A stretch of DNA of 57,044 nucleotides from Fulvimarina sp. Its GTDB lineage: Bacteria > Pseudomonadota > Alphaproteobacteria > Rhizobiales > Rhizobiaceae. Shown here piece after piece: positions 1-57,044 of this stretch. Under the pieces are notes generated by a model, which was not told the DNA's origin, made no database searches, and saw only the letters and a list, made by a program, of their open reading frames with translations. The stretch spans positions 1-57,044 of the forward strand of contig PACL01000010.1 in NCBI GenBank assembly GCA_002700095.1, given 5' to 3'. A program made the translations under genes and the position numbers. Positions within the stretch are counted from its first letter, which is position 1; each line of letters begins with the position of its first letter.

Positions 1-1478
1 AGGATGAGGATCGCCGGGTCCTTCAGGAACATCCGGGCGATGGACAGGCGCTGCTTCTGACCGCCGGAGAGTTTCACGCCCCGCTCGCCGACAATGGTGT
101 CGAGGCCGTTCGGAAGGGCGGCGACGGTGTCCTCCAGCGAGGCCCGGCGCATGGCGGCGACGATCTCCGCCTCGGTGGCATCGAGCCGGCCATAGGCGAT
201 GTTCTCGCGCACCGTGCCGCCGAACAGGAAGACGTCCTGCTGGACGACGCCGACATGGTCGCGCAGCGAGGCGAGGGTCATGTCGCGGATGTCCGTGCCG
301 TCGATGCGGATCGCCCCGCCGGTGACCTCGTAGAAGCGCGGCAGAAGGGCGCAGATCGTGGTCTTGCCGGCGCCGGACGGGCCGACGAAGGCGATGGTCT
401 CGCCGGGCCGGGCGGTGAAGCTGACGCCGTCCAGCACCGGCCGGTCGCTGAGATAGCCGAAGCGTACCCGGTCGAACTCGACCGTTCCTTCGACGTGCGC
501 GACGGCGACGGCGCCCTCGCGGTCCTCGATCTCCGGCTCGGTATCGAGGAACTCGACATAGCGCCGGAACCCGGCGATGCCCTTCGGATAGGTCTCGATC
601 ACCGCGGCGATCTTCTCCACCGGGCGGAAGAACACCCCGACGAGCAGGAGGAAGCCGACGAAGCCGCCATTCGACAGGTCGCCATTGATGACGAACCAGG
701 TGCCGGCCACCATGACGATGACCTGGGTCAGCCGCATGGAGAAGTAGTTCAGCGACTGGGACCAGGACATGATCTTGTAGGCGTCGAGCTTGCGCCGGCG
801 GTATTCGGCGTTGTTGGCCGAGAACAGCCGGCGCTCGTGGGGCTCGTTGCCGAAGGCCTGGACGACGCGGATGCCGCCGACATTCTCCTCGATGCGGGCG
901 TTGAAATCGCCGATCGAGGCGTAGATTGCCCGCCAGGTCGCGGTCATGCGGGCGCCGTAGCGGCTGGTCAGCCAGGCGCCGACGGGAACGACGAAGCCGG
1001 TGATCAGGGCCAGTTCCACATGCACGAAGAGCATGAGGATGAAGGCCCCGACGAAGGTCATGATCGCGATGAACAGGTCTTCCGGCCCGTGATGGGCGAT
1101 CTCGCCGATCTCCTCGAGGTCCTTGGTCAGGCGGCCGACGAGATGGCCGGTCTTGACGTTGTCGAAATAGCCGAATGAGAGCTTCTGCAGGTGATCGAAG
1201 GCCTTGCGGCGCATCTCGGTCTCGATGTTGATCCCCAGCATATGGCCCCAATAGGTCACCACCGCCATCAGCCCGGTGTTGAAGACGTAGATGAGGAGCA
1301 GGCCGACGGTCGCGGCGACGATCAGCGACCAGTCGCCGCTCGGCAGCAGCGTGTCGATGAACACCTTGACCGCGATCGGGAAGCCGAGTTCGAGCAGGCC
1401 GGCCAGGACCGCGCAGCCGAAATCGAGGAAGAACAGGCCCTTGTATGGCCGGTAATAGGCAAAGAAGCGCTTCAGCAT
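1..1478 (-). CDS. ABC exporter, fused permease/ATPase (5' part only; C-terminus cut by window edge)
   Basis: The N-terminal 492 residues of a half-transporter of the MsbA/ABCB exporter type, with membrane domain and nucleotide-binding domain fused. The first codons read MLKRFFAYYRPYKG, followed by several hydrophobic helices over about residues 15-310. Walker A is GPSGAGKTT at residues 366-374, a Q-loop region (VVQQDVFLFGG) follows, and the signature LSGGQKQR lies at residues 470-477. The frame leaves the window just before Walker B, so about 80-100 residues are missing. Such proteins dimerise in the inner membrane and export lipids, peptides or drugs using ATP; the substrate cannot be told. 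It is divergent from the dipeptidase gene 217 bp away. The start at 1478 is the only ATG before the first helix; the ribosome site there is weak. Confidence 0.9.
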   Translation of the reverse strand, partial: MLKRFFAYYRPYKGLFFLDFGCAVLAGLLELGFPIAVKVFIDTLLPSGDWSLIVAATVGLLLIYVFNTGLMAVVTYWGHMLGINIETEMRRKAFDHLQKLSFGYFDNVKTGHLVGRLTKDLEEIGEIAHHGPEDLFIAIMTFVGAFILMLFVHVELALITGFVVPVGAWLTSRYGARMTATWRAIYASIGDFNARIEENVGGIRVVQAFGNEPHERRLFSANNAEYRRRKLDAYKIMSWSQSLNYFSMRLTQVIVMVAGTWFVINGDLSNGGFVGFLLLVGVFFRPVEKIAAVIETYPKGIAGFRRYVEFLDTEPEIEDREGAVAVAHVEGTVEFDRVRFGYLSDRPVLDGVSFTARPGETIAFVGPSGAGKTTICALLPRFYEVTGGAIRIDGTDIRDMTLASLRDHVGVVQQDVFLFGGTVRENIAYGRLDATEAEIVAAMRRASLEDTVAALPNGLDTIVGERGVKLSGGQKQRLSIARMFLKDPAILI

Positions 1479-1695
1479 GATGATCCGGTGTCGGCCGGCG
1501 AGGATGCGGCATTGTCGGGCGTACGAACGCGGGGGCGTACGGCGCCCGGCCGGGATAGCCGACGCGCGGTGCAAAATCGAGGGCAGACTGACGAATCATC
1601 GTGTTCCAGCCGCGCCGATGTTAGCTCTTCGGCAGCGCCCGGACGGGCAAGGTCGGTTACACTTCGCCTCCAGGCGATCATCCGGGGATCATCCG

Positions 1696-2844
1696 ATGCA
1701 GTCACCCGTCGTCTTCGATGGCCACAACGATGCGCTCCTGCGCCTCCACATGGAGGGCGGCGAGGCGGCGATCGCGGCCTTCCTCGCAGGCGGCACGGCC
1801 GGCCACATCGACCTCGCCAAGGCTGCTGCGGGCAATTTTCGAGGCGGGCTCTTCGCCATCTTCCCGCCCTCGCCGCGCGGCGGGCTCGATCTCTCCCGTT
1901 TCGGGACCAATGGTTACGACATGGCGATGCCGGCGCCACTGGAGATCGCCGAAGCCACGACCTCGACCATCGCCATGGCGTCGATCCTGTTCAGGCTGGA
2001 GCGCGGCTCGAAGGGGGCCTTCCGGGTCTGCCGGTCGGTCGCCGACATCCGCGCCGCCCTTGCCGACGGGGCGATGGCGGCGGTGATGCACATCGAGGGC
2101 GCCGAAGCGATCGACGCGGACCTCACGATGCTCGACGTGCTGCATGCGGCGGGGCTGCGCTCGATCGGGATGGTCTGGAGCCGAAACAACGTCTTCGCCC
2201 ATGGCGTGCCGATGCGGTTTCCGTCATCGCCGGACATCGGCGAAGGACTGACCGAGGCCGGAAAGCGGCTGGTCGCCCGCTGCAACGCACTCGGCATCCT
2301 CCTCGACCTGTCGCATCTGAACGAAAAGGGCTTTTGGGACGTCGCCCGGCTCTCCGACGCGCCGCTGGTCGCGACCCATTCCAACGTCCATGCGCTCTGC
2401 CCGGTCAGCCGCAACCTCACCGACAGGCAACTCGCCGCGATCGCCGAGAGCCGGGGCGTCGTCGGGCTGAACTTTGCGACGGCCTTCCTGCGCGAGGATG
2501 GATGGATGACCGCCGATACCGGCCTCGACGTCATGATCCGCCACCTCGACGGCCTCGTCGAGCGGCTGGGCGAGGACGGCGTCGCGCTCGGCTCGGACTT
2601 CGACGGGGCGGTGATCCCGGCCCCGATCGGCGATGCGGGCGGCCTGCCGAAGCTGTTCGAGGCGATGCGGCACCACGGCTACGGCGAGGCGCTGATCGAC
2701 AAGATCGCCCGGGAGAACTGGCTGAACGTGCTGGAGCGGACGTTCAAGCCGGGGTCATGGCCGAAGCCGGCGACTGCGCTCCATGCCGGGCTCGGCGGCG
2801 ACCAGGACGAGCCGAAGCGCGAGCAGATAGCAGTTGTCACCTGA
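1696..2844 (+). CDS. M19 (renal-type) membrane dipeptidase family metalloprotein
   Basis: 382 residues, normal for peptidase family M19, a TIM-barrel binuclear zinc dipeptidase. The first metal site FDGHND is at residues 7-12 (H10, D12), the bridging glutamate is in HIEGAE near residue 134, a histidine lies in ATHSN near 227, and GSDFDG near 300 is the usual aspartate site. The start at 1696 puts the HxD motif at the N-terminus as in the family; upstream in-frame codons are low-complexity and unlikely to be translated. From established knowledge, an M19 dipeptidase gene (PA5396) lies close to the dimethylglycine genes dgcA/dgcB in Pseudomonas aeruginosa. Here a homologous family sits about 8 kb from the betaine-demethylation cluster, so a shared role is possible but not shown. 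Confidence 0.9.
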   Translation: MQSPVVFDGHNDALLRLHMEGGEAAIAAFLAGGTAGHIDLAKAAAGNFRGGLFAIFPPSPRGGLDLSRFGTNGYDMAMPAPLEIAEATTSTIAMASILFRLERGSKGAFRVCRSVADIRAALADGAMAAVMHIEGAEAIDADLTMLDVLHAAGLRSIGMVWSRNNVFAHGVPMRFPSSPDIGEGLTEAGKRLVARCNALGILLDLSHLNEKGFWDVARLSDAPLVATHSNVHALCPVSRNLTDRQLAAIAESRGVVGLNFATAFLREDGWMTADTGLDVMIRHLDGLVERLGEDGVALGSDFDGAVIPAPIGDAGGLPKLFEAMRHHGYGEALIDKIARENWLNVLERTFKPGSWPKPATALHAGLGGDQDEPKREQIAVVT

Positions 2845-2968
2845 TGGCGGCGGAGGACCGAAAGCTGGCGACCGCGGTGGTCGTCATCGATCAACTGAGA
2901 CATCCGAACGGAAGTAGCCGACCCGATCCCCGCACTCCGTGAAGGCTCGATCCTTCGCCACCAAAGCG

Positions 2969-3481
2969 TCAGCGGCGATGGAGCCGGCCAAGGTCGAGGT
3001 CGTCCGGATTGGCGGAGGCTGCCACAGCGGCGGCTGCCTGCCGGGGGCCGAAAGCTGCATCGAGGAGCTGCTCCAACGTCAGAGGGCACTCTTCGGGCAA
3101 CGGCGGAACCGCGACGCCATGCTCCGCCAATGAGTCGGACGCGTTCCTCTTGGCCAGCTTCCAGATTTTCGGCAGGTCCAGCCGCTGCTCGAGCCCAGGC
3201 GAATAGGCGAGAACGGCATCACTTTGAAACCCGGAAGCTTCTCCCACCCAGTGGGCAACGGACGGTGCCTCGGGATCGAACGCAATCTTGACGAGGTGAA
3301 CAAGCGTTTGTCGAAGCAGAGTCGAGATTTCCTTGATCTCGGCACGCCCCATGTCCTCGATCTCCTCGGCCAGGTTATCGATATCGAGACGATTGGAACC
3401 GCGCGGCAACGCACGCAACAGGGCCGCCTGATCCTGCGTCCAGCGGTAGAAATCAACGTCGTGCTGCTGCGACGGGGTCAT
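2969..3481 (-). CDS. DUF29 domain-containing protein
   Basis: 170 residues. The N-terminus carries the DUF29 pattern: YxxDFYxWTQxQAALLR, then LDIDNLAEEIEDMGR, then a helical segment LLRQTLVHLVKIAFDPE. DUF29 proteins are small soluble proteins of unknown function found in Alphaproteobacteria and Cyanobacteria, often in several copies. The C-terminal 50 residues are Ala/Asp-rich and poorly conserved looking. The gene stands alone, convergent with the dipeptidase gene. The start at 3481 (MTPSQQHDVDFYRW) matches the usual beginning of the family. Confidence 0.85.
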   Translation of the reverse strand: MTPSQQHDVDFYRWTQDQAALLRALPRGSNRLDIDNLAEEIEDMGRAEIKEISTLLRQTLVHLVKIAFDPEAPSVAHWVGEASGFQSDAVLAYSPGLEQRLDLPKIWKLAKRNASDSLAEHGVAVPPLPEECPLTLEQLLDAAFGPRQAAAAVAASANPDDLDLGRLHRR

Positions 3482-3812
3482 GGCGACCTCACTCGTTGCC
3501 TCTCTCTTTGGGAGCGATTTTATAGGTCAGGCCCTCCCTTCGCGAAAGGGCTGTCAGGCGGGTGGTGGATTTTGCCGAAGAATGCCGCGTCGAGGCGTGG
3601 ACGATCCGCCCTTCACCATGCTCTTCCCTGCGGCCATCGCCCCCGAAGCGGCTCACGAGTTCGCGCGGCAGTTCTTGGGAGAGATCCCGCTGCGAAGCGT
3701 CGTCGTCTGGTCGCGGCACCGGGACGCCGAGGACCGTTACGATCCCCGCCATCGTGTGCCGGTCCCGGCGCACCCGCAGTCCTGAAAGCCTTCCCAGCCT
3801 TCGCAAACAATC
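3482..3812. other. 331-bp stretch without a confident gene
   Basis: Short frames exist on both strands (about 55-105 codons) but none has recognisable motifs, a convincing ribosome site or conserved composition. It lies between the DUF29 gene start and the end of the tetR gene, and probably holds the DUF29 promoter. Confidence 0.5.
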
Positions 3813-4409
3813 TCAGCGCAGATAGCCGGCGATGGCGGCGCGCACGAGGCCGGTCAGTTCCTCCTCCAGCCGCTCGACGGAGACGCCGGCATAGCGGCTT
3901 TCCAGCGAGACCGTCACGACGCCGTGGACGGCCGAGAACAGCGTTCGGGCGCGCAGCAAGACGCCGTCCGCGCCGAGATCGGGATAGAGTTCGGCCAGCG
4001 GCGCTGCGGGATATTCGAACAGCCGCGCCTGGTCGGTGCGAAGATCGGCCGCCATGGTCCCCTCCTCCTGCGGCGCATATTCGAAGAGGGCGCGCCAGAG
4101 CGGCGTCTCCTCGCGGGCAAAGGCGAGGTAGCAGCGGGCGAAGGCGACGAGGCGCTCGACCGGCTGCGCCTGGGCCGCGTCCCGCACGAGCCACTTCTCC
4201 AGCCGGCGCAGGGTCTTTGCGTTCACCGTCATGATCGCCTCGTCGAGGGAGGCGAAGACGCCGTAGAGCTGGCCGTTCGAGACGCCGGAGCGGGCGATCA
4301 CGTCGCGCAGCCGCACCGCTCGCACGCCGCGCTCGATCATCAGGTTTTCGGTGGCTTCGACCACCTCGGCCCGAACCTCGTCGGCATCTCTGACGGGACC
4401 TCTGGGCAT
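3813..4409 (-). CDS. TetR/AcrR family transcriptional repressor
   Basis: 198 residues from the chosen start, a normal TetR length. The N-terminal helix-turn-helix covers roughly residues 10-55 (IERGVRAVRLRDVIARSGVSNGQLYGVFAS), and the C-terminal ligand/dimer domain is helical. An in-frame ATG at 4436 was not used because one of the palindromic operators (4429-4443) would lie in its coding sequence; the ATG at 4409 has an AAGG sequence 9 nt upstream. The gene is divergent from the PspA-like/YiaAB pair, and identical operator half-sites lie in the intergenic region. It most likely represses itself and that pair. The inducing ligand is unknown. Confidence 0.88.
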   Translation of the reverse strand: MPRGPVRDADEVRAEVVEATENLMIERGVRAVRLRDVIARSGVSNGQLYGVFASLDEAIMTVNAKTLRRLEKWLVRDAAQAQPVERLVAFARCYLAFAREETPLWRALFEYAPQEEGTMAADLRTDQARLFEYPAAPLAELYPDLGADGVLLRARTLFSAVHGVVTVSLESRYAGVSVERLEEELTGLVRAAIAGYLR

Positions 4410-4428
4410 CGGCTGCATCCTTGGTTTT

Positions 4429-4443
4429 AAGAGCAACGCTCTT
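4429..4443. promoter_or_regulatory. Palindromic operator O1 for the TetR repressor
   Basis: AAGAGCAACGCTCTT: a perfect 6+6 inverted repeat around three bases, 20 nt upstream of the chosen tetR start. The half-site AAGAGC is identical to that of the second palindrome 40 bp away. Confidence 0.8.
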
Positions 4444-4482
4444 TTAGCGATTGACAGCCGCGAAATCCAGCGTATGGTGCCT

Positions 4483-4501
4483 ATAAGAGCACTGCTCTTA
4501 T
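4483..4501. promoter_or_regulatory. Palindromic operator O2 for the TetR repressor
   Basis: ATAAGAGCACTGCTCTTAT: a perfect 8+8 inverted repeat around three bases, sharing the AAGAGC-N3-GCTCTT core with the site at 4429-4443. It ends 22 bp before the chosen start of the PspA-like gene, a place where bound repressor would block transcription. Confidence 0.82.
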
Positions 4502-4523
4502 GTCGTCAACGAGAGACCTGACC

Positions 4524-5207
4524 ATGTTCAGACTGATGACCACCATCGCCAGGGGACGGGCCCATGAGGCGGCCGAAGACATCGCCGCGCGCAACGCGGC
4601 GACCATCCTCGGCCAGCAGATCCGCGAGGCGGCCGGCGCCCTCGAGGATGCCCACAAGGCCTTCGCCATCGCCGAGGCCGGGCTCGCCCGGGACGAGGCG
4701 CAGCTGACGCTGCTGGACGGGCGGATCGCCGACCTCGAGGCCCGCGTCGTCGCCGCGATCGAGAAGGGGCTCGAAGGCCTTGCCGGCGAGGGCGCCGAGG
4801 AGATCGCCGAGATCGAGGCGGAGCGGGACCTGTGCCGCAAGGGCGTCGAGCGGCTGCGCGGTGAGCTCTCGAAGCGCAAGCCTTATCTGAGGGAATGCGA
4901 ATCGCGCCTGCGGCGCCTCTGCCGCAGCCGCGACCTCGTCTCGGTGCGATCGAGGGTGCATCAGCTCGACGGGCGAACCGGCGCGGCCGGCCTATCGCGC
5001 ATCGCCGACGCCGAAAAGACGCTCCAGAGGATCGAGGATGCCCAGACCGCCGAGGACGCGGTCATGGCGCGCCAGGACTGCGGGACCGGATCCTCGACCA
5101 TCGCGGACAAGCTGGCGGAGGCCGGCTGCGGCCCTGCCCGGCAAAACTCCGGCGCCGCCGTCATGGAGCGGCTGCGCCAGCGCGCCGGCGGCACGAACGG
5201 CGGGTAA
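4524..5207 (+). CDS. PspA/IM30-like coiled-coil protein
   Basis: 227 residues, almost entirely helical and charged, beginning MFRLMTTIARGRAHEAAEDI, with heptad-like coiled coil over about residues 40-125 (repeated Ala/Glu/Arg/Leu spacing). It resembles small alphaproteobacterial members of the PspA/IM30 family, peripheral membrane proteins that bind and stabilise stressed inner membranes. The C-terminal part after about residue 150 is less typical. An upstream ATG at 4500 overlaps the operator; the ATG at 4524 has GAGAG 8 nt upstream and was chosen. It is followed 80 bp downstream by a YiaAB-type membrane protein gene, and both are probably controlled by the divergent TetR protein. Confidence 0.7.
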   Translation: MFRLMTTIARGRAHEAAEDIAARNAATILGQQIREAAGALEDAHKAFAIAEAGLARDEAQLTLLDGRIADLEARVVAAIEKGLEGLAGEGAEEIAEIEAERDLCRKGVERLRGELSKRKPYLRECESRLRRLCRSRDLVSVRSRVHQLDGRTGAAGLSRIADAEKTLQRIEDAQTAEDAVMARQDCGTGSSTIADKLAEAGCGPARQNSGAAVMERLRQRAGGTNGG

Positions 5208-5287
5208 CGCCGGCCACTGTTCCGAAGCGCAGCGAACCGACCGAACAACCGATTCCCACTCATTCGACCAAGATCAAGGATAGTCCC

Positions 5288-5560
5288 ATGAACGAGATCA
5301 AGAGCCTTCCCGGCAACGCCTTCTCCCTCTTCACCGTCATCGCCTTCGTTGTCGCGGCGGGCATGATGGCCGGCGGCATCTACTTCCTGGAGGCGAGCTT
5401 CGCCGCCAAGGGCTTCTACGCCATGGCCGCGATCATGCTCGTGCACACCACGGTGACCGTGACGAAGACGCTGCGCGACGCCGAGGAGGCCCGCAAGGAA
5501 GCCGCCCGGCAGGACGAGCTGCGGACAGAGAAGATGCTCGGCGGGCTGTCGGGCGCCTGA
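5288..5560 (+). CDS. YiaA/YiaB family two-helix inner membrane protein
   Basis: 90 residues. Two hydrophobic helices (about residues 14-34 and 43-60) are joined by the loop FLEASFAAKGFYAM, where the Lys-Gly-Phe-Tyr pattern is typical of the YiaAB two-helix domain; a charged cytoplasmic tail follows (DAEEARKEAARQDELR). Function of the family is unknown. The spacing behind the PspA-like gene and the hairpin downstream suggest a two-gene operon. Confidence 0.8.
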   Translation: MNEIKSLPGNAFSLFTVIAFVVAAGMMAGGIYFLEASFAAKGFYAMAAIMLVHTTVTVTKTLRDAEEARKEAARQDELRTEKMLGGLSGA

Positions 5561-5663
5561 GCGCAGGCATCAACGCTGCCGGCGCGGGCCCCGCGCCGGT
5601 CCATCCGTCTCACCCCGCATAAGTTTGGCCGGAAGGTGCATGCCCCCACACACCTTTCGGCCC

Positions 5664-5692
5664 GCGGCAGCGATCCCCCCGGTCGCTGCCGC
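5664..5692 (+). terminator. Hairpin terminator after the pspA-like/yiaAB pair
   Basis: A 10-bp perfect stem (GCGGCAGCGA paired with TCGCTGCCGC) with a 9-nt loop, followed on the plus strand by a T-rich tract. It lies 104 bp after the YiaAB gene and 36 bp from the convergent maeB stop. Confidence 0.6.
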
Positions 5693-5727
5693 TTCGCTTC
5701 TTGTCTTCGGCCTGCCGGCTGCCTGCG

Positions 5728-8007
5728 TCAGCCGTAGCTCGACACGGCGGAACCTGCCAGCGCCGCGGTGTTGAGGAGGCCGCGCACGGTGACGCCGGGG
5801 GTGACGATGTGGGCGCGGTTGCCCATGCCCATCAGGATCGGGCCGACCTCGAGGCCGCCCGACACCGACTTCAGGATGTTGCGCACCGCGCCCGCCGCGT
5901 CGGAATTGGCATAGACGAGGACGTTCGCCCGGCCTTCCAGCCGCCCGCCCGGAAACAGCCGGTCGCGCAGCTCGTCGTCGAGAGCGGTGTCGGTGGTCAT
6001 TTCGCCCTCATAGGCGAAGTCGAGCCGCTTCTCGTCGAGGAGCTTCATGGCGCCGCGCATCACCCGGCCGGAGTCGTTGTCGAGGTTGCCGAATTGCGAG
6101 CTCGAGCAGAGGGCGATCTTCGGCTCGACGCCGAAGCGGCGGACATGGCGTGCCGCCGCGATCACCGTCTCGGCCACCTGGCTGGCATCCGGCGTCATGT
6201 GGACATGGGTGTCGGCGATGAACAGCGGCCCCCTGTCGAGGATGATCAGCGACAGCGCCGCCACCGGATGCAGATGATCGGTCGAAAGGATCTGGCCGAG
6301 ATGGCCGAGATGCCAGCGATACTCGCCGAAGGTGCCGCAGATCATGCTGTCGGCCTCGCCGCGATGCACCATGACGGCGGCGATTGCGGTGGTGTTGGTG
6401 CGCATCACGGCACGGGCGAGATCGGGCGAGACGCCGCGCCGGCGCATCAGCTCGTAATAGGTGCTCCAGTAGTCGCGGTAGCGCGGGTCGTCCTCCGGAT
6501 TGACGATCTCGAAGTCCTCGCCGGCGCGGATCTTCAGGCCCTCGCGCTCGAGCCTCGCATTGACCACGTCCGGCCGGCCGATGAGGATCGGCCGGTCCTG
6601 GGTCTCCTCGACCATGGCCTGCGCGGTGCGCAGCACCCGCTCGTCCTCGCCCTCGGCAAAGACGATCCGCCGGCTCGACGCGCGCGCGGCATCGAACACA
6701 CGGCGCATCACCGAATAGGAGCGGTACACCTGGGCGTTCAGCCGGGCGCTGTAGGCTTCGAGGTCGACGGGCCGCGTCGCGACGCCGGATTCCATCGCTG
6801 CCTTGGCGACGGCATAGGCGATCGTCGGCAGGAGCCGCGGATCGAAGGGCTTCGGGATCAGATATTCCGGCCCGAAGGTCAGGCGCTCGCCGCGATAGGC
6901 GTGGCCGACTTCCGCAGACGCGGTCTCGCGGGCGAGCCCGGCGATCGCCTCGACGCAGGCGAGCTTCATCGCGTCGTTGATCTCGGTGGCGCCGACATCC
7001 AGCGCGCCGCGGAAGATGAAGGGGAAACAGAGGACGTTGTTGACCTGGTTCGGATAATCCGACCGGCCGGTGGCGATCAGCGCGCCGGGCGAGGCCTCGC
7101 GGGCCTCCTCCGGCATAATCTCCGGCGTCGGATTGGCGAGCGCGAAGATGATCGGCCGCTCGGCCATCCGCGCCACCATCTCCTTGGTCAAGAGACCCGG
7201 GCCGGAGACGCCGAGGAAGAGATCGGCGCCCTCCATGGCCTCCAGCGTGGTGCGCATCTCCGTCTCGCGGGCGAACTCGGCCTTTTCCGGCGACAGGTCG
7301 TTGCGCAGCGTGTGCACCACGCCCTTGGAATCGAGCATGGTGATGTTTTCGCGCTTGGCCCCCATCACCAGGAACATCTTCAGGCAGGCGATGCCGGCGG
7401 CCCCCGCCCCGAGCGCGACGATCTTGATGTCGGCGATGTCCTTCTTCGCCACCTTCAGCGCGTTGACCGCCGCCGCCGAGGCGACGATCGCCGTGCCGTG
7501 CTGGTCGTCGTGGAAGACCGGGATCGACATCTTCTCCCGGCAGAGCCGCTCGACGATGAAGCAGTCGGGCGCCTTGATGTCCTCCAGATTGACCGCGCCG
7601 AAGGTGGGCTCGAGGCTGGCGACGATCTCGGCGAGCTTGACGGGATCGGTCTCGTTCACCTCGATGTCGAAGCAGTCAACGCCGGCGAACTTCTTGAACA
7701 GGACCGCCTTGCCCTCCATCACGGGCTTCGACGCCTGCGCCCCGATATTGCCGAGGCCGAGGACGGCCGTGCCGTTGGAGACGACTGCGACGAGGTTACC
7801 CTTGGCGGTATAGCGGGCTGCGTCGGCGAGGTTCTTCTGGATTTCCAGGCACGCCTCGGCAACGCCCGGCGAATAGGCGTTAGAGAGATCGCGGCCGGTG
7901 GTCATCGGCTTGGTGGCGCGGATCTCCAGTTTCCCGGGCTTCGGGAACTCGTGATAGTCGAGCGCTTCCTGGCGTTTCGACAGGGGCTTGGCGTCATCGT
8001 TCGACAT
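5728..8007 (-). CDS. maeB: NADP-dependent malic enzyme with C-terminal phosphotransacetylase-like domain
   Basis: 759 residues, the usual length of the MaeB/Tme/Dme class. The N-terminal malic domain includes AYSPGVA (about 45) and SNGTAVLGLGNIGA (about 76). The central part has EDIKAPDCF and PVFHDDQHGTA and the nucleotide-binding loop ALGAGAAGIA near residue 197. The C-terminal 310 residues (from about AEGEDERVLR) form the phosphotransacetylase-like regulatory domain. It decarboxylates malate to pyruvate with reduction of NAD(P); whether NAD or NADP is preferred cannot be decided here. Its ATG lies inside the last codons of the upstream GAPDH gene (14-nt overlap), suggesting coupled expression. 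Confidence 0.95.
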   Translation of the reverse strand: MSNDDAKPLSKRQEALDYHEFPKPGKLEIRATKPMTTGRDLSNAYSPGVAEACLEIQKNLADAARYTAKGNLVAVVSNGTAVLGLGNIGAQASKPVMEGKAVLFKKFAGVDCFDIEVNETDPVKLAEIVASLEPTFGAVNLEDIKAPDCFIVERLCREKMSIPVFHDDQHGTAIVASAAAVNALKVAKKDIADIKIVALGAGAAGIACLKMFLVMGAKRENITMLDSKGVVHTLRNDLSPEKAEFARETEMRTTLEAMEGADLFLGVSGPGLLTKEMVARMAERPIIFALANPTPEIMPEEAREASPGALIATGRSDYPNQVNNVLCFPFIFRGALDVGATEINDAMKLACVEAIAGLARETASAEVGHAYRGERLTFGPEYLIPKPFDPRLLPTIAYAVAKAAMESGVATRPVDLEAYSARLNAQVYRSYSVMRRVFDAARASSRRIVFAEGEDERVLRTAQAMVEETQDRPILIGRPDVVNARLEREGLKIRAGEDFEIVNPEDDPRYRDYWSTYYELMRRRGVSPDLARAVMRTNTTAIAAVMVHRGEADSMICGTFGEYRWHLGHLGQILSTDHLHPVAALSLIILDRGPLFIADTHVHMTPDASQVAETVIAAARHVRRFGVEPKIALCSSSQFGNLDNDSGRVMRGAMKLLDEKRLDFAYEGEMTTDTALDDELRDRLFPGGRLEGRANVLVYANSDAAGAVRNILKSVSGGLEVGPILMGMGNRAHIVTPGVTVRGLLNTAALAGSAVSSYG

Positions 8008-9025
8008 GCGGCGTCTCTCTTCCCTGATGGTTTCTTCGGGCGATCATGCGGGCCATGTCCAGCATCCGGCACGAAAAGCCCCATTCGTTGTCATACCAAC
8101 CGAACACCCTCAGAAGCCCGCCGGCAAGCGAGGTTTCGGGACCGGCCACGACGATCGATTCCGACCGGGCCCTCAGATCGGAGGAGACCAGCGGTCTGTC
8201 GGTCCAGCCGAAGACCGGCGAGTTCGCGGCCATGTCGCGCAGGATGGCGTTGACGGCGGCGACGCTGGCAGAGCGCTCGGTGGCAACCGTGAGGTCGATG
8301 GCCGAGACGCTGGCGGTGGGCACGCGGATGGCGCGGGCTTCGATGCGTCCGGAGAGCTCGGGCAGCACCGTTCCGATCAGCCGGCCGGCGCTGGTCGTCG
8401 TCGGCACCATGGAGAGCGCCGCGGCCCGGCTGCGCGCCGCATCGCCGCGCGGCTTGTCGACGGTCGGCTGGCTGCCGGTGTAGCAGTGGACGGTGGTCAT
8501 CTGGCCGGAGACGATGCCGAGAGCCTCGTCGAGAACCTTCAGGAGCGGCGCCAGGGCGTTGGTCGTGCAGGAGGCGTTGGAGATCACCCGCTCGTCGCCG
8601 AGGCGATGCTCGTTGGCGCCGATCACGAGGGTGGCGTCGGCAACCTTCGAGGGGCCGGAGATCAGCACGGACCCGGCTCCGGCGCGAAGGCCGCGCTCGA
8701 CGGTCTCGCGATCGTCGTTGTGGCCGGTGCATTCGAGGACGACGTCGACGCCGGAAAGGTCGAGCGCCGAGATGTCGCGCATGGAATGGAACGGGATTTC
8801 CCGCCCGTCGACGACCAGCATCCCCCGCCGCGTCTCGACGCTGCCGCGGAACGGTCCGAAGACGCTGTCGTATTCGAACAGATAGGCGCAGGATTCGAGC
8901 GGCTCGATGTCGTTGATCAGCACGATCTCGAGGTCGTCGGTGCCGGCGGCCGCAAGGATCCTGAGGATGGTCCGGCCGATGCGGCCGAAGCCGTTGAGCG
9001 CCAGGGTGATGGGTCGAGAGGTCAT
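7994..9025 (-). CDS. gap: Glyceraldehyde-3-phosphate dehydrogenase family protein
   Basis: 343 residues. The Rossmann motif NGFGRIGR is at residues 11-18, the catalytic cysteine C153 is in NASCTTN, with HCYTGSQP after it and the closing WYDNEWGFS near residue 315. Cytoplasmic; converts glyceraldehyde 3-phosphate to 1,3-bisphosphoglycerate, or less likely erythrose 4-phosphate. A longer in-frame start at 9076 adds only a basic tail; the ATG at 9025 gives the normal N-terminus. The SRAAA stretch in place of the usual RRGRAAA region is somewhat divergent, so this may be a secondary paralogue rather than the main glycolytic gap. Linkage and overlap with malic enzyme suggest a central-carbon role during gluconeogenic growth, which is inference. 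Confidence 0.9.
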   Translation of the reverse strand: MTSRPITLALNGFGRIGRTILRILAAAGTDDLEIVLINDIEPLESCAYLFEYDSVFGPFRGSVETRRGMLVVDGREIPFHSMRDISALDLSGVDVVLECTGHNDDRETVERGLRAGAGSVLISGPSKVADATLVIGANEHRLGDERVISNASCTTNALAPLLKVLDEALGIVSGQMTTVHCYTGSQPTVDKPRGDAARSRAAALSMVPTTTSAGRLIGTVLPELSGRIEARAIRVPTASVSAIDLTVATERSASVAAVNAILRDMAANSPVFGWTDRPLVSSDLRARSESIVVAGPETSLAGGLLRVFGWYDNEWGFSCRMLDMARMIARRNHQGRETPHVER

Positions 9026-9263
9026 CGTCGCTTCGATGCAGAGGAGGCCGCGGGAGCCGGGCCGTTGGGTCGGCAACGACCTAGACCGTTTCGCCGCCCG
9101 ATGTGAAGCCTTGGAGGCGTCTGGGGGACATGTTCGAAGAGTCGGCAGGCGTTGGACAGGTCGATGGCTGCGCCCGCCCGGTCACGAGGCCGGCGGGCCC
9201 GGCATCGTCGCACTGGCTCTCAACGGGATCCGCTTTCGGTCGGGACATCCGTCCATCTTGCTT

Positions 9264-9284
9264 GTAACGACAATTTGTTGCTAC
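9264..9284. promoter_or_regulatory. Imperfect inverted repeat, candidate BrnA operator
   Basis: Half-sites GTAACGACAA and TTGTTGCTAC flank a central T and match as an inverted repeat at 8 of 10 positions. The repeat ends 4 bp before the brnT start in a locally AT-rich patch. BrnA proteins are known to bind their own promoter through a ribbon-helix-helix domain. Confidence 0.5.
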
Positions 9285-9287
9285 GAT

Positions 9288-9572
9288 ATGGGAATGGCTC
9301 AGGGCTTCGAATGGGATGAGGACAAGTCGGCCGCGAACCTCGCGGACCGTGGCATCGATTTCGCCTTCGCCCGACGGATCTTTGCCGATCCGGATCGGCT
9401 TACGGTTCCCGATACCCGCCAGGACTACGGCGAGGACCGGTTCATGAAGGTCGGACATGTCGAAGGACGCATGTTCGTGGCGGTCTGGACGAAGCGTGGC
9501 AACAGAATCCGCATCATCTCGGTTCGCAAGGCCAATGAGCGTGAAAGAGGACGCTATGGGAAAGACAATTAG
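9288..9572 (+). CDS. brnT: BrnT family toxin
   Basis: 94 residues, begins MGMAQGFEWDEDKSAANLADRG, the classic BrnT start (FEWDxxKxxxNxxKHG), and continues with FADPDRLTVPDTR and the C-terminal RIRIISVRKANERERGRY. BrnT is a RelE-fold ribonuclease that inhibits translation. The gene overlaps brnA by 17 bp. An alternative ATG at 9294 would remove two residues. The expected conserved basic residues at the C-terminus are present, so the toxin looks intact. Confidence 0.92.
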   Translation: MGMAQGFEWDEDKSAANLADRGIDFAFARRIFADPDRLTVPDTRQDYGEDRFMKVGHVEGRMFVAVWTKRGNRIRIISVRKANERERGRYGKDN

Positions 9573-9870
9573 AACAACCCTAGACCTTCGCGATCCGCCG
9601 CCTCTCACGGAGGCGGAACAGGAAACCTTGCGCCGCGTCGACGCGATGCCGGAGGAGGCCATCGACTACAGCGAAATCCCTGAACTGGACGCGGCCTTCT
9701 GGGCGAGGGCCGAGCAGGCACGGCCCGACCGAACGGAGCAGGTGACGCTGCGCATCAAGAAGTCGGTGCTGGACGCCTTCAAGGCGGGCGGGCGGGGCTA
9801 CCAGACCCGCATCAACGCGGTGCTGGAATCCTATGTCCGCGCGACGCAGAGTCCCGATCGGGAGCGGTGA
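9556..9870 (+). CDS. brnA: BrnA family antitoxin
   Basis: 104 residues from the ATG at 9556, which has AGAGGA 6 nt upstream inside brnT. The C-terminus has the ribbon-helix-helix region QVTLRIKKSVLDAFKAGG-RGYQTRINAVLESYVRA; the middle (SEIPELDAAFWARAEQARP) is the toxin-binding segment typical of BrnA. It neutralises BrnT and represses the pair's promoter. A longer frame from 9457 lies inside brnT and was not used. Confidence 0.9.
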   Translation: MGKTIRTTLDLRDPPPLTEAEQETLRRVDAMPEEAIDYSEIPELDAAFWARAEQARPDRTEQVTLRIKKSVLDAFKAGGRGYQTRINAVLESYVRATQSPDRER

Positions 9871-9975
9871 CCAAGCCTCGCCTGCCCTCCGCCATTCCCA
9901 CAACTTGCTGAGTTCGCCGGCTATTTCCGCGTTTCTGCCTCATATGGATGCAGCCGGGAAAAATGTTCATCGATG

Positions 9976-10006
9976 TCGCTTTTGAAGCGTTCCACTTCGC
10001 TTTTGA
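9976..10006 (+). promoter_or_regulatory. 21-nt-spaced direct repeat upstream of soxB, candidate AraC/GbdR-type activator site
   Basis: TCGCTTTTGA occurs at 9976-9985 and again at 9997-10006, exactly 21 nt (two helical turns) apart, ending 57 nt before the soxB start. AraC-family activators bind such tandem repeats; GbdR, which activates betaine, dimethylglycine and sarcosine genes in Pseudomonas, belongs to that family. The regulator itself is not in this window. Confidence 0.5.
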
Positions 10007-10063
10007 GTTAGTCAAAAAACCGTCACTCTGCGCATGGTGGCCTTGCTCAGCGGGGTCTCAATC

Positions 10064-11317
10064 ATGCGCCGTTTCTCTCTGAAAAGCCTTCTTCAGGAAG
10101 CCGTCTCCGGCCATCAGGGCTGGGAGCGACAGTGGCGCGCGCCCGAGCCGAAGAAGGAATACGACGTCGTCATCGTCGGCGGCGGCGGCCATGGCCTGGC
10201 GACGGCCTACTACCTCGCCACCGTCCACGGCGTGACCAATGTCGCGGTACTCGAACGGGGCTGGATCGGCGGCGGCAATACCGGCCGCAACACGACGATC
10301 GTGCGCTCGAACTACCTCTTCGACGAATCGGCCGGCCTCTACGAACATGCGATGAAGCTCTGGGAGGGGCTGTCGCAGGAGCTGAACTACAACGTCATGT
10401 TCTCCCAGCGCGGCGTCCTCATGCTCGCGCACAACCATCACGACGTCATCTCCTTCAAGCGCCACGTCTATGCCAACCGCCTGAACGGCATCGATAACGA
10501 GTGGCTGTCGCCGGAAGAGTGCAAGGCCTACTGCCCGCCGCTGACGATCTCGCCTGATATCCGCTATCCCGTTCTCGGCGGCGCGCTGCAGCGGCGCGGC
10601 GGCACGGCGCGGCACGACGCCGTCGCCTGGGGCTATGCCCGCGGCGCCGATGCGCGCGGCGTCGACATCATCCAGAACTGCGAAGTCCTCGGCCTGAAGC
10701 GCCATCCAGATGGCTCGGTCGCCGGCGTCGAGACAAGCCGCGGCACGATCGGGGCGAAGCGCGTCGGCGTCGTCGCGGCGGGGCACACGGGCGTCGTCAT
10801 GGGCCGATTCGGGCTCCGGATGCCGGTCGAGAGCGTGCCGCTGCAGGCCCTGGTGTCGGAGCCGGTGAAGCCGGTGTTTCCCTGCGTCGTCATGTCGAAC
10901 GCCGTCCACGCCTACATCTCGCAGTCGGACAAGGGCGAGTTGGTGATCGGCGCGGGTACGGACCAGTATGTGTCCTACTCGCAGCAGGGCGGCATCCAGA
11001 TCATCAATCATACGCTCGATGCGATCTGCGAGCTCTTCCCGCAATTCGGCCGGATGCGCATGCTGCGCTCCTGGGGCGGCATCGTCGACGTGACGCCGGA
11101 CCGCTCGCCGATCATCGGCAGGACGCCGATCGACGGGCTCTTCGTCAATTGCGGCTGGGGCACCGGCGGCTTCAAGGCGACCCCCGGCTCCGGCCACGTC
11201 TTTGCCCATACGCTCGCCACCGGCGAGCCGCACAAGATCAACGCGCCCTTCAGCCTCGACCGGTTCCGCACCGGCCGGCTGATCGACGAGGCGGCGGCCG
11301 CGGCCGTCGCGCACTGA
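10064..11317 (+). CDS. soxB: Sarcosine oxidase, beta subunit
   Basis: 417 residues, normal for SoxB. Begins [24 protein letters not shown], as in SoxB proteins; the FAD dinucleotide motif [18 protein letters not shown] is near residues 35-52, followed by the [15 protein letters not shown] segment and the C-terminal [26 protein letters not shown]. SoxB holds the flavin site where sarcosine is oxidised in the cytoplasmic alpha-beta-gamma-delta enzyme. The product is glycine, with the methyl group passed to tetrahydrofolate and electrons to oxygen (H2O2). First gene of a collinear cluster. The start at 10064 was preferred over an upstream ATG at 10034 because it gives the family N-terminus. Confidence 0.96.
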
Positions 11318-11345
11318 CCATCTGTCTTTACCGGAGTAAAACCTG

Positions 11346-11654
11346 ATGCTCCTGATCGACTGCCCCTATTGCGGCAAACGTCCCGAGGTGGAGTTCCACT
11401 GTGGCGGCGAGGCGCATATCGCCCGGCCCGAGACGCCGACCGCGGTGGAGGACGCCGACTGGGGCTCGTTCCTCTACTACCGGACCAACCCCAAGGGCGT
11501 TCACGCCGAGCGCTGGCTGCACGGCCATGGCTGCGGGCGCTGGTTCAACGCGCTGCGCGACACGGTGAGCGACGCCTTCGTCGCGACCTACGAGATGGGC
11601 AAGCCACGGCCGGACCGTGACGAGGCCATAGCTTCAACACCCTCGAACGCCTGA
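11346..11654 (+). CDS. soxD: Sarcosine oxidase, delta subunit
   Basis: 102 residues. The N-terminal zinc-binding pair CPYCGKRPEVEFHCGG and the later HGHGCGRWFNALRDT motif are hallmarks of SoxD, the small zinc subunit of heterotetrameric sarcosine oxidase. It lies between soxB and soxA with short gaps (28 and 11 bp), the standard soxBDAG order. Confidence 0.97.
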   Translation: MLLIDCPYCGKRPEVEFHCGGEAHIARPETPTAVEDADWGSFLYYRTNPKGVHAERWLHGHGCGRWFNALRDTVSDAFVATYEMGKPRPDRDEAIASTPSNA

Positions 11655-11665
11655 ACGGGGCCATC

Positions 11666-14650
11666 ATGAGCCAGCCCTTTCGCCGTCCCGCCGGCGGCCG
11701 CATCGACCGCAGCCGCCCGCTGTCCGTGACCTTCAACGGCCAACGGCTGGAGGGCTTTGCCGGCGACACCGTCGCCTCGATGCTGATCGCCTCGGGCCGG
11801 CATCTCGCCGGCCGTTCGTTCAAGTATCACCGGCCGCGCGGCATCCTCTCCCACGGCTCCGACGAGCCGAGCGCGCTGCTCTCGGTCGACTGGCGAGCCG
11901 ATCGCGGCCCGGGCTATCGCGACCCGAACAACCGCGCATCGGTGGTGGAGGCGCGGGACGGGCTGGTCGTCAGCACCCAGAACCACTGGCCGTCGCTGGA
12001 AACCGACATCGGTGCGGTGAACGACCTGTTGTCGCCGGTCTTCGTCGCCGGCTTCTACTACAAGACCTTCATGTGGCCGCGGAAGTTCTGGGACCGGGTC
12101 TACGAGCCGGTGATCCGCAAGGCCGCCGGCCTCGGCGAGGCACCGGACGTGAAGGACGCCGACCGCTATTCCAACCGGCATGCCCATTGCGACGTGCTCG
12201 TCGTCGGCGCCGGCCCGGCCGGGCTCGCGGCGGCGCTCGCCGCCTCGGCGGATGGCGAAAGCCGAGTCATCCTCGCCGACGAAGGCTGCGAGCCCGGCGG
12301 TGCGCTCCTCAACGACGCGACCTCGACGATCGACGGCAGGCCGGCGATGGCGTGGGTGGCGGATGCCGTGGCGACGCTGGATGCGCGCGAAAACGTCGTC
12401 ATCCTGCCGCGCACGACGGCCTTCGGCTACTACAACCACAACCATGTCTGCATGGTCGAGCGGATCGCCGACCACGTCGCCGATGCGCCGGAGGGGCTTG
12501 CCCGCGAGCGGCTGTGGCAGGTGCGGGCCGGCGAAGTCGTGCTCGCCACCGGCAGCCACGAGCGGCCGCTGGTGTTCGAGAACAACGACCGGCCGGGCAT
12601 CATGCTGGCCGAGAGCGTACGGGCTTATCTCAATCGCTGGGCCGTGCTGCCCGGAAACGAGCTGGTCGTCGTCACATCCTCGGCCTCGGCCTACCGGACC
12701 GCCCTCGACGCCAAGGCGGCGGGCATGCGGGTGTCCATCGTCGACATCCGGCTCGAGGCCGATTGCGGGCCGGAACTTGCGGCGGCGAAAGACGCCGGCA
12801 TCACCGTTCGCAGCGGCCACACGGTCATCAAGGCGCTTGGCAGCAAGCGGGTGACCGGCCTTGTCGTCGCCCCGATCGGCCACGGTGGGGCGATCGGCGA
12901 AAAGGTCACCGTTCCCTGCGACTGCGTGGCGATGTCCGGCGGCTGGACCCCCTCCGTCCACCTCTTCTCGCAGTCCCGCGGCAAGCTCGCCTTCGACGTC
13001 GAACTCGACGCCTTCCTGCCCGCGACGTCCGCCCAGGCGGAGCGGTCGGCTGGCGCCTGCCGCGGCGTCTATGATCTGGCTGCCGTCATCGCTGATGGCG
13101 GGAAGGCCGGCGGCGGGGAGCTCGCACCGGAAGCAACGGCATCCTTCACCGGCTTCCAGCCCGTCCGCGTGCTGCCGACCGACGCCGACGCCTCGCGGGT
13201 GAAAGCCTTCGTCGACTTCCAGAACGACGTCACCGCCAAGGACATCAAGCTCGCGGTGCGCGAGGGCTTCGAGTCCATCGAGCACGTCAAGCGCTACACG
13301 ACGACGGGCATGGCGACCGATCAGGGCAAGACGTCGAACATGAATGCGCTGGGCCTCGTCGCCGGCATTCTCGACCGTCCCCTTCCCGCGGTCGGCACGA
13401 CGACCTTCCGGCCGCCCTATACGCCCGTCTCCTTCGGCGCGCTGATCGGGCCGGCGCGGGACGAACTGTTCGATCCCGTGCGCAAGACGCCGATCGATGG
13501 CTGGGCGGAAAAGCACGGCGCGGTGTTCGAGCCGGTCGCCCTGTGGCGGCGCGCGAAGTATTTTCCGAAGGCCGGCGAGGACATGAACGCCGCGCTCGCC
13601 CGCGAGACGAAGGCCGTGCGCACGAATGTCGGCATCTTCGACGCCTCGACGCTGGGCAAGATCGAGGTGGTCGGGCCGGACGCGGCCGAGTTCATGAACC
13701 GCATCTATACGAATGCCTGGACCAAGTTGAAGACCGGCGGCTGCCGCTACGGGCTGATGCTGCGCGAGGACGGCTTCGTTTATGACGACGGCGTCGTTGC
13801 CCGTCTGGCGGAGGACCGCTTCCACGTGACGACCACCACAGGCGGGGCGCCGCGTGTGATGCGCCACATGGAGGATTATCTCCAGACCGAGTGGCCGGAT
13901 CTCGACGTGTTCCTGACCTCGATCACCGAGCAGTGGGCGGTGATCGCCCTGCAGGGCCCGAACGCCCGCAAGGTGCTGGAGCCCTTCGTCTCGGACATCG
14001 ACCTGTCCGAAGCCGCCTTCCCGCACATGACGGTGAAGACCGGCTTCGTCTGCGGCATTCCCTGCCGCCTGTTCCGCGTCTCCTTCACCGGCGAGCTCGG
14101 CTTCGAGGTGAACGTGCCGGCCGACTATGGCGAGGCGGTCTGGAAGACGCTGTTCGAGGCGGGCCAGCAGCACGGCATCACGCCCTATGGCACCGAGGCG
14201 ATGCACGTGCTGCGCGCCGAGGTCGGCTATGTCGTGGTCGGCCAGGAGACCGACGGCACCGTCACGCCGGACGATCTCGGCCTGTCCGGCCTCGTCTCGA
14301 AGGTGAAGCCGGACTTTGTCGGCAAGCGCTCGCTCACCCGGCCTGACATGGTCATGGCCGATCGCCGGCAGCTCGTCGGGCTGCTCACCAAGGATCCGGC
14401 GGAGGTGCTCGACGAAGGCGCGCAGGTGGTCGAAGACCCAGGTCAGCCGATCCCGATGAAGATGATCGGCCACGTCACCTCCAGCTACGCGTCTTCCAAT
14501 TGCGGCCGCTCGATCGCCATGGCGATGATCGACGGCGGGCGGGCGAGGATAGGCGAGACGGTGCATGTCACGACGCCGGGCGGCTTCACCGAGGCGGTGA
14601 TCTCCAAGGCCGTCTTCTACGAGGTGAAGGGGGAAACCGCCGATGCTTGA
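11666..14650 (+). CDS. soxA: Sarcosine oxidase, alpha subunit
   Basis: 994 residues, normal for SoxA. Residues about 15-100 form the Fer2_4-like N-terminal domain without cluster cysteines. A FAD/NAD-binding region follows (VLVVGAGPAGLAAALAAS near 175; GEVVLATGSHERP near 290), and the last 380 residues are a glycine-cleavage-T-like folate domain (GELGFEVNVP near 815; GTEAMHVLRAE near 845). In the complex it binds NAD and tetrahydrofolate, which takes the methyl group as 5,10-methylene-THF. It overlaps soxG by 8 bp. A 1079-codon frame on the opposite strand is a codon-bias shadow. Confidence 0.97.
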   Translation: MSQPFRRPAGGRIDRSRPLSVTFNGQRLEGFAGDTVASMLIASGRHLAGRSFKYHRPRGILSHGSDEPSALLSVDWRADRGPGYRDPNNRASVVEARDGLVVSTQNHWPSLETDIGAVNDLLSPVFVAGFYYKTFMWPRKFWDRVYEPVIRKAAGLGEAPDVKDADRYSNRHAHCDVLVVGAGPAGLAAALAASADGESRVILADEGCEPGGALLNDATSTIDGRPAMAWVADAVATLDARENVVILPRTTAFGYYNHNHVCMVERIADHVADAPEGLARERLWQVRAGEVVLATGSHERPLVFENNDRPGIMLAESVRAYLNRWAVLPGNELVVVTSSASAYRTALDAKAAGMRVSIVDIRLEADCGPELAAAKDAGITVRSGHTVIKALGSKRVTGLVVAPIGHGGAIGEKVTVPCDCVAMSGGWTPSVHLFSQSRGKLAFDVELDAFLPATSAQAERSAGACRGVYDLAAVIADGGKAGGGELAPEATASFTGFQPVRVLPTDADASRVKAFVDFQNDVTAKDIKLAVREGFESIEHVKRYTTTGMATDQGKTSNMNALGLVAGILDRPLPAVGTTTFRPPYTPVSFGALIGPARDELFDPVRKTPIDGWAEKHGAVFEPVALWRRAKYFPKAGEDMNAALARETKAVRTNVGIFDASTLGKIEVVGPDAAEFMNRIYTNAWTKLKTGGCRYGLMLREDGFVYDDGVVARLAEDRFHVTTTTGGAPRVMRHMEDYLQTEWPDLDVFLTSITEQWAVIALQGPNARKVLEPFVSDIDLSEAAFPHMTVKTGFVCGIPCRLFRVSFTGELGFEVNVPADYGEAVWKTLFEAGQQHGITPYGTEAMHVLRAEVGYVVVGQETDGTVTPDDLGLSGLVSKVKPDFVGKRSLTRPDMVMADRRQLVGLLTKDPAEVLDEGAQVVEDPGQPIPMKMIGHVTSSYASSNCGRSIAMAMIDGGRARIGETVHVTTPGGFTEAVISKAVFYEVKGETADA

Positions 14651-15215
14651 GCTCAATCTCGCCCGCCGCGCGCCGACGGTGTCGCCGCTCGCCTCCGAGA
14701 CCGGCGTCACGGTGACGCCGCTCGGCCCGGAGGGCCGCCTCGCCTTTCGCATCAAGCCGGCGGCACTCGCCGGGCGCAGCGCCATCGACGGCTTCGACCT
14801 GTCCGGCGCGATCAACTCGCGCAGCACCGCCGGCGAAAGTGGTCAGCAGCGGGCGGCGCTCCGCCTCGGCCCGGACGAGTGGATGCTGCTCATCGCCGCC
14901 GACGAAGTCGACGAGCGCTGCGAGGCGATGTCGGCTGCACTCGCCGGCGTCCCCCATTCGCTGGTCGACGTCTCCCACCGCGACGTCTCGTTTGCGGTTG
15001 AGGGGTCGGGCGCGGACGCAGTGATCAATGCCGGCTGCCCCCTTGATCTTTCTTCGAAGGCCTTCCCGGCGGGGTCTGCCACCCGCACGGTCCTCGGCAA
15101 GGCCGAGATCGTGCTCCAGCGCCTTGCCGCCGATCGCTTCACGGTCACGACGTGGCGCTCCTTCGCGCCTTACGTCCAGGGTTTGCTGGTCGAGGCCGCG
15201 CGGGACACCGTCTGA
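14643..15215 (+). CDS. soxG: Sarcosine oxidase, gamma subunit
   Basis: 190 residues, typical SoxG. Contains LGPDEWMLLIAADE, VDVSHRDVSFAVEGSGADAVINAGCPLDL, and the C-terminal RTVLGKAEIVLQRLAADRFTV-TTWRSFAPYVQGLL region shared with GcvT-like folds. It completes the soxBDAG set. No purU, folD or glyA, which often accompany sox genes to recycle methylene-THF, is present in the cluster. Confidence 0.95.
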   Translation: MLELNLARRAPTVSPLASETGVTVTPLGPEGRLAFRIKPAALAGRSAIDGFDLSGAINSRSTAGESGQQRAALRLGPDEWMLLIAADEVDERCEAMSAALAGVPHSLVDVSHRDVSFAVEGSGADAVINAGCPLDLSSKAFPAGSATRTVLGKAEIVLQRLAADRFTVTTWRSFAPYVQGLLVEAARDTV

Positions 15216-15230
15216 CGATGCGAGATGCCG

Positions 15231-15248
15231 TCCCCGCTGCGGCGGGGA
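15231..15248 (+). other. GC hairpin between soxG and gbcA
   Basis: TCCCCGC and GCGGGGA form a 7-bp stem with a 4-nt loop, 16 bp after soxG. No T-tract follows, so it is more likely an mRNA-stabilising or pausing hairpin than a full terminator; gbcA starts 69 bp later. Confidence 0.4.
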
Positions 15249-15316
15249 TGCAACGAGACTTCCGATCAACAGGGGCGCGGCCGGCGCCCGGTCTCCCGGC
15301 CCCGATAGGGTGCAGC

Positions 15317-16582
15317 ATGATGATGAACGACCTCGTCGCCCGCCTGACCCACCGCAAGAAGGGCTACACGCTCGAAGCGCCCTTCTATACGGACAAGGAG
15401 ATCTTCGACGCCGACATGGAGGTGATCTTCGGCCGGCACTGGATCTTCGTCGGCGTCGAGCCGGACGTGCCGGAGCCCGGCGATGTCATGGTCGTCGACA
15501 TCGGCAAGACCTCCATCGCCATCCTGCGCGACGACGACGGCGAGGTCCGCGCCTTCCACAATGTCTGCCGGCATCGCGGCGCCCGCCTCGTCCACGAGGA
15601 GAAGTCGACGGTCGGCAATCTCGTCTGCCGCTATCACTCCTGGGTCTACGACACGACCGGCCAGCTCATCCATGCCGAGCATATGGGCGAGGATTTCGAC
15701 CGTTCCTGCCACGGGCTGAAGCCGGTCCACATCCGCTCGCTCGAGGGCCTGCTCTTCGTCTGCCTCGCCGAAAACCCGCCGAAGGATTTCGACGAGTTGG
15801 AGCGGGTGATGGCACCCTATCTCGCGCCCCACAATCTGCGCGAGACCAAGGTCGCCTACAGCCATGATCTGATCGAGCCGGGCAACTGGAAGCTGACGAT
15901 GGAGAACAACCGCGAGTGCTATCACTGCGGGGCGAACCATCCCGAGCTGACCGTGCCGCTGTTCGCCTACGGCTTCGGCTTCGCGCCGGAGGAACTCGAC
16001 GAGACCGAGCGCGAGCACGCGGCTCAGTACGCGTGCATGCTCAACGACAACCACCGGGACTGGGAGGCCGCCGGCCTGCCGTCTCGCGAGGTCGACCGGC
16101 TCGACGACATGGTCACCGGCTTCCGCACCGAGCGCCTGCCGCTGTCGGGCGCCGGCGAGAGCCACACGATCGACACCAAGCGCGCCTGCAACAAGCTGAT
16201 GGGCAACCTCGACAACGCCAAGCTCGGCGGCCTGCATTTCTGGACCCAGCCGAACTCCTGGCACCATTTCATGGGCGACCACGCGGTGGTCTTCTCGGTG
16301 CTGCCGATCGACGCCGAGCACTCGCTGCTGCGCACCAAATGGCTGGTTCATAAGGACGCGGTCGAGGGCGTCGACTACGATCTCGACAATCTCATCGGCG
16401 TGTGGATGGCGACCAACCAGCAGGATTCCGACCTCGTCGGCTACTGCCAGGACGGCGCGCGGATGACGGGCTACCAGCAGGGCCCCTATTCGCCGCACAC
16501 CGAGATGCTCGTCGAGAAATTCGTCAACTGGTATGTCGGCCGGATGCTGTCGCATCTGGCTGAAACCCGCGCCGTCGCCTGA
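15317..16582 (+). CDS. gbcA: Rieske-type glycine betaine monooxygenase, oxygenase subunit
   Basis: 421 residues. The Rieske [2Fe-2S] ligands C84, H86, C104 and H107 lie in NVCRHRG and CRYHSW; the mononuclear-iron histidines H203 and H208 are in NNRECYHCGANHPEL. Together with GbcB it removes one methyl of glycine betaine as formaldehyde, giving dimethylglycine. Related families are stachydrine demethylase and choline or carnitine monooxygenases; the dgcAB and sox neighbours favour the betaine role. Three consecutive ATGs exist (15317, 15320, 15323). GbcB follows after 13 bp. Confidence 0.9.
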   Translation: MMMNDLVARLTHRKKGYTLEAPFYTDKEIFDADMEVIFGRHWIFVGVEPDVPEPGDVMVVDIGKTSIAILRDDDGEVRAFHNVCRHRGARLVHEEKSTVGNLVCRYHSWVYDTTGQLIHAEHMGEDFDRSCHGLKPVHIRSLEGLLFVCLAENPPKDFDELERVMAPYLAPHNLRETKVAYSHDLIEPGNWKLTMENNRECYHCGANHPELTVPLFAYGFGFAPEELDETEREHAAQYACMLNDNHRDWEAAGLPSREVDRLDDMVTGFRTERLPLSGAGESHTIDTKRACNKLMGNLDNAKLGGLHFWTQPNSWHHFMGDHAVVFSVLPIDAEHSLLRTKWLVHKDAVEGVDYDLDNLIGVWMATNQQDSDLVGYCQDGARMTGYQQGPYSPHTEMLVEKFVNWYVGRMLSHLAETRAVA

Positions 16583-16595
16583 AGGGGACCGCCGC

Positions 16596-17711
16596 ATGGA
16601 TGCTCCCGTCCCGAAGACCCTTGCCGTGGGCCCCGTCCCCACCGGCTACTACCGCTGGGAGCCGGAGGAGGACGACGTCCTGATCTGCCGCGCGGTGCGC
16701 GAGGAGACCCACGACGTCAAGACCTTCGTCTTCGCGCCGCGGCACCGGCGCCAGTTCGAATTTACCTCCGGCCAGTTCCTGACCTTCGAATTCGAGATCG
16801 GCGGCGAGATCATCCATCGCTGCTACACGATCTCCTCGCCGCCGACCCGGCCGGACACCGTCGCCATCACGGTGAAGCGCGTCCCGGGCGGGCCGGTCTC
16901 GAACTGGCTGCACGACGAGTTCCAGCCGGGCATGATGCTGAAGGCGACCATTCCGATGGGCGTCTTCTCCTGGTCGGGCATGCAGGCGACGAAGTATCTC
17001 TTCATCTCCGGCGGCTCGGGCATCACGCCGATGATGTCGATGACGCGGGCCTCCTACGATCTCGCGCTGATCTCTGACATCGCCTTCGTCCATGCGGCCC
17101 GCTCGCCGGCCGACATCGTCTTTCGCGACGAGCTCGACTTCATGGCAAAGCGCAACCGCTCGATCCGCCCGACCTTCATCGTCGAGGACGATGCGGCCCG
17201 CGAGACCTGGAGCGGCTATCGCGGCCGCATCGACGGGGCGAAGCTCGCCATGATCTGTCCGGATTTCCGCGACCGCACCGTCTTCGTCTGCGGCCCGGCG
17301 CCGTTCATGAAGGCTGTGAAGACTACCCTGACCGAAGCCGGCTTCGACATGAGCCGCTACCACCAGGAAAGCTTCAGCTTCGACGACTTTACCGAGGCGG
17401 CCCAGGACGAGATCACCGAGGCGACGGAGGAGATCGATTCCGGCGTCCGGGTGTTCCAGCTGGAGTTCGCCAAGACCGGACGGACCATCGAATGCCCGGA
17501 AGGGATGACGGTACTGGAGGCCGCCCGCCGCGCCGGCATGCGGCTGCCCTCGTCCTGCTCGAAGGGGCTCTGCGGGACGTGCAAGTCGAAGCTGACATCG
17601 GGCTCGGTGGAGATGAAGCATGGCGGCGGCATCCGGCAAAGGGAGATCGATGCCGGCATGGCGCTGCTTTGTTGTTCGCGGCCGAAGACGGATCTGGTGA
17701 TCGAGCGCTGA
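16596..17711 (+). CDS. gbcB: Glycine betaine monooxygenase reductase (FAD/[2Fe-2S])
   Basis: 371 residues. The order is a FAD-binding barrel (RCYTISSPPTRP near 90), NAD-binding domain (FISGGSGITPMMSM near 140; VFVCGPAPFMKAV near 235), and C-terminal plant-type ferredoxin with C321, C326 and C329 in SSCSKGLCGTC and a fourth cysteine near 359. It passes electrons from NAD(P)H to the Rieske centre of GbcA. Start at 16596 has GAAGGGGA 9 nt upstream. Confidence 0.93.
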   Translation: MDAPVPKTLAVGPVPTGYYRWEPEEDDVLICRAVREETHDVKTFVFAPRHRRQFEFTSGQFLTFEFEIGGEIIHRCYTISSPPTRPDTVAITVKRVPGGPVSNWLHDEFQPGMMLKATIPMGVFSWSGMQATKYLFISGGSGITPMMSMTRASYDLALISDIAFVHAARSPADIVFRDELDFMAKRNRSIRPTFIVEDDAARETWSGYRGRIDGAKLAMICPDFRDRTVFVCGPAPFMKAVKTTLTEAGFDMSRYHQESFSFDDFTEAAQDEITEATEEIDSGVRVFQLEFAKTGRTIECPEGMTVLEAARRAGMRLPSSCSKGLCGTCKSKLTSGSVEMKHGGGIRQREIDAGMALLCCSRPKTDLVIER

Positions 17712-17752
17712 CGGCGCATTCCCGAGACACCGCACAAGGAGGGCACTCCAAC

Positions 17753-19807
17753 ATGATCGCCAATGCCGAAGCTCTCCTGAAGCCCCTGACCATCAAGGGG
17801 CTGACGATCCGCAACCGGGTGATGTCGACGAGCCATGCGCCGTCCTATGGCAAGGACGGCAAGCCGCAGCAGCGCTATCAGCTCTATCATGAGGAGAAGG
17901 CCAAGGGCGGCATCGGGCTGACGATGTTCGGCGGCTCGTCCTCGGTGTCGATCGACAGCCCGGCAGCGCCCTGGAACCAGATCTCGGTCGCGGACGATTC
18001 GGTCGTGCCGTTTTTCCGGGAGTTCTCCGAGCGCATCCACCGGCACGGCGCCAAGCTGATGATCCAGCTGACCCATATGGGCCGGCGCACCAAGTGGGAC
18101 ACCGAGCACTGGCTGCCGGTGAAGTCGGCGTCCGCCACAAGGGAGCCGGCGTCGCGGGCGATCTCGAAGGCCCTCGAGCAGGAGGAGATCGACCGGATCG
18201 TCGCCGACTTCGCGGCGGCCGCGCGGCGGTGCAGGGAGGGCGGGCTCGACGGCTGCGAGATCTCAGCCGCCCATGGGCATCTGGTCGACCAGTTCTGGTC
18301 GCCGAACTCCAACCATCGCACCGACAAATACGGCGGCTCGCTCGAAAACCGCATGCGCTTCGGCATCGAGGTGCTGTCGGCGATGCGCGAGGCGGTGGGC
18401 GACGACTACGTCATCGGCATGCGCATGTCCGGCGACGAGATGCTGAAGGGCGGGCTCTCCCACGAAGACTGCGTCGTGATCGCTTCGGAATACGCCTCGC
18501 GCGGCCTCGTCGACTTCCTCAACGTCGTCGGCGGCCAGGCGCGCGACCACATCGCCCATGCGGTCTGCCTGCCCAACATGTCCTTTCCCGTCGCGCCGTT
18601 CCTGCCGCTGCCCTCGGCGATCAAGCGGGAGGTGGACGTGCCGATCTTCCACGCCCAGCGCGTGACCGACCTTGCCACCGGCGCCCGGGCCGTCGCCGAG
18701 GGCCATGTCGACATGATCGCCATGACGCGGGCCCACATCGCCGATCCGCATCTCGTCCGGAAACTCACCGAGGGGCGCGCCGACGACATCCGGCAATGTG
18801 TCGGCGCCGGCTACTGCATCGACCGGATCTATGTCGGCGGCGATGCGCTCTGCATCCAGAACGCCGCCACCGGGCGCGAGGCGACGATGCCCCACGTCAT
18901 CGAGCGGGCCGAGCGGCAGAAGACCGCCGTGGTCGTCGGCGGCGGCGTCGGCGGGCTGGAGGCGGCGCGGGTGCTGGCCGAGCGCGGCCACGCCGTAACG
19001 CTGTTCGAAAAGTCCGATAGGCTCGGCGGCCAGGTGAACGTCGCGTCGAAAGCGACGTGGCGCGAGGCGCTGTCGGGCATTCCCCGCTGGCTGGTCGCCC
19101 AGGTGACGAAGCTCGGGGTCGACATCCGGCTCGGTACGGAGGCCGGCGAGGCGGAGATCGCGGCGCTCTCCCCCGACATCGTCATCGTCGCCACCGGCGG
19201 TGAGCCGCAGAAGGGCGAGGCCAAGGGTTTTGCGCACGCCGTGACCACATGGGACGTGCTGGAGGGCCGCTCGCAGCCGTCTGGCACCGTGCTCCTCTAT
19301 GACGAGATCGGCGGCCACAACGCCGCCTCCACCGCCGAGGTGCTGGCCAAGATGGGCTGCCTCGTCGAGCTCGTCACCCACGACCGGATGATCGGCGAGG
19401 AGATCGGCCCGACCAACCAGCCGGTCCACCTGCGCGAACTCTACAAGCTCGGCGTCCTGATGACGCCGAATTCCGAGCTGATCGAGATCTATCCCGAAGG
19501 CAACCGGCTGATCGCCGCGATCCGCAACACCATGACCGATGCGGAGGAAGAGCGGGTGGTGGATTCGGTCGTCGTCGACTACGGCACGCTGCCGGTGGAC
19601 GGGCTGCACTTCGCCCTGAAGGACAAGGCAAAGAACCGCGGGCTGACGGACGACCATGCGATCATCGCGGGCGCGCCGCAGCCCTGCGAAATCAACGGCG
19701 CGGCATCCGAGCCGGGCTACACGCTCTACCGCATCGGCGACGCCGTCGCCGGCCGCAACATCCACGCCGCGATCTACGACGCGCTGCGCCTGTGCAAGGA
19801 CCTGTGA
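17753..19807 (+). CDS. dgcA: Dimethylglycine demethylase subunit DgcA (old-yellow-enzyme/trimethylamine-dehydrogenase type)
   Basis: 684 residues. The N-terminal 370 residues are an FMN TIM barrel of the NADH:flavin oxidoreductase family (PLTIKGLTIRNRVMSTSHAP; DGCEISAAHGHLVDQFWSPNSN). An iron-sulfur loop has cysteines at about 349, 355 and 367 (CVGAGYC, ALC). The C-terminal FAD/NAD domain starts at AVVVGGGVGGLEAARVL near 390. The family also includes trimethylamine and stachydrine-type demethylases; position between gbcAB and dgcB supports N,N-dimethylglycine as substrate, giving sarcosine and formaldehyde. AAGGAGGG precedes the ATG at 17753. Confidence 0.88.
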   Translation: MIANAEALLKPLTIKGLTIRNRVMSTSHAPSYGKDGKPQQRYQLYHEEKAKGGIGLTMFGGSSSVSIDSPAAPWNQISVADDSVVPFFREFSERIHRHGAKLMIQLTHMGRRTKWDTEHWLPVKSASATREPASRAISKALEQEEIDRIVADFAAAARRCREGGLDGCEISAAHGHLVDQFWSPNSNHRTDKYGGSLENRMRFGIEVLSAMREAVGDDYVIGMRMSGDEMLKGGLSHEDCVVIASEYASRGLVDFLNVVGGQARDHIAHAVCLPNMSFPVAPFLPLPSAIKREVDVPIFHAQRVTDLATGARAVAEGHVDMIAMTRAHIADPHLVRKLTEGRADDIRQCVGAGYCIDRIYVGGDALCIQNAATGREATMPHVIERAERQKTAVVVGGGVGGLEAARVLAERGHAVTLFEKSDRLGGQVNVASKATWREALSGIPRWLVAQVTKLGVDIRLGTEAGEAEIAALSPDIVIVATGGEPQKGEAKGFAHAVTTWDVLEGRSQPSGTVLLYDEIGGHNAASTAEVLAKMGCLVELVTHDRMIGEEIGPTNQPVHLRELYKLGVLMTPNSELIEIYPEGNRLIAAIRNTMTDAEEERVVDSVVVDYGTLPVDGLHFALKDKAKNRGLTDDHAIIAGAPQPCEINGAASEPGYTLYRIGDAVAGRNIHAAIYDALRLCKDL

Positions 19808-19908
19808 GGGTGGGCGGGGAAGGAGCAGCCTCGCCTCTGCCGACTTGCGGGAGGAATCGCAAGAGAGGGGTTTCTTTCGCTCAGCCGACAACGGCCGTTG
19901 CGCACACA

Positions 19909-20082
19909 CCCCCCTCTGCCCTGCCGGGCATCTCCCCCACAAGGGGGGAGATCAGCTGCTTCGATGCGGCGCGCAACGTTATGCGATCGGCGCAATCCCG
20001 CCCTTTGGAGAATAGGTCGCCACTTTTGCGCGAGATCGATCTCCCTCCTTGTGGGGGAGATTCCCGGCAGGGCAGAGGGGGG
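19909..20082. repeat. 174-bp palindromic intergenic element, copy 1
   Basis: Two 45-bp arms (19909-19953 and 20038-20082) are inverted copies of each other with 43 of 45 matches; each arm also carries its own small palindrome (ATCTCCCCC-acaa-GGGGGGAGAT). The element fills the gap between dgcA and dgcB. A second element of nearly the same size and arm sequence lies at 24093-24265. Such elements resemble the short palindromic repeats scattered between genes in Hyphomicrobiales genomes. The transcript should fold into a long hairpin. Confidence 0.85.
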
Positions 20083-20114
20083 TTCGCCGCCGCGACGCAT
20101 CCGGTGGCCTTGCC

Positions 20115-22064
20115 ATGACCGCCGCAGCCTTCCTCCCCTGGCTGGTCGTCGCGATGCTCCTCGTTGCGGCCGTCCAGATCGGCCGACGCGTCCGGCTCTG
20201 GCGCGGCGGAAAACCCGCCACCGTCGACTGGTTCGCCGGGCTGAAGGCGCTGCCCAAGCGTTATCTCGTTGACGTCCACCACGTCGTCGATCGCGACAAG
20301 TCGGCCTCGCGCATGCATGTGCCGACCGCCGGCGGTCTCGTCCTCGCCTGCGGCCTTCTCGGCTTCGGTCTCGTGCCGGCGATCACCGCCTCGCGCCTCT
20401 ATTGGGCGCTCGTGGCGCTGGCCTTCCTGGTCATGGGAGCCGGCGTCGTCCTCGAAGCGCGGCGGCGCTATCCGCGGGCGCTGCCGCGGCTGTCGCTCGG
20501 CCTCTGGCAGCGGCTGCCCGTCCATCTCGGCGTCTTCGCTGCCGGCGGCTTCCTCACCGCGCTTCTCGCGGCCCTCGGCAATCCGCTGCCGGCGCTGTCG
20601 TTTGTCCTGTTCTTTCCAGCGGCGGCGGCCGGGCTCGCCCTTGCCGCCACCACGGCAAGCGGCCCGATGCGGCATGCTTTGGCGGGCGCCACGCATCTCG
20701 TCGCCCATCCGCGGCCTCCCCGCTTCGAACATCAGGCGGCGAAGGGTGACACGACCGGGCTTCGACCGCTCGACCTCGAGGCGGACAAGCTCGGCGCCGA
20801 GACGCCTGCCGATTTCGCCTGGAACCGGCTGCTGGCCTTCGACGCCTGCGTCCAGTGCGGGCGCTGCGAGGCCGCCTGCCCGGCCTTCGCCGCCGGCCAG
20901 CCGCTGAGCCCGAAGCATCTGATCGCCGATCTCGCGGCGGCGAGCGGCGGCGGCCATGCCCGGCCCTATGCCGGCAACCCCTATCCCAACGAGCGGGCGA
21001 TCGGGGGCGCTGCCGGAATGCATGCGCCGATCGTCTCGCCGGACGGGATCGTCCATCCGGACACCTTGTGGTCCTGCACCACCTGCCGGGCCTGCGTCGA
21101 GGAATGCCCGATGATGATCGAGCATGTGGATGCGATCGTCGACCTCAGGCGCTACCAGACGCTGGAACTCGGCGCCCTGCCGCTGAAGGCCGAGGAGCCG
21201 CTGGCGAACTATCGCGGCTGCGACGAGCCGAGCGGGCGGCCGCTATACGAGCGGACGGATTTCGCCGCCGGCCTGTCGCTGCCGCGCATCGTCGAAAGGG
21301 GCGAGGCGGAGGTGCTGCTCTGGCTCGGTCAGGCGGCCTACGACCTGCGCGGCCAGCGGACGCTGAAGGCGCTGATCCAGACGCTGAACGCCGCCGGCGT
21401 CGACTTCGCCGTGCTCGGCGGCCAGGAGCGCGACTGCGGTGATCTCGCCCGAAGGCTCGGCGACGAGGCGACGTTCCAACGGCTGGCGACAGCGAACATC
21501 GAAATCCTGTCGCGCTACCGCTTTTCCCGCATCCTCACCGCCGACCCCCATGCGCTGCATGTCATCCGCAACGAATATCCGGCCTTCGGCGGCAGCTACG
21601 AGGTCGTCCACCACACGGCGTTCCTCGCCGAACTGGTGGAGAGCGGCAGACTCGCTCCGGCCTCGCTCGCCGGGCGGACGATCACCTATCACGACCCCTG
21701 CTATCTCGGCCGCTACAATGGCGAGGTCGAAGCGCCGCGCGCGCTGCTCGACGCTCTCGGGCTGGAGCGCCGCGAGATGGCACGGTCCGGCAAGCGCTCG
21801 ATGTGCTGCGGCGGCGGCGGCGGCGCGCCGTCGGCCGACATTCCCGGCGACACCCGCATCCCCGACATCCGCATGGTGCAGGTGAAGGAGACCGGGGCGA
21901 AGACGGTGGCGGTCGCCTGCCCGCAATGCACGGCGATGCTGGAAGGCGTCACCGGCGAGCGGCCGGAGGTGAAGGACGTCGCCGAGCTTTTGTGGGAAGC
22001 CATTGAGGCCGGCCGCAGGAAGCCTGCCGGCGCCGCGCCGACGCGGGAGCTTCAACCCGCATGA
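20115..22064 (+). CDS. dgcB: Dimethylglycine demethylation iron-sulfur membrane protein DgcB
   Basis: 649 residues. The N-terminal part has about five hydrophobic helices (near 5-22, 75-91, 94-114, 133-152, 157-177). Two 4Fe-4S motifs follow: CVQCGRCEAACP from C245 and CTTCRACVEECP from C321. The C-terminus has HdrD-type CCG domains (YHDPCYLGRYNG near 525; MCCGGGGG at 563-570). It fits a membrane electron carrier taking electrons from DgcA, or the partner flavoprotein, towards the quinone pool. ATGA overlap with the next gene. The repeat element upstream separates it from dgcA. Confidence 0.88.
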   Translation: MTAAAFLPWLVVAMLLVAAVQIGRRVRLWRGGKPATVDWFAGLKALPKRYLVDVHHVVDRDKSASRMHVPTAGGLVLACGLLGFGLVPAITASRLYWALVALAFLVMGAGVVLEARRRYPRALPRLSLGLWQRLPVHLGVFAAGGFLTALLAALGNPLPALSFVLFFPAAAAGLALAATTASGPMRHALAGATHLVAHPRPPRFEHQAAKGDTTGLRPLDLEADKLGAETPADFAWNRLLAFDACVQCGRCEAACPAFAAGQPLSPKHLIADLAAASGGGHARPYAGNPYPNERAIGGAAGMHAPIVSPDGIVHPDTLWSCTTCRACVEECPMMIEHVDAIVDLRRYQTLELGALPLKAEEPLANYRGCDEPSGRPLYERTDFAAGLSLPRIVERGEAEVLLWLGQAAYDLRGQRTLKALIQTLNAAGVDFAVLGGQERDCGDLARRLGDEATFQRLATANIEILSRYRFSRILTADPHALHVIRNEYPAFGGSYEVVHHTAFLAELVESGRLAPASLAGRTITYHDPCYLGRYNGEVEAPRALLDALGLERREMARSGKRSMCCGGGGGAPSADIPGDTRIPDIRMVQVKETGAKTVAVACPQCTAMLEGVTGERPEVKDVAELLWEAIEAGRRKPAGAAPTRELQPA

Positions 22065-23302
22065 GCCGGCTCAGGAAAGATCCCCGCGCCGAGCGCGCGA
22101 CGAAAACGGTGGCCGAGGCGGGCCGGCGCCCGCGCCTCGATCTCGGCCGGCGCGAGGCGAGCCCGGCCTCCGGCCGGCCGCGCCGCGACCCGTGGCGGGA
22201 ATGGGCGGCGAGCCTTGCGGGCGAGACCGTCACCGGGCCCGAGCGCAAGCGCTACGACCGTTCGCAGCGACAGATGAACCGCGCGGATGCGGCCCGTTTC
22301 GCCAAGGAACGGCAGAGCCTCGACGCCACCGATATCAGCCCCGGCCAGCCGGCCCTGCGGGTTGTCGAGGCGCCGGCATTCGCGGTCTTTGCCGTTGTTG
22401 AGGCAGCGGGCGGGCGGCTGTCGCGCTTCGACCGGCAGGTGCTCGGCGCCGCAAGGCTCTTGGCCGATGCAGGGGACGGCGGCGGGGCGGTCGTTGCCAT
22501 CGTACCGGAGAGCGTCGAGGCTCTCGGCGAGGCCGGCGCCGACCGGGTTCTCGCCTTGCCGGGCGCGGCGACGCCGGCGATCCGGGCATCGATGCTCCGC
22601 AGCGCCGTCGAGGAGCATGGCCCGCGTCACGTGATCCTCGCCGAGGAAGGTGACAGCGCCGACATCGCCCGGCGTCTCGCGGCCTGTCTCGGGGAGCCGC
22701 TGTTTGCCGATGTCGAGCATCTGACCGCCCGGCAGGCGGTGCGCGCGATCCGGGGCGGCCGCGCGGAGATCGGCCTTGCGCCGCCCCGGCTGATGACCAT
22801 CGGCGAGGATCGTGCCAAGCCCCACGAGGCGGTGCCCTGCGAGGCGCGGCCGCTGGAAGATGCCGCCGCGGCACGCCTCGACGACCCGGCGATCCTGTCG
22901 GTCGAGATCATCCCCGGCGACCCGGCAAAGCTCGCTTTGAGCGAGACGGACTTCGTCGTCTCGGCCGGCAACGGCGTCAACGACTTTGCCGCCTTCCGCG
23001 ATCTCGCCGCGGTGATGAAGGCGACGCCCGGCGCGAGCCGCGTCGTCTGCGACGCCGGGCTGATGCCGCGGCAGGCGCAGGTCGGCGCGTCGGGCACGGT
23101 GCTCGCCGCCGACTGCTATCTCGCCCTCGGGATTTCGGGCGCCCCGCAGCATCTGCAGGGCATCGCCGGCTGCGAGCACGTCATCGCCGTCAACACCGAT
23201 CTCCACGCCGCGATGATCGAGCGGGCGGGTCTCGCCATCGTCCAGGATGCGCAGCTGGTCATGCCGGCCTTGCTGAAGCTGTTGCAGGAGCGCGGCGCAT
23301 GA
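22061..23302 (+). CDS. Electron transfer flavoprotein alpha-subunit family, betaine-cluster type
   Basis: 413 residues, about 100 longer than ordinary EtfA. The extra N-terminal segment is strongly Arg-rich (for example RRPRLDLGRREASP, GPERKRYDRSQRQMNRADAARFA). The C-terminal FAD domain is typical: VVSAGNGVNDF, RQAQVGASGTVLAADCYLAL, GISGAPQHLQGI. Pseudomonas has a similar etf pair next to dgcAB (PA5400/PA5401). It probably carries electrons in dimethylglycine or sarcosine oxidation. It overlaps dgcB and the beta-subunit gene by ATGA junctions, so the three are translationally coupled. Confidence 0.88.
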   Translation: MSRLRKDPRAERATKTVAEAGRRPRLDLGRREASPASGRPRRDPWREWAASLAGETVTGPERKRYDRSQRQMNRADAARFAKERQSLDATDISPGQPALRVVEAPAFAVFAVVEAAGGRLSRFDRQVLGAARLLADAGDGGGAVVAIVPESVEALGEAGADRVLALPGAATPAIRASMLRSAVEEHGPRHVILAEEGDSADIARRLAACLGEPLFADVEHLTARQAVRAIRGGRAEIGLAPPRLMTIGEDRAKPHEAVPCEARPLEDAAAARLDDPAILSVEIIPGDPAKLALSETDFVVSAGNGVNDFAAFRDLAAVMKATPGASRVVCDAGLMPRQAQVGASGTVLAADCYLALGISGAPQHLQGIAGCEHVIAVNTDLHAAMIERAGLAIVQDAQLVMPALLKLLQERGA

Positions 23303-24045
23303 AGACAATCGTGCTTCTCTCGGACGCGAGAAACCCCGTCTCCGGGCGGGCGCAGCTGTCGCGGCTGGAAGCCCAGGCGATCGGCCTTGCGGCCGATCTC
23401 GACGAGACCCCACAGGGCCTTCATGTCGGGCCGGGCGAAGAGGGCGTCGCGGCTGGACTTGGCCACGGACTCCGCGGCCTCGACGTCGTCGAGGCGCCGG
23501 AGGGCGAGGACCCGCTGCCGGCGCTTGCCGCCTTCCTGAAAGATGCCCTCTCAGGCGATGCGCCGCCCGCGCTGGTCCTGTGCGGCCGGCGCGGCGAAGG
23601 CGGGCTGGAAACCGGCCTCGTGCCCTATCTGCTGGCCGAAGCGCTGGGCCTGCCGATCCTCGCCGATGCGGTGGCGATGCGGCCGGGCGAGGCGCCGGGC
23701 ACGCTGGTCGTCGACCAGGCGATGGCGAAAGGTGCCCGGCGCAGGATCACCGCCCGCCTGCCGGCCATCGTCACGGTGCATCCGCTCAGCTCTCCGCCGC
23801 AGCCCTTCGCCTTCGGCCGGATGCGGCGGGGCGATATCCGCCGCCATGCGGCCGCCGTCTGCGAGGTGCCGGTCGATGTCGGTGCGGGGGAGCGCCCGCA
23901 CCGGGCCCGGCCGAAGCTGATGCGCACGGCCGGCACCGCCAGCGGCGGGGCAAACCTCCATGTCGGCCCGGAGCCCGAGGAGGCCGCGCGGCTGATCCTG
24001 GCCTATCTGGAGGAGAATGGCATCCGGGGGTATGGGCGGGGGTAG
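23299..24045 (+). CDS. Electron transfer flavoprotein beta-subunit family, betaine-cluster type
   Basis: 248 residues. EtfB-like segments are LVLCGRRGEGGLETGLVPYLLAEALGLPILADA (read as two parts) and RRITARLPAIVTVHP, corresponding to the conserved ETF-beta signature area. It pairs with the preceding alpha-like gene (4-bp overlap). Last gene of the plus-strand betaine cluster; a palindromic repeat follows 47 bp downstream. Confidence 0.85.
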   Translation: MKTIVLLSDARNPVSGRAQLSRLEAQAIGLAADLDETPQGLHVGPGEEGVAAGLGHGLRGLDVVEAPEGEDPLPALAAFLKDALSGDAPPALVLCGRRGEGGLETGLVPYLLAEALGLPILADAVAMRPGEAPGTLVVDQAMAKGARRRITARLPAIVTVHPLSSPPQPFAFGRMRRGDIRRHAAAVCEVPVDVGAGERPHRARPKLMRTAGTASGGANLHVGPEPEEAARLILAYLEENGIRGYGRG

Positions 24046-24092
24046 CGCCCGGGGTTGACGGGCGGCTGGCCAGGGAGGCTTGCGGCGGCTCG

Positions 24093-24265
24093 CCCCCCTC
24101 TGTCCTGCCGGACATCTCCCCCACAAGGGGGGAGATTAAGCGCGTCATCGCCGCGGTCGCGCCTTTGGCATTTGCGCCAGATCTGCCATGTGAAGGCTTG
24201 CGGAGCGCAGATGCGAGATCGATCTCCCCACTTGAGGGGGAGATGGCTGGCAAGCCAGAGGGGGG
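24093..24265. repeat. 173-bp palindromic intergenic element, copy 2
   Basis: Arms at 24093-24137 and 24221-24265 are inverted copies, more diverged than in the element at 19909-20082 but clearly the same family (CCCCCCTCTG at both ends, ATCTCCCCC cores). It lies between the convergent etfB-like and dadA-like genes and may serve as a bidirectional mRNA end structure. The 24266-24353 remainder shows nothing else. Confidence 0.82.
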
Positions 24266-24353
24266 TGCCTCGGCACTACCCGGCCGGCAAGAGCCCATTG
24301 CGCGGCGAGGCCGGCATCACGCCGCAGGCCCCGGCACCCTTTCCGAAAACCCC

Positions 24354-25643
24354 TCAGACCCCGTGCGTCGCCAGCATCCCCTGCGCCTCCGGCGCGGACG
24401 CGCGCGGCTGGCGGGACTTGGCGGCGGCGACCTCGGCGGCGATCATTTCGGCGGTGATCGCAGAGAGCGTCCAGCCGAGGTGGCCGTGGCCGGTGTTGTA
24501 GAAGACGCCGGCCCGGCGGCCCTGCCCAACCTTCGGCATCATGTTCGGCATCATCGGGCGCAGGCCGGCCCAGGGGATGACCGAGGAGGTGGAGACACCG
24601 GGGAATCGCGTCCGGCACCACTCGGTGAGCGGGCGGATGCGGGCGTCCTTGATGTCGCGGTTCTCGCCGGAGAACTCCGCGGTGCCGGCGATGCGCAGGC
24701 GGTCGGCGCCGAGCCGCGAGGTGACGATCTTGGCGTGATCGTCGAGGAGGCTGACCATCGGCGCGCCGGCGCGGCTCTCCGCGTCGGTGAGGTTGACGGT
24801 GATCGAATAGCCCTTGACCGGATAGACGTTCACCCGGTCGCCGAGCTGGGCCGCAAATCTGCGGCTGGCGACGCCGGCGCAGACCACCACCGCGTCGAAA
24901 TGCTGGCGGGTCGCCTCCGTGGCGGCGCCGGCCTTGCGCCAGAAGACGTCGACGCCCTTCTCGCCATCGGACTGGAGCCGCGTGACATCGGCGGAGAAGG
25001 CCAGCCGGGCACCGTGGCGCCGGCAGGCCTCGGCGAGGTTGCTGGTGTATTTGTGGATGTCGCCGGTGAAGTCGGACTCGGTGAAGAAGCCGCCGACGAA
25101 ATTGCCGCGGATGGTCGGCTCGATCGCGGCGATGTCCTCCGGCCCGACGGCGGTGCGCTTCAGCCCGCCCTTTTCGAGCAGCTTATTGACCTTGGCGGCA
25201 TGGGCGAATTCGCCTTTTTCCTCGTAGACGTGGAGGATCCCGCGCTTCTCGGCGTCGAAGGAGAAGCCCTCGCGCTCGGCCATGTCGAGGAGATGGGCCC
25301 GGGCAGCAATGGCAAGCTTCGTCGTCGCGATGGTGTTCTGTTCGTAGTTGCGCGCCGCCAGCACGAATTCGGCCATCCAGGAGAGCTTGTGCCAGGAGGG
25401 CTTGGGATTGACCAGGAGCGGCGCGTCCTTGGTCAGCATCCACTTGATGCCCTTCAGGAACGTCGACGGCTGGTTCCAGACCTCGGCGTTGGAGGCCGAG
25501 AGCTGGCCGCCATTCGCGAAGGATGTCTCCATCGCGGCATAGGGCTGACGGTCGAAGACGGTGACGTCGAAGCCGCGCTGGATCAGCTTGTAGGCGGTGG
25601 TGATACCGGTGATGCCGGCGCCGATGACGGCGATGGAGGTCAT
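24354..25643 (-). CDS. DadA-like FAD-dependent amino-acid dehydrogenase (D-amino acid / glycine)
   Basis: 429 residues. N-terminus MTSIAVIGAGITGITTAYKL carries the GxGxxG FAD site (residues 8-13); FDRQPYAAMETSFANGGQLS follows, and the C-terminus has PWAGLRPMMPNMMPKVG and GHGHLGWTLSAITAEMIA, all typical of the D-amino acid dehydrogenase small-subunit family (DadA). These enzymes deaminate D-amino acids, and relatives act on glycine or sarcosine. A glycine riboswitch lies in the leader, so glycine is the likely physiological signal and possibly a substrate. The frame stays open upstream through the riboswitch, but the ATG at 25643 has AAGAAAGG 6 nt upstream and gives the family start. Confidence 0.88.
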   Translation of the reverse strand: MTSIAVIGAGITGITTAYKLIQRGFDVTVFDRQPYAAMETSFANGGQLSASNAEVWNQPSTFLKGIKWMLTKDAPLLVNPKPSWHKLSWMAEFVLAARNYEQNTIATTKLAIAARAHLLDMAEREGFSFDAEKRGILHVYEEKGEFAHAAKVNKLLEKGGLKRTAVGPEDIAAIEPTIRGNFVGGFFTESDFTGDIHKYTSNLAEACRRHGARLAFSADVTRLQSDGEKGVDVFWRKAGAATEATRQHFDAVVVCAGVASRRFAAQLGDRVNVYPVKGYSITVNLTDAESRAGAPMVSLLDDHAKIVTSRLGADRLRIAGTAEFSGENRDIKDARIRPLTEWCRTRFPGVSTSSVIPWAGLRPMMPNMMPKVGQGRRAGVFYNTGHGHLGWTLSAITAEMIAAEVAAAKSRQPRASAPEAQGMLATHGV

Positions 25644-25683
25644 GACGAGCCTTTCTTCCGCGTTGGCGCGGAGATCCGTGCTT

Positions 25684-25873
25684 GCCCCTCCCGTCATGAG
25701 CCTGAGAGCTTCACCGCGCGCGGACGAACTCCGGCGCGGCTTTCTCCTTCGGCGGACGACCCGATCATGGGCCGCCACTCTTCGGACTTTTTTGAACGAA
25801 ACGGTCCCTGTTGCCTGAGAGTTTCCGGGGCGGTTGCTCCTTCGGCGCCGGCCTCGAAGGCCGATCTCTCCCG
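25684..25873 (-). promoter_or_regulatory. Tandem glycine riboswitch in the leader of the dadA-like gene
   Basis: On the minus strand two aptamer-like modules follow each other. The first has GGGAGAGA, then GCCGAAGGAGCAA, then AACTCTCAGGCAACAGGGAC. The second has CGCCGAAGGAGAAAGC and AAGCTCTCAGGCTCATGACGG. The GCCGAAGGAG and CTCTCAGGC strings are the conserved core of the glycine class. A short linker with a T-rich/A-rich stretch (near 25790-25800) separates them. Downstream a 6-bp stem TCCGCG-CCAA-CGCGGA sits just before the ribosome site and no T-tract follows it, so control may be on translation. The second aptamer ends about 40 nt from the start codon. Confidence 0.9.
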
Positions 25874-26168
25874 TATTCGTCGATACGGTCAGACTAGCGC
25901 CCGAAACCTTTCCCGACAATGACGACGGCCCATCGAATGCGCGCATGGCTGCCATGCGCAAACGCCTCGGCGGCGTTTCGAAGAGGACGTCGACCTTCGG
26001 CGGGGCCGCCGAAGGCAAGGGACGCAGCGGATGGCAAGCGTCAGTCCATCTCCCCGGCGTAATGCTCGGCGGTGAGGCGATGTGTCGATCAAGCCGACAT
26101 GCCTTACCGCAAGCATCGTTGCGTCTTCGCAAGGACACCCCCTTCGAGGACGGGAAGAAGAAGAGATC

Positions 26169-28685
26169 GTGACGCGCGTGGGCATCAGAGCCAGGATCAT
26201 CGCCGCATTCCTGCCGGTCGCCATATTGGCGCTGGGGCTCGGCGTCGTCGCCGACCTGACGATGACGGACGCCTTTCTCGCGGCGCCGCCGCAGCAGCAA
26301 CCGCAGCGCCAGGATATCGCGCCAGAGCGGCCGGACGTCTCGCCGCCGGTGCGGGTGGCAGCCGCCCTGCCCGTCCCCCAGCCCGTCGTCGATACCGTGG
26401 CGCAAACCTTTTCGGAACGCACGACCGGCGATCTCGATGCGGTGAGGCTCGCCGCCGTCGACTATGTCGAGGATGGATCAAAGGACAGCTACGACCGCTT
26501 CCAGACCGCCGCGACCGGCCTCACCGAACTGTCGTCGCAGGAGCGCGTCCTGGTCGACGCGCGCCCCGAACTCGCCGGCGCCCTGAAGCGCATCGAGACC
26601 GGCGTCGCCTCCTGGCGCTCGGCCGTCGATACGCTGGCCGGGCTGAAGTCCGGTGAGGACAAGGCCAGCCAAGCCGTCGCGGCGGCGGGGCCGCTGGCGG
26701 TCTCGGCGATGTCCGACGTCATCAAGCTCGCCTGGCGGGCCTTCGACATCGAGGCGCTCTACCACGCGACGGCGACCTTCGAATCGCTGAATGCCAGCCT
26801 CGTCTCCGCCGAGCGCTTCCTGCGCACCGCCGACCGCGCTGCCTTCGACGTTGCCCAGTCGAAGCTGAACGAGGCGGTCGGCCGGCACGCCGCGATGACC
26901 AAGCTGATGACCGACCGGGCGCAGCTGGAGCGGGCGCGCGAGGCGCTCGCCCTGATGAAGGACTATGGCGAGAAGCTGACGGCAACGAAGGACCTCGCCG
27001 CCCGCATGCGGGAGCTCCGCTCCGGCCTTTTGCTCTCGGCGCCCCGAGCGGTAGCGGCCAGCGTTCTCGCGCTTCGGCCCGTGGCGGCGGCGGCCGTCGC
27101 CGTTGCGCCTCCCGTGGCCGAAGTGCCCGCAGAGGCCGCAGAGGTCGCTGCGCTCGAGGCTTCCGAGGCCGATGCAGGATCCTTCGAGCAAGAAGCAGCC
27201 GAAGCTTCAGCAAGCCCGGCGCCCGCATCCCTGTCCGAAGGCCGCATCGTCCTTTTCGGCAGCATCCTGATCGCCCTCGTCGCCCTCGCCAGCGGCCTCC
27301 TCGCCGCGGCGCGGACAGCGGCGCCGCTCGAGCGGTTCCGGGCCGCGCTTAAGCTGCGGGCCGCGGGCGAGGCCATGGGCGAGACGGACGCCCCGCTGGA
27401 AGCGGCCGGGCGCAGGGACGAGATCGGCGACATCGCCCGGGCCGTCGCCGAGATCGAGACGCGCAGCCGCAACGACAGCGCCACCGCCGCCGCGGCGATC
27501 GAGCTGCGCCGGTCCGGTGAGCGCGGCGAAGTCGAGCGCGAGACCGCGGCGCTCGCGGCCGAGCGCGCGAGGATCGACGCCGACCTCGACATCCTCTCCT
27601 CCGGCCTCGATCGCCTCGCCGATGGCGAGCTGACGACGCGGATCGCCGAGACGCTGGAATGCGTCCCCCATGTCGGCCAGAGATTCGATAGGCTGGCCGT
27701 CAATCTCGAGCAGACCTTCTCCTCGCTGCACATCGCCAATGCCTCGCTCGCCACCGGCCTATCGGAGATCTTCGAGGCGACCGACGACCTCGCAAGGCGC
27801 ACCGAGCAGCAGGCGGCCAATCTGGAACAGACCGTCGCCTCGCTCGGCGACGTCTCGACGGCCGTCGCCGAGACCGCCGAGGGCGCCCGCCAGGCCGAAC
27901 GGGCCGCCGCGACCGCCAGGGACACCGCCGGCGACGGCGGCACCATCGTCGGCAAGGCGATCGGCGCGATGTCGGCCATCGAGCAGTCGTCCCAGAAGAT
28001 CGTCAGGATCATCGGGGTGATCGACGAGATCGCCTTCCAGACCAATCTCCTGGCGCTGAATGCCGGGGTCGAGGCGGCAAGGGCCGGCGAGGCGGGCCGC
28101 GGCTTTGCCGTCGTCGCCCAAGAGGTGCGCGGCCTCGCCCAGCGCTCGGCCGACGCGGCCAAGGAGATCAAGCAGCTGATCAACGCCTCCAATGGCCAGG
28201 TGAAGGAGGGCGTCTCGCTGGTCACCGCCTCCGGCCGCTCGCTGGACGAGATCGTCGAGAAGGTCGCCGAAGTGAGCAAGCTCGTCGCCGAGATCTCCCA
28301 GCGCGCCCAGGACCAGGCGGCGAACCTCAAGGAAGTCTCGAGCGCCGCCGACCAGATGGACAAGGCCACCCAGCAGAATGCCGCCATGGTCGAGGAAACC
28401 ACCGCCGCGGCCCAGCAGCTGAAGGCCGAGAACGAGACCCTGGCGGTGCTCATCCGCAACTTCGTCGGAACGAAGGGCGGCGGGCCGGGCCGGACATCGC
28501 GGCCGGCGCCCTCGCGCCAGCCCGCAAGGCCCGCGCCGTGGCATGAATCGGCGGCTGACGACGACAACGACACCGTCCTCTGGAACGCCCCGCCGCGCCG
28601 TCCCGCCGGCCGGTCCCATGGCGCCGCGGTGGCCGCGGCCCAGCCCCGGGCGACGCAGGACGTGGATGGGTGGGAGGAGTTTTGA
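26169..28685 (+). CDS. Methyl-accepting chemotaxis protein with CheR/CheB-type C-terminal tail
   Basis: 838 residues from a GTG start preceded by GAAGAAGAAGAG. One helix near residues 8-30, a long helical periplasmic sensor region (about 50-320, HBM/four-helix style), an Ala/Pro/Glu-rich segment (about 320-357), a second membrane helix near 359-380, HAMP, and the signalling hairpin with [20 protein letters not shown] near 640-660. The last residues are DGWEEF, resembling the xWxxF pentapeptide that tethers methylation enzymes. Ligand unknown; it lies next to the betaine/glycine genes but is preceded by a separate 280-bp region. The GTG was chosen because upstream codons extend over unconserved sequence. 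Confidence 0.9.
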
Positions 28686-28841
28686 GGGTGACCGCCGGTC
28701 AATCCTCGGAAAATCGGGCCGACGCCCCATTGTATCACCGATGAACTCTCGCATTGCAGTCGGGGACCGACTGATTGCACGGAGCAGCTCACGTGGTATC
28801 GTCGACGCATTGTCAAAGTCGGAAGCGTACTCCACATTGAG

Positions 28842-28862
28842 TGCAACTGGTTTTTAGTTGCA
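28842..28862. promoter_or_regulatory. Inverted repeat upstream of hicAB, candidate operator
   Basis: TGCAACT and AGTTGCA form a perfect 7-bp inverted repeat around a T-rich 7-nt spacer, 36 bp before the hicA ATG. HicB proteins with a DNA-binding C-terminus repress their own promoters, so this is the obvious candidate site. Confidence 0.45.
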
Positions 28863-28898
28863 GGACTGGTCGGCTTTCGGCAGGTGGATTGCCGAAGC

Positions 28899-29153
28899 AT
28901 GTCACAGCTGGTGAAGCTCAAGGATGCCTTTCGCGCATGCCGCGGCCCGTACCCGTTCGACAGGTTTGAACGCATGCTCAAGCTCATGGGCTAGGACCAT
29001 GTCGCGCACGGAAAGACGGGCGGCAGTCGGCGGAAAATGTTCAACGCGACGACGGGCCATCTCATCGTATTCCACGAGCCGCACGACAACGAAATCGGCG
29101 CAGGAACGGTCAGTGCGATTAGAAGCGATCTGATCGAGAAGGGTTTGCTGTGA
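28899..29153 (+). pseudogene. hicA: HicA-like toxin gene interrupted by an in-frame TAG
   Basis: Reading from the ATG at 28899 gives MSQLVKLKDAFRACRGPYPF and on to LKLMG, then a TAG at 28992-28994, then DHVAHGKTGGSRRKM and FHEPHDNEIGAGTVSAIRSDLIEKGLL to the TGA at 29151-29153, all in one frame. The second part matches the HicA subfamily in which a tyrosine normally follows LGx before the GKTGGSRRKF motif; TAT or TAC to TAG is a single change. The toxin is thus probably dead, unless it is a sequencing error or the stop is read through. The TGA overlaps the hicB ATG (TGATG), the usual coupled arrangement. Confidence 0.8.
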
Positions 29154-29527
29154 TGCTGAACCACAGAGGATATCAGGGGGCGGTCAGCTTCGCCGATGGC
29201 AGGCTGATCATCAGGGTTCTCCACATCGAAGACACGGTGACTGACGAGTGCGACAGCGCTTCCAAGGCTCAGGCGCATTTCGAAGGTCTTGTCGACGATT
29301 ATCTGGACACTTGCAAAGCGCTGGGAAAAGAGCCGTCGCGGCCGTTCAAGGGCTCGTTCAACGTTCGCGTCTCGCCAAGCCTCCACCGCCGTGCAGCCAT
29401 GGCGGCGGCCGATCGTGGCCAAAGCCTCAACGCCTGGGTGGAGCAGGCGATCGAGAACAATCTGGCGACCTGCCATGAAGGGGACGAGACGGCCTGCACC
29501 GGCATGGCCCGACGTCTGTCGGCATAG
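29153..29527 (+). CDS. hicB: HicB family antitoxin
   Basis: 124 residues. The N-terminal HicB fold reads MLNHRGYQGAVSFADGRLII and HFEGLVDDYLDTCKALGKEP; the C-terminal ribbon-helix-helix is FNVRVSPSLHRRAAMAAADR-GQSLNAWVEQAIE. It looks intact while the toxin partner is broken, so it may survive as an orphan antitoxin or local repressor. A GTG one codon upstream (29150) is possible but the ATG overlapping the hicA stop is more natural. Confidence 0.88.
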   Translation: MLNHRGYQGAVSFADGRLIIRVLHIEDTVTDECDSASKAQAHFEGLVDDYLDTCKALGKEPSRPFKGSFNVRVSPSLHRRAAMAAADRGQSLNAWVEQAIENNLATCHEGDETACTGMARRLSA

Positions 29528-29591
29528 TCGGCGCCACACCGGTTCCTTCGCTGGTTTTCCATGGTTCTCTCAGGCAGCGGATTCGCCGCCC

Positions 29592-31106
29592 TCATTCCCC
29601 CCGCGGAAACCTCGCATTCTCCTCGACGACGTTGAGGTCCATGTGGTTGCGCATGTAGCGCTCCGAGGCCTTTTTGAGGGGCTGGTAGTCCCAGGGATAA
29701 TAGTTGCCGTTCCTCAGCGCCTCGTAGACGATCCAGCGCCGCGCCTGGCTCTCGCGGACCTCGGCGTCGAAGCGGGCCATGTCCCATTGCGCCCGCATCT
29801 TGTCCTCGAAGGCCCGCAGCGTTTCGGCATGGGCGGGATCGCCGGCAAGGTTCGTCAGCTCCTGAGGGTCGGCGTCGAGGTCGAAGAGCTGCGGCGGGTC
29901 GATCTCGCAGTGGTTGAACTTCCACCGCCCCTCGCGGATCGACACCATCGGCGCCTGCGACCCCTCGGCGGCATATTCCATGAAGACCGGTTCGGGACGC
30001 TTGTCGCCGGTCACCGTCGGGACCAGCGAATGGCCGTCGGTCCAGGGCATGATGCCGCCCATGTCGATGCCGGCGAGGTCGCAGAGGGTCGGGGTCAGGT
30101 CGATGGTCGAGACCGGCTCCTCGACGCGCTTGGCGGCGAGGCCGGGCGCGGCGATCATCAGCGGCACCCGGGCCGAGCCCTCGTAGAAGCTCATCTTGAA
30201 CCACATGCCGCGCTCGCCGAGCATGTCGCCATGGTCGGAGACGAAGACGACGATGGTGTTCTCGTCCATGCGGGTGCGGGCGAGGACGTCGAGGAGCGAG
30301 CCGATCTTCTCGTCGATGTAGGAGAGATTGGCGAAATAGCCGCGCCGCGCCCGGCGGACGCTCTCGGCGGTGATCTCGGATTTCGACGCGTCGTTGGCGG
30401 CGTAGAGGCGCTGCGAATGGGCGTCCTGTTCGGCGAGTGGGATCGGCGCGACCTCGGGGTCGAGATGGGCGCAGTCTTCGTAGAGATCCCAGAATTTCTT
30501 GCGCGCGACGTAAGGGTCGTGGGGGTGGGTGAAGGAGACGGTCAGCGCCCATGGCCGATCGTCGTGGCCGCGCGACAGGTCGTAGAGCTTCTGCTCGGCG
30601 AAGAAGGCGACCTCGTCGTCATATTCCATCTGGTTGGTGATCTCGGCGACGCCGGCGCCGGTGACCGATCCGAGATTGTGATACCACCAGTCGATGCGCT
30701 CGCCGGGCTTGCGGTAATCCGGCGTCCAGCCGAAATCGGCGGGATAGACGTCCGTCGTCAGCCGCTCCTCGAAGCCGTGCAGCTGGTCCGGCCCGACGAA
30801 ATGCATCTTGCCCGACAGGCAGGTGTGATAGCCGGCGCGGCGCAGGTGATGGGCATAGGTCGGGATCGCCGACTGGAACTCCGCCGCATTGTCATACACC
30901 CTGGTACGGGACGGCAGCTGGCCGGACATGAAGGAGGCCCGCGCCGGCGCGCAGAGCGGGCTTGCCGTGTAGCTGTTCGCGAACCGCGTCGAGCGCGCCG
31001 CCAGCGCCTTCAGATGCGGCATGTGGAGGAAATCGGCCGGCCCGTCGGGAAACAGCGTTCCATTGGCCTGGTCGACCATGATGATGAGGAAGTTCGGGCG
31101 GCTCAT
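29592..31106 (-). CDS. betC: Choline sulfatase
   Basis: 504 residues, normal for BetC. Metal-binding NFLIIMVDQ (D12), the formylglycine motif C52-A-P-A-R in SPLCAPARASFMSG, GKMHFVGPDQLHGFEERLTTD, and VFVSDHGDMLGERGMW are all characteristic. It hydrolyses choline-O-sulfate to choline and sulfate in the cytoplasm, supplying the choline that becomes glycine betaine. The usual betICA partners are not adjacent. The ATG at 31106 gives MSRPNFLIIMVD; the longer frame to 31316 is low-complexity and rejected. Confidence 0.93.
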   Translation of the reverse strand: MSRPNFLIIMVDQANGTLFPDGPADFLHMPHLKALAARSTRFANSYTASPLCAPARASFMSGQLPSRTRVYDNAAEFQSAIPTYAHHLRRAGYHTCLSGKMHFVGPDQLHGFEERLTTDVYPADFGWTPDYRKPGERIDWWYHNLGSVTGAGVAEITNQMEYDDEVAFFAEQKLYDLSRGHDDRPWALTVSFTHPHDPYVARKKFWDLYEDCAHLDPEVAPIPLAEQDAHSQRLYAANDASKSEITAESVRRARRGYFANLSYIDEKIGSLLDVLARTRMDENTIVVFVSDHGDMLGERGMWFKMSFYEGSARVPLMIAAPGLAAKRVEEPVSTIDLTPTLCDLAGIDMGGIMPWTDGHSLVPTVTGDKRPEPVFMEYAAEGSQAPMVSIREGRWKFNHCEIDPPQLFDLDADPQELTNLAGDPAHAETLRAFEDKMRAQWDMARFDAEVRESQARRWIVYEALRNGNYYPWDYQPLKKASERYMRNHMDLNVVEENARFPRGE

Positions 31107-31402
31107 GAGGGCGGTCTTTCCGGCAAGGCGTTGGAGAGGCATCTCGTGACGGCCCCTGCGGCATAACGCGCCGCCCCCCGGGCCCGCAATGGGAGGGCCG
31201 GCGGCCGCGCAGCGAAATCTCCGCCGGCAGGCATGTCCGACCCGGCCGGCGGGCGGGCGGGCCCCGCCTCCCCCGACCTGGCCCTGGCCCTGGCCCTCGC
31301 CCTCGCTGTCCGTCATCTGCGGGAGCGATCGCCCGTATCGCGGATTCGCATTGGATTTCAGCGGCGCCAGAGGCTACAGCGCCGTCGAAAGGAAGCGGAG
31401 AC
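31107..31402. other. 296-bp divergent intergenic region with a short tandem repeat
   Basis: Lies between betC and the MATE gene and must hold both promoters. A CTGGCC-type hexamer is repeated around 31276-31306 (CTGGCC-CTGGCC-CTGGCC-CTCGCC). No clear operator palindrome or gene was seen. Confidence 0.5.
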
Positions 31403-32821
31403 ATGCTGCAGGAGAATCAGATCGCACCGGAGACGACCGCCGACGCAGTGCCGCCGGTCCCGTCCGGCCAGAGCTGGCTCGGCCATGCCGGCGCGACGGT
31501 GTCGCTCGCCCTGCCGCTGATCGGGGTGCAACTCGCCCAGGTGACCATGAACGTCACCGACACGGTGATGGTCGGCTGGCTCGGCGCCACGGAGCTCGCC
31601 GCGGCTGTGCTGGCGACCCAGGCGTTCTTCCTCATCTTCATCTTCGGGGCGGGCTTTGCCCATGCCGCGATCCCGCTCGCCGCCGGCGCCGAGGGCCGGG
31701 GCGACGCGCGCGGCGTGCGCCGCTCGATCCGCATGAGCGTCTGGGTGCTGGTGCTCTACGGCGCGATCGTGATGATCCCGTTGAGCTTCCTGGAACCGAT
31801 TCTTCTCCTTCTCGACCAGGAGCCGGAGACGGCCCGGCTCGCCGGCGCCTACATGGCCGTCGGCCAGTGGTCGATGTTCCCGGCGCTGATCATCCTCAGC
31901 CTCAGGGCCTATCTGACGGTGGTGAACCGGGCCTATCTGATGCTGGCAGTAATCGTCGCCGGCGCGCTGGCCAATGCCGGGTTCAACTGGATCTTCATCT
32001 TCGGCCATCTCGGCGCGCCGGCCCTCGGCATCGTCGGCGCGGCCGTCGCGACGCTCCTGTCGAACATGCTGATGGCCGGGCTTCTCGTCGGCTACACCGT
32101 CTTCGCGCGTGGGCTCAAGCGCTACGAGCTCTATGCGCGGGCCTGGCGGCCGGACTGGCCGGCCTTCTTCGAGGTGGTGCGGCTCGGGCTGCCGATCTCG
32201 GCGACGATCATCGCCGAGGTCGGGCTGTTCGCCACCTCCTCGATCATGATGGGCTGGCTCGGCACGGTGCCGCTTGCCGCCCACGGCATCGCGCTGCAGA
32301 TCGCCTCGATCTCCTTCATGATCCCGCTGGGGCTCGCCAATGCCGCGTCCGTGCGCGTCGGCATCGCCCATGGCCGGCAGGACAGGGTCGCGCTCGCCCG
32401 GGCCGGCGACACCGCCATCCTCATCGGCGGCGGGATCGCGCTCTGCGCCGCCACATTGTTCTGGCTGTGGCCGGAGGGGCTGGTCGGCTTCTATCTCGAC
32501 GCGGGCAACGCCAATTCGGCGGAGGTGCTCGCCACCGCCGTGCCGCTGCTCTTCGTCGCCGCGGTGTTCCAGATCGCGGACTCGCTGCAGGCAGTCGGCG
32601 CCGGCGTCCTGCGCGGCATGAAGGACACCCGCGTCCCGATGATCATCGCGCTGGTCAGCTACTGGCTGGTCGGCATGCCGATCGCCTATGCCCTCGCCTT
32701 CCCCCTCGGCCTCGGCGGCCCGGGCATCTGGTGGGGCCTCGCCTCGGGGCTGGCGGCAGCGGCGGTGATGATGAACTGGCGCTATGTGCGGCGGGAGAGG
32801 TACGGGCTGGTGGGTAGCTGA
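31403..32821 (+). CDS. MATE family multidrug/cation antiporter
   Basis: 472 residues with about twelve hydrophobic segments in two similar halves. NVTDTVMVGWLGATELAAAVLATQ and GVLRGMKDTRVPMIIALVSYWLVGMPIAY (read as parts) are typical of the NorM-like MATE family, Na+ or H+ driven exporters of cationic drugs. GGAAGCGGAG precedes the ATG. It stands alone, convergent with the clpP-like gene 20 bp downstream. Confidence 0.92.
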   Translation: MLQENQIAPETTADAVPPVPSGQSWLGHAGATVSLALPLIGVQLAQVTMNVTDTVMVGWLGATELAAAVLATQAFFLIFIFGAGFAHAAIPLAAGAEGRGDARGVRRSIRMSVWVLVLYGAIVMIPLSFLEPILLLLDQEPETARLAGAYMAVGQWSMFPALIILSLRAYLTVVNRAYLMLAVIVAGALANAGFNWIFIFGHLGAPALGIVGAAVATLLSNMLMAGLLVGYTVFARGLKRYELYARAWRPDWPAFFEVVRLGLPISATIIAEVGLFATSSIMMGWLGTVPLAAHGIALQIASISFMIPLGLANAASVRVGIAHGRQDRVALARAGDTAILIGGGIALCAATLFWLWPEGLVGFYLDAGNANSAEVLATAVPLLFVAAVFQIADSLQAVGAGVLRGMKDTRVPMIIALVSYWLVGMPIAYALAFPLGLGGPGIWWGLASGLAAAAVMMNWRYVRRERYGLVGS

Positions 32822-32840
32822 CCGGGCAACGGGCAGCCGC

Positions 32841-33449
32841 TCAGCGGACCTCGACGTCGCGTTCGGTCAGGATCCTGTCGATCAGCCCCCATTCCAGCGC
32901 CTCCTCGGCGCTCATGAAGCGGTCGCGGTCGAGGGTCTTTTCCACCTCCTCGATCGTGCGGCCGCAATGCTCGGCATAGAGCCGGATCATCCGGCGCTTC
33001 ACCTTCAGCATCTCCTCGGCCTGGATGGCGATGTCCGAGGCCTGGCCCTGGAAGCCGCCGAGCGGCTGGTGGACGTGGAGGCTGGCATTCGGCAGCGCGG
33101 CGCGCTCGCCGGGCTGGCCGGCCATCAGCAGGAAGGAGCCCATGGAACGGGCGGTGCCCATGCAGAGCGTGTGCACCGGGGAGGAGATGTAGCGCATGGT
33201 GTCGTACATCGCGAGGCCCGCGGTGACGACGCCGCCCGGCGAGTTGATGTAGAGATGGATCGGCCGTCTGGGGTTTTCCGCTTCGAGGAAGAGAAGCTGG
33301 GCGCAGACGAGCCCGGACAAGCCGTCGTTCACCTCGCCGTTCAGGAAGATGATCCGCTCGCGCAAAAGCCGCGAAAAGATGTCAAAGGAGCGCTCGCCCC
33401 GGCTGGACTGCTCAACCACCATGGGGACGAGTTGCATCGTGTCGCGCAT
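32841..33449 (-). CDS. clpP: ClpP-family serine protease (stand-alone paralogue)
   Basis: 202 residues. Catalytic triad positions are present: S102 in [12 protein letters not shown]127 in [16 protein letters not shown]176 in [37 protein letters not shown] is the ClpP N-terminal signature. It degrades unfolded or tagged proteins together with ClpX or ClpA. It is not next to tig or clpX, and the usual QAASMG is TARSMG, so it is probably the secondary ClpP that many Hyphomicrobiales carry besides the housekeeping one. Confidence 0.92.
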
Positions 33450-33494
33450 CGGCGACCTCCGTTCGCTTCGGGTTCTGGAAAGGGTGTCGCGCCG

Positions 33495-33842
33495 TCAGGC
33501 CGCGCGCATGAGGGGCGGCCGGTTGGCGTTGGCGGCTCGAGGCACCAGGTTTTGCGCGGGCGCCAGGCTGTGGACGATCCGCAGACGCGTCCCGCCGCCA
33601 CCGATCGCCTCGATCCGGAACGTCACCAGGCTCTCGCCCGCCACGTCCTCGCGCATCCGGAAACGCAGCTCCTCGCCCGGCACGCTGGCGACGGGTTCGG
33701 GATCGGCGAGATCCTCGCCCGGCAGCCATCGTTCCCGGAACGCGTCGATCGAGAGCGCCCGCCAGACCTTCTCCGGCGGCGCATCGAGATCGACCTCGAA
33801 GACGAGTTCGGCGGCTTCGTCCTGATCGTCTTTGAGGGTCAT
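33495..33842 (-). CDS. SRPBCC (AHSA1-type) domain protein
   Basis: 115 residues. ELVFEVDLDAPPEKVWRALS, RERWLPG and VTFRIEAIGGGGTRLRIVHS are typical of the START-like AHSA1 fold. These small cytoplasmic proteins bind hydrophobic ligands; function unknown. The start overlaps the stop of the upstream arsR gene (ATGA), forming the common ArsR/AHSA1 pair. The longer frame to 34253 runs out of frame through arsR and is rejected. Confidence 0.85.
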   Translation of the reverse strand: MTLKDDQDEAAELVFEVDLDAPPEKVWRALSIDAFRERWLPGEDLADPEPVASVPGEELRFRMREDVAGESLVTFRIEAIGGGGTRLRIVHSLAPAQNLVPRAANANRPPLMRAA

Positions 33843-34153
33843 TGGTCCATGTCCTTCAAGAGGTCCCGGAGGGCGTCGATGCGGGCCGGCCAGTAGGCGC
33901 GGTAGCGGGCGAGCCAGCCGGCGATGCGGGCGAGACCATCGGGGTCGACCTCGTAGTTCACATAGCGCCCCTGCCGCCGTTCGCGCACCAGACTGGCATT
34001 GCGCAGCACGGCGAGATGCTGGGACATCGCCGGCTGGGAGATTGCCATGCCCTCGCGCAGGGTGCTGGCGTTCATCGCGCCGGTGGCAAGCTTCTCGAAT
34101 ATCGCGCGGCGGGTGGGATCGCCCAAGGCCCTGAAGATGTCGTCGTCGCTCAT
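33839..34153 (-). CDS. ArsR/SmtB family winged-helix regulator
   Basis: 104 residues. DIFRALGDPTRRAIFEKLA is the family N-terminus and AISQPAMSQHLAVLRNASLVRERRQGRYVNYE (helix-turn-helix plus wing, about 38-70) the DNA-binding part. There are no CxC metal-site cysteines, so it is of the non-metal kind usually paired with AHSA1 genes. A second ATG at 34159 adds two residues. An inverted repeat lies just upstream. Confidence 0.9.
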   Translation of the reverse strand: MSDDDIFRALGDPTRRAIFEKLATGAMNASTLREGMAISQPAMSQHLAVLRNASLVRERRQGRYVNYEVDPDGLARIAGWLARYRAYWPARIDALRDLLKDMDQ

Positions 34154-34162
34154 GAGCAATAC

Positions 34163-34178
34163 ATAAGCGAAGACTTAT
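34163..34178. promoter_or_regulatory. Inverted repeat upstream of arsR, candidate operator
   Basis: ATAAG and CTTAT arms around six bases, 9 bp before the arsR start. Short, AT-rich palindromes of this type are usual ArsR binding sites; the arms are short, so confidence is modest. Confidence 0.45.
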
Positions 34179-34212
34179 TCGGTTCGCAAGCGGTATCTGC
34201 GCGGCGTGGCGC

Positions 34213-35073
34213 TCATTTTCCGCCAGCGAGGGCCGGCTCGGGCGCGGCCTCACGGGAGGCCCGCCGCGTGCGGGCCATGCGGCGGGCGAGAGCGAGGCAG
34301 AACAGCGCCGTCAGGACGAGGACGATGGTCGGCGCCGGGGCGCTGTCGAGGAAGAAGGCGAGCCAGGTGCCGAGGAGCATCGACAGGAGGCAGGCGGCGA
34401 CCGCGACGATCAGCATCCAGCCGAAGCTGCGCACGATCAGGAAGGCGATCGCGCCGGGGGTGACGAGCAGCGCCACGGCGAGGATGAGGCCGACGGAGGT
34501 GAGCGTGGCGACGACGGTCAGGGAGAGCGCGGCGAGGAGGCCGTAATGGAGGATGCCGGTCCTGAGGCCGGACGCCCTCGCCTGCGCCGGGTCGAAGGCG
34601 TGGAGGAGGAGGTCCTTCCATTTCAGGAGGAGGGCCAGCGTGACCGCGAGCGCGATGGCCCCGGCAGTGAGGAGGTCGTCGAGCCCGATCGCCAGCATGT
34701 TGCCGAAGAGGACGTGGTCGAGATGCTCGTTGGTCGGGAAGGCGGTGTAGAGAATGATGCCGATGCCGAACATGCCGGAGAAGACGACGCCCATCACCGT
34801 GTCCTGCTTCACCCGGCTGTTGTCGGAGAGATAGCCGGTGAGGAGGGCGCAGCCCATGCCGGCGGCGAAGGCGCCGACGATCAGCGGGATGCCGAGGATC
34901 CAGGACAGGACGACGCCGGGCAGGATGGCGTGGCTGACGGCGTCGCCCATCAGCGCCCAGCCCTTGAGGACGAGGAAGCAGGACAAGAGCGCCGTCGGCA
35001 CGGCGACGATCAGGCAGATCAGGAAGGCGTTCTGCATGAAGGCGAACTGGAAGGGCTGAAGCAGCGTCTCCAT
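34213..35073 (-). CDS. sitD: Mn/Fe(II) ABC transporter permease SitD
   Basis: 286 residues with about eight hydrophobic helices; SCFLVLKGWALMGDAVSHAILPGVVLSW (read in parts) is the characteristic metal-ABC permease segment of the ABC-3 family. Forms a heterodimeric channel with SitC. Starts 4 bp after the sitC stop. Last gene of the sit operon. Confidence 0.92.
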   Translation of the reverse strand: METLLQPFQFAFMQNAFLICLIVAVPTALLSCFLVLKGWALMGDAVSHAILPGVVLSWILGIPLIVGAFAAGMGCALLTGYLSDNSRVKQDTVMGVVFSGMFGIGIILYTAFPTNEHLDHVLFGNMLAIGLDDLLTAGAIALAVTLALLLKWKDLLLHAFDPAQARASGLRTGILHYGLLAALSLTVVATLTSVGLILAVALLVTPGAIAFLIVRSFGWMLIVAVAACLLSMLLGTWLAFFLDSAPAPTIVLVLTALFCLALARRMARTRRASREAAPEPALAGGK

Positions 35074-35077
35074 GGGC

Positions 35078-35986
35078 TCAGCTCCGTGCCTCGACCGGGC
35101 CGGGCGAGACGGTCTCTTCCTCCATGTCGGGCATCGGACCCGTGAGCGCCGCGCGCGCCTTGCGCCTCGCCGCCAGCAGCCCGTGCTTCGGCGCGAGGAC
35201 GAAGGTGAGAAGGAAGATCGCGGTCTGCAGCGTGACGATCCCCCCGCCGGTGGCGCCGTCGAGGAAATAGCTGGCGTAAGCGCCGACGAAGCTGGTGGCG
35301 GCGCCGATCGCGACGGACAGCGCGATCAGGCGGGGAAAGCGGTCGCAGAGGAGATAGGCCGTGGCGCCGGGCGTCACCACCATGGCGATGACGAGGAAGG
35401 CGCCGACGGTCTGCATCGCCGCGACGATGGCGGCGGACAGGATGCAGAAGAACACCGCCTTCAGGAGGTCCGGCCGCAGCCCGATCGAGCGGGCGTGGGT
35501 CTCGTCGAAGAAGGTGACCATCAGGTCCTTCCACTTCGCGAGCAGGATCGCCAGCGACACGAAGCCGATGATCGCGAGCTGCAGCGTATCCTCCGGCGTG
35601 ATCGTCAGGATGTTACCCATGACGATGGTCTGGACGCTGACGGTCATCGGGTTGATCGAGACCATGAACAGCCCGAGGCCGAAGAAGGAGGTGAAGATGA
35701 TGCCGATGACGACGTCGACCTTCAGCCCGGAGCGTTCGGACAGAAACAGCATCGCCCCCGCCGCAAGGCCGCCGGAGATGAAGGCGCCCAGCGCGAAGGG
35801 CAGGCCCAGCATGTAGGCCCCCGCGACGCCCGGCACGACGGAATGGGACAGGGCGTCGCCGATCAGCGACCAGCCCTTCAGCATCAGATAGGCGGAGAGA
35901 AAGGCGCAGACCGCGCCGGTGAGCGCCGAGACCCACATGGCATTGGTCATGTAGGAATAGGCGAAGGGCTCGAGCATCACGCCCAT
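35078..35986 (-). CDS. sitC: Mn/Fe(II) ABC transporter permease SitC
   Basis: 302 residues, ABC-3 family: SAYLMLKGWSLIGDALSHSVVPG near 33-55, GLKVDVVIGIIFTSFFGLGL, and VIAMVVTPGATAYLL. The ATG at 35986 overlaps the sitB stop by one base (TGATG); a GTG one codon upstream is possible. The C-terminal tail is charged (MPDMEEETVSPGPVEARS). Confidence 0.92.
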   Translation of the reverse strand: MGVMLEPFAYSYMTNAMWVSALTGAVCAFLSAYLMLKGWSLIGDALSHSVVPGVAGAYMLGLPFALGAFISGGLAAGAMLFLSERSGLKVDVVIGIIFTSFFGLGLFMVSINPMTVSVQTIVMGNILTITPEDTLQLAIIGFVSLAILLAKWKDLMVTFFDETHARSIGLRPDLLKAVFFCILSAAIVAAMQTVGAFLVIAMVVTPGATAYLLCDRFPRLIALSVAIGAATSFVGAYASYFLDGATGGGIVTLQTAIFLLTFVLAPKHGLLAARRKARAALTGPMPDMEEETVSPGPVEARS

Positions 35987-36870
35987 CACTGGCCCTCCCC
36001 CGCCGGACTGCTGCGCTGGATCGTCTCGCCGTAATGGACAAAGGGCCGCTCGTCGTCGGTGATGATGCTGACTTCCCGGGGATCGTCGTCGTCATGCAGC
36101 AGGGTGCCGCCAAGGGTGAAATGCCGCAGGACGCCGCCGAAGGCGCGTTCGAGATTGTTCCGGGTGAACACCGTTTCCGTCGGGCCGTAGGCGAGCACCG
36201 TGCCCTTGACGAGGATCGTGCGGTCGCAGAATTCGGGGACCGAGCCGAGATTGTGGGTGGAGACCAGCATCACCCGACCCTCGGCGCGCAATTCGCGCAA
36301 AAGCTGGACGATCTGCTCTTCGGTCTTCACGTCGACGCCGGTGAAGGGTTCGTCGAGGAGGATCACCCGCCCGTCCTGGGCGAGCGCCCGGGCAAGGAAG
36401 ACACGCTTGCGCTGGCCGCCGGAGAGTTCGCCGATCTGGCGATGGCGGAAGGCCTGCATGCCGACCCGTTCGAGCGCCCCGTCAACCGCCGCGTGATCGG
36501 TCTTCGCGGGCCGGCGCAAGAAGCCCATGTGGCCGTAGCGGCCCATCATCACCACGTCCTCGACGAGGACCGGGAAGTTCCAGTCGACCTCTTCCGACTG
36601 GGGCACATAGGCGACGAGATTGGCGCGCAGTGCCTCCTTCACGCTCAGGCCGAGCAGCCGGATGTCGCCGGAGCCGAGGGGGATGAAGCCCATGATCGCC
36701 TTGAACAGGGTCGACTTGCCGGCGCCGTTGACACCGACGAGGGCCGTCACCGTGCCGCGCGGGATGGCGAAGCTGGCGTTCCGCAGCGCGGTGTGGCCGT
36801 TGCGATAGGTGACGGTGACGCGCTCCGCGACGATGCCGTCCATCTTCTCCGGCGCGCCCTCCTCCGTCAT
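35986..36870 (-). CDS. sitB: Mn/Fe(II) ABC transporter ATPase SitB
   Basis: 294 residues. Walker [10 protein letters not shown] near 43-51, Q-loop [13 protein letters not shown], signature LSGGQRKRV, Walker [13 protein letters not shown]. The C-terminus extends about 45 residues beyond the usual end. ATGA overlap with sitA. Energises SitCD at the inner membrane. Confidence 0.94.
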
Positions 36871-37826
36871 TTGCCGGCCAGCCCCTCGACGACGGTCTCA
36901 GACGTCACCCGCAAGAGGTCGAGATAGGTCGGCACCGGGCCGCCTTCTTCCGAGAGCGAGTCGACATAGAGGACGCCGCCATAGGCGGCGCCGGTCTCGC
37001 GCGCCACCTGCTGGGCCGGCGCCTGGTTGACGGTGGATTCGCAGAACACCGCCGGGACATCGTTTTCGCGCACGCCGTCGATGACCTTGCGCACCTGCTG
37101 CGGCGTGCCGGTCTGGTCGGCATTGATCGGCCAGAGATAGAGCTCCTTCAGGCCGAAATCCCTGGCGAGATAGCTGAACGCCCCCTCGCAGGTGACGAGC
37201 CAGCGCTGCGCCTCGGGGATGGCGGCGATCTCTTCGCGAAGCGGCTCGATCGTCGCGCGGATCTGTTGTTTGTAGGCTTCGGCGTTCGCCTTGTAGGTCT
37301 CGGCGTCGTCCGGATCATGTTTCACCAGCGCGTCGCGGATGTTGTCGACATAGACCATGGCGTTGTCGAGGCCCATCCAGGCATGGGGATTGGCGAGGCC
37401 CTCGTAAGCCCCTTCGGCGATGGCGATCGGCTCGATCCCGTCCGTCAGGGTCGCCGAGGGCGCGTCGCCGAAATTGGCGAAGAACTGCTCGAACCAGCGT
37501 TCCAGATTGAGCCCGTTCCAGAGGATCAGGTCGGCATCCTGCGCCGAGACGATGTCGCGGGGGGTCGGCTCGTAACCGTGGATCTCGGCGCCGGGCTTGG
37601 TGACGGAGACGACCTCCGCCGCATCGCCGGCGACGTTGCGGGCCATGTCGGCGATGACCGTGAAGGTGGTGACGACCTTGAAGGGCCCGTCGGCGGCCCG
37701 GGCACCGCCGGCCTGCCCGAGCAGCATCACCGAAAGCAGTAGGGTCGAAAGCAGGCCGGTCGAAAACCGCGTCGTCGAAGGCGCTGCCCCAAGGGCGGCG
37801 CAGGAGAGTGATCGTCGAGCGGTCAT
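36867..37826 (-). CDS. sitA: Mn/Fe(II) ABC transporter periplasmic binding protein SitA
   Basis: 319 residues from the ATG at 37826. N-terminal signal peptide with hydrophobic core [20 protein letters not shown], probable cleavage after ARA-A. Cluster A-I family features: [31 protein letters not shown] (metal His), NPHAWMGL (metal His), and [19 protein letters not shown]. Captures Mn2+ or Fe2+ and delivers it to SitCD. The longer frame to 37883 would run into the regulatory palindrome and is rejected. Confidence 0.93.
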
Positions 37827-37866
37827 GCAGGGTCCTCGATATTGCAGCTGCGGCGATGTTATGCAC

Positions 37867-37883
37867 TTGCAAATCATTTGCAA
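37867..37883. promoter_or_regulatory. Fur-family (Mur-like) operator upstream of sitA
   Basis: TTGCAAATCATTTGCAA is a perfect 8+8 palindrome around one base, 40 bp before the sitA ATG. It resembles the Mur-type sites that control manganese uptake (sit/mntH) in rhizobia, where Fur-family proteins respond to Mn rather than Fe. Confidence 0.78.
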
Positions 37884-37965
37884 TATAATTCGGCGTGATC
37901 GCAGCGGTCATTCTTGAAGCCGCCCGCGAAGATGGCACGCTCCGCCAATGCGGCGCCCACATGAA

Positions 37966-37997
37966 AACGGCGCGGCCCCTTCCGGAACCGCGCCGTT
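37966..37997 (-). terminator. Terminator after clpB
   Basis: AACGGCGCGG pairs with CCGCGCCGTT (10 bp, 12-nt loop), 28 bp beyond the clpB stop; on the minus strand the stem is followed by TTTTC. Confidence 0.75.
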
Positions 37998-38025
37998 CGT
38001 TCCTATCAGCTCAGGGCGACGCCGC

Positions 38026-40647
<2,622 letters not shown>

Positions 40648-40739
40648 GGCTCTCTCCTATCCGCGCCGCGCCCTCTTCGAAGGCACGCGGCGCCACTCCT
40701 GGAGTCCGGCTCCCGCATGCGGCGAGCCGCCCGCACCGA

Positions 40740-40768
40740 ATATGGGAGACCGGACGCGGCGCCGGAAG
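40740..40768 (-). promoter_or_regulatory. Possible RpoH (sigma-32) promoter of clpB
   Basis: On the minus strand CTTCCGG, 14 nt, then TCCCATAT. The -10 part matches the sigma-32 consensus CCCCATnT at all but one position; the -35 keeps only CTT. The position would leave a leader of about 85 nt. Confidence 0.4.
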
Positions 40769-40918
40769 AGGCCGCGAGGATGAATGTTGCAAAAATGTTA
40801 CGTCCGAGGGGATACCCCGTCCGACGGGCTGACCCGCCGCACGCGGCGAGGTGCGGCAGGGCGCGCGGCAGACGCGGCTGGCGGGCGCATCGATCGCCGC
40901 CCGCCGGCGGCCTCGCGC

Positions 40919-41572
40919 TCAGGGTTGCGGCAGGACGAGGCCTTCGCGCTCGAAGGCCGCCCGAACTGCCGGCCGCTCGACCATGCGCCGGGCATGGGCG
41001 GTCCAGGCGGGAAAACTCGCCGCCATGTCGTAGCCGAGGACGGAGCCGGCGCCCCATGTCCAGAACACCAGGAGATAGGGATCGGCGACCGAATATTCTG
41101 CCCCGGCAGCCCAGTCGTCGCCGGCGCCCGCCAGCTTCGCCTCGACCATCTGGTAGATCTCGCGGGTCGCCCGCGTGCCGGTCTCGACGACGTCGGTCCG
41201 TCCGGCCTGGGTGCTCGCATAGCGCTCGGCGCGGCGGATATGGGCATAGGTCGGGTGGACGCCCGAGGCGAGGAAGGCGAGCCATTCGGCGCAGCGGGCC
41301 TCGCCGCGCGGGTCGGCCGGCCAGAGCGCCTTGTCCGGATGGGTCACGGCGACATAGCGCAGGATCGCCGGATTCTCGGTCACGACGAAGTCGCCGTCGG
41401 CGAGCGCCGGCACGCGGCCCTTGGGGTTGATCGCCAGATAATCCGGCGTGCGCTGCTGGCCGCCGGCGGTGTCGATCCGCACCGCCTCGAAATCAGCGCC
41501 GGCCTCCTCCATCGCAATGTGGGACGCGAGCGAACAGGCGCCCGGCGCGTAGAACAGCTTCATGCGTGCCAT
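40919..41572 (-). CDS. Glutathione S-transferase family protein
   Basis: 217 residues. N-terminal thioredoxin-like domain MKLFYAPGACSLASHIAMEEAG with the cysteine of the beta-class GST, INPKGRVPALADGDFVVTENPAIL (the cis-proline and glutathione-contact region) and a helical C-terminal domain ending FEREGLVLPQP. Conjugates glutathione to electrophiles. The start at 41572 (MARMKLF) has GGAGGAGAG upstream. Monocistronic, between clpB and fabF. Confidence 0.92.
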   Translation of the reverse strand: MARMKLFYAPGACSLASHIAMEEAGADFEAVRIDTAGGQQRTPDYLAINPKGRVPALADGDFVVTENPAILRYVAVTHPDKALWPADPRGEARCAEWLAFLASGVHPTYAHIRRAERYASTQAGRTDVVETGTRATREIYQMVEAKLAGAGDDWAAGAEYSVADPYLLVFWTWGAGSVLGYDMAASFPAWTAHARRMVERPAVRAAFEREGLVLPQP

Positions 41573-41626
41573 CGAAAGACTCTCCTCCAGAACGCCCGCG
41601 CGCCCCGCTGCGGAGCACCGGACATG

Positions 41627-41659
41627 AAAAAAGGCGGATGATCGGCCTGACCACCCGCC
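41627..41659 (-). terminator. Terminator after fabF
   Basis: On the minus strand GGCGGGT pairs with ATCCGCC (one G-T pair), with further pairing inside, followed by TTTTTT. 29 bp beyond the fabF stop. Confidence 0.75.
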
Positions 41660-41687
41660 CCGATGCAAATCTGCCGTCGCCGCCGGC

Positions 41688-42953
41688 CTACTCCGCGAAA
41701 CGCCGCAGGACCAGCGAGGCATTGGTGCCGCCGAAGCCGAAGGAGTTCGACAGGACGGTGTCGATCTGCTTCTCCTTCTTCTTGTGCGGCACGAGATCGA
41801 TCGCCGTCTCGACGGACGGATTGTCGAGATTGAGCGTCGGCGGCGCGACATTGTCGCGGATCGCCAGCACCGAGAAGATCGCCTCGACGGAACCGGCGGC
41901 GCCGAGCAGGTGCCCGATCGCCGACTTGGTCGAGGACATGGTGATCTTCGCGGCGTCGTCGCCGGCCAGCCGCTCGAAGGCCCGCAGCTCGATCTCGTCG
42001 CCCATCGGCGTCGAGGTGCCATGGGCGTTGACGTAGTCGAGATCGCCCGCCGTGATGCCGGCGCGCTTCAGGGCCGCCGACATGCAGCGGAAGGCGCCGT
42101 CGCCATCGGAGGCCGGGGCGGTGATGTGATAGGCGTCGCCGGACATGCCGTAGCCGATGACCTCGGCATAGATGCGGGCGCCGCGGGCCTTGGCGTGTTC
42201 GAGCTCCTCGAGCACGACGACGCCGGCCCCCTCGCCCATGACGAAGCCGTCGCGGTCCCGATCATAGGGCCGCGAGCCGCGCAGGGGATCGTCGTTGAAG
42301 TGTGTCGACAGCGCCTTGCAGGCCGCAAAGCCCGCCATCGACAGCCGGCAGACCGGCGATTCGGCACCGCCCGCCACCATGACGTCGGCATCGCCGAGGG
42401 CGATCAGCCGGCTGGCGTCGCCGATGGCGTGGGCGCCGGTCGAACAGGCGGTGACCACCGAATGGTTCGGTCCCTTCAGCCCGTTGCGGATCGACACGTG
42501 CCCGGAGGCAAGGTTGATCAGGCTGCCGGGGATGAAGAACGGCGAGACCCGGCGGGGGCCCTTTTCGGCGAGGATCAGCGAGGTCTTCTCGATGCCCTGC
42601 AGGCCGCCGATGCCGGAGCCGATCAGGACGCCGGACGCGATCTGGTCCTCGTAGGATTCGGGATGCCAGTCGGCATCGTCCAGCGCCTCGGCAGCGGCGG
42701 CAACGGCGTAGACGATGAAATCGTCAACCTTGCGCTGCTCCTTCGGCTCCATCCACTGGTCGGGATTGAAGGTACCGTCATGGCCGTCGCCGCGCGGAAT
42801 CTGGCAGGCGATCTGGCAGGGAAGATCGGAAACCTCGAAGTTCTCGACCTTCGCCGCGCCGCTCTCGCCGGCCAGAAGCCGCTTCCAGGTGACCGATACG
42901 CCGGCGCCAAGCGGGGTGACCATCCCGACGCCGGTGATGACTACTCGTCTCAT
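41688..42953 (-). CDS. fabF: Beta-ketoacyl-ACP synthase II
   Basis: 421 residues. Active-site triad C170 (ACSTGAHAI), H311 (NAHGTSTP), H348 (SAIGHLLGAAG). Condenses acyl-ACP with malonyl-ACP in fatty acid elongation. The N-terminus MRRVVITGVGMVTPLG is the normal start. It ends the fabD-fabG-acpP-fabF series, separated from acpP by 382 bp. Confidence 0.96.
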   Translation of the reverse strand: MRRVVITGVGMVTPLGAGVSVTWKRLLAGESGAAKVENFEVSDLPCQIACQIPRGDGHDGTFNPDQWMEPKEQRKVDDFIVYAVAAAAEALDDADWHPESYEDQIASGVLIGSGIGGLQGIEKTSLILAEKGPRRVSPFFIPGSLINLASGHVSIRNGLKGPNHSVVTACSTGAHAIGDASRLIALGDADVMVAGGAESPVCRLSMAGFAACKALSTHFNDDPLRGSRPYDRDRDGFVMGEGAGVVVLEELEHAKARGARIYAEVIGYGMSGDAYHITAPASDGDGAFRCMSAALKRAGITAGDLDYVNAHGTSTPMGDEIELRAFERLAGDDAAKITMSSTKSAIGHLLGAAGSVEAIFSVLAIRDNVAPPTLNLDNPSVETAIDLVPHKKKEKQIDTVLSNSFGFGGTNASLVLRRFAE

Positions 42954-43335
42954 GTCAGCTCTTTATGCCAGACTGAAGAAGGCTGTCCCGGCTGGAGCGA
43001 AAACGACACCGGCGTCGATCGCAAGATCGCCGGCCGCGCGTCGTGTCCGAGCCTCCACAAGATACGGGATCGTCCTCCGTGCCCCGGTTCAAAAGTTCGC
43101 CGCAGCCTCGAATCGCCGACCAGCGGACTTCGCATCGAAAAGACACTCGTTAAAGCTCTGATCGAATGCGGCGGTCGGATCGTTCCCGGCGCCTGATGCC
43201 GCAAACGAAAAAGCCCGAACGCCACCCTATGGGAGCGGGATGAACGCTCAAATCGCTGGTCATCCCGCCCGATCGTCCTGACGCCGGCATGATCCTTGCC
43301 GAAGGCACGGCGGCCTTCGCGATCATGCGCGCCGA
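42954..43335. other. 382-bp acpP-fabF intergenic region
   Basis: No gene seen. The part near acpP holds a terminator-like hairpin (43235-43268); the part near fabF should hold a separate fabF promoter or a long leader. No clear -35/-10 pair was found. Confidence 0.5.
43235..43268 (-). terminator. Hairpin downstream of acpP, possible terminator
   Basis: GCGGGATGA pairs perfectly with TCATCCCGC (9 bp, 16-nt loop) about 70 bp after acpP. A TTTTT run follows only some 20 nt beyond the stem, so termination may be partial, allowing some reading into fabF. Confidence 0.4.
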
Positions 43336-43572
43336 TCAGGCCTGGTTCTTCTCGATGAACTTGACGGCGTCGCCGACGGTCAGGATCGTTTCGGCCGCAT
43401 CGTCGGGGATCTCGACGCCGAATTCCTCCTCGAAGGCCATCACGAGCTCGACGGTGTCGAGGCTGTCGGCGCCCAGATCGTCGATGAAGCTGGCGTTCTC
43501 GGTGACTTTCTCCTGCTCGACGCCCAGATGCTCGACGACGATCTTCTTCACTCGCTCGGCGGTATCGCTCAT
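43336..43572 (-). CDS. acpP: Acyl carrier protein
   Basis: 78 residues from the ATG at 43572, the standard length. Phosphopantetheine serine S37 in [20 protein letters not shown]. Highly acidic. An ATG two codons upstream touches the AGAGGA ribosome site; the ATG at 43572 has it at 6 nt. Carries acyl chains for the neighbouring Fab enzymes. Confidence 0.97.
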
Positions 43573-43710
43573 TGTCATTCCTCTGCTGTGATGACGTTTG
43601 CCGTTCGTTAGACGTGAGACGGCCGTTTATCAAGCGGCCCCAACCGAATTGCCGGCGGCGCCATCGACTGCACCCCAAGTTCTGCGGCGGGGCGGGTGGT
43701 TAACATCTTC

Positions 43711-43742
43711 GCCCCGGCCCCGCCAGTGGGGCGGGGTGGGGC
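43711..43742. other. Strong GC hairpin between fabG and acpP
   Basis: CCCCGCC pairs with GGCGGGG (5-nt loop), extended by GCCCC/GGGGC outside. Lies 20 bp after the fabG stop on the minus strand; no T-tract. Could be an attenuator or mRNA end that lets acpP be expressed more than fabG. Confidence 0.5.
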
Positions 43743-43761
43743 CTGGTCTTCGGCCGAAAAA

Positions 43762-44499
43762 TCAGATCATCGCCATGCCGCCATTGACGTGAATGGTCTG
43801 GCCGGTGACGTAGCCTGCCTCTCGGGACGCAAGGAAGACTGCCGCGGTGGCGATGTCCGCGACCTCCCCCATGCGCTTCATGGGAATCATTGCGAGGATG
43901 GAGTCCCGCTGCTTTTCGTTCAGCTTATCCGTCATGGCGCTGGAAATGAAGCCGGGGGCGATGCAGTTCACCGTGACGCCCCTTGTAGCGATCTCCTGCG
44001 CCAGCGACTTGGAGAACCCGACCATGCCGGCCTTGGCGGCGCAGTAGTTCGCCTGGCCGGGATTGCCGATGACGCCGACCACCGAGGTGATGTTGACGAT
44101 GCGGCCGAATCGCCGGCGCATCATCGGATGGGTGAGTTCGCGGGTCAGGCGGAAGGCGGCGGTCAGGTCGACCTCGAGGACGTTGTCCCAGTCGGCATCC
44201 GACATGCGCACCATCAGGCCGTCCTTGGTGATGCCGGCATTGTTGACGAGGGTGTCGACCTCGCCCAGCGCCTCGATCGCCTTTTCGGCAAGGGCGGTCT
44301 GGCCGGCGCGGTCGGCAAGGTCCGCCGGCAGGACGACGCAGCGATCGCCGAGGGAGGCGGCCAGCTCCTCGAGCTTTTCCTGGCGCGTGCCGTGCAGGCC
44401 GACGGTGGCGCCCTGCGCGTGCAGCGCGCGCGCGATCGCCTCGCCAATTCCGCCAGTGGCCCCGGTGATCAGGGCCTTACGCCCGGTCAGGTCGAACAT
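43762..44499 (-). CDS. fabG: 3-oxoacyl-ACP reductase
   Basis: 245 residues, short-chain dehydrogenase. NADP site TGATGGIGEAIA (12-23), NNAGITKDGLMVRM, catalytic Ser in ITSVVG and Y152-x3-K156 in NYCAAKAG; ends TIHVNGGMAMI as FabG proteins do. Reduces 3-ketoacyl-ACP with NADPH. 74 bp after fabD. Confidence 0.96.
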   Translation of the reverse strand: MFDLTGRKALITGATGGIGEAIARALHAQGATVGLHGTRQEKLEELAASLGDRCVVLPADLADRAGQTALAEKAIEALGEVDTLVNNAGITKDGLMVRMSDADWDNVLEVDLTAAFRLTRELTHPMMRRRFGRIVNITSVVGVIGNPGQANYCAAKAGMVGFSKSLAQEIATRGVTVNCIAPGFISSAMTDKLNEKQRDSILAMIPMKRMGEVADIATAAVFLASREAGYVTGQTIHVNGGMAMI

Positions 44500-44573
44500 G
44501 TTCGCGTTTCCTCGGCTTTTTCTTGGATAGGTCCGGCCACCTCAGGGCCTGGCTGACCGACAGTCTCGTGGGC

Positions 44574-45518
44574 TCACCCCGGCTGCCGGCTTGCGGCGAA
44601 GGCCTTGACCGCCTCCGCGGTGCCGATCGCCTGCGCCGACAGGCGCTTGTCGATGCGCTTGGCAAGGCCGGCCAGCACCTTTCCGCTGCCGATCTCGACG
44701 ATGTCGACGACACCCGCGCCGGCGAGATACTCCATGCTTTCGCGCCAGCGCACCTCGCCGGTGACCTGGCGGACCAGGCGGTCGCGGATCTCGGCCGGGT
44801 CGCTGGTCGGGCTCGCCGTGACGTTGGAGAGGACGGGAACCCGCGGCGCATTCACCGTGGCGCCCTTCAACGCCTCGGCCATCGCCGCGGCCGCAGGGGC
44901 CATCAGGCTGCAGTGGAAGGGCGCGGAGACGGCGAGCGGGATCGCCCGCTTGGCGCCCGCCTCCGGTGCCAGCGCCACGGCGCGCGCGACGGCCGCCGCG
45001 CTGCCGGAAATGACGATCTGGCCGCCGCCATTGTCGTTGGCCGGCGAAAGAACTTCGCCCTCGGCCGCCCGCACGCAGAGCTCGGCAACGGCTGCCGCAT
45101 CGAGGCCGAGGATCGCGGCCATGGCGCCCTCGCCCGCCGGCACCGCCGCCTGCATCGCCTCGCCGCGCAGGCGCAGGAGCCGCGCGGTCTCGGCAATGCC
45201 GAGGGCACCGGCGGCGGCGAGCGCCGAATATTCGCCCAGCGAATGGCCGGCGACGTAGCGCGCCTCGCCGACGGAGAAGCCTTCGGCCTCCAGCGCCCGC
45301 ATCGCGGCGATCGACACCGCCATCAGGGCCGGCTGGGCGTTGTGGGTGAGGGTCAACCGCTCTTCCGGCCCCTCGAAGATCAGGCCTGAGAGCTTTTCGC
45401 CCAGGGCCTCGTCGACTTCCTCGAAGACCGCCCGGCTCTCGGCATAGGCATCGAACAGGGAGCGGCCCATGCCGACGGCCTGGCTGCCTTGACCCGGAAA
45501 GACCAGCGCCATCGTCAT
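44574..45518 (-). CDS. fabD: Malonyl-CoA:ACP transacylase
   Basis: 314 residues. FPGQGSQAVGMG near the start, the active-site GHSLGEYSALAAAGAL near 90, VSAPFHCSLM with the catalytic His near 200, and a C-terminal IGSGKVLAGL. Loads malonyl onto AcpP. Three starts are possible; the ATG at 45518 has GGAG 8 nt upstream, whereas the GTG at 45527 overlaps that sequence. First gene of the fab cluster. Confidence 0.96.
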   Translation of the reverse strand: MTMALVFPGQGSQAVGMGRSLFDAYAESRAVFEEVDEALGEKLSGLIFEGPEERLTLTHNAQPALMAVSIAAMRALEAEGFSVGEARYVAGHSLGEYSALAAAGALGIAETARLLRLRGEAMQAAVPAGEGAMAAILGLDAAAVAELCVRAAEGEVLSPANDNGGGQIVISGSAAAVARAVALAPEAGAKRAIPLAVSAPFHCSLMAPAAAAMAEALKGATVNAPRVPVLSNVTASPTSDPAEIRDRLVRQVTGEVRWRESMEYLAGAGVVDIVEIGSGKVLAGLAKRIDKRLSAQAIGTAEAVKAFAASRQPG

Positions 45519-45568
45519 CGTCGTCACTCCGTCACCTCACGTCTCGTCCGCATTCTTCGAGTGGCGGG

Positions 45569-45597
45569 GAAATGAGGGCTGGCGCAAAGGGTGTCAA
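45569..45597 (-). promoter_or_regulatory. Candidate housekeeping promoter of fabD
   Basis: On the minus strand a perfect -35 TTGACA, a 17-nt spacer, and a weak -10 CATTTC, about 50 bp before fabD. About 30 bp further upstream GCAAAT-ACTGC-ATTTGC-like arms (45613-45629) form a small palindrome of unknown use. Confidence 0.4.
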
Positions 45598-45812
45598 GCA
45601 TCAATCCATCGGCAAATACTGCATTTGCAACGCCGGAAACCTCGCAGAATCCTGCCGGTTACGTTCCATGCCCTGGCGCTGGACCTGGCTTTCGGCGTGC
45701 GGGCCGGCCGGCCTTTCGGCTCCTCGACAGGTCCGGGCGCAAGGGTGCACAGGCCGTGAAGGCCGAAGCCGCAAGGGCTGCGGACCGGCAGACCCTCGCG
45801 CCTTGCCGGGCG

Positions 45813-46715
45813 CTATTCCTTCACCGCACCGGTCATCGAGGAGACGTAGTAGTCGACGAAGAACGAGTAGAGGATCACCACCGGGAGCGAGCCGAGCAGG
45901 GCTCCCGACATCAGGGCTCCCCATTCGTAGATGTCGCCGCGCACCAGCTCGGTCAGAACGCCGACAGGAACGGTCTTGTTCTCCGAAGACGAGATGAAGG
46001 TCAGCGCATAGATGAACTCGTTCCAGGACAGGGTGAAGGCGAAAATCCCGGCGGAGATCAGCCCCGGCACCGCCAGCGGCAGCACGACCTTGGTGAGGAT
46101 CTGCCAGCGCGACGCGCCGTCGACCAGCGCGGACTCTTCGAGCTCGAACGGGATGGTGCGGAAATAGCCCATCAACAGCCAGGTGCAGAAGGGGATGAGG
46201 AAGGTCGGATAGGTGAGGATCAGCGCCAGCCGGGAATCGAAGATGCCGACCTGGAAGACGATGAAGGCGAGCGGAATGAACAGGATCGACGGCGGCACCA
46301 GATAGGCGAGGAAGATCATCAGCCCGGTGGTGCGGGCGCCGGTGAAGCGGATCCGCTCGATCGCATAGGCCGCGAAGACCGAGGCGAAGAGCGAGATGAA
46401 GGTCGAGGCGACGGCGACCAGCATCGTGTTCCACAGCCAGCCAGGATAGGACGTCTCGAACAGCAGATACTTGATGTGCTCCAGCGTCGGCTCGACCACC
46501 CAGAAGGGCGAATATTCAGCGTAGTTGGTCAGCTGGTTGTCCGGCTTCACCGCCGTGATCGCCATCCAGTAGAACGGGAACAGAAGCACGAAGATGAAGC
46601 AGGCGAGCGGCAGATAGACGACGAAGATCCGCCGGGGCAGCGTGTTGAACTGCTGCATGCCCTCGGAATCGTCGGTGATGGCGGCGCGGTGCGCGGGAAG
46701 CGTCTCTCGGCTCAT
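45813..46715 (-). CDS. Carbohydrate ABC importer permease 2 (MalG-like)
   Basis: 300 residues, about six helices. The cytoplasmic coupling loop reads ESALVDGASRWQILTKVVLPLAVPGLI, the EAA motif of binding-protein-dependent permeases. CUT1 family, typical partner of a MalF-like protein. Starts 12 bp after permease 1. Substrate unknown (sugar or polyol likely). Confidence 0.9.
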   Translation of the reverse strand: MSRETLPAHRAAITDDSEGMQQFNTLPRRIFVVYLPLACFIFVLLFPFYWMAITAVKPDNQLTNYAEYSPFWVVEPTLEHIKYLLFETSYPGWLWNTMLVAVASTFISLFASVFAAYAIERIRFTGARTTGLMIFLAYLVPPSILFIPLAFIVFQVGIFDSRLALILTYPTFLIPFCTWLLMGYFRTIPFELEESALVDGASRWQILTKVVLPLAVPGLISAGIFAFTLSWNEFIYALTFISSSENKTVPVGVLTELVRGDIYEWGALMSGALLGSLPVVILYSFFVDYYVSSMTGAVKE

Positions 46716-46727
46716 GATGTCTTAACC

Positions 46728-47687
46728 TCAGTCGTTTCCGCCCTGCTGCCATTTGCGGCGCTGCAGCCCGAAGAAGGAGAACAGGATCGCGGCGAGGAGG
46801 AACGGGATCATCGCCACGGCGATGGCCGCGCCCTCGCCGAGCTGGCCGCCGGGGATCGCCCGCTGGAAGGACAAGGTCGCCATCAGATGCGTCGCATTGA
46901 CCGGCCCGCCGCGGGTCAGCACGTAGATCAGCTGGAAATCGGTGAAGGTAAACAGCACCGAGAAGGTCATCACCACGGCGATGATCGGGGTGAGCAGCGG
47001 CAGGGTGATCTTGGTGAAGCGCTGCCAGGAGGTCGCGCCGTCCAGCGCCGCCGCCTCGTTCAGCGACTGCGGGATGGTCTGCAGGCCGGCGAGCAGCGAG
47101 ATGGCGACGAAGGGAATGCCGCGCCAGACGTTCGCGGCAATGACCGCGGCCCGGGCATTGTTCGGATCGCCGAGGAAGTTGATCGGCGTGTCGATCCAGC
47201 CCCACTGCATCAATACCCAGGAGATGATCGAGAACTGCGAATCGTAGATCCACCAGAAGGCCAGCGCCGACAGCACCGTCGGCACCACCCAGGGGAGCAG
47301 GATCACGGCGCGGAAGAAGGTCTTGAACGGCAGATGCTCGTTGAGGATCAGCGCCAGCCACAGGCCGAGGGCGAACTTCGCCACAGAGGCGACGAAGGTG
47401 TAGAGGATAGTGTTGTAGACCGACAGCCAGAACACCGGGTCGTCGAACAGCCAGGTGTAGTTCTCGAAGCCGATCCATACGCCGTTTCGCCCGATCGTGG
47501 TGTCGGTGAAGCCGAGCCAGACGCCGAGACCCAGCGGATAGGTCAGGAAGCACAGGAGGAACACCGCCGCCGGCAGCATGAACAGGAAGCCGAGGCCGTT
47601 GCGGCTCTCGACGAAGCGGCGAAAGACGTTGGGGCGGACATAGATGGACTTGCTCTGTCCCCGCCCCGTTGTGTCGATGGTGGCCAT
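46728..47687 (-). CDS. Carbohydrate ABC importer permease 1 (MalF-like)
   Basis: 319 residues from the ATG at 47687 (MATIDTTGRGQSKS). About six helices; EAA loop NEAAALDGATSWQRFTKITLP. The first helix is GLGFLFMLPAAVFLLCFLTYP. CUT1 family. Separated from the binding-protein gene by 461 bp that contain two palindromic repeats. The longer frame to 47738 is unconserved. Confidence 0.9.
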   Translation of the reverse strand: MATIDTTGRGQSKSIYVRPNVFRRFVESRNGLGFLFMLPAAVFLLCFLTYPLGLGVWLGFTDTTIGRNGVWIGFENYTWLFDDPVFWLSVYNTILYTFVASVAKFALGLWLALILNEHLPFKTFFRAVILLPWVVPTVLSALAFWWIYDSQFSIISWVLMQWGWIDTPINFLGDPNNARAAVIAANVWRGIPFVAISLLAGLQTIPQSLNEAAALDGATSWQRFTKITLPLLTPIIAVVMTFSVLFTFTDFQLIYVLTRGGPVNATHLMATLSFQRAIPGGQLGEGAAIAVAMIPFLLAAILFSFFGLQRRKWQQGGND

Positions 47688-47783
47688 CTGCGACCGCTCC
47701 CTAAAATGCTCTCTCATCCCGTCCGACCGACGGGACACGCAATTCGCTTCGACGGACGCCGGGGCGATACCATCAACGCATCG

Positions 47784-47909
47784 TCATTCTCGGGCCCCGT
47801 CCCGAGAATCCAGAGATCGTCGAGCGCCCATGGGTTCAGCTTCAGAAGGTGGCCGCCGCAGATGGTGCGGCGGGTGCCCATGGATTCTCGGGAGGGGGCC
47901 CGAGAATGA
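47784..47909. repeat. 126-bp element with near-perfect 29-bp terminal inverted repeats
   Basis: Left arm 47784-47812 and right arm 47881-47909 match in 28 of 29 positions as inverted copies; each arm is itself a palindrome (ATTCTCGG and CCCGAGAAT). The inner part also has inverted GCGCCCATGG/GGGTGCCCATGG-like pieces. No coding capacity. It lies in the gap between the binding-protein gene and permease 1 and belongs to a different family from the elements near dgcB. Confidence 0.85.
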
Positions 47910-48041
47910 CGAAGCTTCGAGATTCGCCGCCCCCCTTCCCCGCACATGCCCCTTTAGACCGGTTTGCCGACGAAGCCCCGGCGAGATCTTGGAATCCTGT
48001 GGGGCCGGAGTGCGGGACGATGCGGAGATGCCGCGCCAGGC

Positions 48042-48105
48042 GTCCCCTCGCCCTTTGAGGCTCACCCGCTCGGATGAGCGGGTGAGCACCTCAGGATGAG
48101 GGGAC
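48042..48105. repeat. 64-bp nested palindrome
   Basis: Outer arms GTCCCCTC (48042) and GAGGGGAC (ending 48105), middle TGAGG/CCTCA, and a strong inner hairpin CTCACCCGCTC-GGAT-GAGCGGGTGAG (11 bp, 48061-48086). Lies 44 bp after the stop of the binding-protein gene on the minus strand. No T-tract: suited to stabilising the 3' end of that mRNA. Confidence 0.8.
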
Positions 48106-48148
48106 TACTGATGCGCCCCGCCCGGTTGTGGCGGGGCGCCTATCGAGT

Positions 48149-49468
48149 TCAGCGATAGTACCGCGCGATGCGGCGCTCGGCGTTGGCGATGGCGTCCTCG
48201 GTGGAGCGCTGGCCGGTGACCGCCTCGGCGAACATGTCGACGAGGACGTAATCGGCCATGACGCCGGCCGACGAGGGGCCGAGCGGCCCGGCAAAGCCGT
48301 TCGGGCGAAGGCTCGCCGAGGCGTTGGCATAGGCCTTGTGGACCGGGTTCGACGACCACACAGGATTGTCGGCGAACTGCTTCAGCGGCTGGCAGCAATA
48401 GGCGCTGGCGCCTTCCAGCCAGGCGTTGAAGCGCTCCGGCTGGAACATGAAGGCGATCCAGGCCTTGGCAGCTTCCGGATACTGCGTGTGCTTGAAGATG
48501 TTGATCGTCGAGGTCTGGTGCAGCTCGACCGACTGGCCGACCGGGCCGACCGGCAGGTTAGTGGTGCGGATGTCCTCGGCGATCTCGGCCATCGCCGGAT
48601 CCTTCTTGGCCGCGTAGTAGAGCGACACGCCGTTGGCCGTCAGCGACACCTGCCCGGCCAGGAAGGCGCGGTTGTTGTTGATGTCGAGCCAGCTCTCGGT
48701 GCCGGGGATGAAGGTCGCATAGAGCGCCTTGGCGTATTCGATCGCCGCCTTGGTCTCGGGGCTGTTGATCGCCACCTCGCCGTTCTCGTCGACGGTCTTG
48801 CCGCCATGGCTCCAGAGCAGCCAGTGGGCGTAGTTGTTGCCGTCGCCGACGGCCTTGCCGTGCGGGAAGCCGGCGGGGGTGCCCTTGTCCTTCATCGCCT
48901 GGCAGAGCTTCAGGAAGCCGTCGGTGTCCTTCGGGAACTCCTCGAAGCCCGCCGCCTTCATGTGGCTGTCGCGGTAGCAGATGGCGTTGCCGATGGCGCA
49001 GAGCGGGATGGCGATGAAGTTGCCGTCCGCAGTGGTGGCGTAGCCCTTGAGGCCGTCATACCAGCCGCCATAGGCCTCGCCGAGGGCGTTGCCGAGATCG
49101 GTGACGTCGACGAGCTTGTCGGGATACTGGAACGGATCGTCGAACCAGCTCATCACCATGTCCGGCCCGGAGCCGACATTGGCCGCGACGGCGGCCTTGG
49201 GACGAACGTCCTCCCAGCTTTCCTGGTCGATCCGGACCTCGACGCCGGTCGCCTCGGTGAAGGCCTTGGTGTTGGCGTTGAAGGCCTCTTCCTCGCCGGT
49301 GACGAAGGGCACCCAGCGGAGCAGGCGCAGCGAGGCGCCCTCCTCGGGCGTGAACTGCGGCATCGACCCTTGCGCGAAGGCCCTCCCCGCGCCGAAGGGG
49401 CTGCCGAGCGCCGCGCCGGCGGCGAGGCCTGCGGCGCCCTGGAGTATGGTTCTGCGATTGATGGTCAT
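48149..49468 (-). CDS. Carbohydrate ABC importer substrate-binding protein with Tat signal
   Basis: 439 residues. The N-terminus MTINRRTILQGAAGLAAGAALG carries a twin-arginine signal with cleavage likely after AFA-Q. Family 1 extracellular solute-binding fold (MSWFDDPFQYPDKLVDVTDL; GPVGQSVELHQTSTINIFKHT). Binds a sugar-like ligand in the periplasm for the two permeases. Transcribed after the ATPase gene and before the repeats. Confidence 0.9.
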   Translation of the reverse strand: MTINRRTILQGAAGLAAGAALGSPFGAGRAFAQGSMPQFTPEEGASLRLLRWVPFVTGEEEAFNANTKAFTEATGVEVRIDQESWEDVRPKAAVAANVGSGPDMVMSWFDDPFQYPDKLVDVTDLGNALGEAYGGWYDGLKGYATTADGNFIAIPLCAIGNAICYRDSHMKAAGFEEFPKDTDGFLKLCQAMKDKGTPAGFPHGKAVGDGNNYAHWLLWSHGGKTVDENGEVAINSPETKAAIEYAKALYATFIPGTESWLDINNNRAFLAGQVSLTANGVSLYYAAKKDPAMAEIAEDIRTTNLPVGPVGQSVELHQTSTINIFKHTQYPEAAKAWIAFMFQPERFNAWLEGASAYCCQPLKQFADNPVWSSNPVHKAYANASASLRPNGFAGPLGPSSAGVMADYVLVDMFAEAVTGQRSTEDAIANAERRIARYYR

Positions 49469-49613
49469 GACGTTTCCTCCCTGTCACAACGAATTCGATC
49501 TCTTCGAACGGCCAGACCAGACGGCCCGGCCGCTTTCGACCTCTCCTCCCCTCCGGCATGTCGCCGAAGCGCTGCGGCCTGGCGCTGACGCGCCGGAGGT
49601 CGCCGCAAACCCT

Positions 49614-50678
<1,065 letters not shown>

Positions 50679-50686
50679 ACGCTTCC

Positions 50687-50714
50687 CCCCAACGTATTCC
50701 TCCCCAACGTATTC
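50687..50714 (-). repeat. Tandem 13-bp repeat in the ugpC-like gene leader
   Basis: CCCCAACGTATTC at 50687-50699 and 50702-50714 (15-nt period); on the mRNA side each unit ends in a G-run, so the ribosome site is duplicated. A third CCAACGTAT with adjoining ATACGTAT palindrome is at 50854-50866. Could be regulator half-sites or a slippage product. Confidence 0.6.
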
Positions 50715-50965
50715 TTTGAGCGCATAGTGGCTGCTTCGTTCGCCGAGCGCAACAGGCGATGGCGCGGTGATGGCAAAACCGTTCGCCAAGGGCACGTTCG
50801 CGGAGTATCCGCGTCGAATCGCCGAGGGTGCAGGCGCTGCGGCCAGACCGGGGCCAACGTATACGTATGAGGATTCCGGGGCGCAGGATCCCCCCGGCGC
50901 GGGACCCCAAGCCGGTGCCGGCCCCCTGCGCCAGTCCGGGGGCGCTGGTCCGGGCGAAGCCGGGT

Positions 50966-51124
50966 TCACTCCGGGCGAAGCAGGATGATGAGGCCGAACA
51001 CCACGAAGCCGACAGCGGCGATCTTCCAGAAGTCGCCACGCCGTCGCAGCCCCGGCAGGCCCAGCGGCCGCACCAGATGCGCTCCCATCAGGAGAATGAA
51101 CAGGATCGAGAAAAGCTTGCTCAT
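50966..51124 (-). CDS. Small membrane protein, 52 residues
   Basis: MSKLFSILFILLMGAHLVRP, then a basic loop (LRRRGDFWK), then a second helix IAAVGFVVFGLIILLRPE. Two membrane segments and positive loop are clear; function unknown. Longer frame to 51220 was rejected because the ATG at 51124 starts directly at the first helix. Confidence 0.65.
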   Translation of the reverse strand: MSKLFSILFILLMGAHLVRPLGLPGLRRRGDFWKIAAVGFVVFGLIILLRPE

Positions 51125-51422
51125 GGCCGGCAGCCGTAACCCATGCCAGTCGCAAGCGATATCGGTTTCTGCGGCCGGACGCCGCGGGCCGGGCGAAACC
51201 CCGGCCGATCCGCCGCGCATGGGCGCCGACGCACTGCCTCTCGCAAGCCTGCCGCGGCGATCAAGGCGACGGCCAGGCCTGCGAGGGTCGCGAGCCCCAG
51301 ACGTCAGACCAAAGGTCTCGGGCGCGACCTGCCGGGTTCAAGCCGGATCGCGGCCGCCCTTCCGGTTCCAGGCCCTCTGCCGGCCCCTTTGCCGGGAAGG
51401 CCCACGCGGGCGCGCCGAGCGC
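51125..51422. other. 298-bp stretch without a recognised gene
   Basis: Arg/Ala/Pro-coding shadow frames only; GC-rich. Lies between the start of the small membrane protein gene and the end of the anti-sigma gene. Confidence 0.5.
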
Positions 51423-52169
51423 TCAGAGCGTATTCAGGGCGCCATGGGCGACGACCGGCCCGGTGGGCAGCCCGGTCGGCGAGCCGCCCGGCGGCTCCAG
51501 CGAGATGGCGAGGGCCGTATCGGGCATGCCGACGGCCCGGTCGGCGATGTCGAGGAGGATGGGCTGGGACGCATGCAGCACGCCCAGCGAACGCGGCGCC
51601 GCGCCGCCCGGCGGCACCAGCCAGAGCTCCGGCACCCGGCCGCCGTCGTCCTGGCGGGCGACGGGGATCAAGGTGGCGATGTCGTGCCCTTCCTCATGGT
51701 AGAAGACGACGGTGAAGAGCGGCTCCCCCTGATCGTTGGCGAGGGTCCCGGCGAGGATGGCGTCCTGCCTCCCGGCATCGACGACCGCACCGAGATTGGC
51801 GGTGACGAGGATCAGCGCGGCGAGGCTGGCGGCCGCAAGCCCCATCCCCGACAGGCCGATCCATTGCCAGATGCCGGAGACGCGGCGGCCCTTCGGCGTC
51901 GCCGCCGGCCGGTCGACGCGGCCGAGCCGGCGCATCCGGCCGAGTTCCTCGGCGATGCGCGGCCAGATACCGGGAGGTGGCTCGACGGGATCGATCGCGT
52001 CGTAGAGGGGCGCGAGCCGCTGGTTCCAGGCGTCGACGTCGGCGGCGAAAATAGCATCCCGCTCGATCCGCCGCTCCGCGGCCCGGCGCTCGGCACCCTG
52101 CAGCAGGCCGATCGCGTGTTCGCCAGCCAGATCGGCCTCGTCCCCTTCCTCGCTGCGCAGATCGCTCAT
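51423..52169 (-). CDS. Anti-sigma factor (RskA-like)
   Basis: 248 residues from MSDLRSEE. N-terminal helical zinc-free anti-sigma domain (AGEHAIGLLQGAERRAAERRIERD), one membrane helix near 105-128 (WIGLSGMGLAAASLAALILVTA), and a periplasmic RskA-type domain (FTVVFYHEEGHDIATLIPVA; PELWLVPPGG). Holds the ECF factor inactive until a signal. ATGA overlap with the sigma gene. Confidence 0.88.
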   Translation of the reverse strand: MSDLRSEEGDEADLAGEHAIGLLQGAERRAAERRIERDAIFAADVDAWNQRLAPLYDAIDPVEPPPGIWPRIAEELGRMRRLGRVDRPAATPKGRRVSGIWQWIGLSGMGLAAASLAALILVTANLGAVVDAGRQDAILAGTLANDQGEPLFTVVFYHEEGHDIATLIPVARQDDGGRVPELWLVPPGGAAPRSLGVLHASQPILLDIADRAVGMPDTALAISLEPPGGSPTGLPTGPVVAHGALNTL

Positions 52170-52723
52170 TGCGACAGACACCCCTTCAGTTTGATCAGGC
52201 CCCGTCTAATGCGGCTTTTGATCGTTCCGAGCGGAACGCTCAACCGCTCGGCCAGCGTTTCATAGGTGATGCCACCATAGAACGCGGCGACGATCGACTT
52301 GTGCGTCCGCTCGTCGAGCGTGCGCAGGCATTCCGCGAGCCGCACGCCGTCCTCGCTTCCGGCCAGCATCTCGAACGCATCCGGCCCATCGTCGGCGACG
52401 GCGTCGGCTTCGTCCACCGGCCGCTCGCCGCCGCGCCGACCGATCTGCCGGAGACGATCGATCGAACGGTTGCGGGCGATCGTGGCAAGCCAGGTGATCG
52501 GACTGGCGCGGCCGGCATCGAACCGGTCGGCCCGCCGCCAGATGGTCAGATAGACGTCCTGGAGAACGTCCTCGGCCTCTTCGCGGTCGTTCAATATACG
52601 CAGGCAGACGCCGAATAGCTTCGCGGAGGTGCGCTCATAGAGATCACCAAGCGCAGCCTCGTCGCCCGTGGCGAGACGATCCATGATACCGACGAGCGCC
52701 AAACGCCCCTGATCTGCCTTCAA
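52166..52723 (-). CDS. ECF sigma factor (SigK-like)
   Basis: 185 residues. Region 2 LYERTSAKLFGVCLRILNDREEAEDVLQDVYLTIW (read in parts) and ITWLATIARNRSIDRLRQ; region 4 IVAAFYGGITYETLAERLSVPLGTIKSRIRRGL. Overlaps its anti-sigma gene. Target genes are unknown. Confidence 0.93.
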   Translation of the reverse strand: MKADQGRLALVGIMDRLATGDEAALGDLYERTSAKLFGVCLRILNDREEAEDVLQDVYLTIWRRADRFDAGRASPITWLATIARNRSIDRLRQIGRRGGERPVDEADAVADDGPDAFEMLAGSEDGVRLAECLRTLDERTHKSIVAAFYGGITYETLAERLSVPLGTIKSRIRRGLIKLKGCLSQ

Positions 52724-52827
52724 GGCCCCTCCTCCCGTGGAACGGCGAATGTTTCGTTGTTCGAGGCGAACAAGGTCGCGCGCGGGTTGTCAACGCCCAT
52801 TCCGGTCTCTCCCGCTTTCGAGGCCCC

Positions 52828-54291
52828 TCAGTAGGGCGCCTCCTCCGGCCCGGTCGCCACATAGACCGACTTCACCTGGCTGTAATGGGCCATCGCCTCG
52901 CGGCCGTTCTCCCGGCCGATGCCGGAGCGCTTGACGCCGCCGAAGGGCATCTCGACGGGCGTCAGATTGTAGGCGTTGATCCAGACCGTACCGGCCTGGA
53001 CGCGCGCCGCCATGCGGTGGGCGCGCGACAGGTCGCGGGTGTAGATGCCGGCGGCAAGGCCGAATTCGGTGGCGTTGGCGCGGGCGATGGCCTCGTCCTC
53101 GCCGTCGAAGTCCAGCACGCACATCACCGGGCCGAAGATCTCCTCGCTGGCGATGCGCATGCCGTCGGCGACATCGGTGAAGACGGTCGGCTCGACGAAC
53201 CAGCCATCCTCGAAGCCGGCGACGCTCGCCGCGCCGCCGCCGCAGGCGAGCCGCGCGCCTTCGTCGATGCCGGCCTGCATGTAGGCGAGCACCTTGTCAT
53301 ATTGCGCCCTGGAGACCAGCGGTCCGAGATGCGTCTCGGGATCCATGGGATTGCCGAGGCGGATCGCCTTCGCCCGCTCGCGGAGCTTGTCGACGAAGGC
53401 GCCGCGGACGCTGCGTTCGACGAAGACCCGGGTGCCGTTCGAGCAGATCTGGCCGGTCGAATAGAAATTGCCGAGGATCGCGCCGGAGACGGCCGCGTCG
53501 AGATCGGCGTCGGCAAAGACCAGGATCGGCGACTTGCCGCCGAGCTCGAGCGTCACGTGCTTGGTGGTCCCGGCGGCGGCGCCCATGACCTTGGCGCCGG
53601 TTCCGACCGAGCCGGTGACCGAGACCTTGGCAATGGCCGGATGGGTGCACAGCGCCGCGCCGAGTTCGCCCTTGCCCTGCAGGACGTTGAAGACGCCGGC
53701 CGGCAGCCCGGCCTCGCTGTAGATCTCGGCGAGCTTCAGCGCCGAGAGCGGCGTCACCTCGGAGGGCTTGAAGATCATCGCATTGCCGCAGGCGATCGCC
53801 GGCGCGCTCTTCCAGGCGGCGATCTGGATCGGGTAGTTCCAGGCGCCGATGCCGGCGCAGATGCCCAGCGGCTCCTGGCGCGTATAGGCGAAGCCGTTGG
53901 CGAGCGGAATGTGGGCGCCGCGCATGTCGGCGGCGAGCGCGGCGAAATATTCGATGCAGTCGGCGCCCGACGCGGCGTCGGCGACGCGGGTCTCCTGGAT
54001 CGCCTTGCCGGTGTCGAGAGTCTCGATCTGGCTGAGTTCCTCGTTGCGCTCGCGCATCAGCTCCGCCGCCCGGCGCAGGACGCGGGAGCGCTCGGCGCCG
54101 GTCATTGCCGCCCAGGTCGCCTGGCCCTGGCGTGCCGCCTCGACGGCGCGCTCGATGACCGCGGGTGTCGCCGCATGAAGGGTGGCGATCGTCTCGCCGG
54201 TCGCCGGATACAGGCTCTCAAACGCCTCGCCGGCGGCATCCTCGACATAGGCGCCGCCGATATAGTGGGACGCTTGGGGTTGGGCTCGCAT
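52828..54291 (-). CDS. betB: Betaine aldehyde dehydrogenase
   Basis: 487 residues, typical BetB. N152 in [10 protein letters not shown], catalytic E249 (LELGGKSP) and C283 ([12 protein letters not shown]), C-terminal [22 protein letters not shown]. Oxidises betaine aldehyde to glycine betaine with NAD(P). No betA or betI beside it. The ATG at 54291 gives [16 protein letters not shown]; the longer frame is unconserved. Related ALDHs of polyamine metabolism are alternatives. Confidence 0.9.
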
Positions 54292-54612
54292 GTCGGGTCT
54301 CCCGGGTGGCTGGGCGGCCGTGATGGGCCGCAAGTTCCAGATCGGCCTGCAGTCGCCGGACCATCGGCGAGCCGGCACGGTGCGTTGCGATCGGCGCAAG
54401 GCCCGGCGGCTTTGCCAGGCGGCCTCGGCAGTCGCCATGGCCATAGCGGTTGTGCGCCGGAAGGCCAAGACGCTTCAGGCCAGACGCTGCAATGCCAAGG
54501 TTCTTCCGAGCCGGAACGCTTCCCTGGCGAACCAAATCGCCCAAGGCGCTCCCGGATCGAAACCTCGCCTCGACAGTTGTTTCCCGAACAACGCCGTCGA
54601 TGGGAGATGGTC
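54292..54612. other. 321-bp divergent region between betB and the DUF427 gene
   Basis: Must contain both promoters. No clear operator palindrome, -35/-10 pair or gene was found. Confidence 0.5.
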
Positions 54613-54996
54613 ATGGCACATCACGAAGAAGCCGGCACGCGGATCAGCATCAGCCCCGAGTCGAACCCGGTGACAGTCTATTTCAACGACGTGGTGATCG
54701 CGTCGACCAACGAAGCGCTGCGGCTCGACGAGACGGGCCATGCGCCGGTCTACTACATCCCGCGGGACCGGGTGGAGATGGCCTATCTGGTGGCGACCGA
54801 GAAGCGTACGACCTGCCCGCACAAGGGGGAGGCGCGGTACTGGACGATCTCCGCCATGGGTCGGGCCGGCGAGAACGGCGTCTGGTCCTACGAGACGCCC
54901 CATGAGGGCGTGGCGCAGATCGCCGGCTATCTGGCCTTCGACCGCGATGCCGTCCGGATCGAGGTGGACGCCCCGCCGACGAGCCAGAGCTGGTAG
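54613..54996 (+). CDS. DUF427 domain-containing protein
   Basis: 127 residues. ISPESNPVTVYFNDVVIAST, APVYYIPRDRVEMAYL, and TTCPHKGEARYWTI are the conserved blocks of DUF427, a small beta-rich family of unknown function. Ends in PPTSQSW. An ATG two codons upstream is possible. Confidence 0.88.
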   Translation: MAHHEEAGTRISISPESNPVTVYFNDVVIASTNEALRLDETGHAPVYYIPRDRVEMAYLVATEKRTTCPHKGEARYWTISAMGRAGENGVWSYETPHEGVAQIAGYLAFDRDAVRIEVDAPPTSQSW

Positions 54997-55064
54997 GCGC
55001 GGGAGGCTCTCGCGCGGTCGCGCCGGACGGCCGAACCGGCCCTTCGCCCTCGCCCTTCGACCAT

Positions 55065-55096
55065 AAAAAAGGGGCCACCCTTGCGGGCGGCCCCTT
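55065..55096. terminator. Bidirectional terminator between the DUF427 and flagellin genes
   Basis: AAGGGGCC and GGCCCCTT arms with further GC pairing; the minus strand ends in TTTTTT, so it is a strong terminator for the flagellin gene. It is also 70 bp after the DUF427 gene. Confidence 0.85.
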
Positions 55097-55131
55097 CCTG
55101 ATTGTCCCGCATGATGCGGCTGACGCGATCC

Positions 55132-56421
55132 TTAGCGGAAGAGCGAGAGCAGCGACTGCGAGGAGGAGTTGGCGATCGAGAGCGCCTGCACGCCGAGCTG
55201 CTGCTGGGTCTGCAGAGCCTTGAGGCGGGTGGACTCTTCCGTCATGTCGGCATCGACCAGCGAACCGACGCCCTCGGACACGGTGTCCATGAGCTTGGAG
55301 ACGAAGTCGCTCTGCATGTCGATGCGGTTCTGGACCGCACCCAGGCTGGAGGCCGCGCTGGTGACCTGCGAGAGCGCCTCGTCGACGACCTTGATGTAGT
55401 TCTTGATGTCGGTGACCGACGCCGAGGTGATGTCGATCGTGTCGACGGCCGCAGCACCGGCGGACGCCGAGCTGGTGGTCGTCGCCGTGGCAGCGAGGCC
55501 GAGGCTGGCCGCGGTGATGCCGGTGGTGCCGGAAGCCGCCGCGTCGCCGAGCGAGAAGGTGTCGGTCGAGGAGAACACGATGTTGTCCGAGCCGTCCACC
55601 GAGACGTCGATGCCGGTGATGTCGGCATCCTTCAGCGCCTGGGTCAGGACGGCCGCCAGATCGGCGTTCGACCGGATCGAGGTGTCGCTCAGACCGGCAT
55701 CCGCCAGGGTCTGGTCGGTGATCTCGACCGTCTTGGCCGCACCGCCGCCCTGCTTGACCGAGAAGGTCACGAGGTCGTCGGCAGCGGCGAAGGACACCGC
55801 AGAGGTTTCGACCGTCGCGGCGACGCCCGACGTGTTGGTGTACTTGGTCAGGTCGATCGTCTTGTTCAGGATGCCCGTGTCCGTACCGGCACCGTCGTCG
55901 GAGAAGAGGCGGACATTGGTGATGTCCACGGCGATGGAGCCGACGGTCAGCGAACCGGTGCCGTCACGGGCGATCGAGGAGACGATCTCCTTCGACAGGG
56001 CCGACGAAGAACCCGTGGAAAGCCAGTTCTGACCCGAGAAGGAGGCCGATTCCGCGATCGTCTGCAGCTGGCCCTGGAGGGACGAGATTTCCGACTGGAC
56101 CTTCGCCTTGTCGACGCCGTCCGAAGTGGCGGTGGTCAGCTTGGCCTTGATCGTGTCGAGCATGTCCTTGGCCGAGTTGAGACCGGTATAGGCGGCGTCC
56201 ACCGTGGCGGCACCGATGCCGAGGGAGTCGGAGACGGCGGAGAGAGCGTTGTTGTCAGACCGCATGGTGGTCGCGATCGACCAGTAGGCGGCGTTGTCCT
56301 GAGCTTCCGAAACCCGGTAGCCGGTGGAGATGCGGCCCTGGGTCGTGTCGAGGGCGTCGTTGATCGACTGCAGGCTCTGGAGAGCCGTCATGGCCGAAGT
56401 ATTGGTGTTGATGCTGGTCAT
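55132..56421 (-). CDS. fliC: Flagellin
   Basis: 429 residues. N-terminal D0/D1 MTSINTNTSAMTALQSLQSI and RISTGYRVSEAQDNAAYWSI, C-terminal D1/D0 NRIDMQSDFVSKLMDTVSEGV and LGVQALSIANSSSQSLLSLFR. The middle is Ser/Thr/Ala/Asp-rich. Exported by the flagellar type III system to form the filament. A second flagellin gene with almost the same 3' end lies 532 bp upstream. Confidence 0.97.
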   Translation of the reverse strand: MTSINTNTSAMTALQSLQSINDALDTTQGRISTGYRVSEAQDNAAYWSIATTMRSDNNALSAVSDSLGIGAATVDAAYTGLNSAKDMLDTIKAKLTTATSDGVDKAKVQSEISSLQGQLQTIAESASFSGQNWLSTGSSSALSKEIVSSIARDGTGSLTVGSIAVDITNVRLFSDDGAGTDTGILNKTIDLTKYTNTSGVAATVETSAVSFAAADDLVTFSVKQGGGAAKTVEITDQTLADAGLSDTSIRSNADLAAVLTQALKDADITGIDVSVDGSDNIVFSSTDTFSLGDAAASGTTGITAASLGLAATATTTSSASAGAAAVDTIDITSASVTDIKNYIKVVDEALSQVTSAASSLGAVQNRIDMQSDFVSKLMDTVSEGVGSLVDADMTEESTRLKALQTQQQLGVQALSIANSSSQSLLSLFR

Positions 56422-56866
56422 TCTCTGCGTCCCATACGCGAGTATAATTTGGGAACAGTCCGGATCGGCCGGAATAACGAAACGGCATCATGCCTGCGAT
56501 CTTTGTTTGTTTGATCGCTTCGTCATGACCAGACATTGGGTCCCGGAGTCATTCCAAACTCTTAACAGCTAAGATCAAACCCGAAGGACACAGATTCAAC
56601 GCTAATGGAACACAAAGATTGGTAGTTAATTCTTGCGTGTTAACCTTATATATTTACCAGGTCGATTCATCATGAATCGTCCGTTCACGGAGCGTAGCCG
56701 TGCGGCAGCCGCGAGACGTCGTGCCGGCTCTCGTAGGCTGAGGCGCAATTGCGTGAGTGTGCGGGTGTGGGTGCCGGCAAGGAAAGCCGCGCTCGAGCTG
56801 AATGACAGAAGGACGCAGCAGCGGGCTGACGGGTCGGGCGGGGCTCATGAAGCCGGCAGCTGAAAC
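56422..56866. other. AT-rich region upstream of the flagellin gene
   Basis: Holds the flagellin leader and promoter. The part around 56560-56665 is strikingly AT-rich for this window (TTAAC/GTTAA strings, TATATATTTACC). No sigma-28 or sigma-54 pattern could be identified with confidence. No gene seen. Confidence 0.5.
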
Positions 56867-56895
56867 GAAAAAAGGCCCGGCAGATTGCCGGGCCT
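56867..56895 (-). terminator. Terminator of the second flagellin gene
   Basis: AGGCCCGGCA pairs with TGCCGGGCCT (10 bp, 3-nt loop) and is followed on the minus strand by TTTTTT. Confidence 0.88.
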
Positions 56896-56953
56896 CTCGT
56901 TTTCGTGGTCGATCGATCCGCGAGACTGTCGCGATCGATCGAGGGCGTTTCCC

Positions 56954-57044
56954 TTAGCGGAAGAGCGACAGCAGCGATTCCGAGGAGGAGTTGGCGATCG
57001 AGAGCGCCTGCACGCCGAGCTGCTGCTGGGTCTGCAGAGCCTTG
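56954..57044 (-). CDS. Second flagellin (3' end only, cut by the window edge)
   Basis: The last 29 codons read LQTQQQLGVQALSIANSSSE then SLLSLFR, the flagellin D0 end. The nucleotide sequence differs from the end of the neighbouring flagellin gene at only 3 of 91 positions (one Gln to Glu change). Confidence 0.93.
   Translation of the reverse strand, partial: KALQTQQQLGVQALSIANSSSESLLSLFR

Follow-up and report, generated by a model that had tools for sequence, protein, structure and literature searches.

Why a gene annotated as a D-amino acid dehydrogenase should lie behind a glycine riboswitch is the question raised by a 57,044-nucleotide stretch of DNA from Fulvimarina sp. (contig PACL01000010.1, hereafter the window). 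The gene, referred to as dadA (24354..25643, minus strand, ATG at 25643), encodes a DadA-like FAD oxidoreductase of 429 amino acids. Its leader contained two matches to RF00504 in tandem, both at or above the gathering score of 32 bits: aptamer 1 at 25792..25883 (63.4 bits) and aptamer 2 at 25681..25795 (46.0 bits), both on the minus strand. This bore out the tandem glycine riboswitch proposed in an initial annotation made from the sequence, with the 5' end of the leader now at 25883, 10 nt further out. When the entire window was scanned against Rfam, aptamer 1 alone was listed (E 7.5e-11), presumably because the two aptamers overlap by 4 nt. Aptamer 2 was the weaker of the two, with four non-standard pairs in its P1. 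Among the 150 of 917 first-look candidates that were scored in the source genome (5.62 Mb, 100 contigs, 93% complete), no other RF00504 locus was found.

The 37 nt between the end of aptamer 2 and the start codon (25644..25680, minus strand) form the predicted expression platform. A hairpin, CCGCG-CCAA-CGCGG (25671-25658, minus strand), could be read in this sequence, followed by an SD-like GAAAGG at 25655-25650. Neither a terminator-like nor a sigma-70-like (promoter-like) site was recognised on the leader strand, from which we infer that the riboswitch acts on translation of dadA. A hairpin of varying sequence abutted the SD-like site in the window (25644-25697) and in the leaders of 36 relatives. 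RNAalifold applied to the stretch between aptamer 2 and the start codon in 37 leaders (35 distinct) indicated a conserved purine run, GACGG.AGGGGC, that might pair with codons 2-4; this pairing is one idea for how the expression platform could work, and codon conservation can also explain it. The minimum free energy fold of the entire leader was discarded, being not aptamer-like and no better than shuffled sequences (z -1.08).

The encoded protein belongs to NCBIfam PRK12409 (NF009074), with 691.9 bits against a curated cut-off of 494, and contains the Pfam DAO domain (234 bits). It fell below the cut-off for canonical DadA, PRK00711 (NF001933; 336.6 bits, cut-off 383), a model on which E. coli DadA scored 755.2 bits; the two proteins share the DAO family and about 32% identity. 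The nearest solved folds were glycine oxidases, although the protein missed the cut-off of the ThiO glycine oxidase equivalog (TIGR02352; 132.1 bits, cut-off 250.8), and sarcosine oxidase and L-proline dehydrogenase came within about 2 Z units of them in fold similarity. Dimethylglycine enzymes were also among the fold matches. The family is large: with a query from Cupriavidus, 7,999 candidates were scored, and at least 7,907 proteins matched at E ≤ 1e-120. Every database name for it is D-amino acid dehydrogenase, and the names of the relatives of a Cupriavidus orthologue gave nothing beyond this.

The pairing of riboswitch and gene was traced through several sets of relatives. In all 10 genomes of the window's genus, exactly one RF00504 tandem was present, directly before dadA; this search, and that of the genomes of named orthologues described below, applied stricter filters than the one on the source genome. 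Among 80 named loci, the best 80 of 392 relatives and drawn from alpha-, beta- and gammaproteobacteria, 77 carried both aptamer motifs within 400 nt upstream of dadA, against a background of 12 in 1777 random 400-nt windows from the same loci; many Rhodobacterales-type leaders had only one motif pair. RF00504 lay immediately upstream in 11/11 plasmid orthologues, fetched from 65 plasmid records with a relative. A class sample of 389 alphaproteobacterial genomes (the source genome plus others at least 95% complete, four candidates scored per genome) yielded nine proteins over the PRK12409 cut-off, eight of them with RF00504 upstream; the ninth (G232) had a borderline score, an internal stop and no RF00504, which was also missing from two sub-cut-off matches (L196 and L197). 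Two Cupriavidus species other than C. necator had both PRK12409 membership and RF00504. By contrast, the aptamer motif pair was found at none of eight canonical DadA genes, each of which exceeded the PRK00711 cut-off.

Exceptions to the pairing were few. The dadA of one Fulvimarina pelagi locus (L146) lacked the motifs; this species has two PRK12409-like genes, with the riboswitch before the second only, a copy of 677.5 bits starting 39 nt behind it (L217 1329-2582; G078:C4:1680200-1683400). One locus (L167) had a weak RF00504 match (32.8 bits) about 460 nt upstream, beyond the 400-nt scan, and the genome of another (L153) carried RF00504 beside gcvH instead. A further relative, 63% identical (L015, genome G021), was without RF00504. 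Judged from these sequence comparisons, the riboswitch-dadA pairing is old and specific.

The initial annotation had explained the riboswitch by a betaine pathway ending in glycine next to a convergent dadA. On the minus strand, dadA indeed faces an ETF beta-like gene on the plus strand (23299..24045; NF051844, 120.6 bits, cut-off 350), the last of a series of plus-strand genes. These comprise soxB (10034..11317; sarcosine oxidase subunit beta, TIGR01373, 728.6 bits, cut-off 529) and soxA (11666..14650; subunit alpha, TIGR01372, 1421 bits, cut-off 1164), both over curated cut-offs, followed by soxG-like (14643..15215; TIGR01375, 120 bits, cut-off 144), gbcA-like (15317..16582; glycine betaine monooxygenase oxygenase-like, NF058607, 439.8 bits, cut-off 670), gbcB-like (16533..17711; glycine betaine monooxygenase reductase-like, NF058606, 361 bits, cut-off 500) and ETF alpha-like genes (22061..23302; NF051845, 242.8 bits, cut-off 600). 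As the SoxG-, GbcA-, GbcB- and ETF-like proteins lie below the cut-offs, their names are tentative. Between the gbcB-like and ETF alpha-like genes are an OYE-type flavoprotein gene (17753..19807; TIGR03997, 531 bits, below the cut-off of 793), which we take to be dgcA-like, and an Fe-S oxidoreductase gene (20049..22064; matching several Fe-S families weakly, with no score reaching a cut-off), presumably dgcB-like. The window also encodes, on the minus strand, a choline-sulfatase (29592-31316; 895.5 bits, cut-off 433) and a betaine-aldehyde dehydrogenase (52828-54333; 787.6 bits, cut-off 593), and with the betaine cluster these make up a nearly complete route from choline-sulfate to glycine.

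Betaine-pathway genes are thus present, and the comparison with relatives showed how far their link to dadA extends. Besides the window, they lay within 10 kb of dadA in six of the 80 named loci, all Jiella. Within the Jiella group the neighbourhood occurred in 6/9 named loci (L108 and L114 lacked it and the contig of L111 ends), and outside the group in 0/71, save one partial match of 29%. Betaine neighbours being confined to the Jiella group, the reason first given for a glycine enzyme was too narrow. The ETF genes likewise form part of the betaine cluster of Jiella and do not accompany dadA regularly; the neighbourhood gives no particular reason to take ETF for its electron acceptor.

Other neighbours pointed to a possible substrate. 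Genes in the loci were called by codon-position score, and six of the 80 loci were dropped (L144, L149, L160, L161, L167 and L177); longest-ORF calling left 27/80 loci in these GC-rich genomes without a dadA call. In 16 of the 80 loci (two partial), all with riboswitch motifs, dadA adjoined genes for a MarR-like regulator and an M20 amidohydrolase, and 11 of the 16 also contained benA, benB and catB. The MarR-like regulator, a TRAP transporter, the M20 amidohydrolase and riboswitch-dadA come together in L168 (3062-17794) and in 15 loci of similar make-up within L148-L184, all of them predicted to be hippurate catabolic loci. Hippurate is a name by homology: 14 of 120 listed amidohydrolase homologues bear the name hippurate hydrolase, while those otherwise named are amidohydrolase or M20 peptidase, the curated model gives amidohydrolase without a substrate, and the closest solved structures were yxeP and an IAA-amino acid hydrolase homologue. 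Complete bhcB, bhcC and bhcD, homologues of genes of the beta-hydroxyaspartate cycle (bhcABCD), followed straight after dadA in six of these loci, with a dadA-bhcB overlap of 4 nt in four of the six; in L158 the contig breaks off with just the beginning of bhcB present, and L155 had only 40% of bhcB despite 10 kb of downstream sequence. The L168 proteins exceeded the equivalog cut-offs for BhcB (572.5/550), BhcC (734/690) and BhcD (577.8/500), as did those of its benA and benB their own, and in the remaining loci bhcBCD were assigned by homology. Unlike the known cycle, here dadA heads the operon, and L168 had no match to the bhcA model among the eight proteins scanned around dadA. The simplest reading is that cleavage of hippurate releases benzoate and glycine, the latter being dealt with by DadA and BhcBCD.

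Malate synthase sequence followed dadA in 2/91 loci. In Aminobacter sp. SR38 (plasmid pSR1), malate synthase G (1172.5 bits, cut-off 989) begins 34 nt after dadA, both genes standing behind one riboswitch, and on pSymA of S. meliloti (L208), some 1.77 kb past the start of dadA, there is a piece of malate synthase G that covers 20% of its length at 66% identity. HbpS-like (PF03928) genes were seen near dadA in Aminobacter and Shinella, and in Caballeronia a Rid-family gene, possibly for an imine deaminase, adjoins it (for these genes, L209 8685-9116, L213 5280-5711 and L214 5267-5620). Taken together, the contexts of dadA appear to share one chemistry, glycine in and glyoxylate out.

That the riboswitch stands before dadA rather than before gcvTHP, as first annotated, was reflected in gene content. 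Neither gcvH nor gcvP was found in the source genome or the other nine genomes of the genus (0/10), whereas the same searches gave matches in 27/31 other relatives. Both genes were missing from the same 14 of 41 relatives, the ten of the genus included, and RF00504 was not found in the four remaining gcv-less genomes. By comparison of positions, wherever RF00504 occurs in relatives outside the genus (25 genomes), one copy precedes gcvH on the same contig; one of these genomes (G019) has one RF00504 at gcv and another at dadA. In a different genome (L218, G034:C6, riboswitch 722505-722676), a second glycine riboswitch precedes an L-serine ammonia-lyase gene (TIGR00720, 617 bits, cut-off 345). 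Among the genomes of the named orthologues, 37/49 lacked gcvH and 12/49, including four Aurantimonas species, kept it, a count that overlaps with that of the 41 relatives, nine genomes apparently being common to both sets. The 37 are mainly Jiella, Aureimonas and close relatives and so represent few independent losses, with scattered gcvH-less lineages including Rhizobium sp. L1K21 and Acidisoma silvae. A general link between PRK12409 and gcv loss did not reach significance: in the class sample, where a genome was counted as gcvH-less if the gene was absent from the listed matches, 4/9 members and 103/380 others were gcvH-less (p 0.27), and PRK12409 therefore does not require gcv loss. In the window's genus, the DadA-like enzyme probably compensates for it. 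Malate synthase G was over its cut-off in 10/10 genomes of the genus and is the likely glyoxylate sink; BhcC was over its cut-off (690 bits) in none of the ten, scoring 27.3 bits in the source genome and 583-590 bits in three others.

We consider it probable that the tandem riboswitch controls a glycine valve, with the DadA-like protein as a flavin-dependent glycine dehydrogenase making glyoxylate. The glycine-to-glyoxylate reading is based on three contexts: the gcv-less genus with malate synthase G, the bhcBCD operons in hippurate loci and the malate synthase G of Aminobacter. Beyond the presence of leader and gene, each step of the mechanism is inferred. Glycine would rise from betaine, hippurate or other sources and bind the aptamers, upon which the leader would free the ribosome-binding site, making the riboswitch a predicted glycine ON-switch for translation. 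The flavoprotein would then oxidise glycine to the imine, giving glyoxylate and ammonia, and the glyoxylate would be taken up by malate synthase or Bhc enzymes. DadA enzymes use quinone as electron acceptor, and our guess is that the quinone pool may serve here as well. At its core, then, the initial proposal of a glycine-controlled glycine dehydrogenase distinct from the housekeeping D-alanine enzyme gained support from comparison with relatives, given the separate curated family, the conserved riboswitch, the genus without gcvH and gcvP and the operons with glyoxylate-consuming genes; the betaine neighbourhood given as its reason does not apply generally.

A different substrate would change this picture. 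The protein might be a broad D-amino acid dehydrogenase with a protective role, whereby glycine at high levels disturbs peptidoglycan and the pools of D-amino acids and the riboswitch raises oxidation of D-alanine or D-serine. The uniform database names and the shared DAO family are in keeping with this, as is the harm done by glycine to cell walls, which reference titles in PMC6944388 report. We nevertheless regard it as unlikely, since the curated family is separate from that of E. coli DadA, the operon partners use glyoxylate and not pyruvate, and an E. coli DadX query, which did match beside E. coli dadA, revealed no alanine racemase in the sequence flanking dadA at 91 loci (no match at 1e-6). 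Less likely again is an N-substituted glycine such as sarcosine, or a D-proline-like imino acid, with glycine sensed as the end product of the pathway. Folds shared with sarcosine oxidase, L-proline dehydrogenase and dimethylglycine enzymes would fit such a substrate, and in Jiella dadA adjoins sarcosine oxidase genes; against it, soxB and soxA are already in the window, betaine genes do not accompany dadA outside the Jiella group, and the bhcBCD and hippurate contexts indicate free glycine.

The RNA itself could also be read otherwise, as an OFF switch or a relic, in which case glycine would not induce dadA. The weak P1 of aptamer 2 and the lack of any recognised promoter-like or terminator-like site on the strand could be taken in this sense, but a relic would decay, while this one has kept its position across three proteobacterial classes, and it persists at dadA even where gcv has its own copy (G019). 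This makes an OFF switch or relic very improbable.

Compared with described systems, the switch is a known class on what is probably a novel type of target. For gcv genes, control by glycine riboswitches is described in PMC12452182. The gcvT/gcvTHP riboswitch of Proteobacteria and Bacillota resembles the one here in RNA family, tandem aptamers and predicted glycine-induced disposal of glycine; here, however, the target is a single flavin dehydrogenase gene in a genus without gcvH and gcvP. In SAR11, according to portions of PMC2211319 and PMC5069720, a glycine riboswitch lies on the malate synthase gene glcB and thus also governs glyoxylate metabolism, but it acts on a glyoxylate consumer, whereas that of the window acts on a predicted producer. 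E. coli DadA, a distant relative, is nearly inactive on glycine (KM > 500 mM, in a section of PMC9436414), and the window gene differs from it in curated family, in having no dadX partner and in its riboswitch. A DadA-type enzyme with glycine as substrate, DadA6 of Cupriavidus necator, is called glycine oxidase in passages of PMC11879842 and PMC12421819; the likeness is by description. The dadA6 check primers had no match in two Cupriavidus orthologue loci, a result that speaks neither for nor against kinship. No paper joining a glycine riboswitch to a DadA-type gene was found in the literature searched, chiefly the main texts of open-access papers. In the window's genus, BhcC below its cut-off sets the locus further apart from the beta-hydroxyaspartate cycle.

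With somewhat less assurance than for the valve itself, we favour the view that PRK12409 as a whole is a widespread, misnamed glycine dehydrogenase, forming the riboswitch-controlled entry to a second bacterial glycine route, which leads to malate or, with BhcBCD, from two glycines to aspartate, replaces glycine cleavage across entire genera and is used by pathways that release glycine, those of betaine and hippurate among them. If true, a large family labelled D-amino acid dehydrogenase, and probably misnamed, would gain a substrate, and one of the best-studied riboswitches a target unlisted in the papers searched. It would also predict, for genera lacking glycine cleavage, a glycine route that involves no decarboxylation, and would supply a source of the glyoxylate consumed by malate synthase, which is reported to be under a glycine riboswitch in SAR11.
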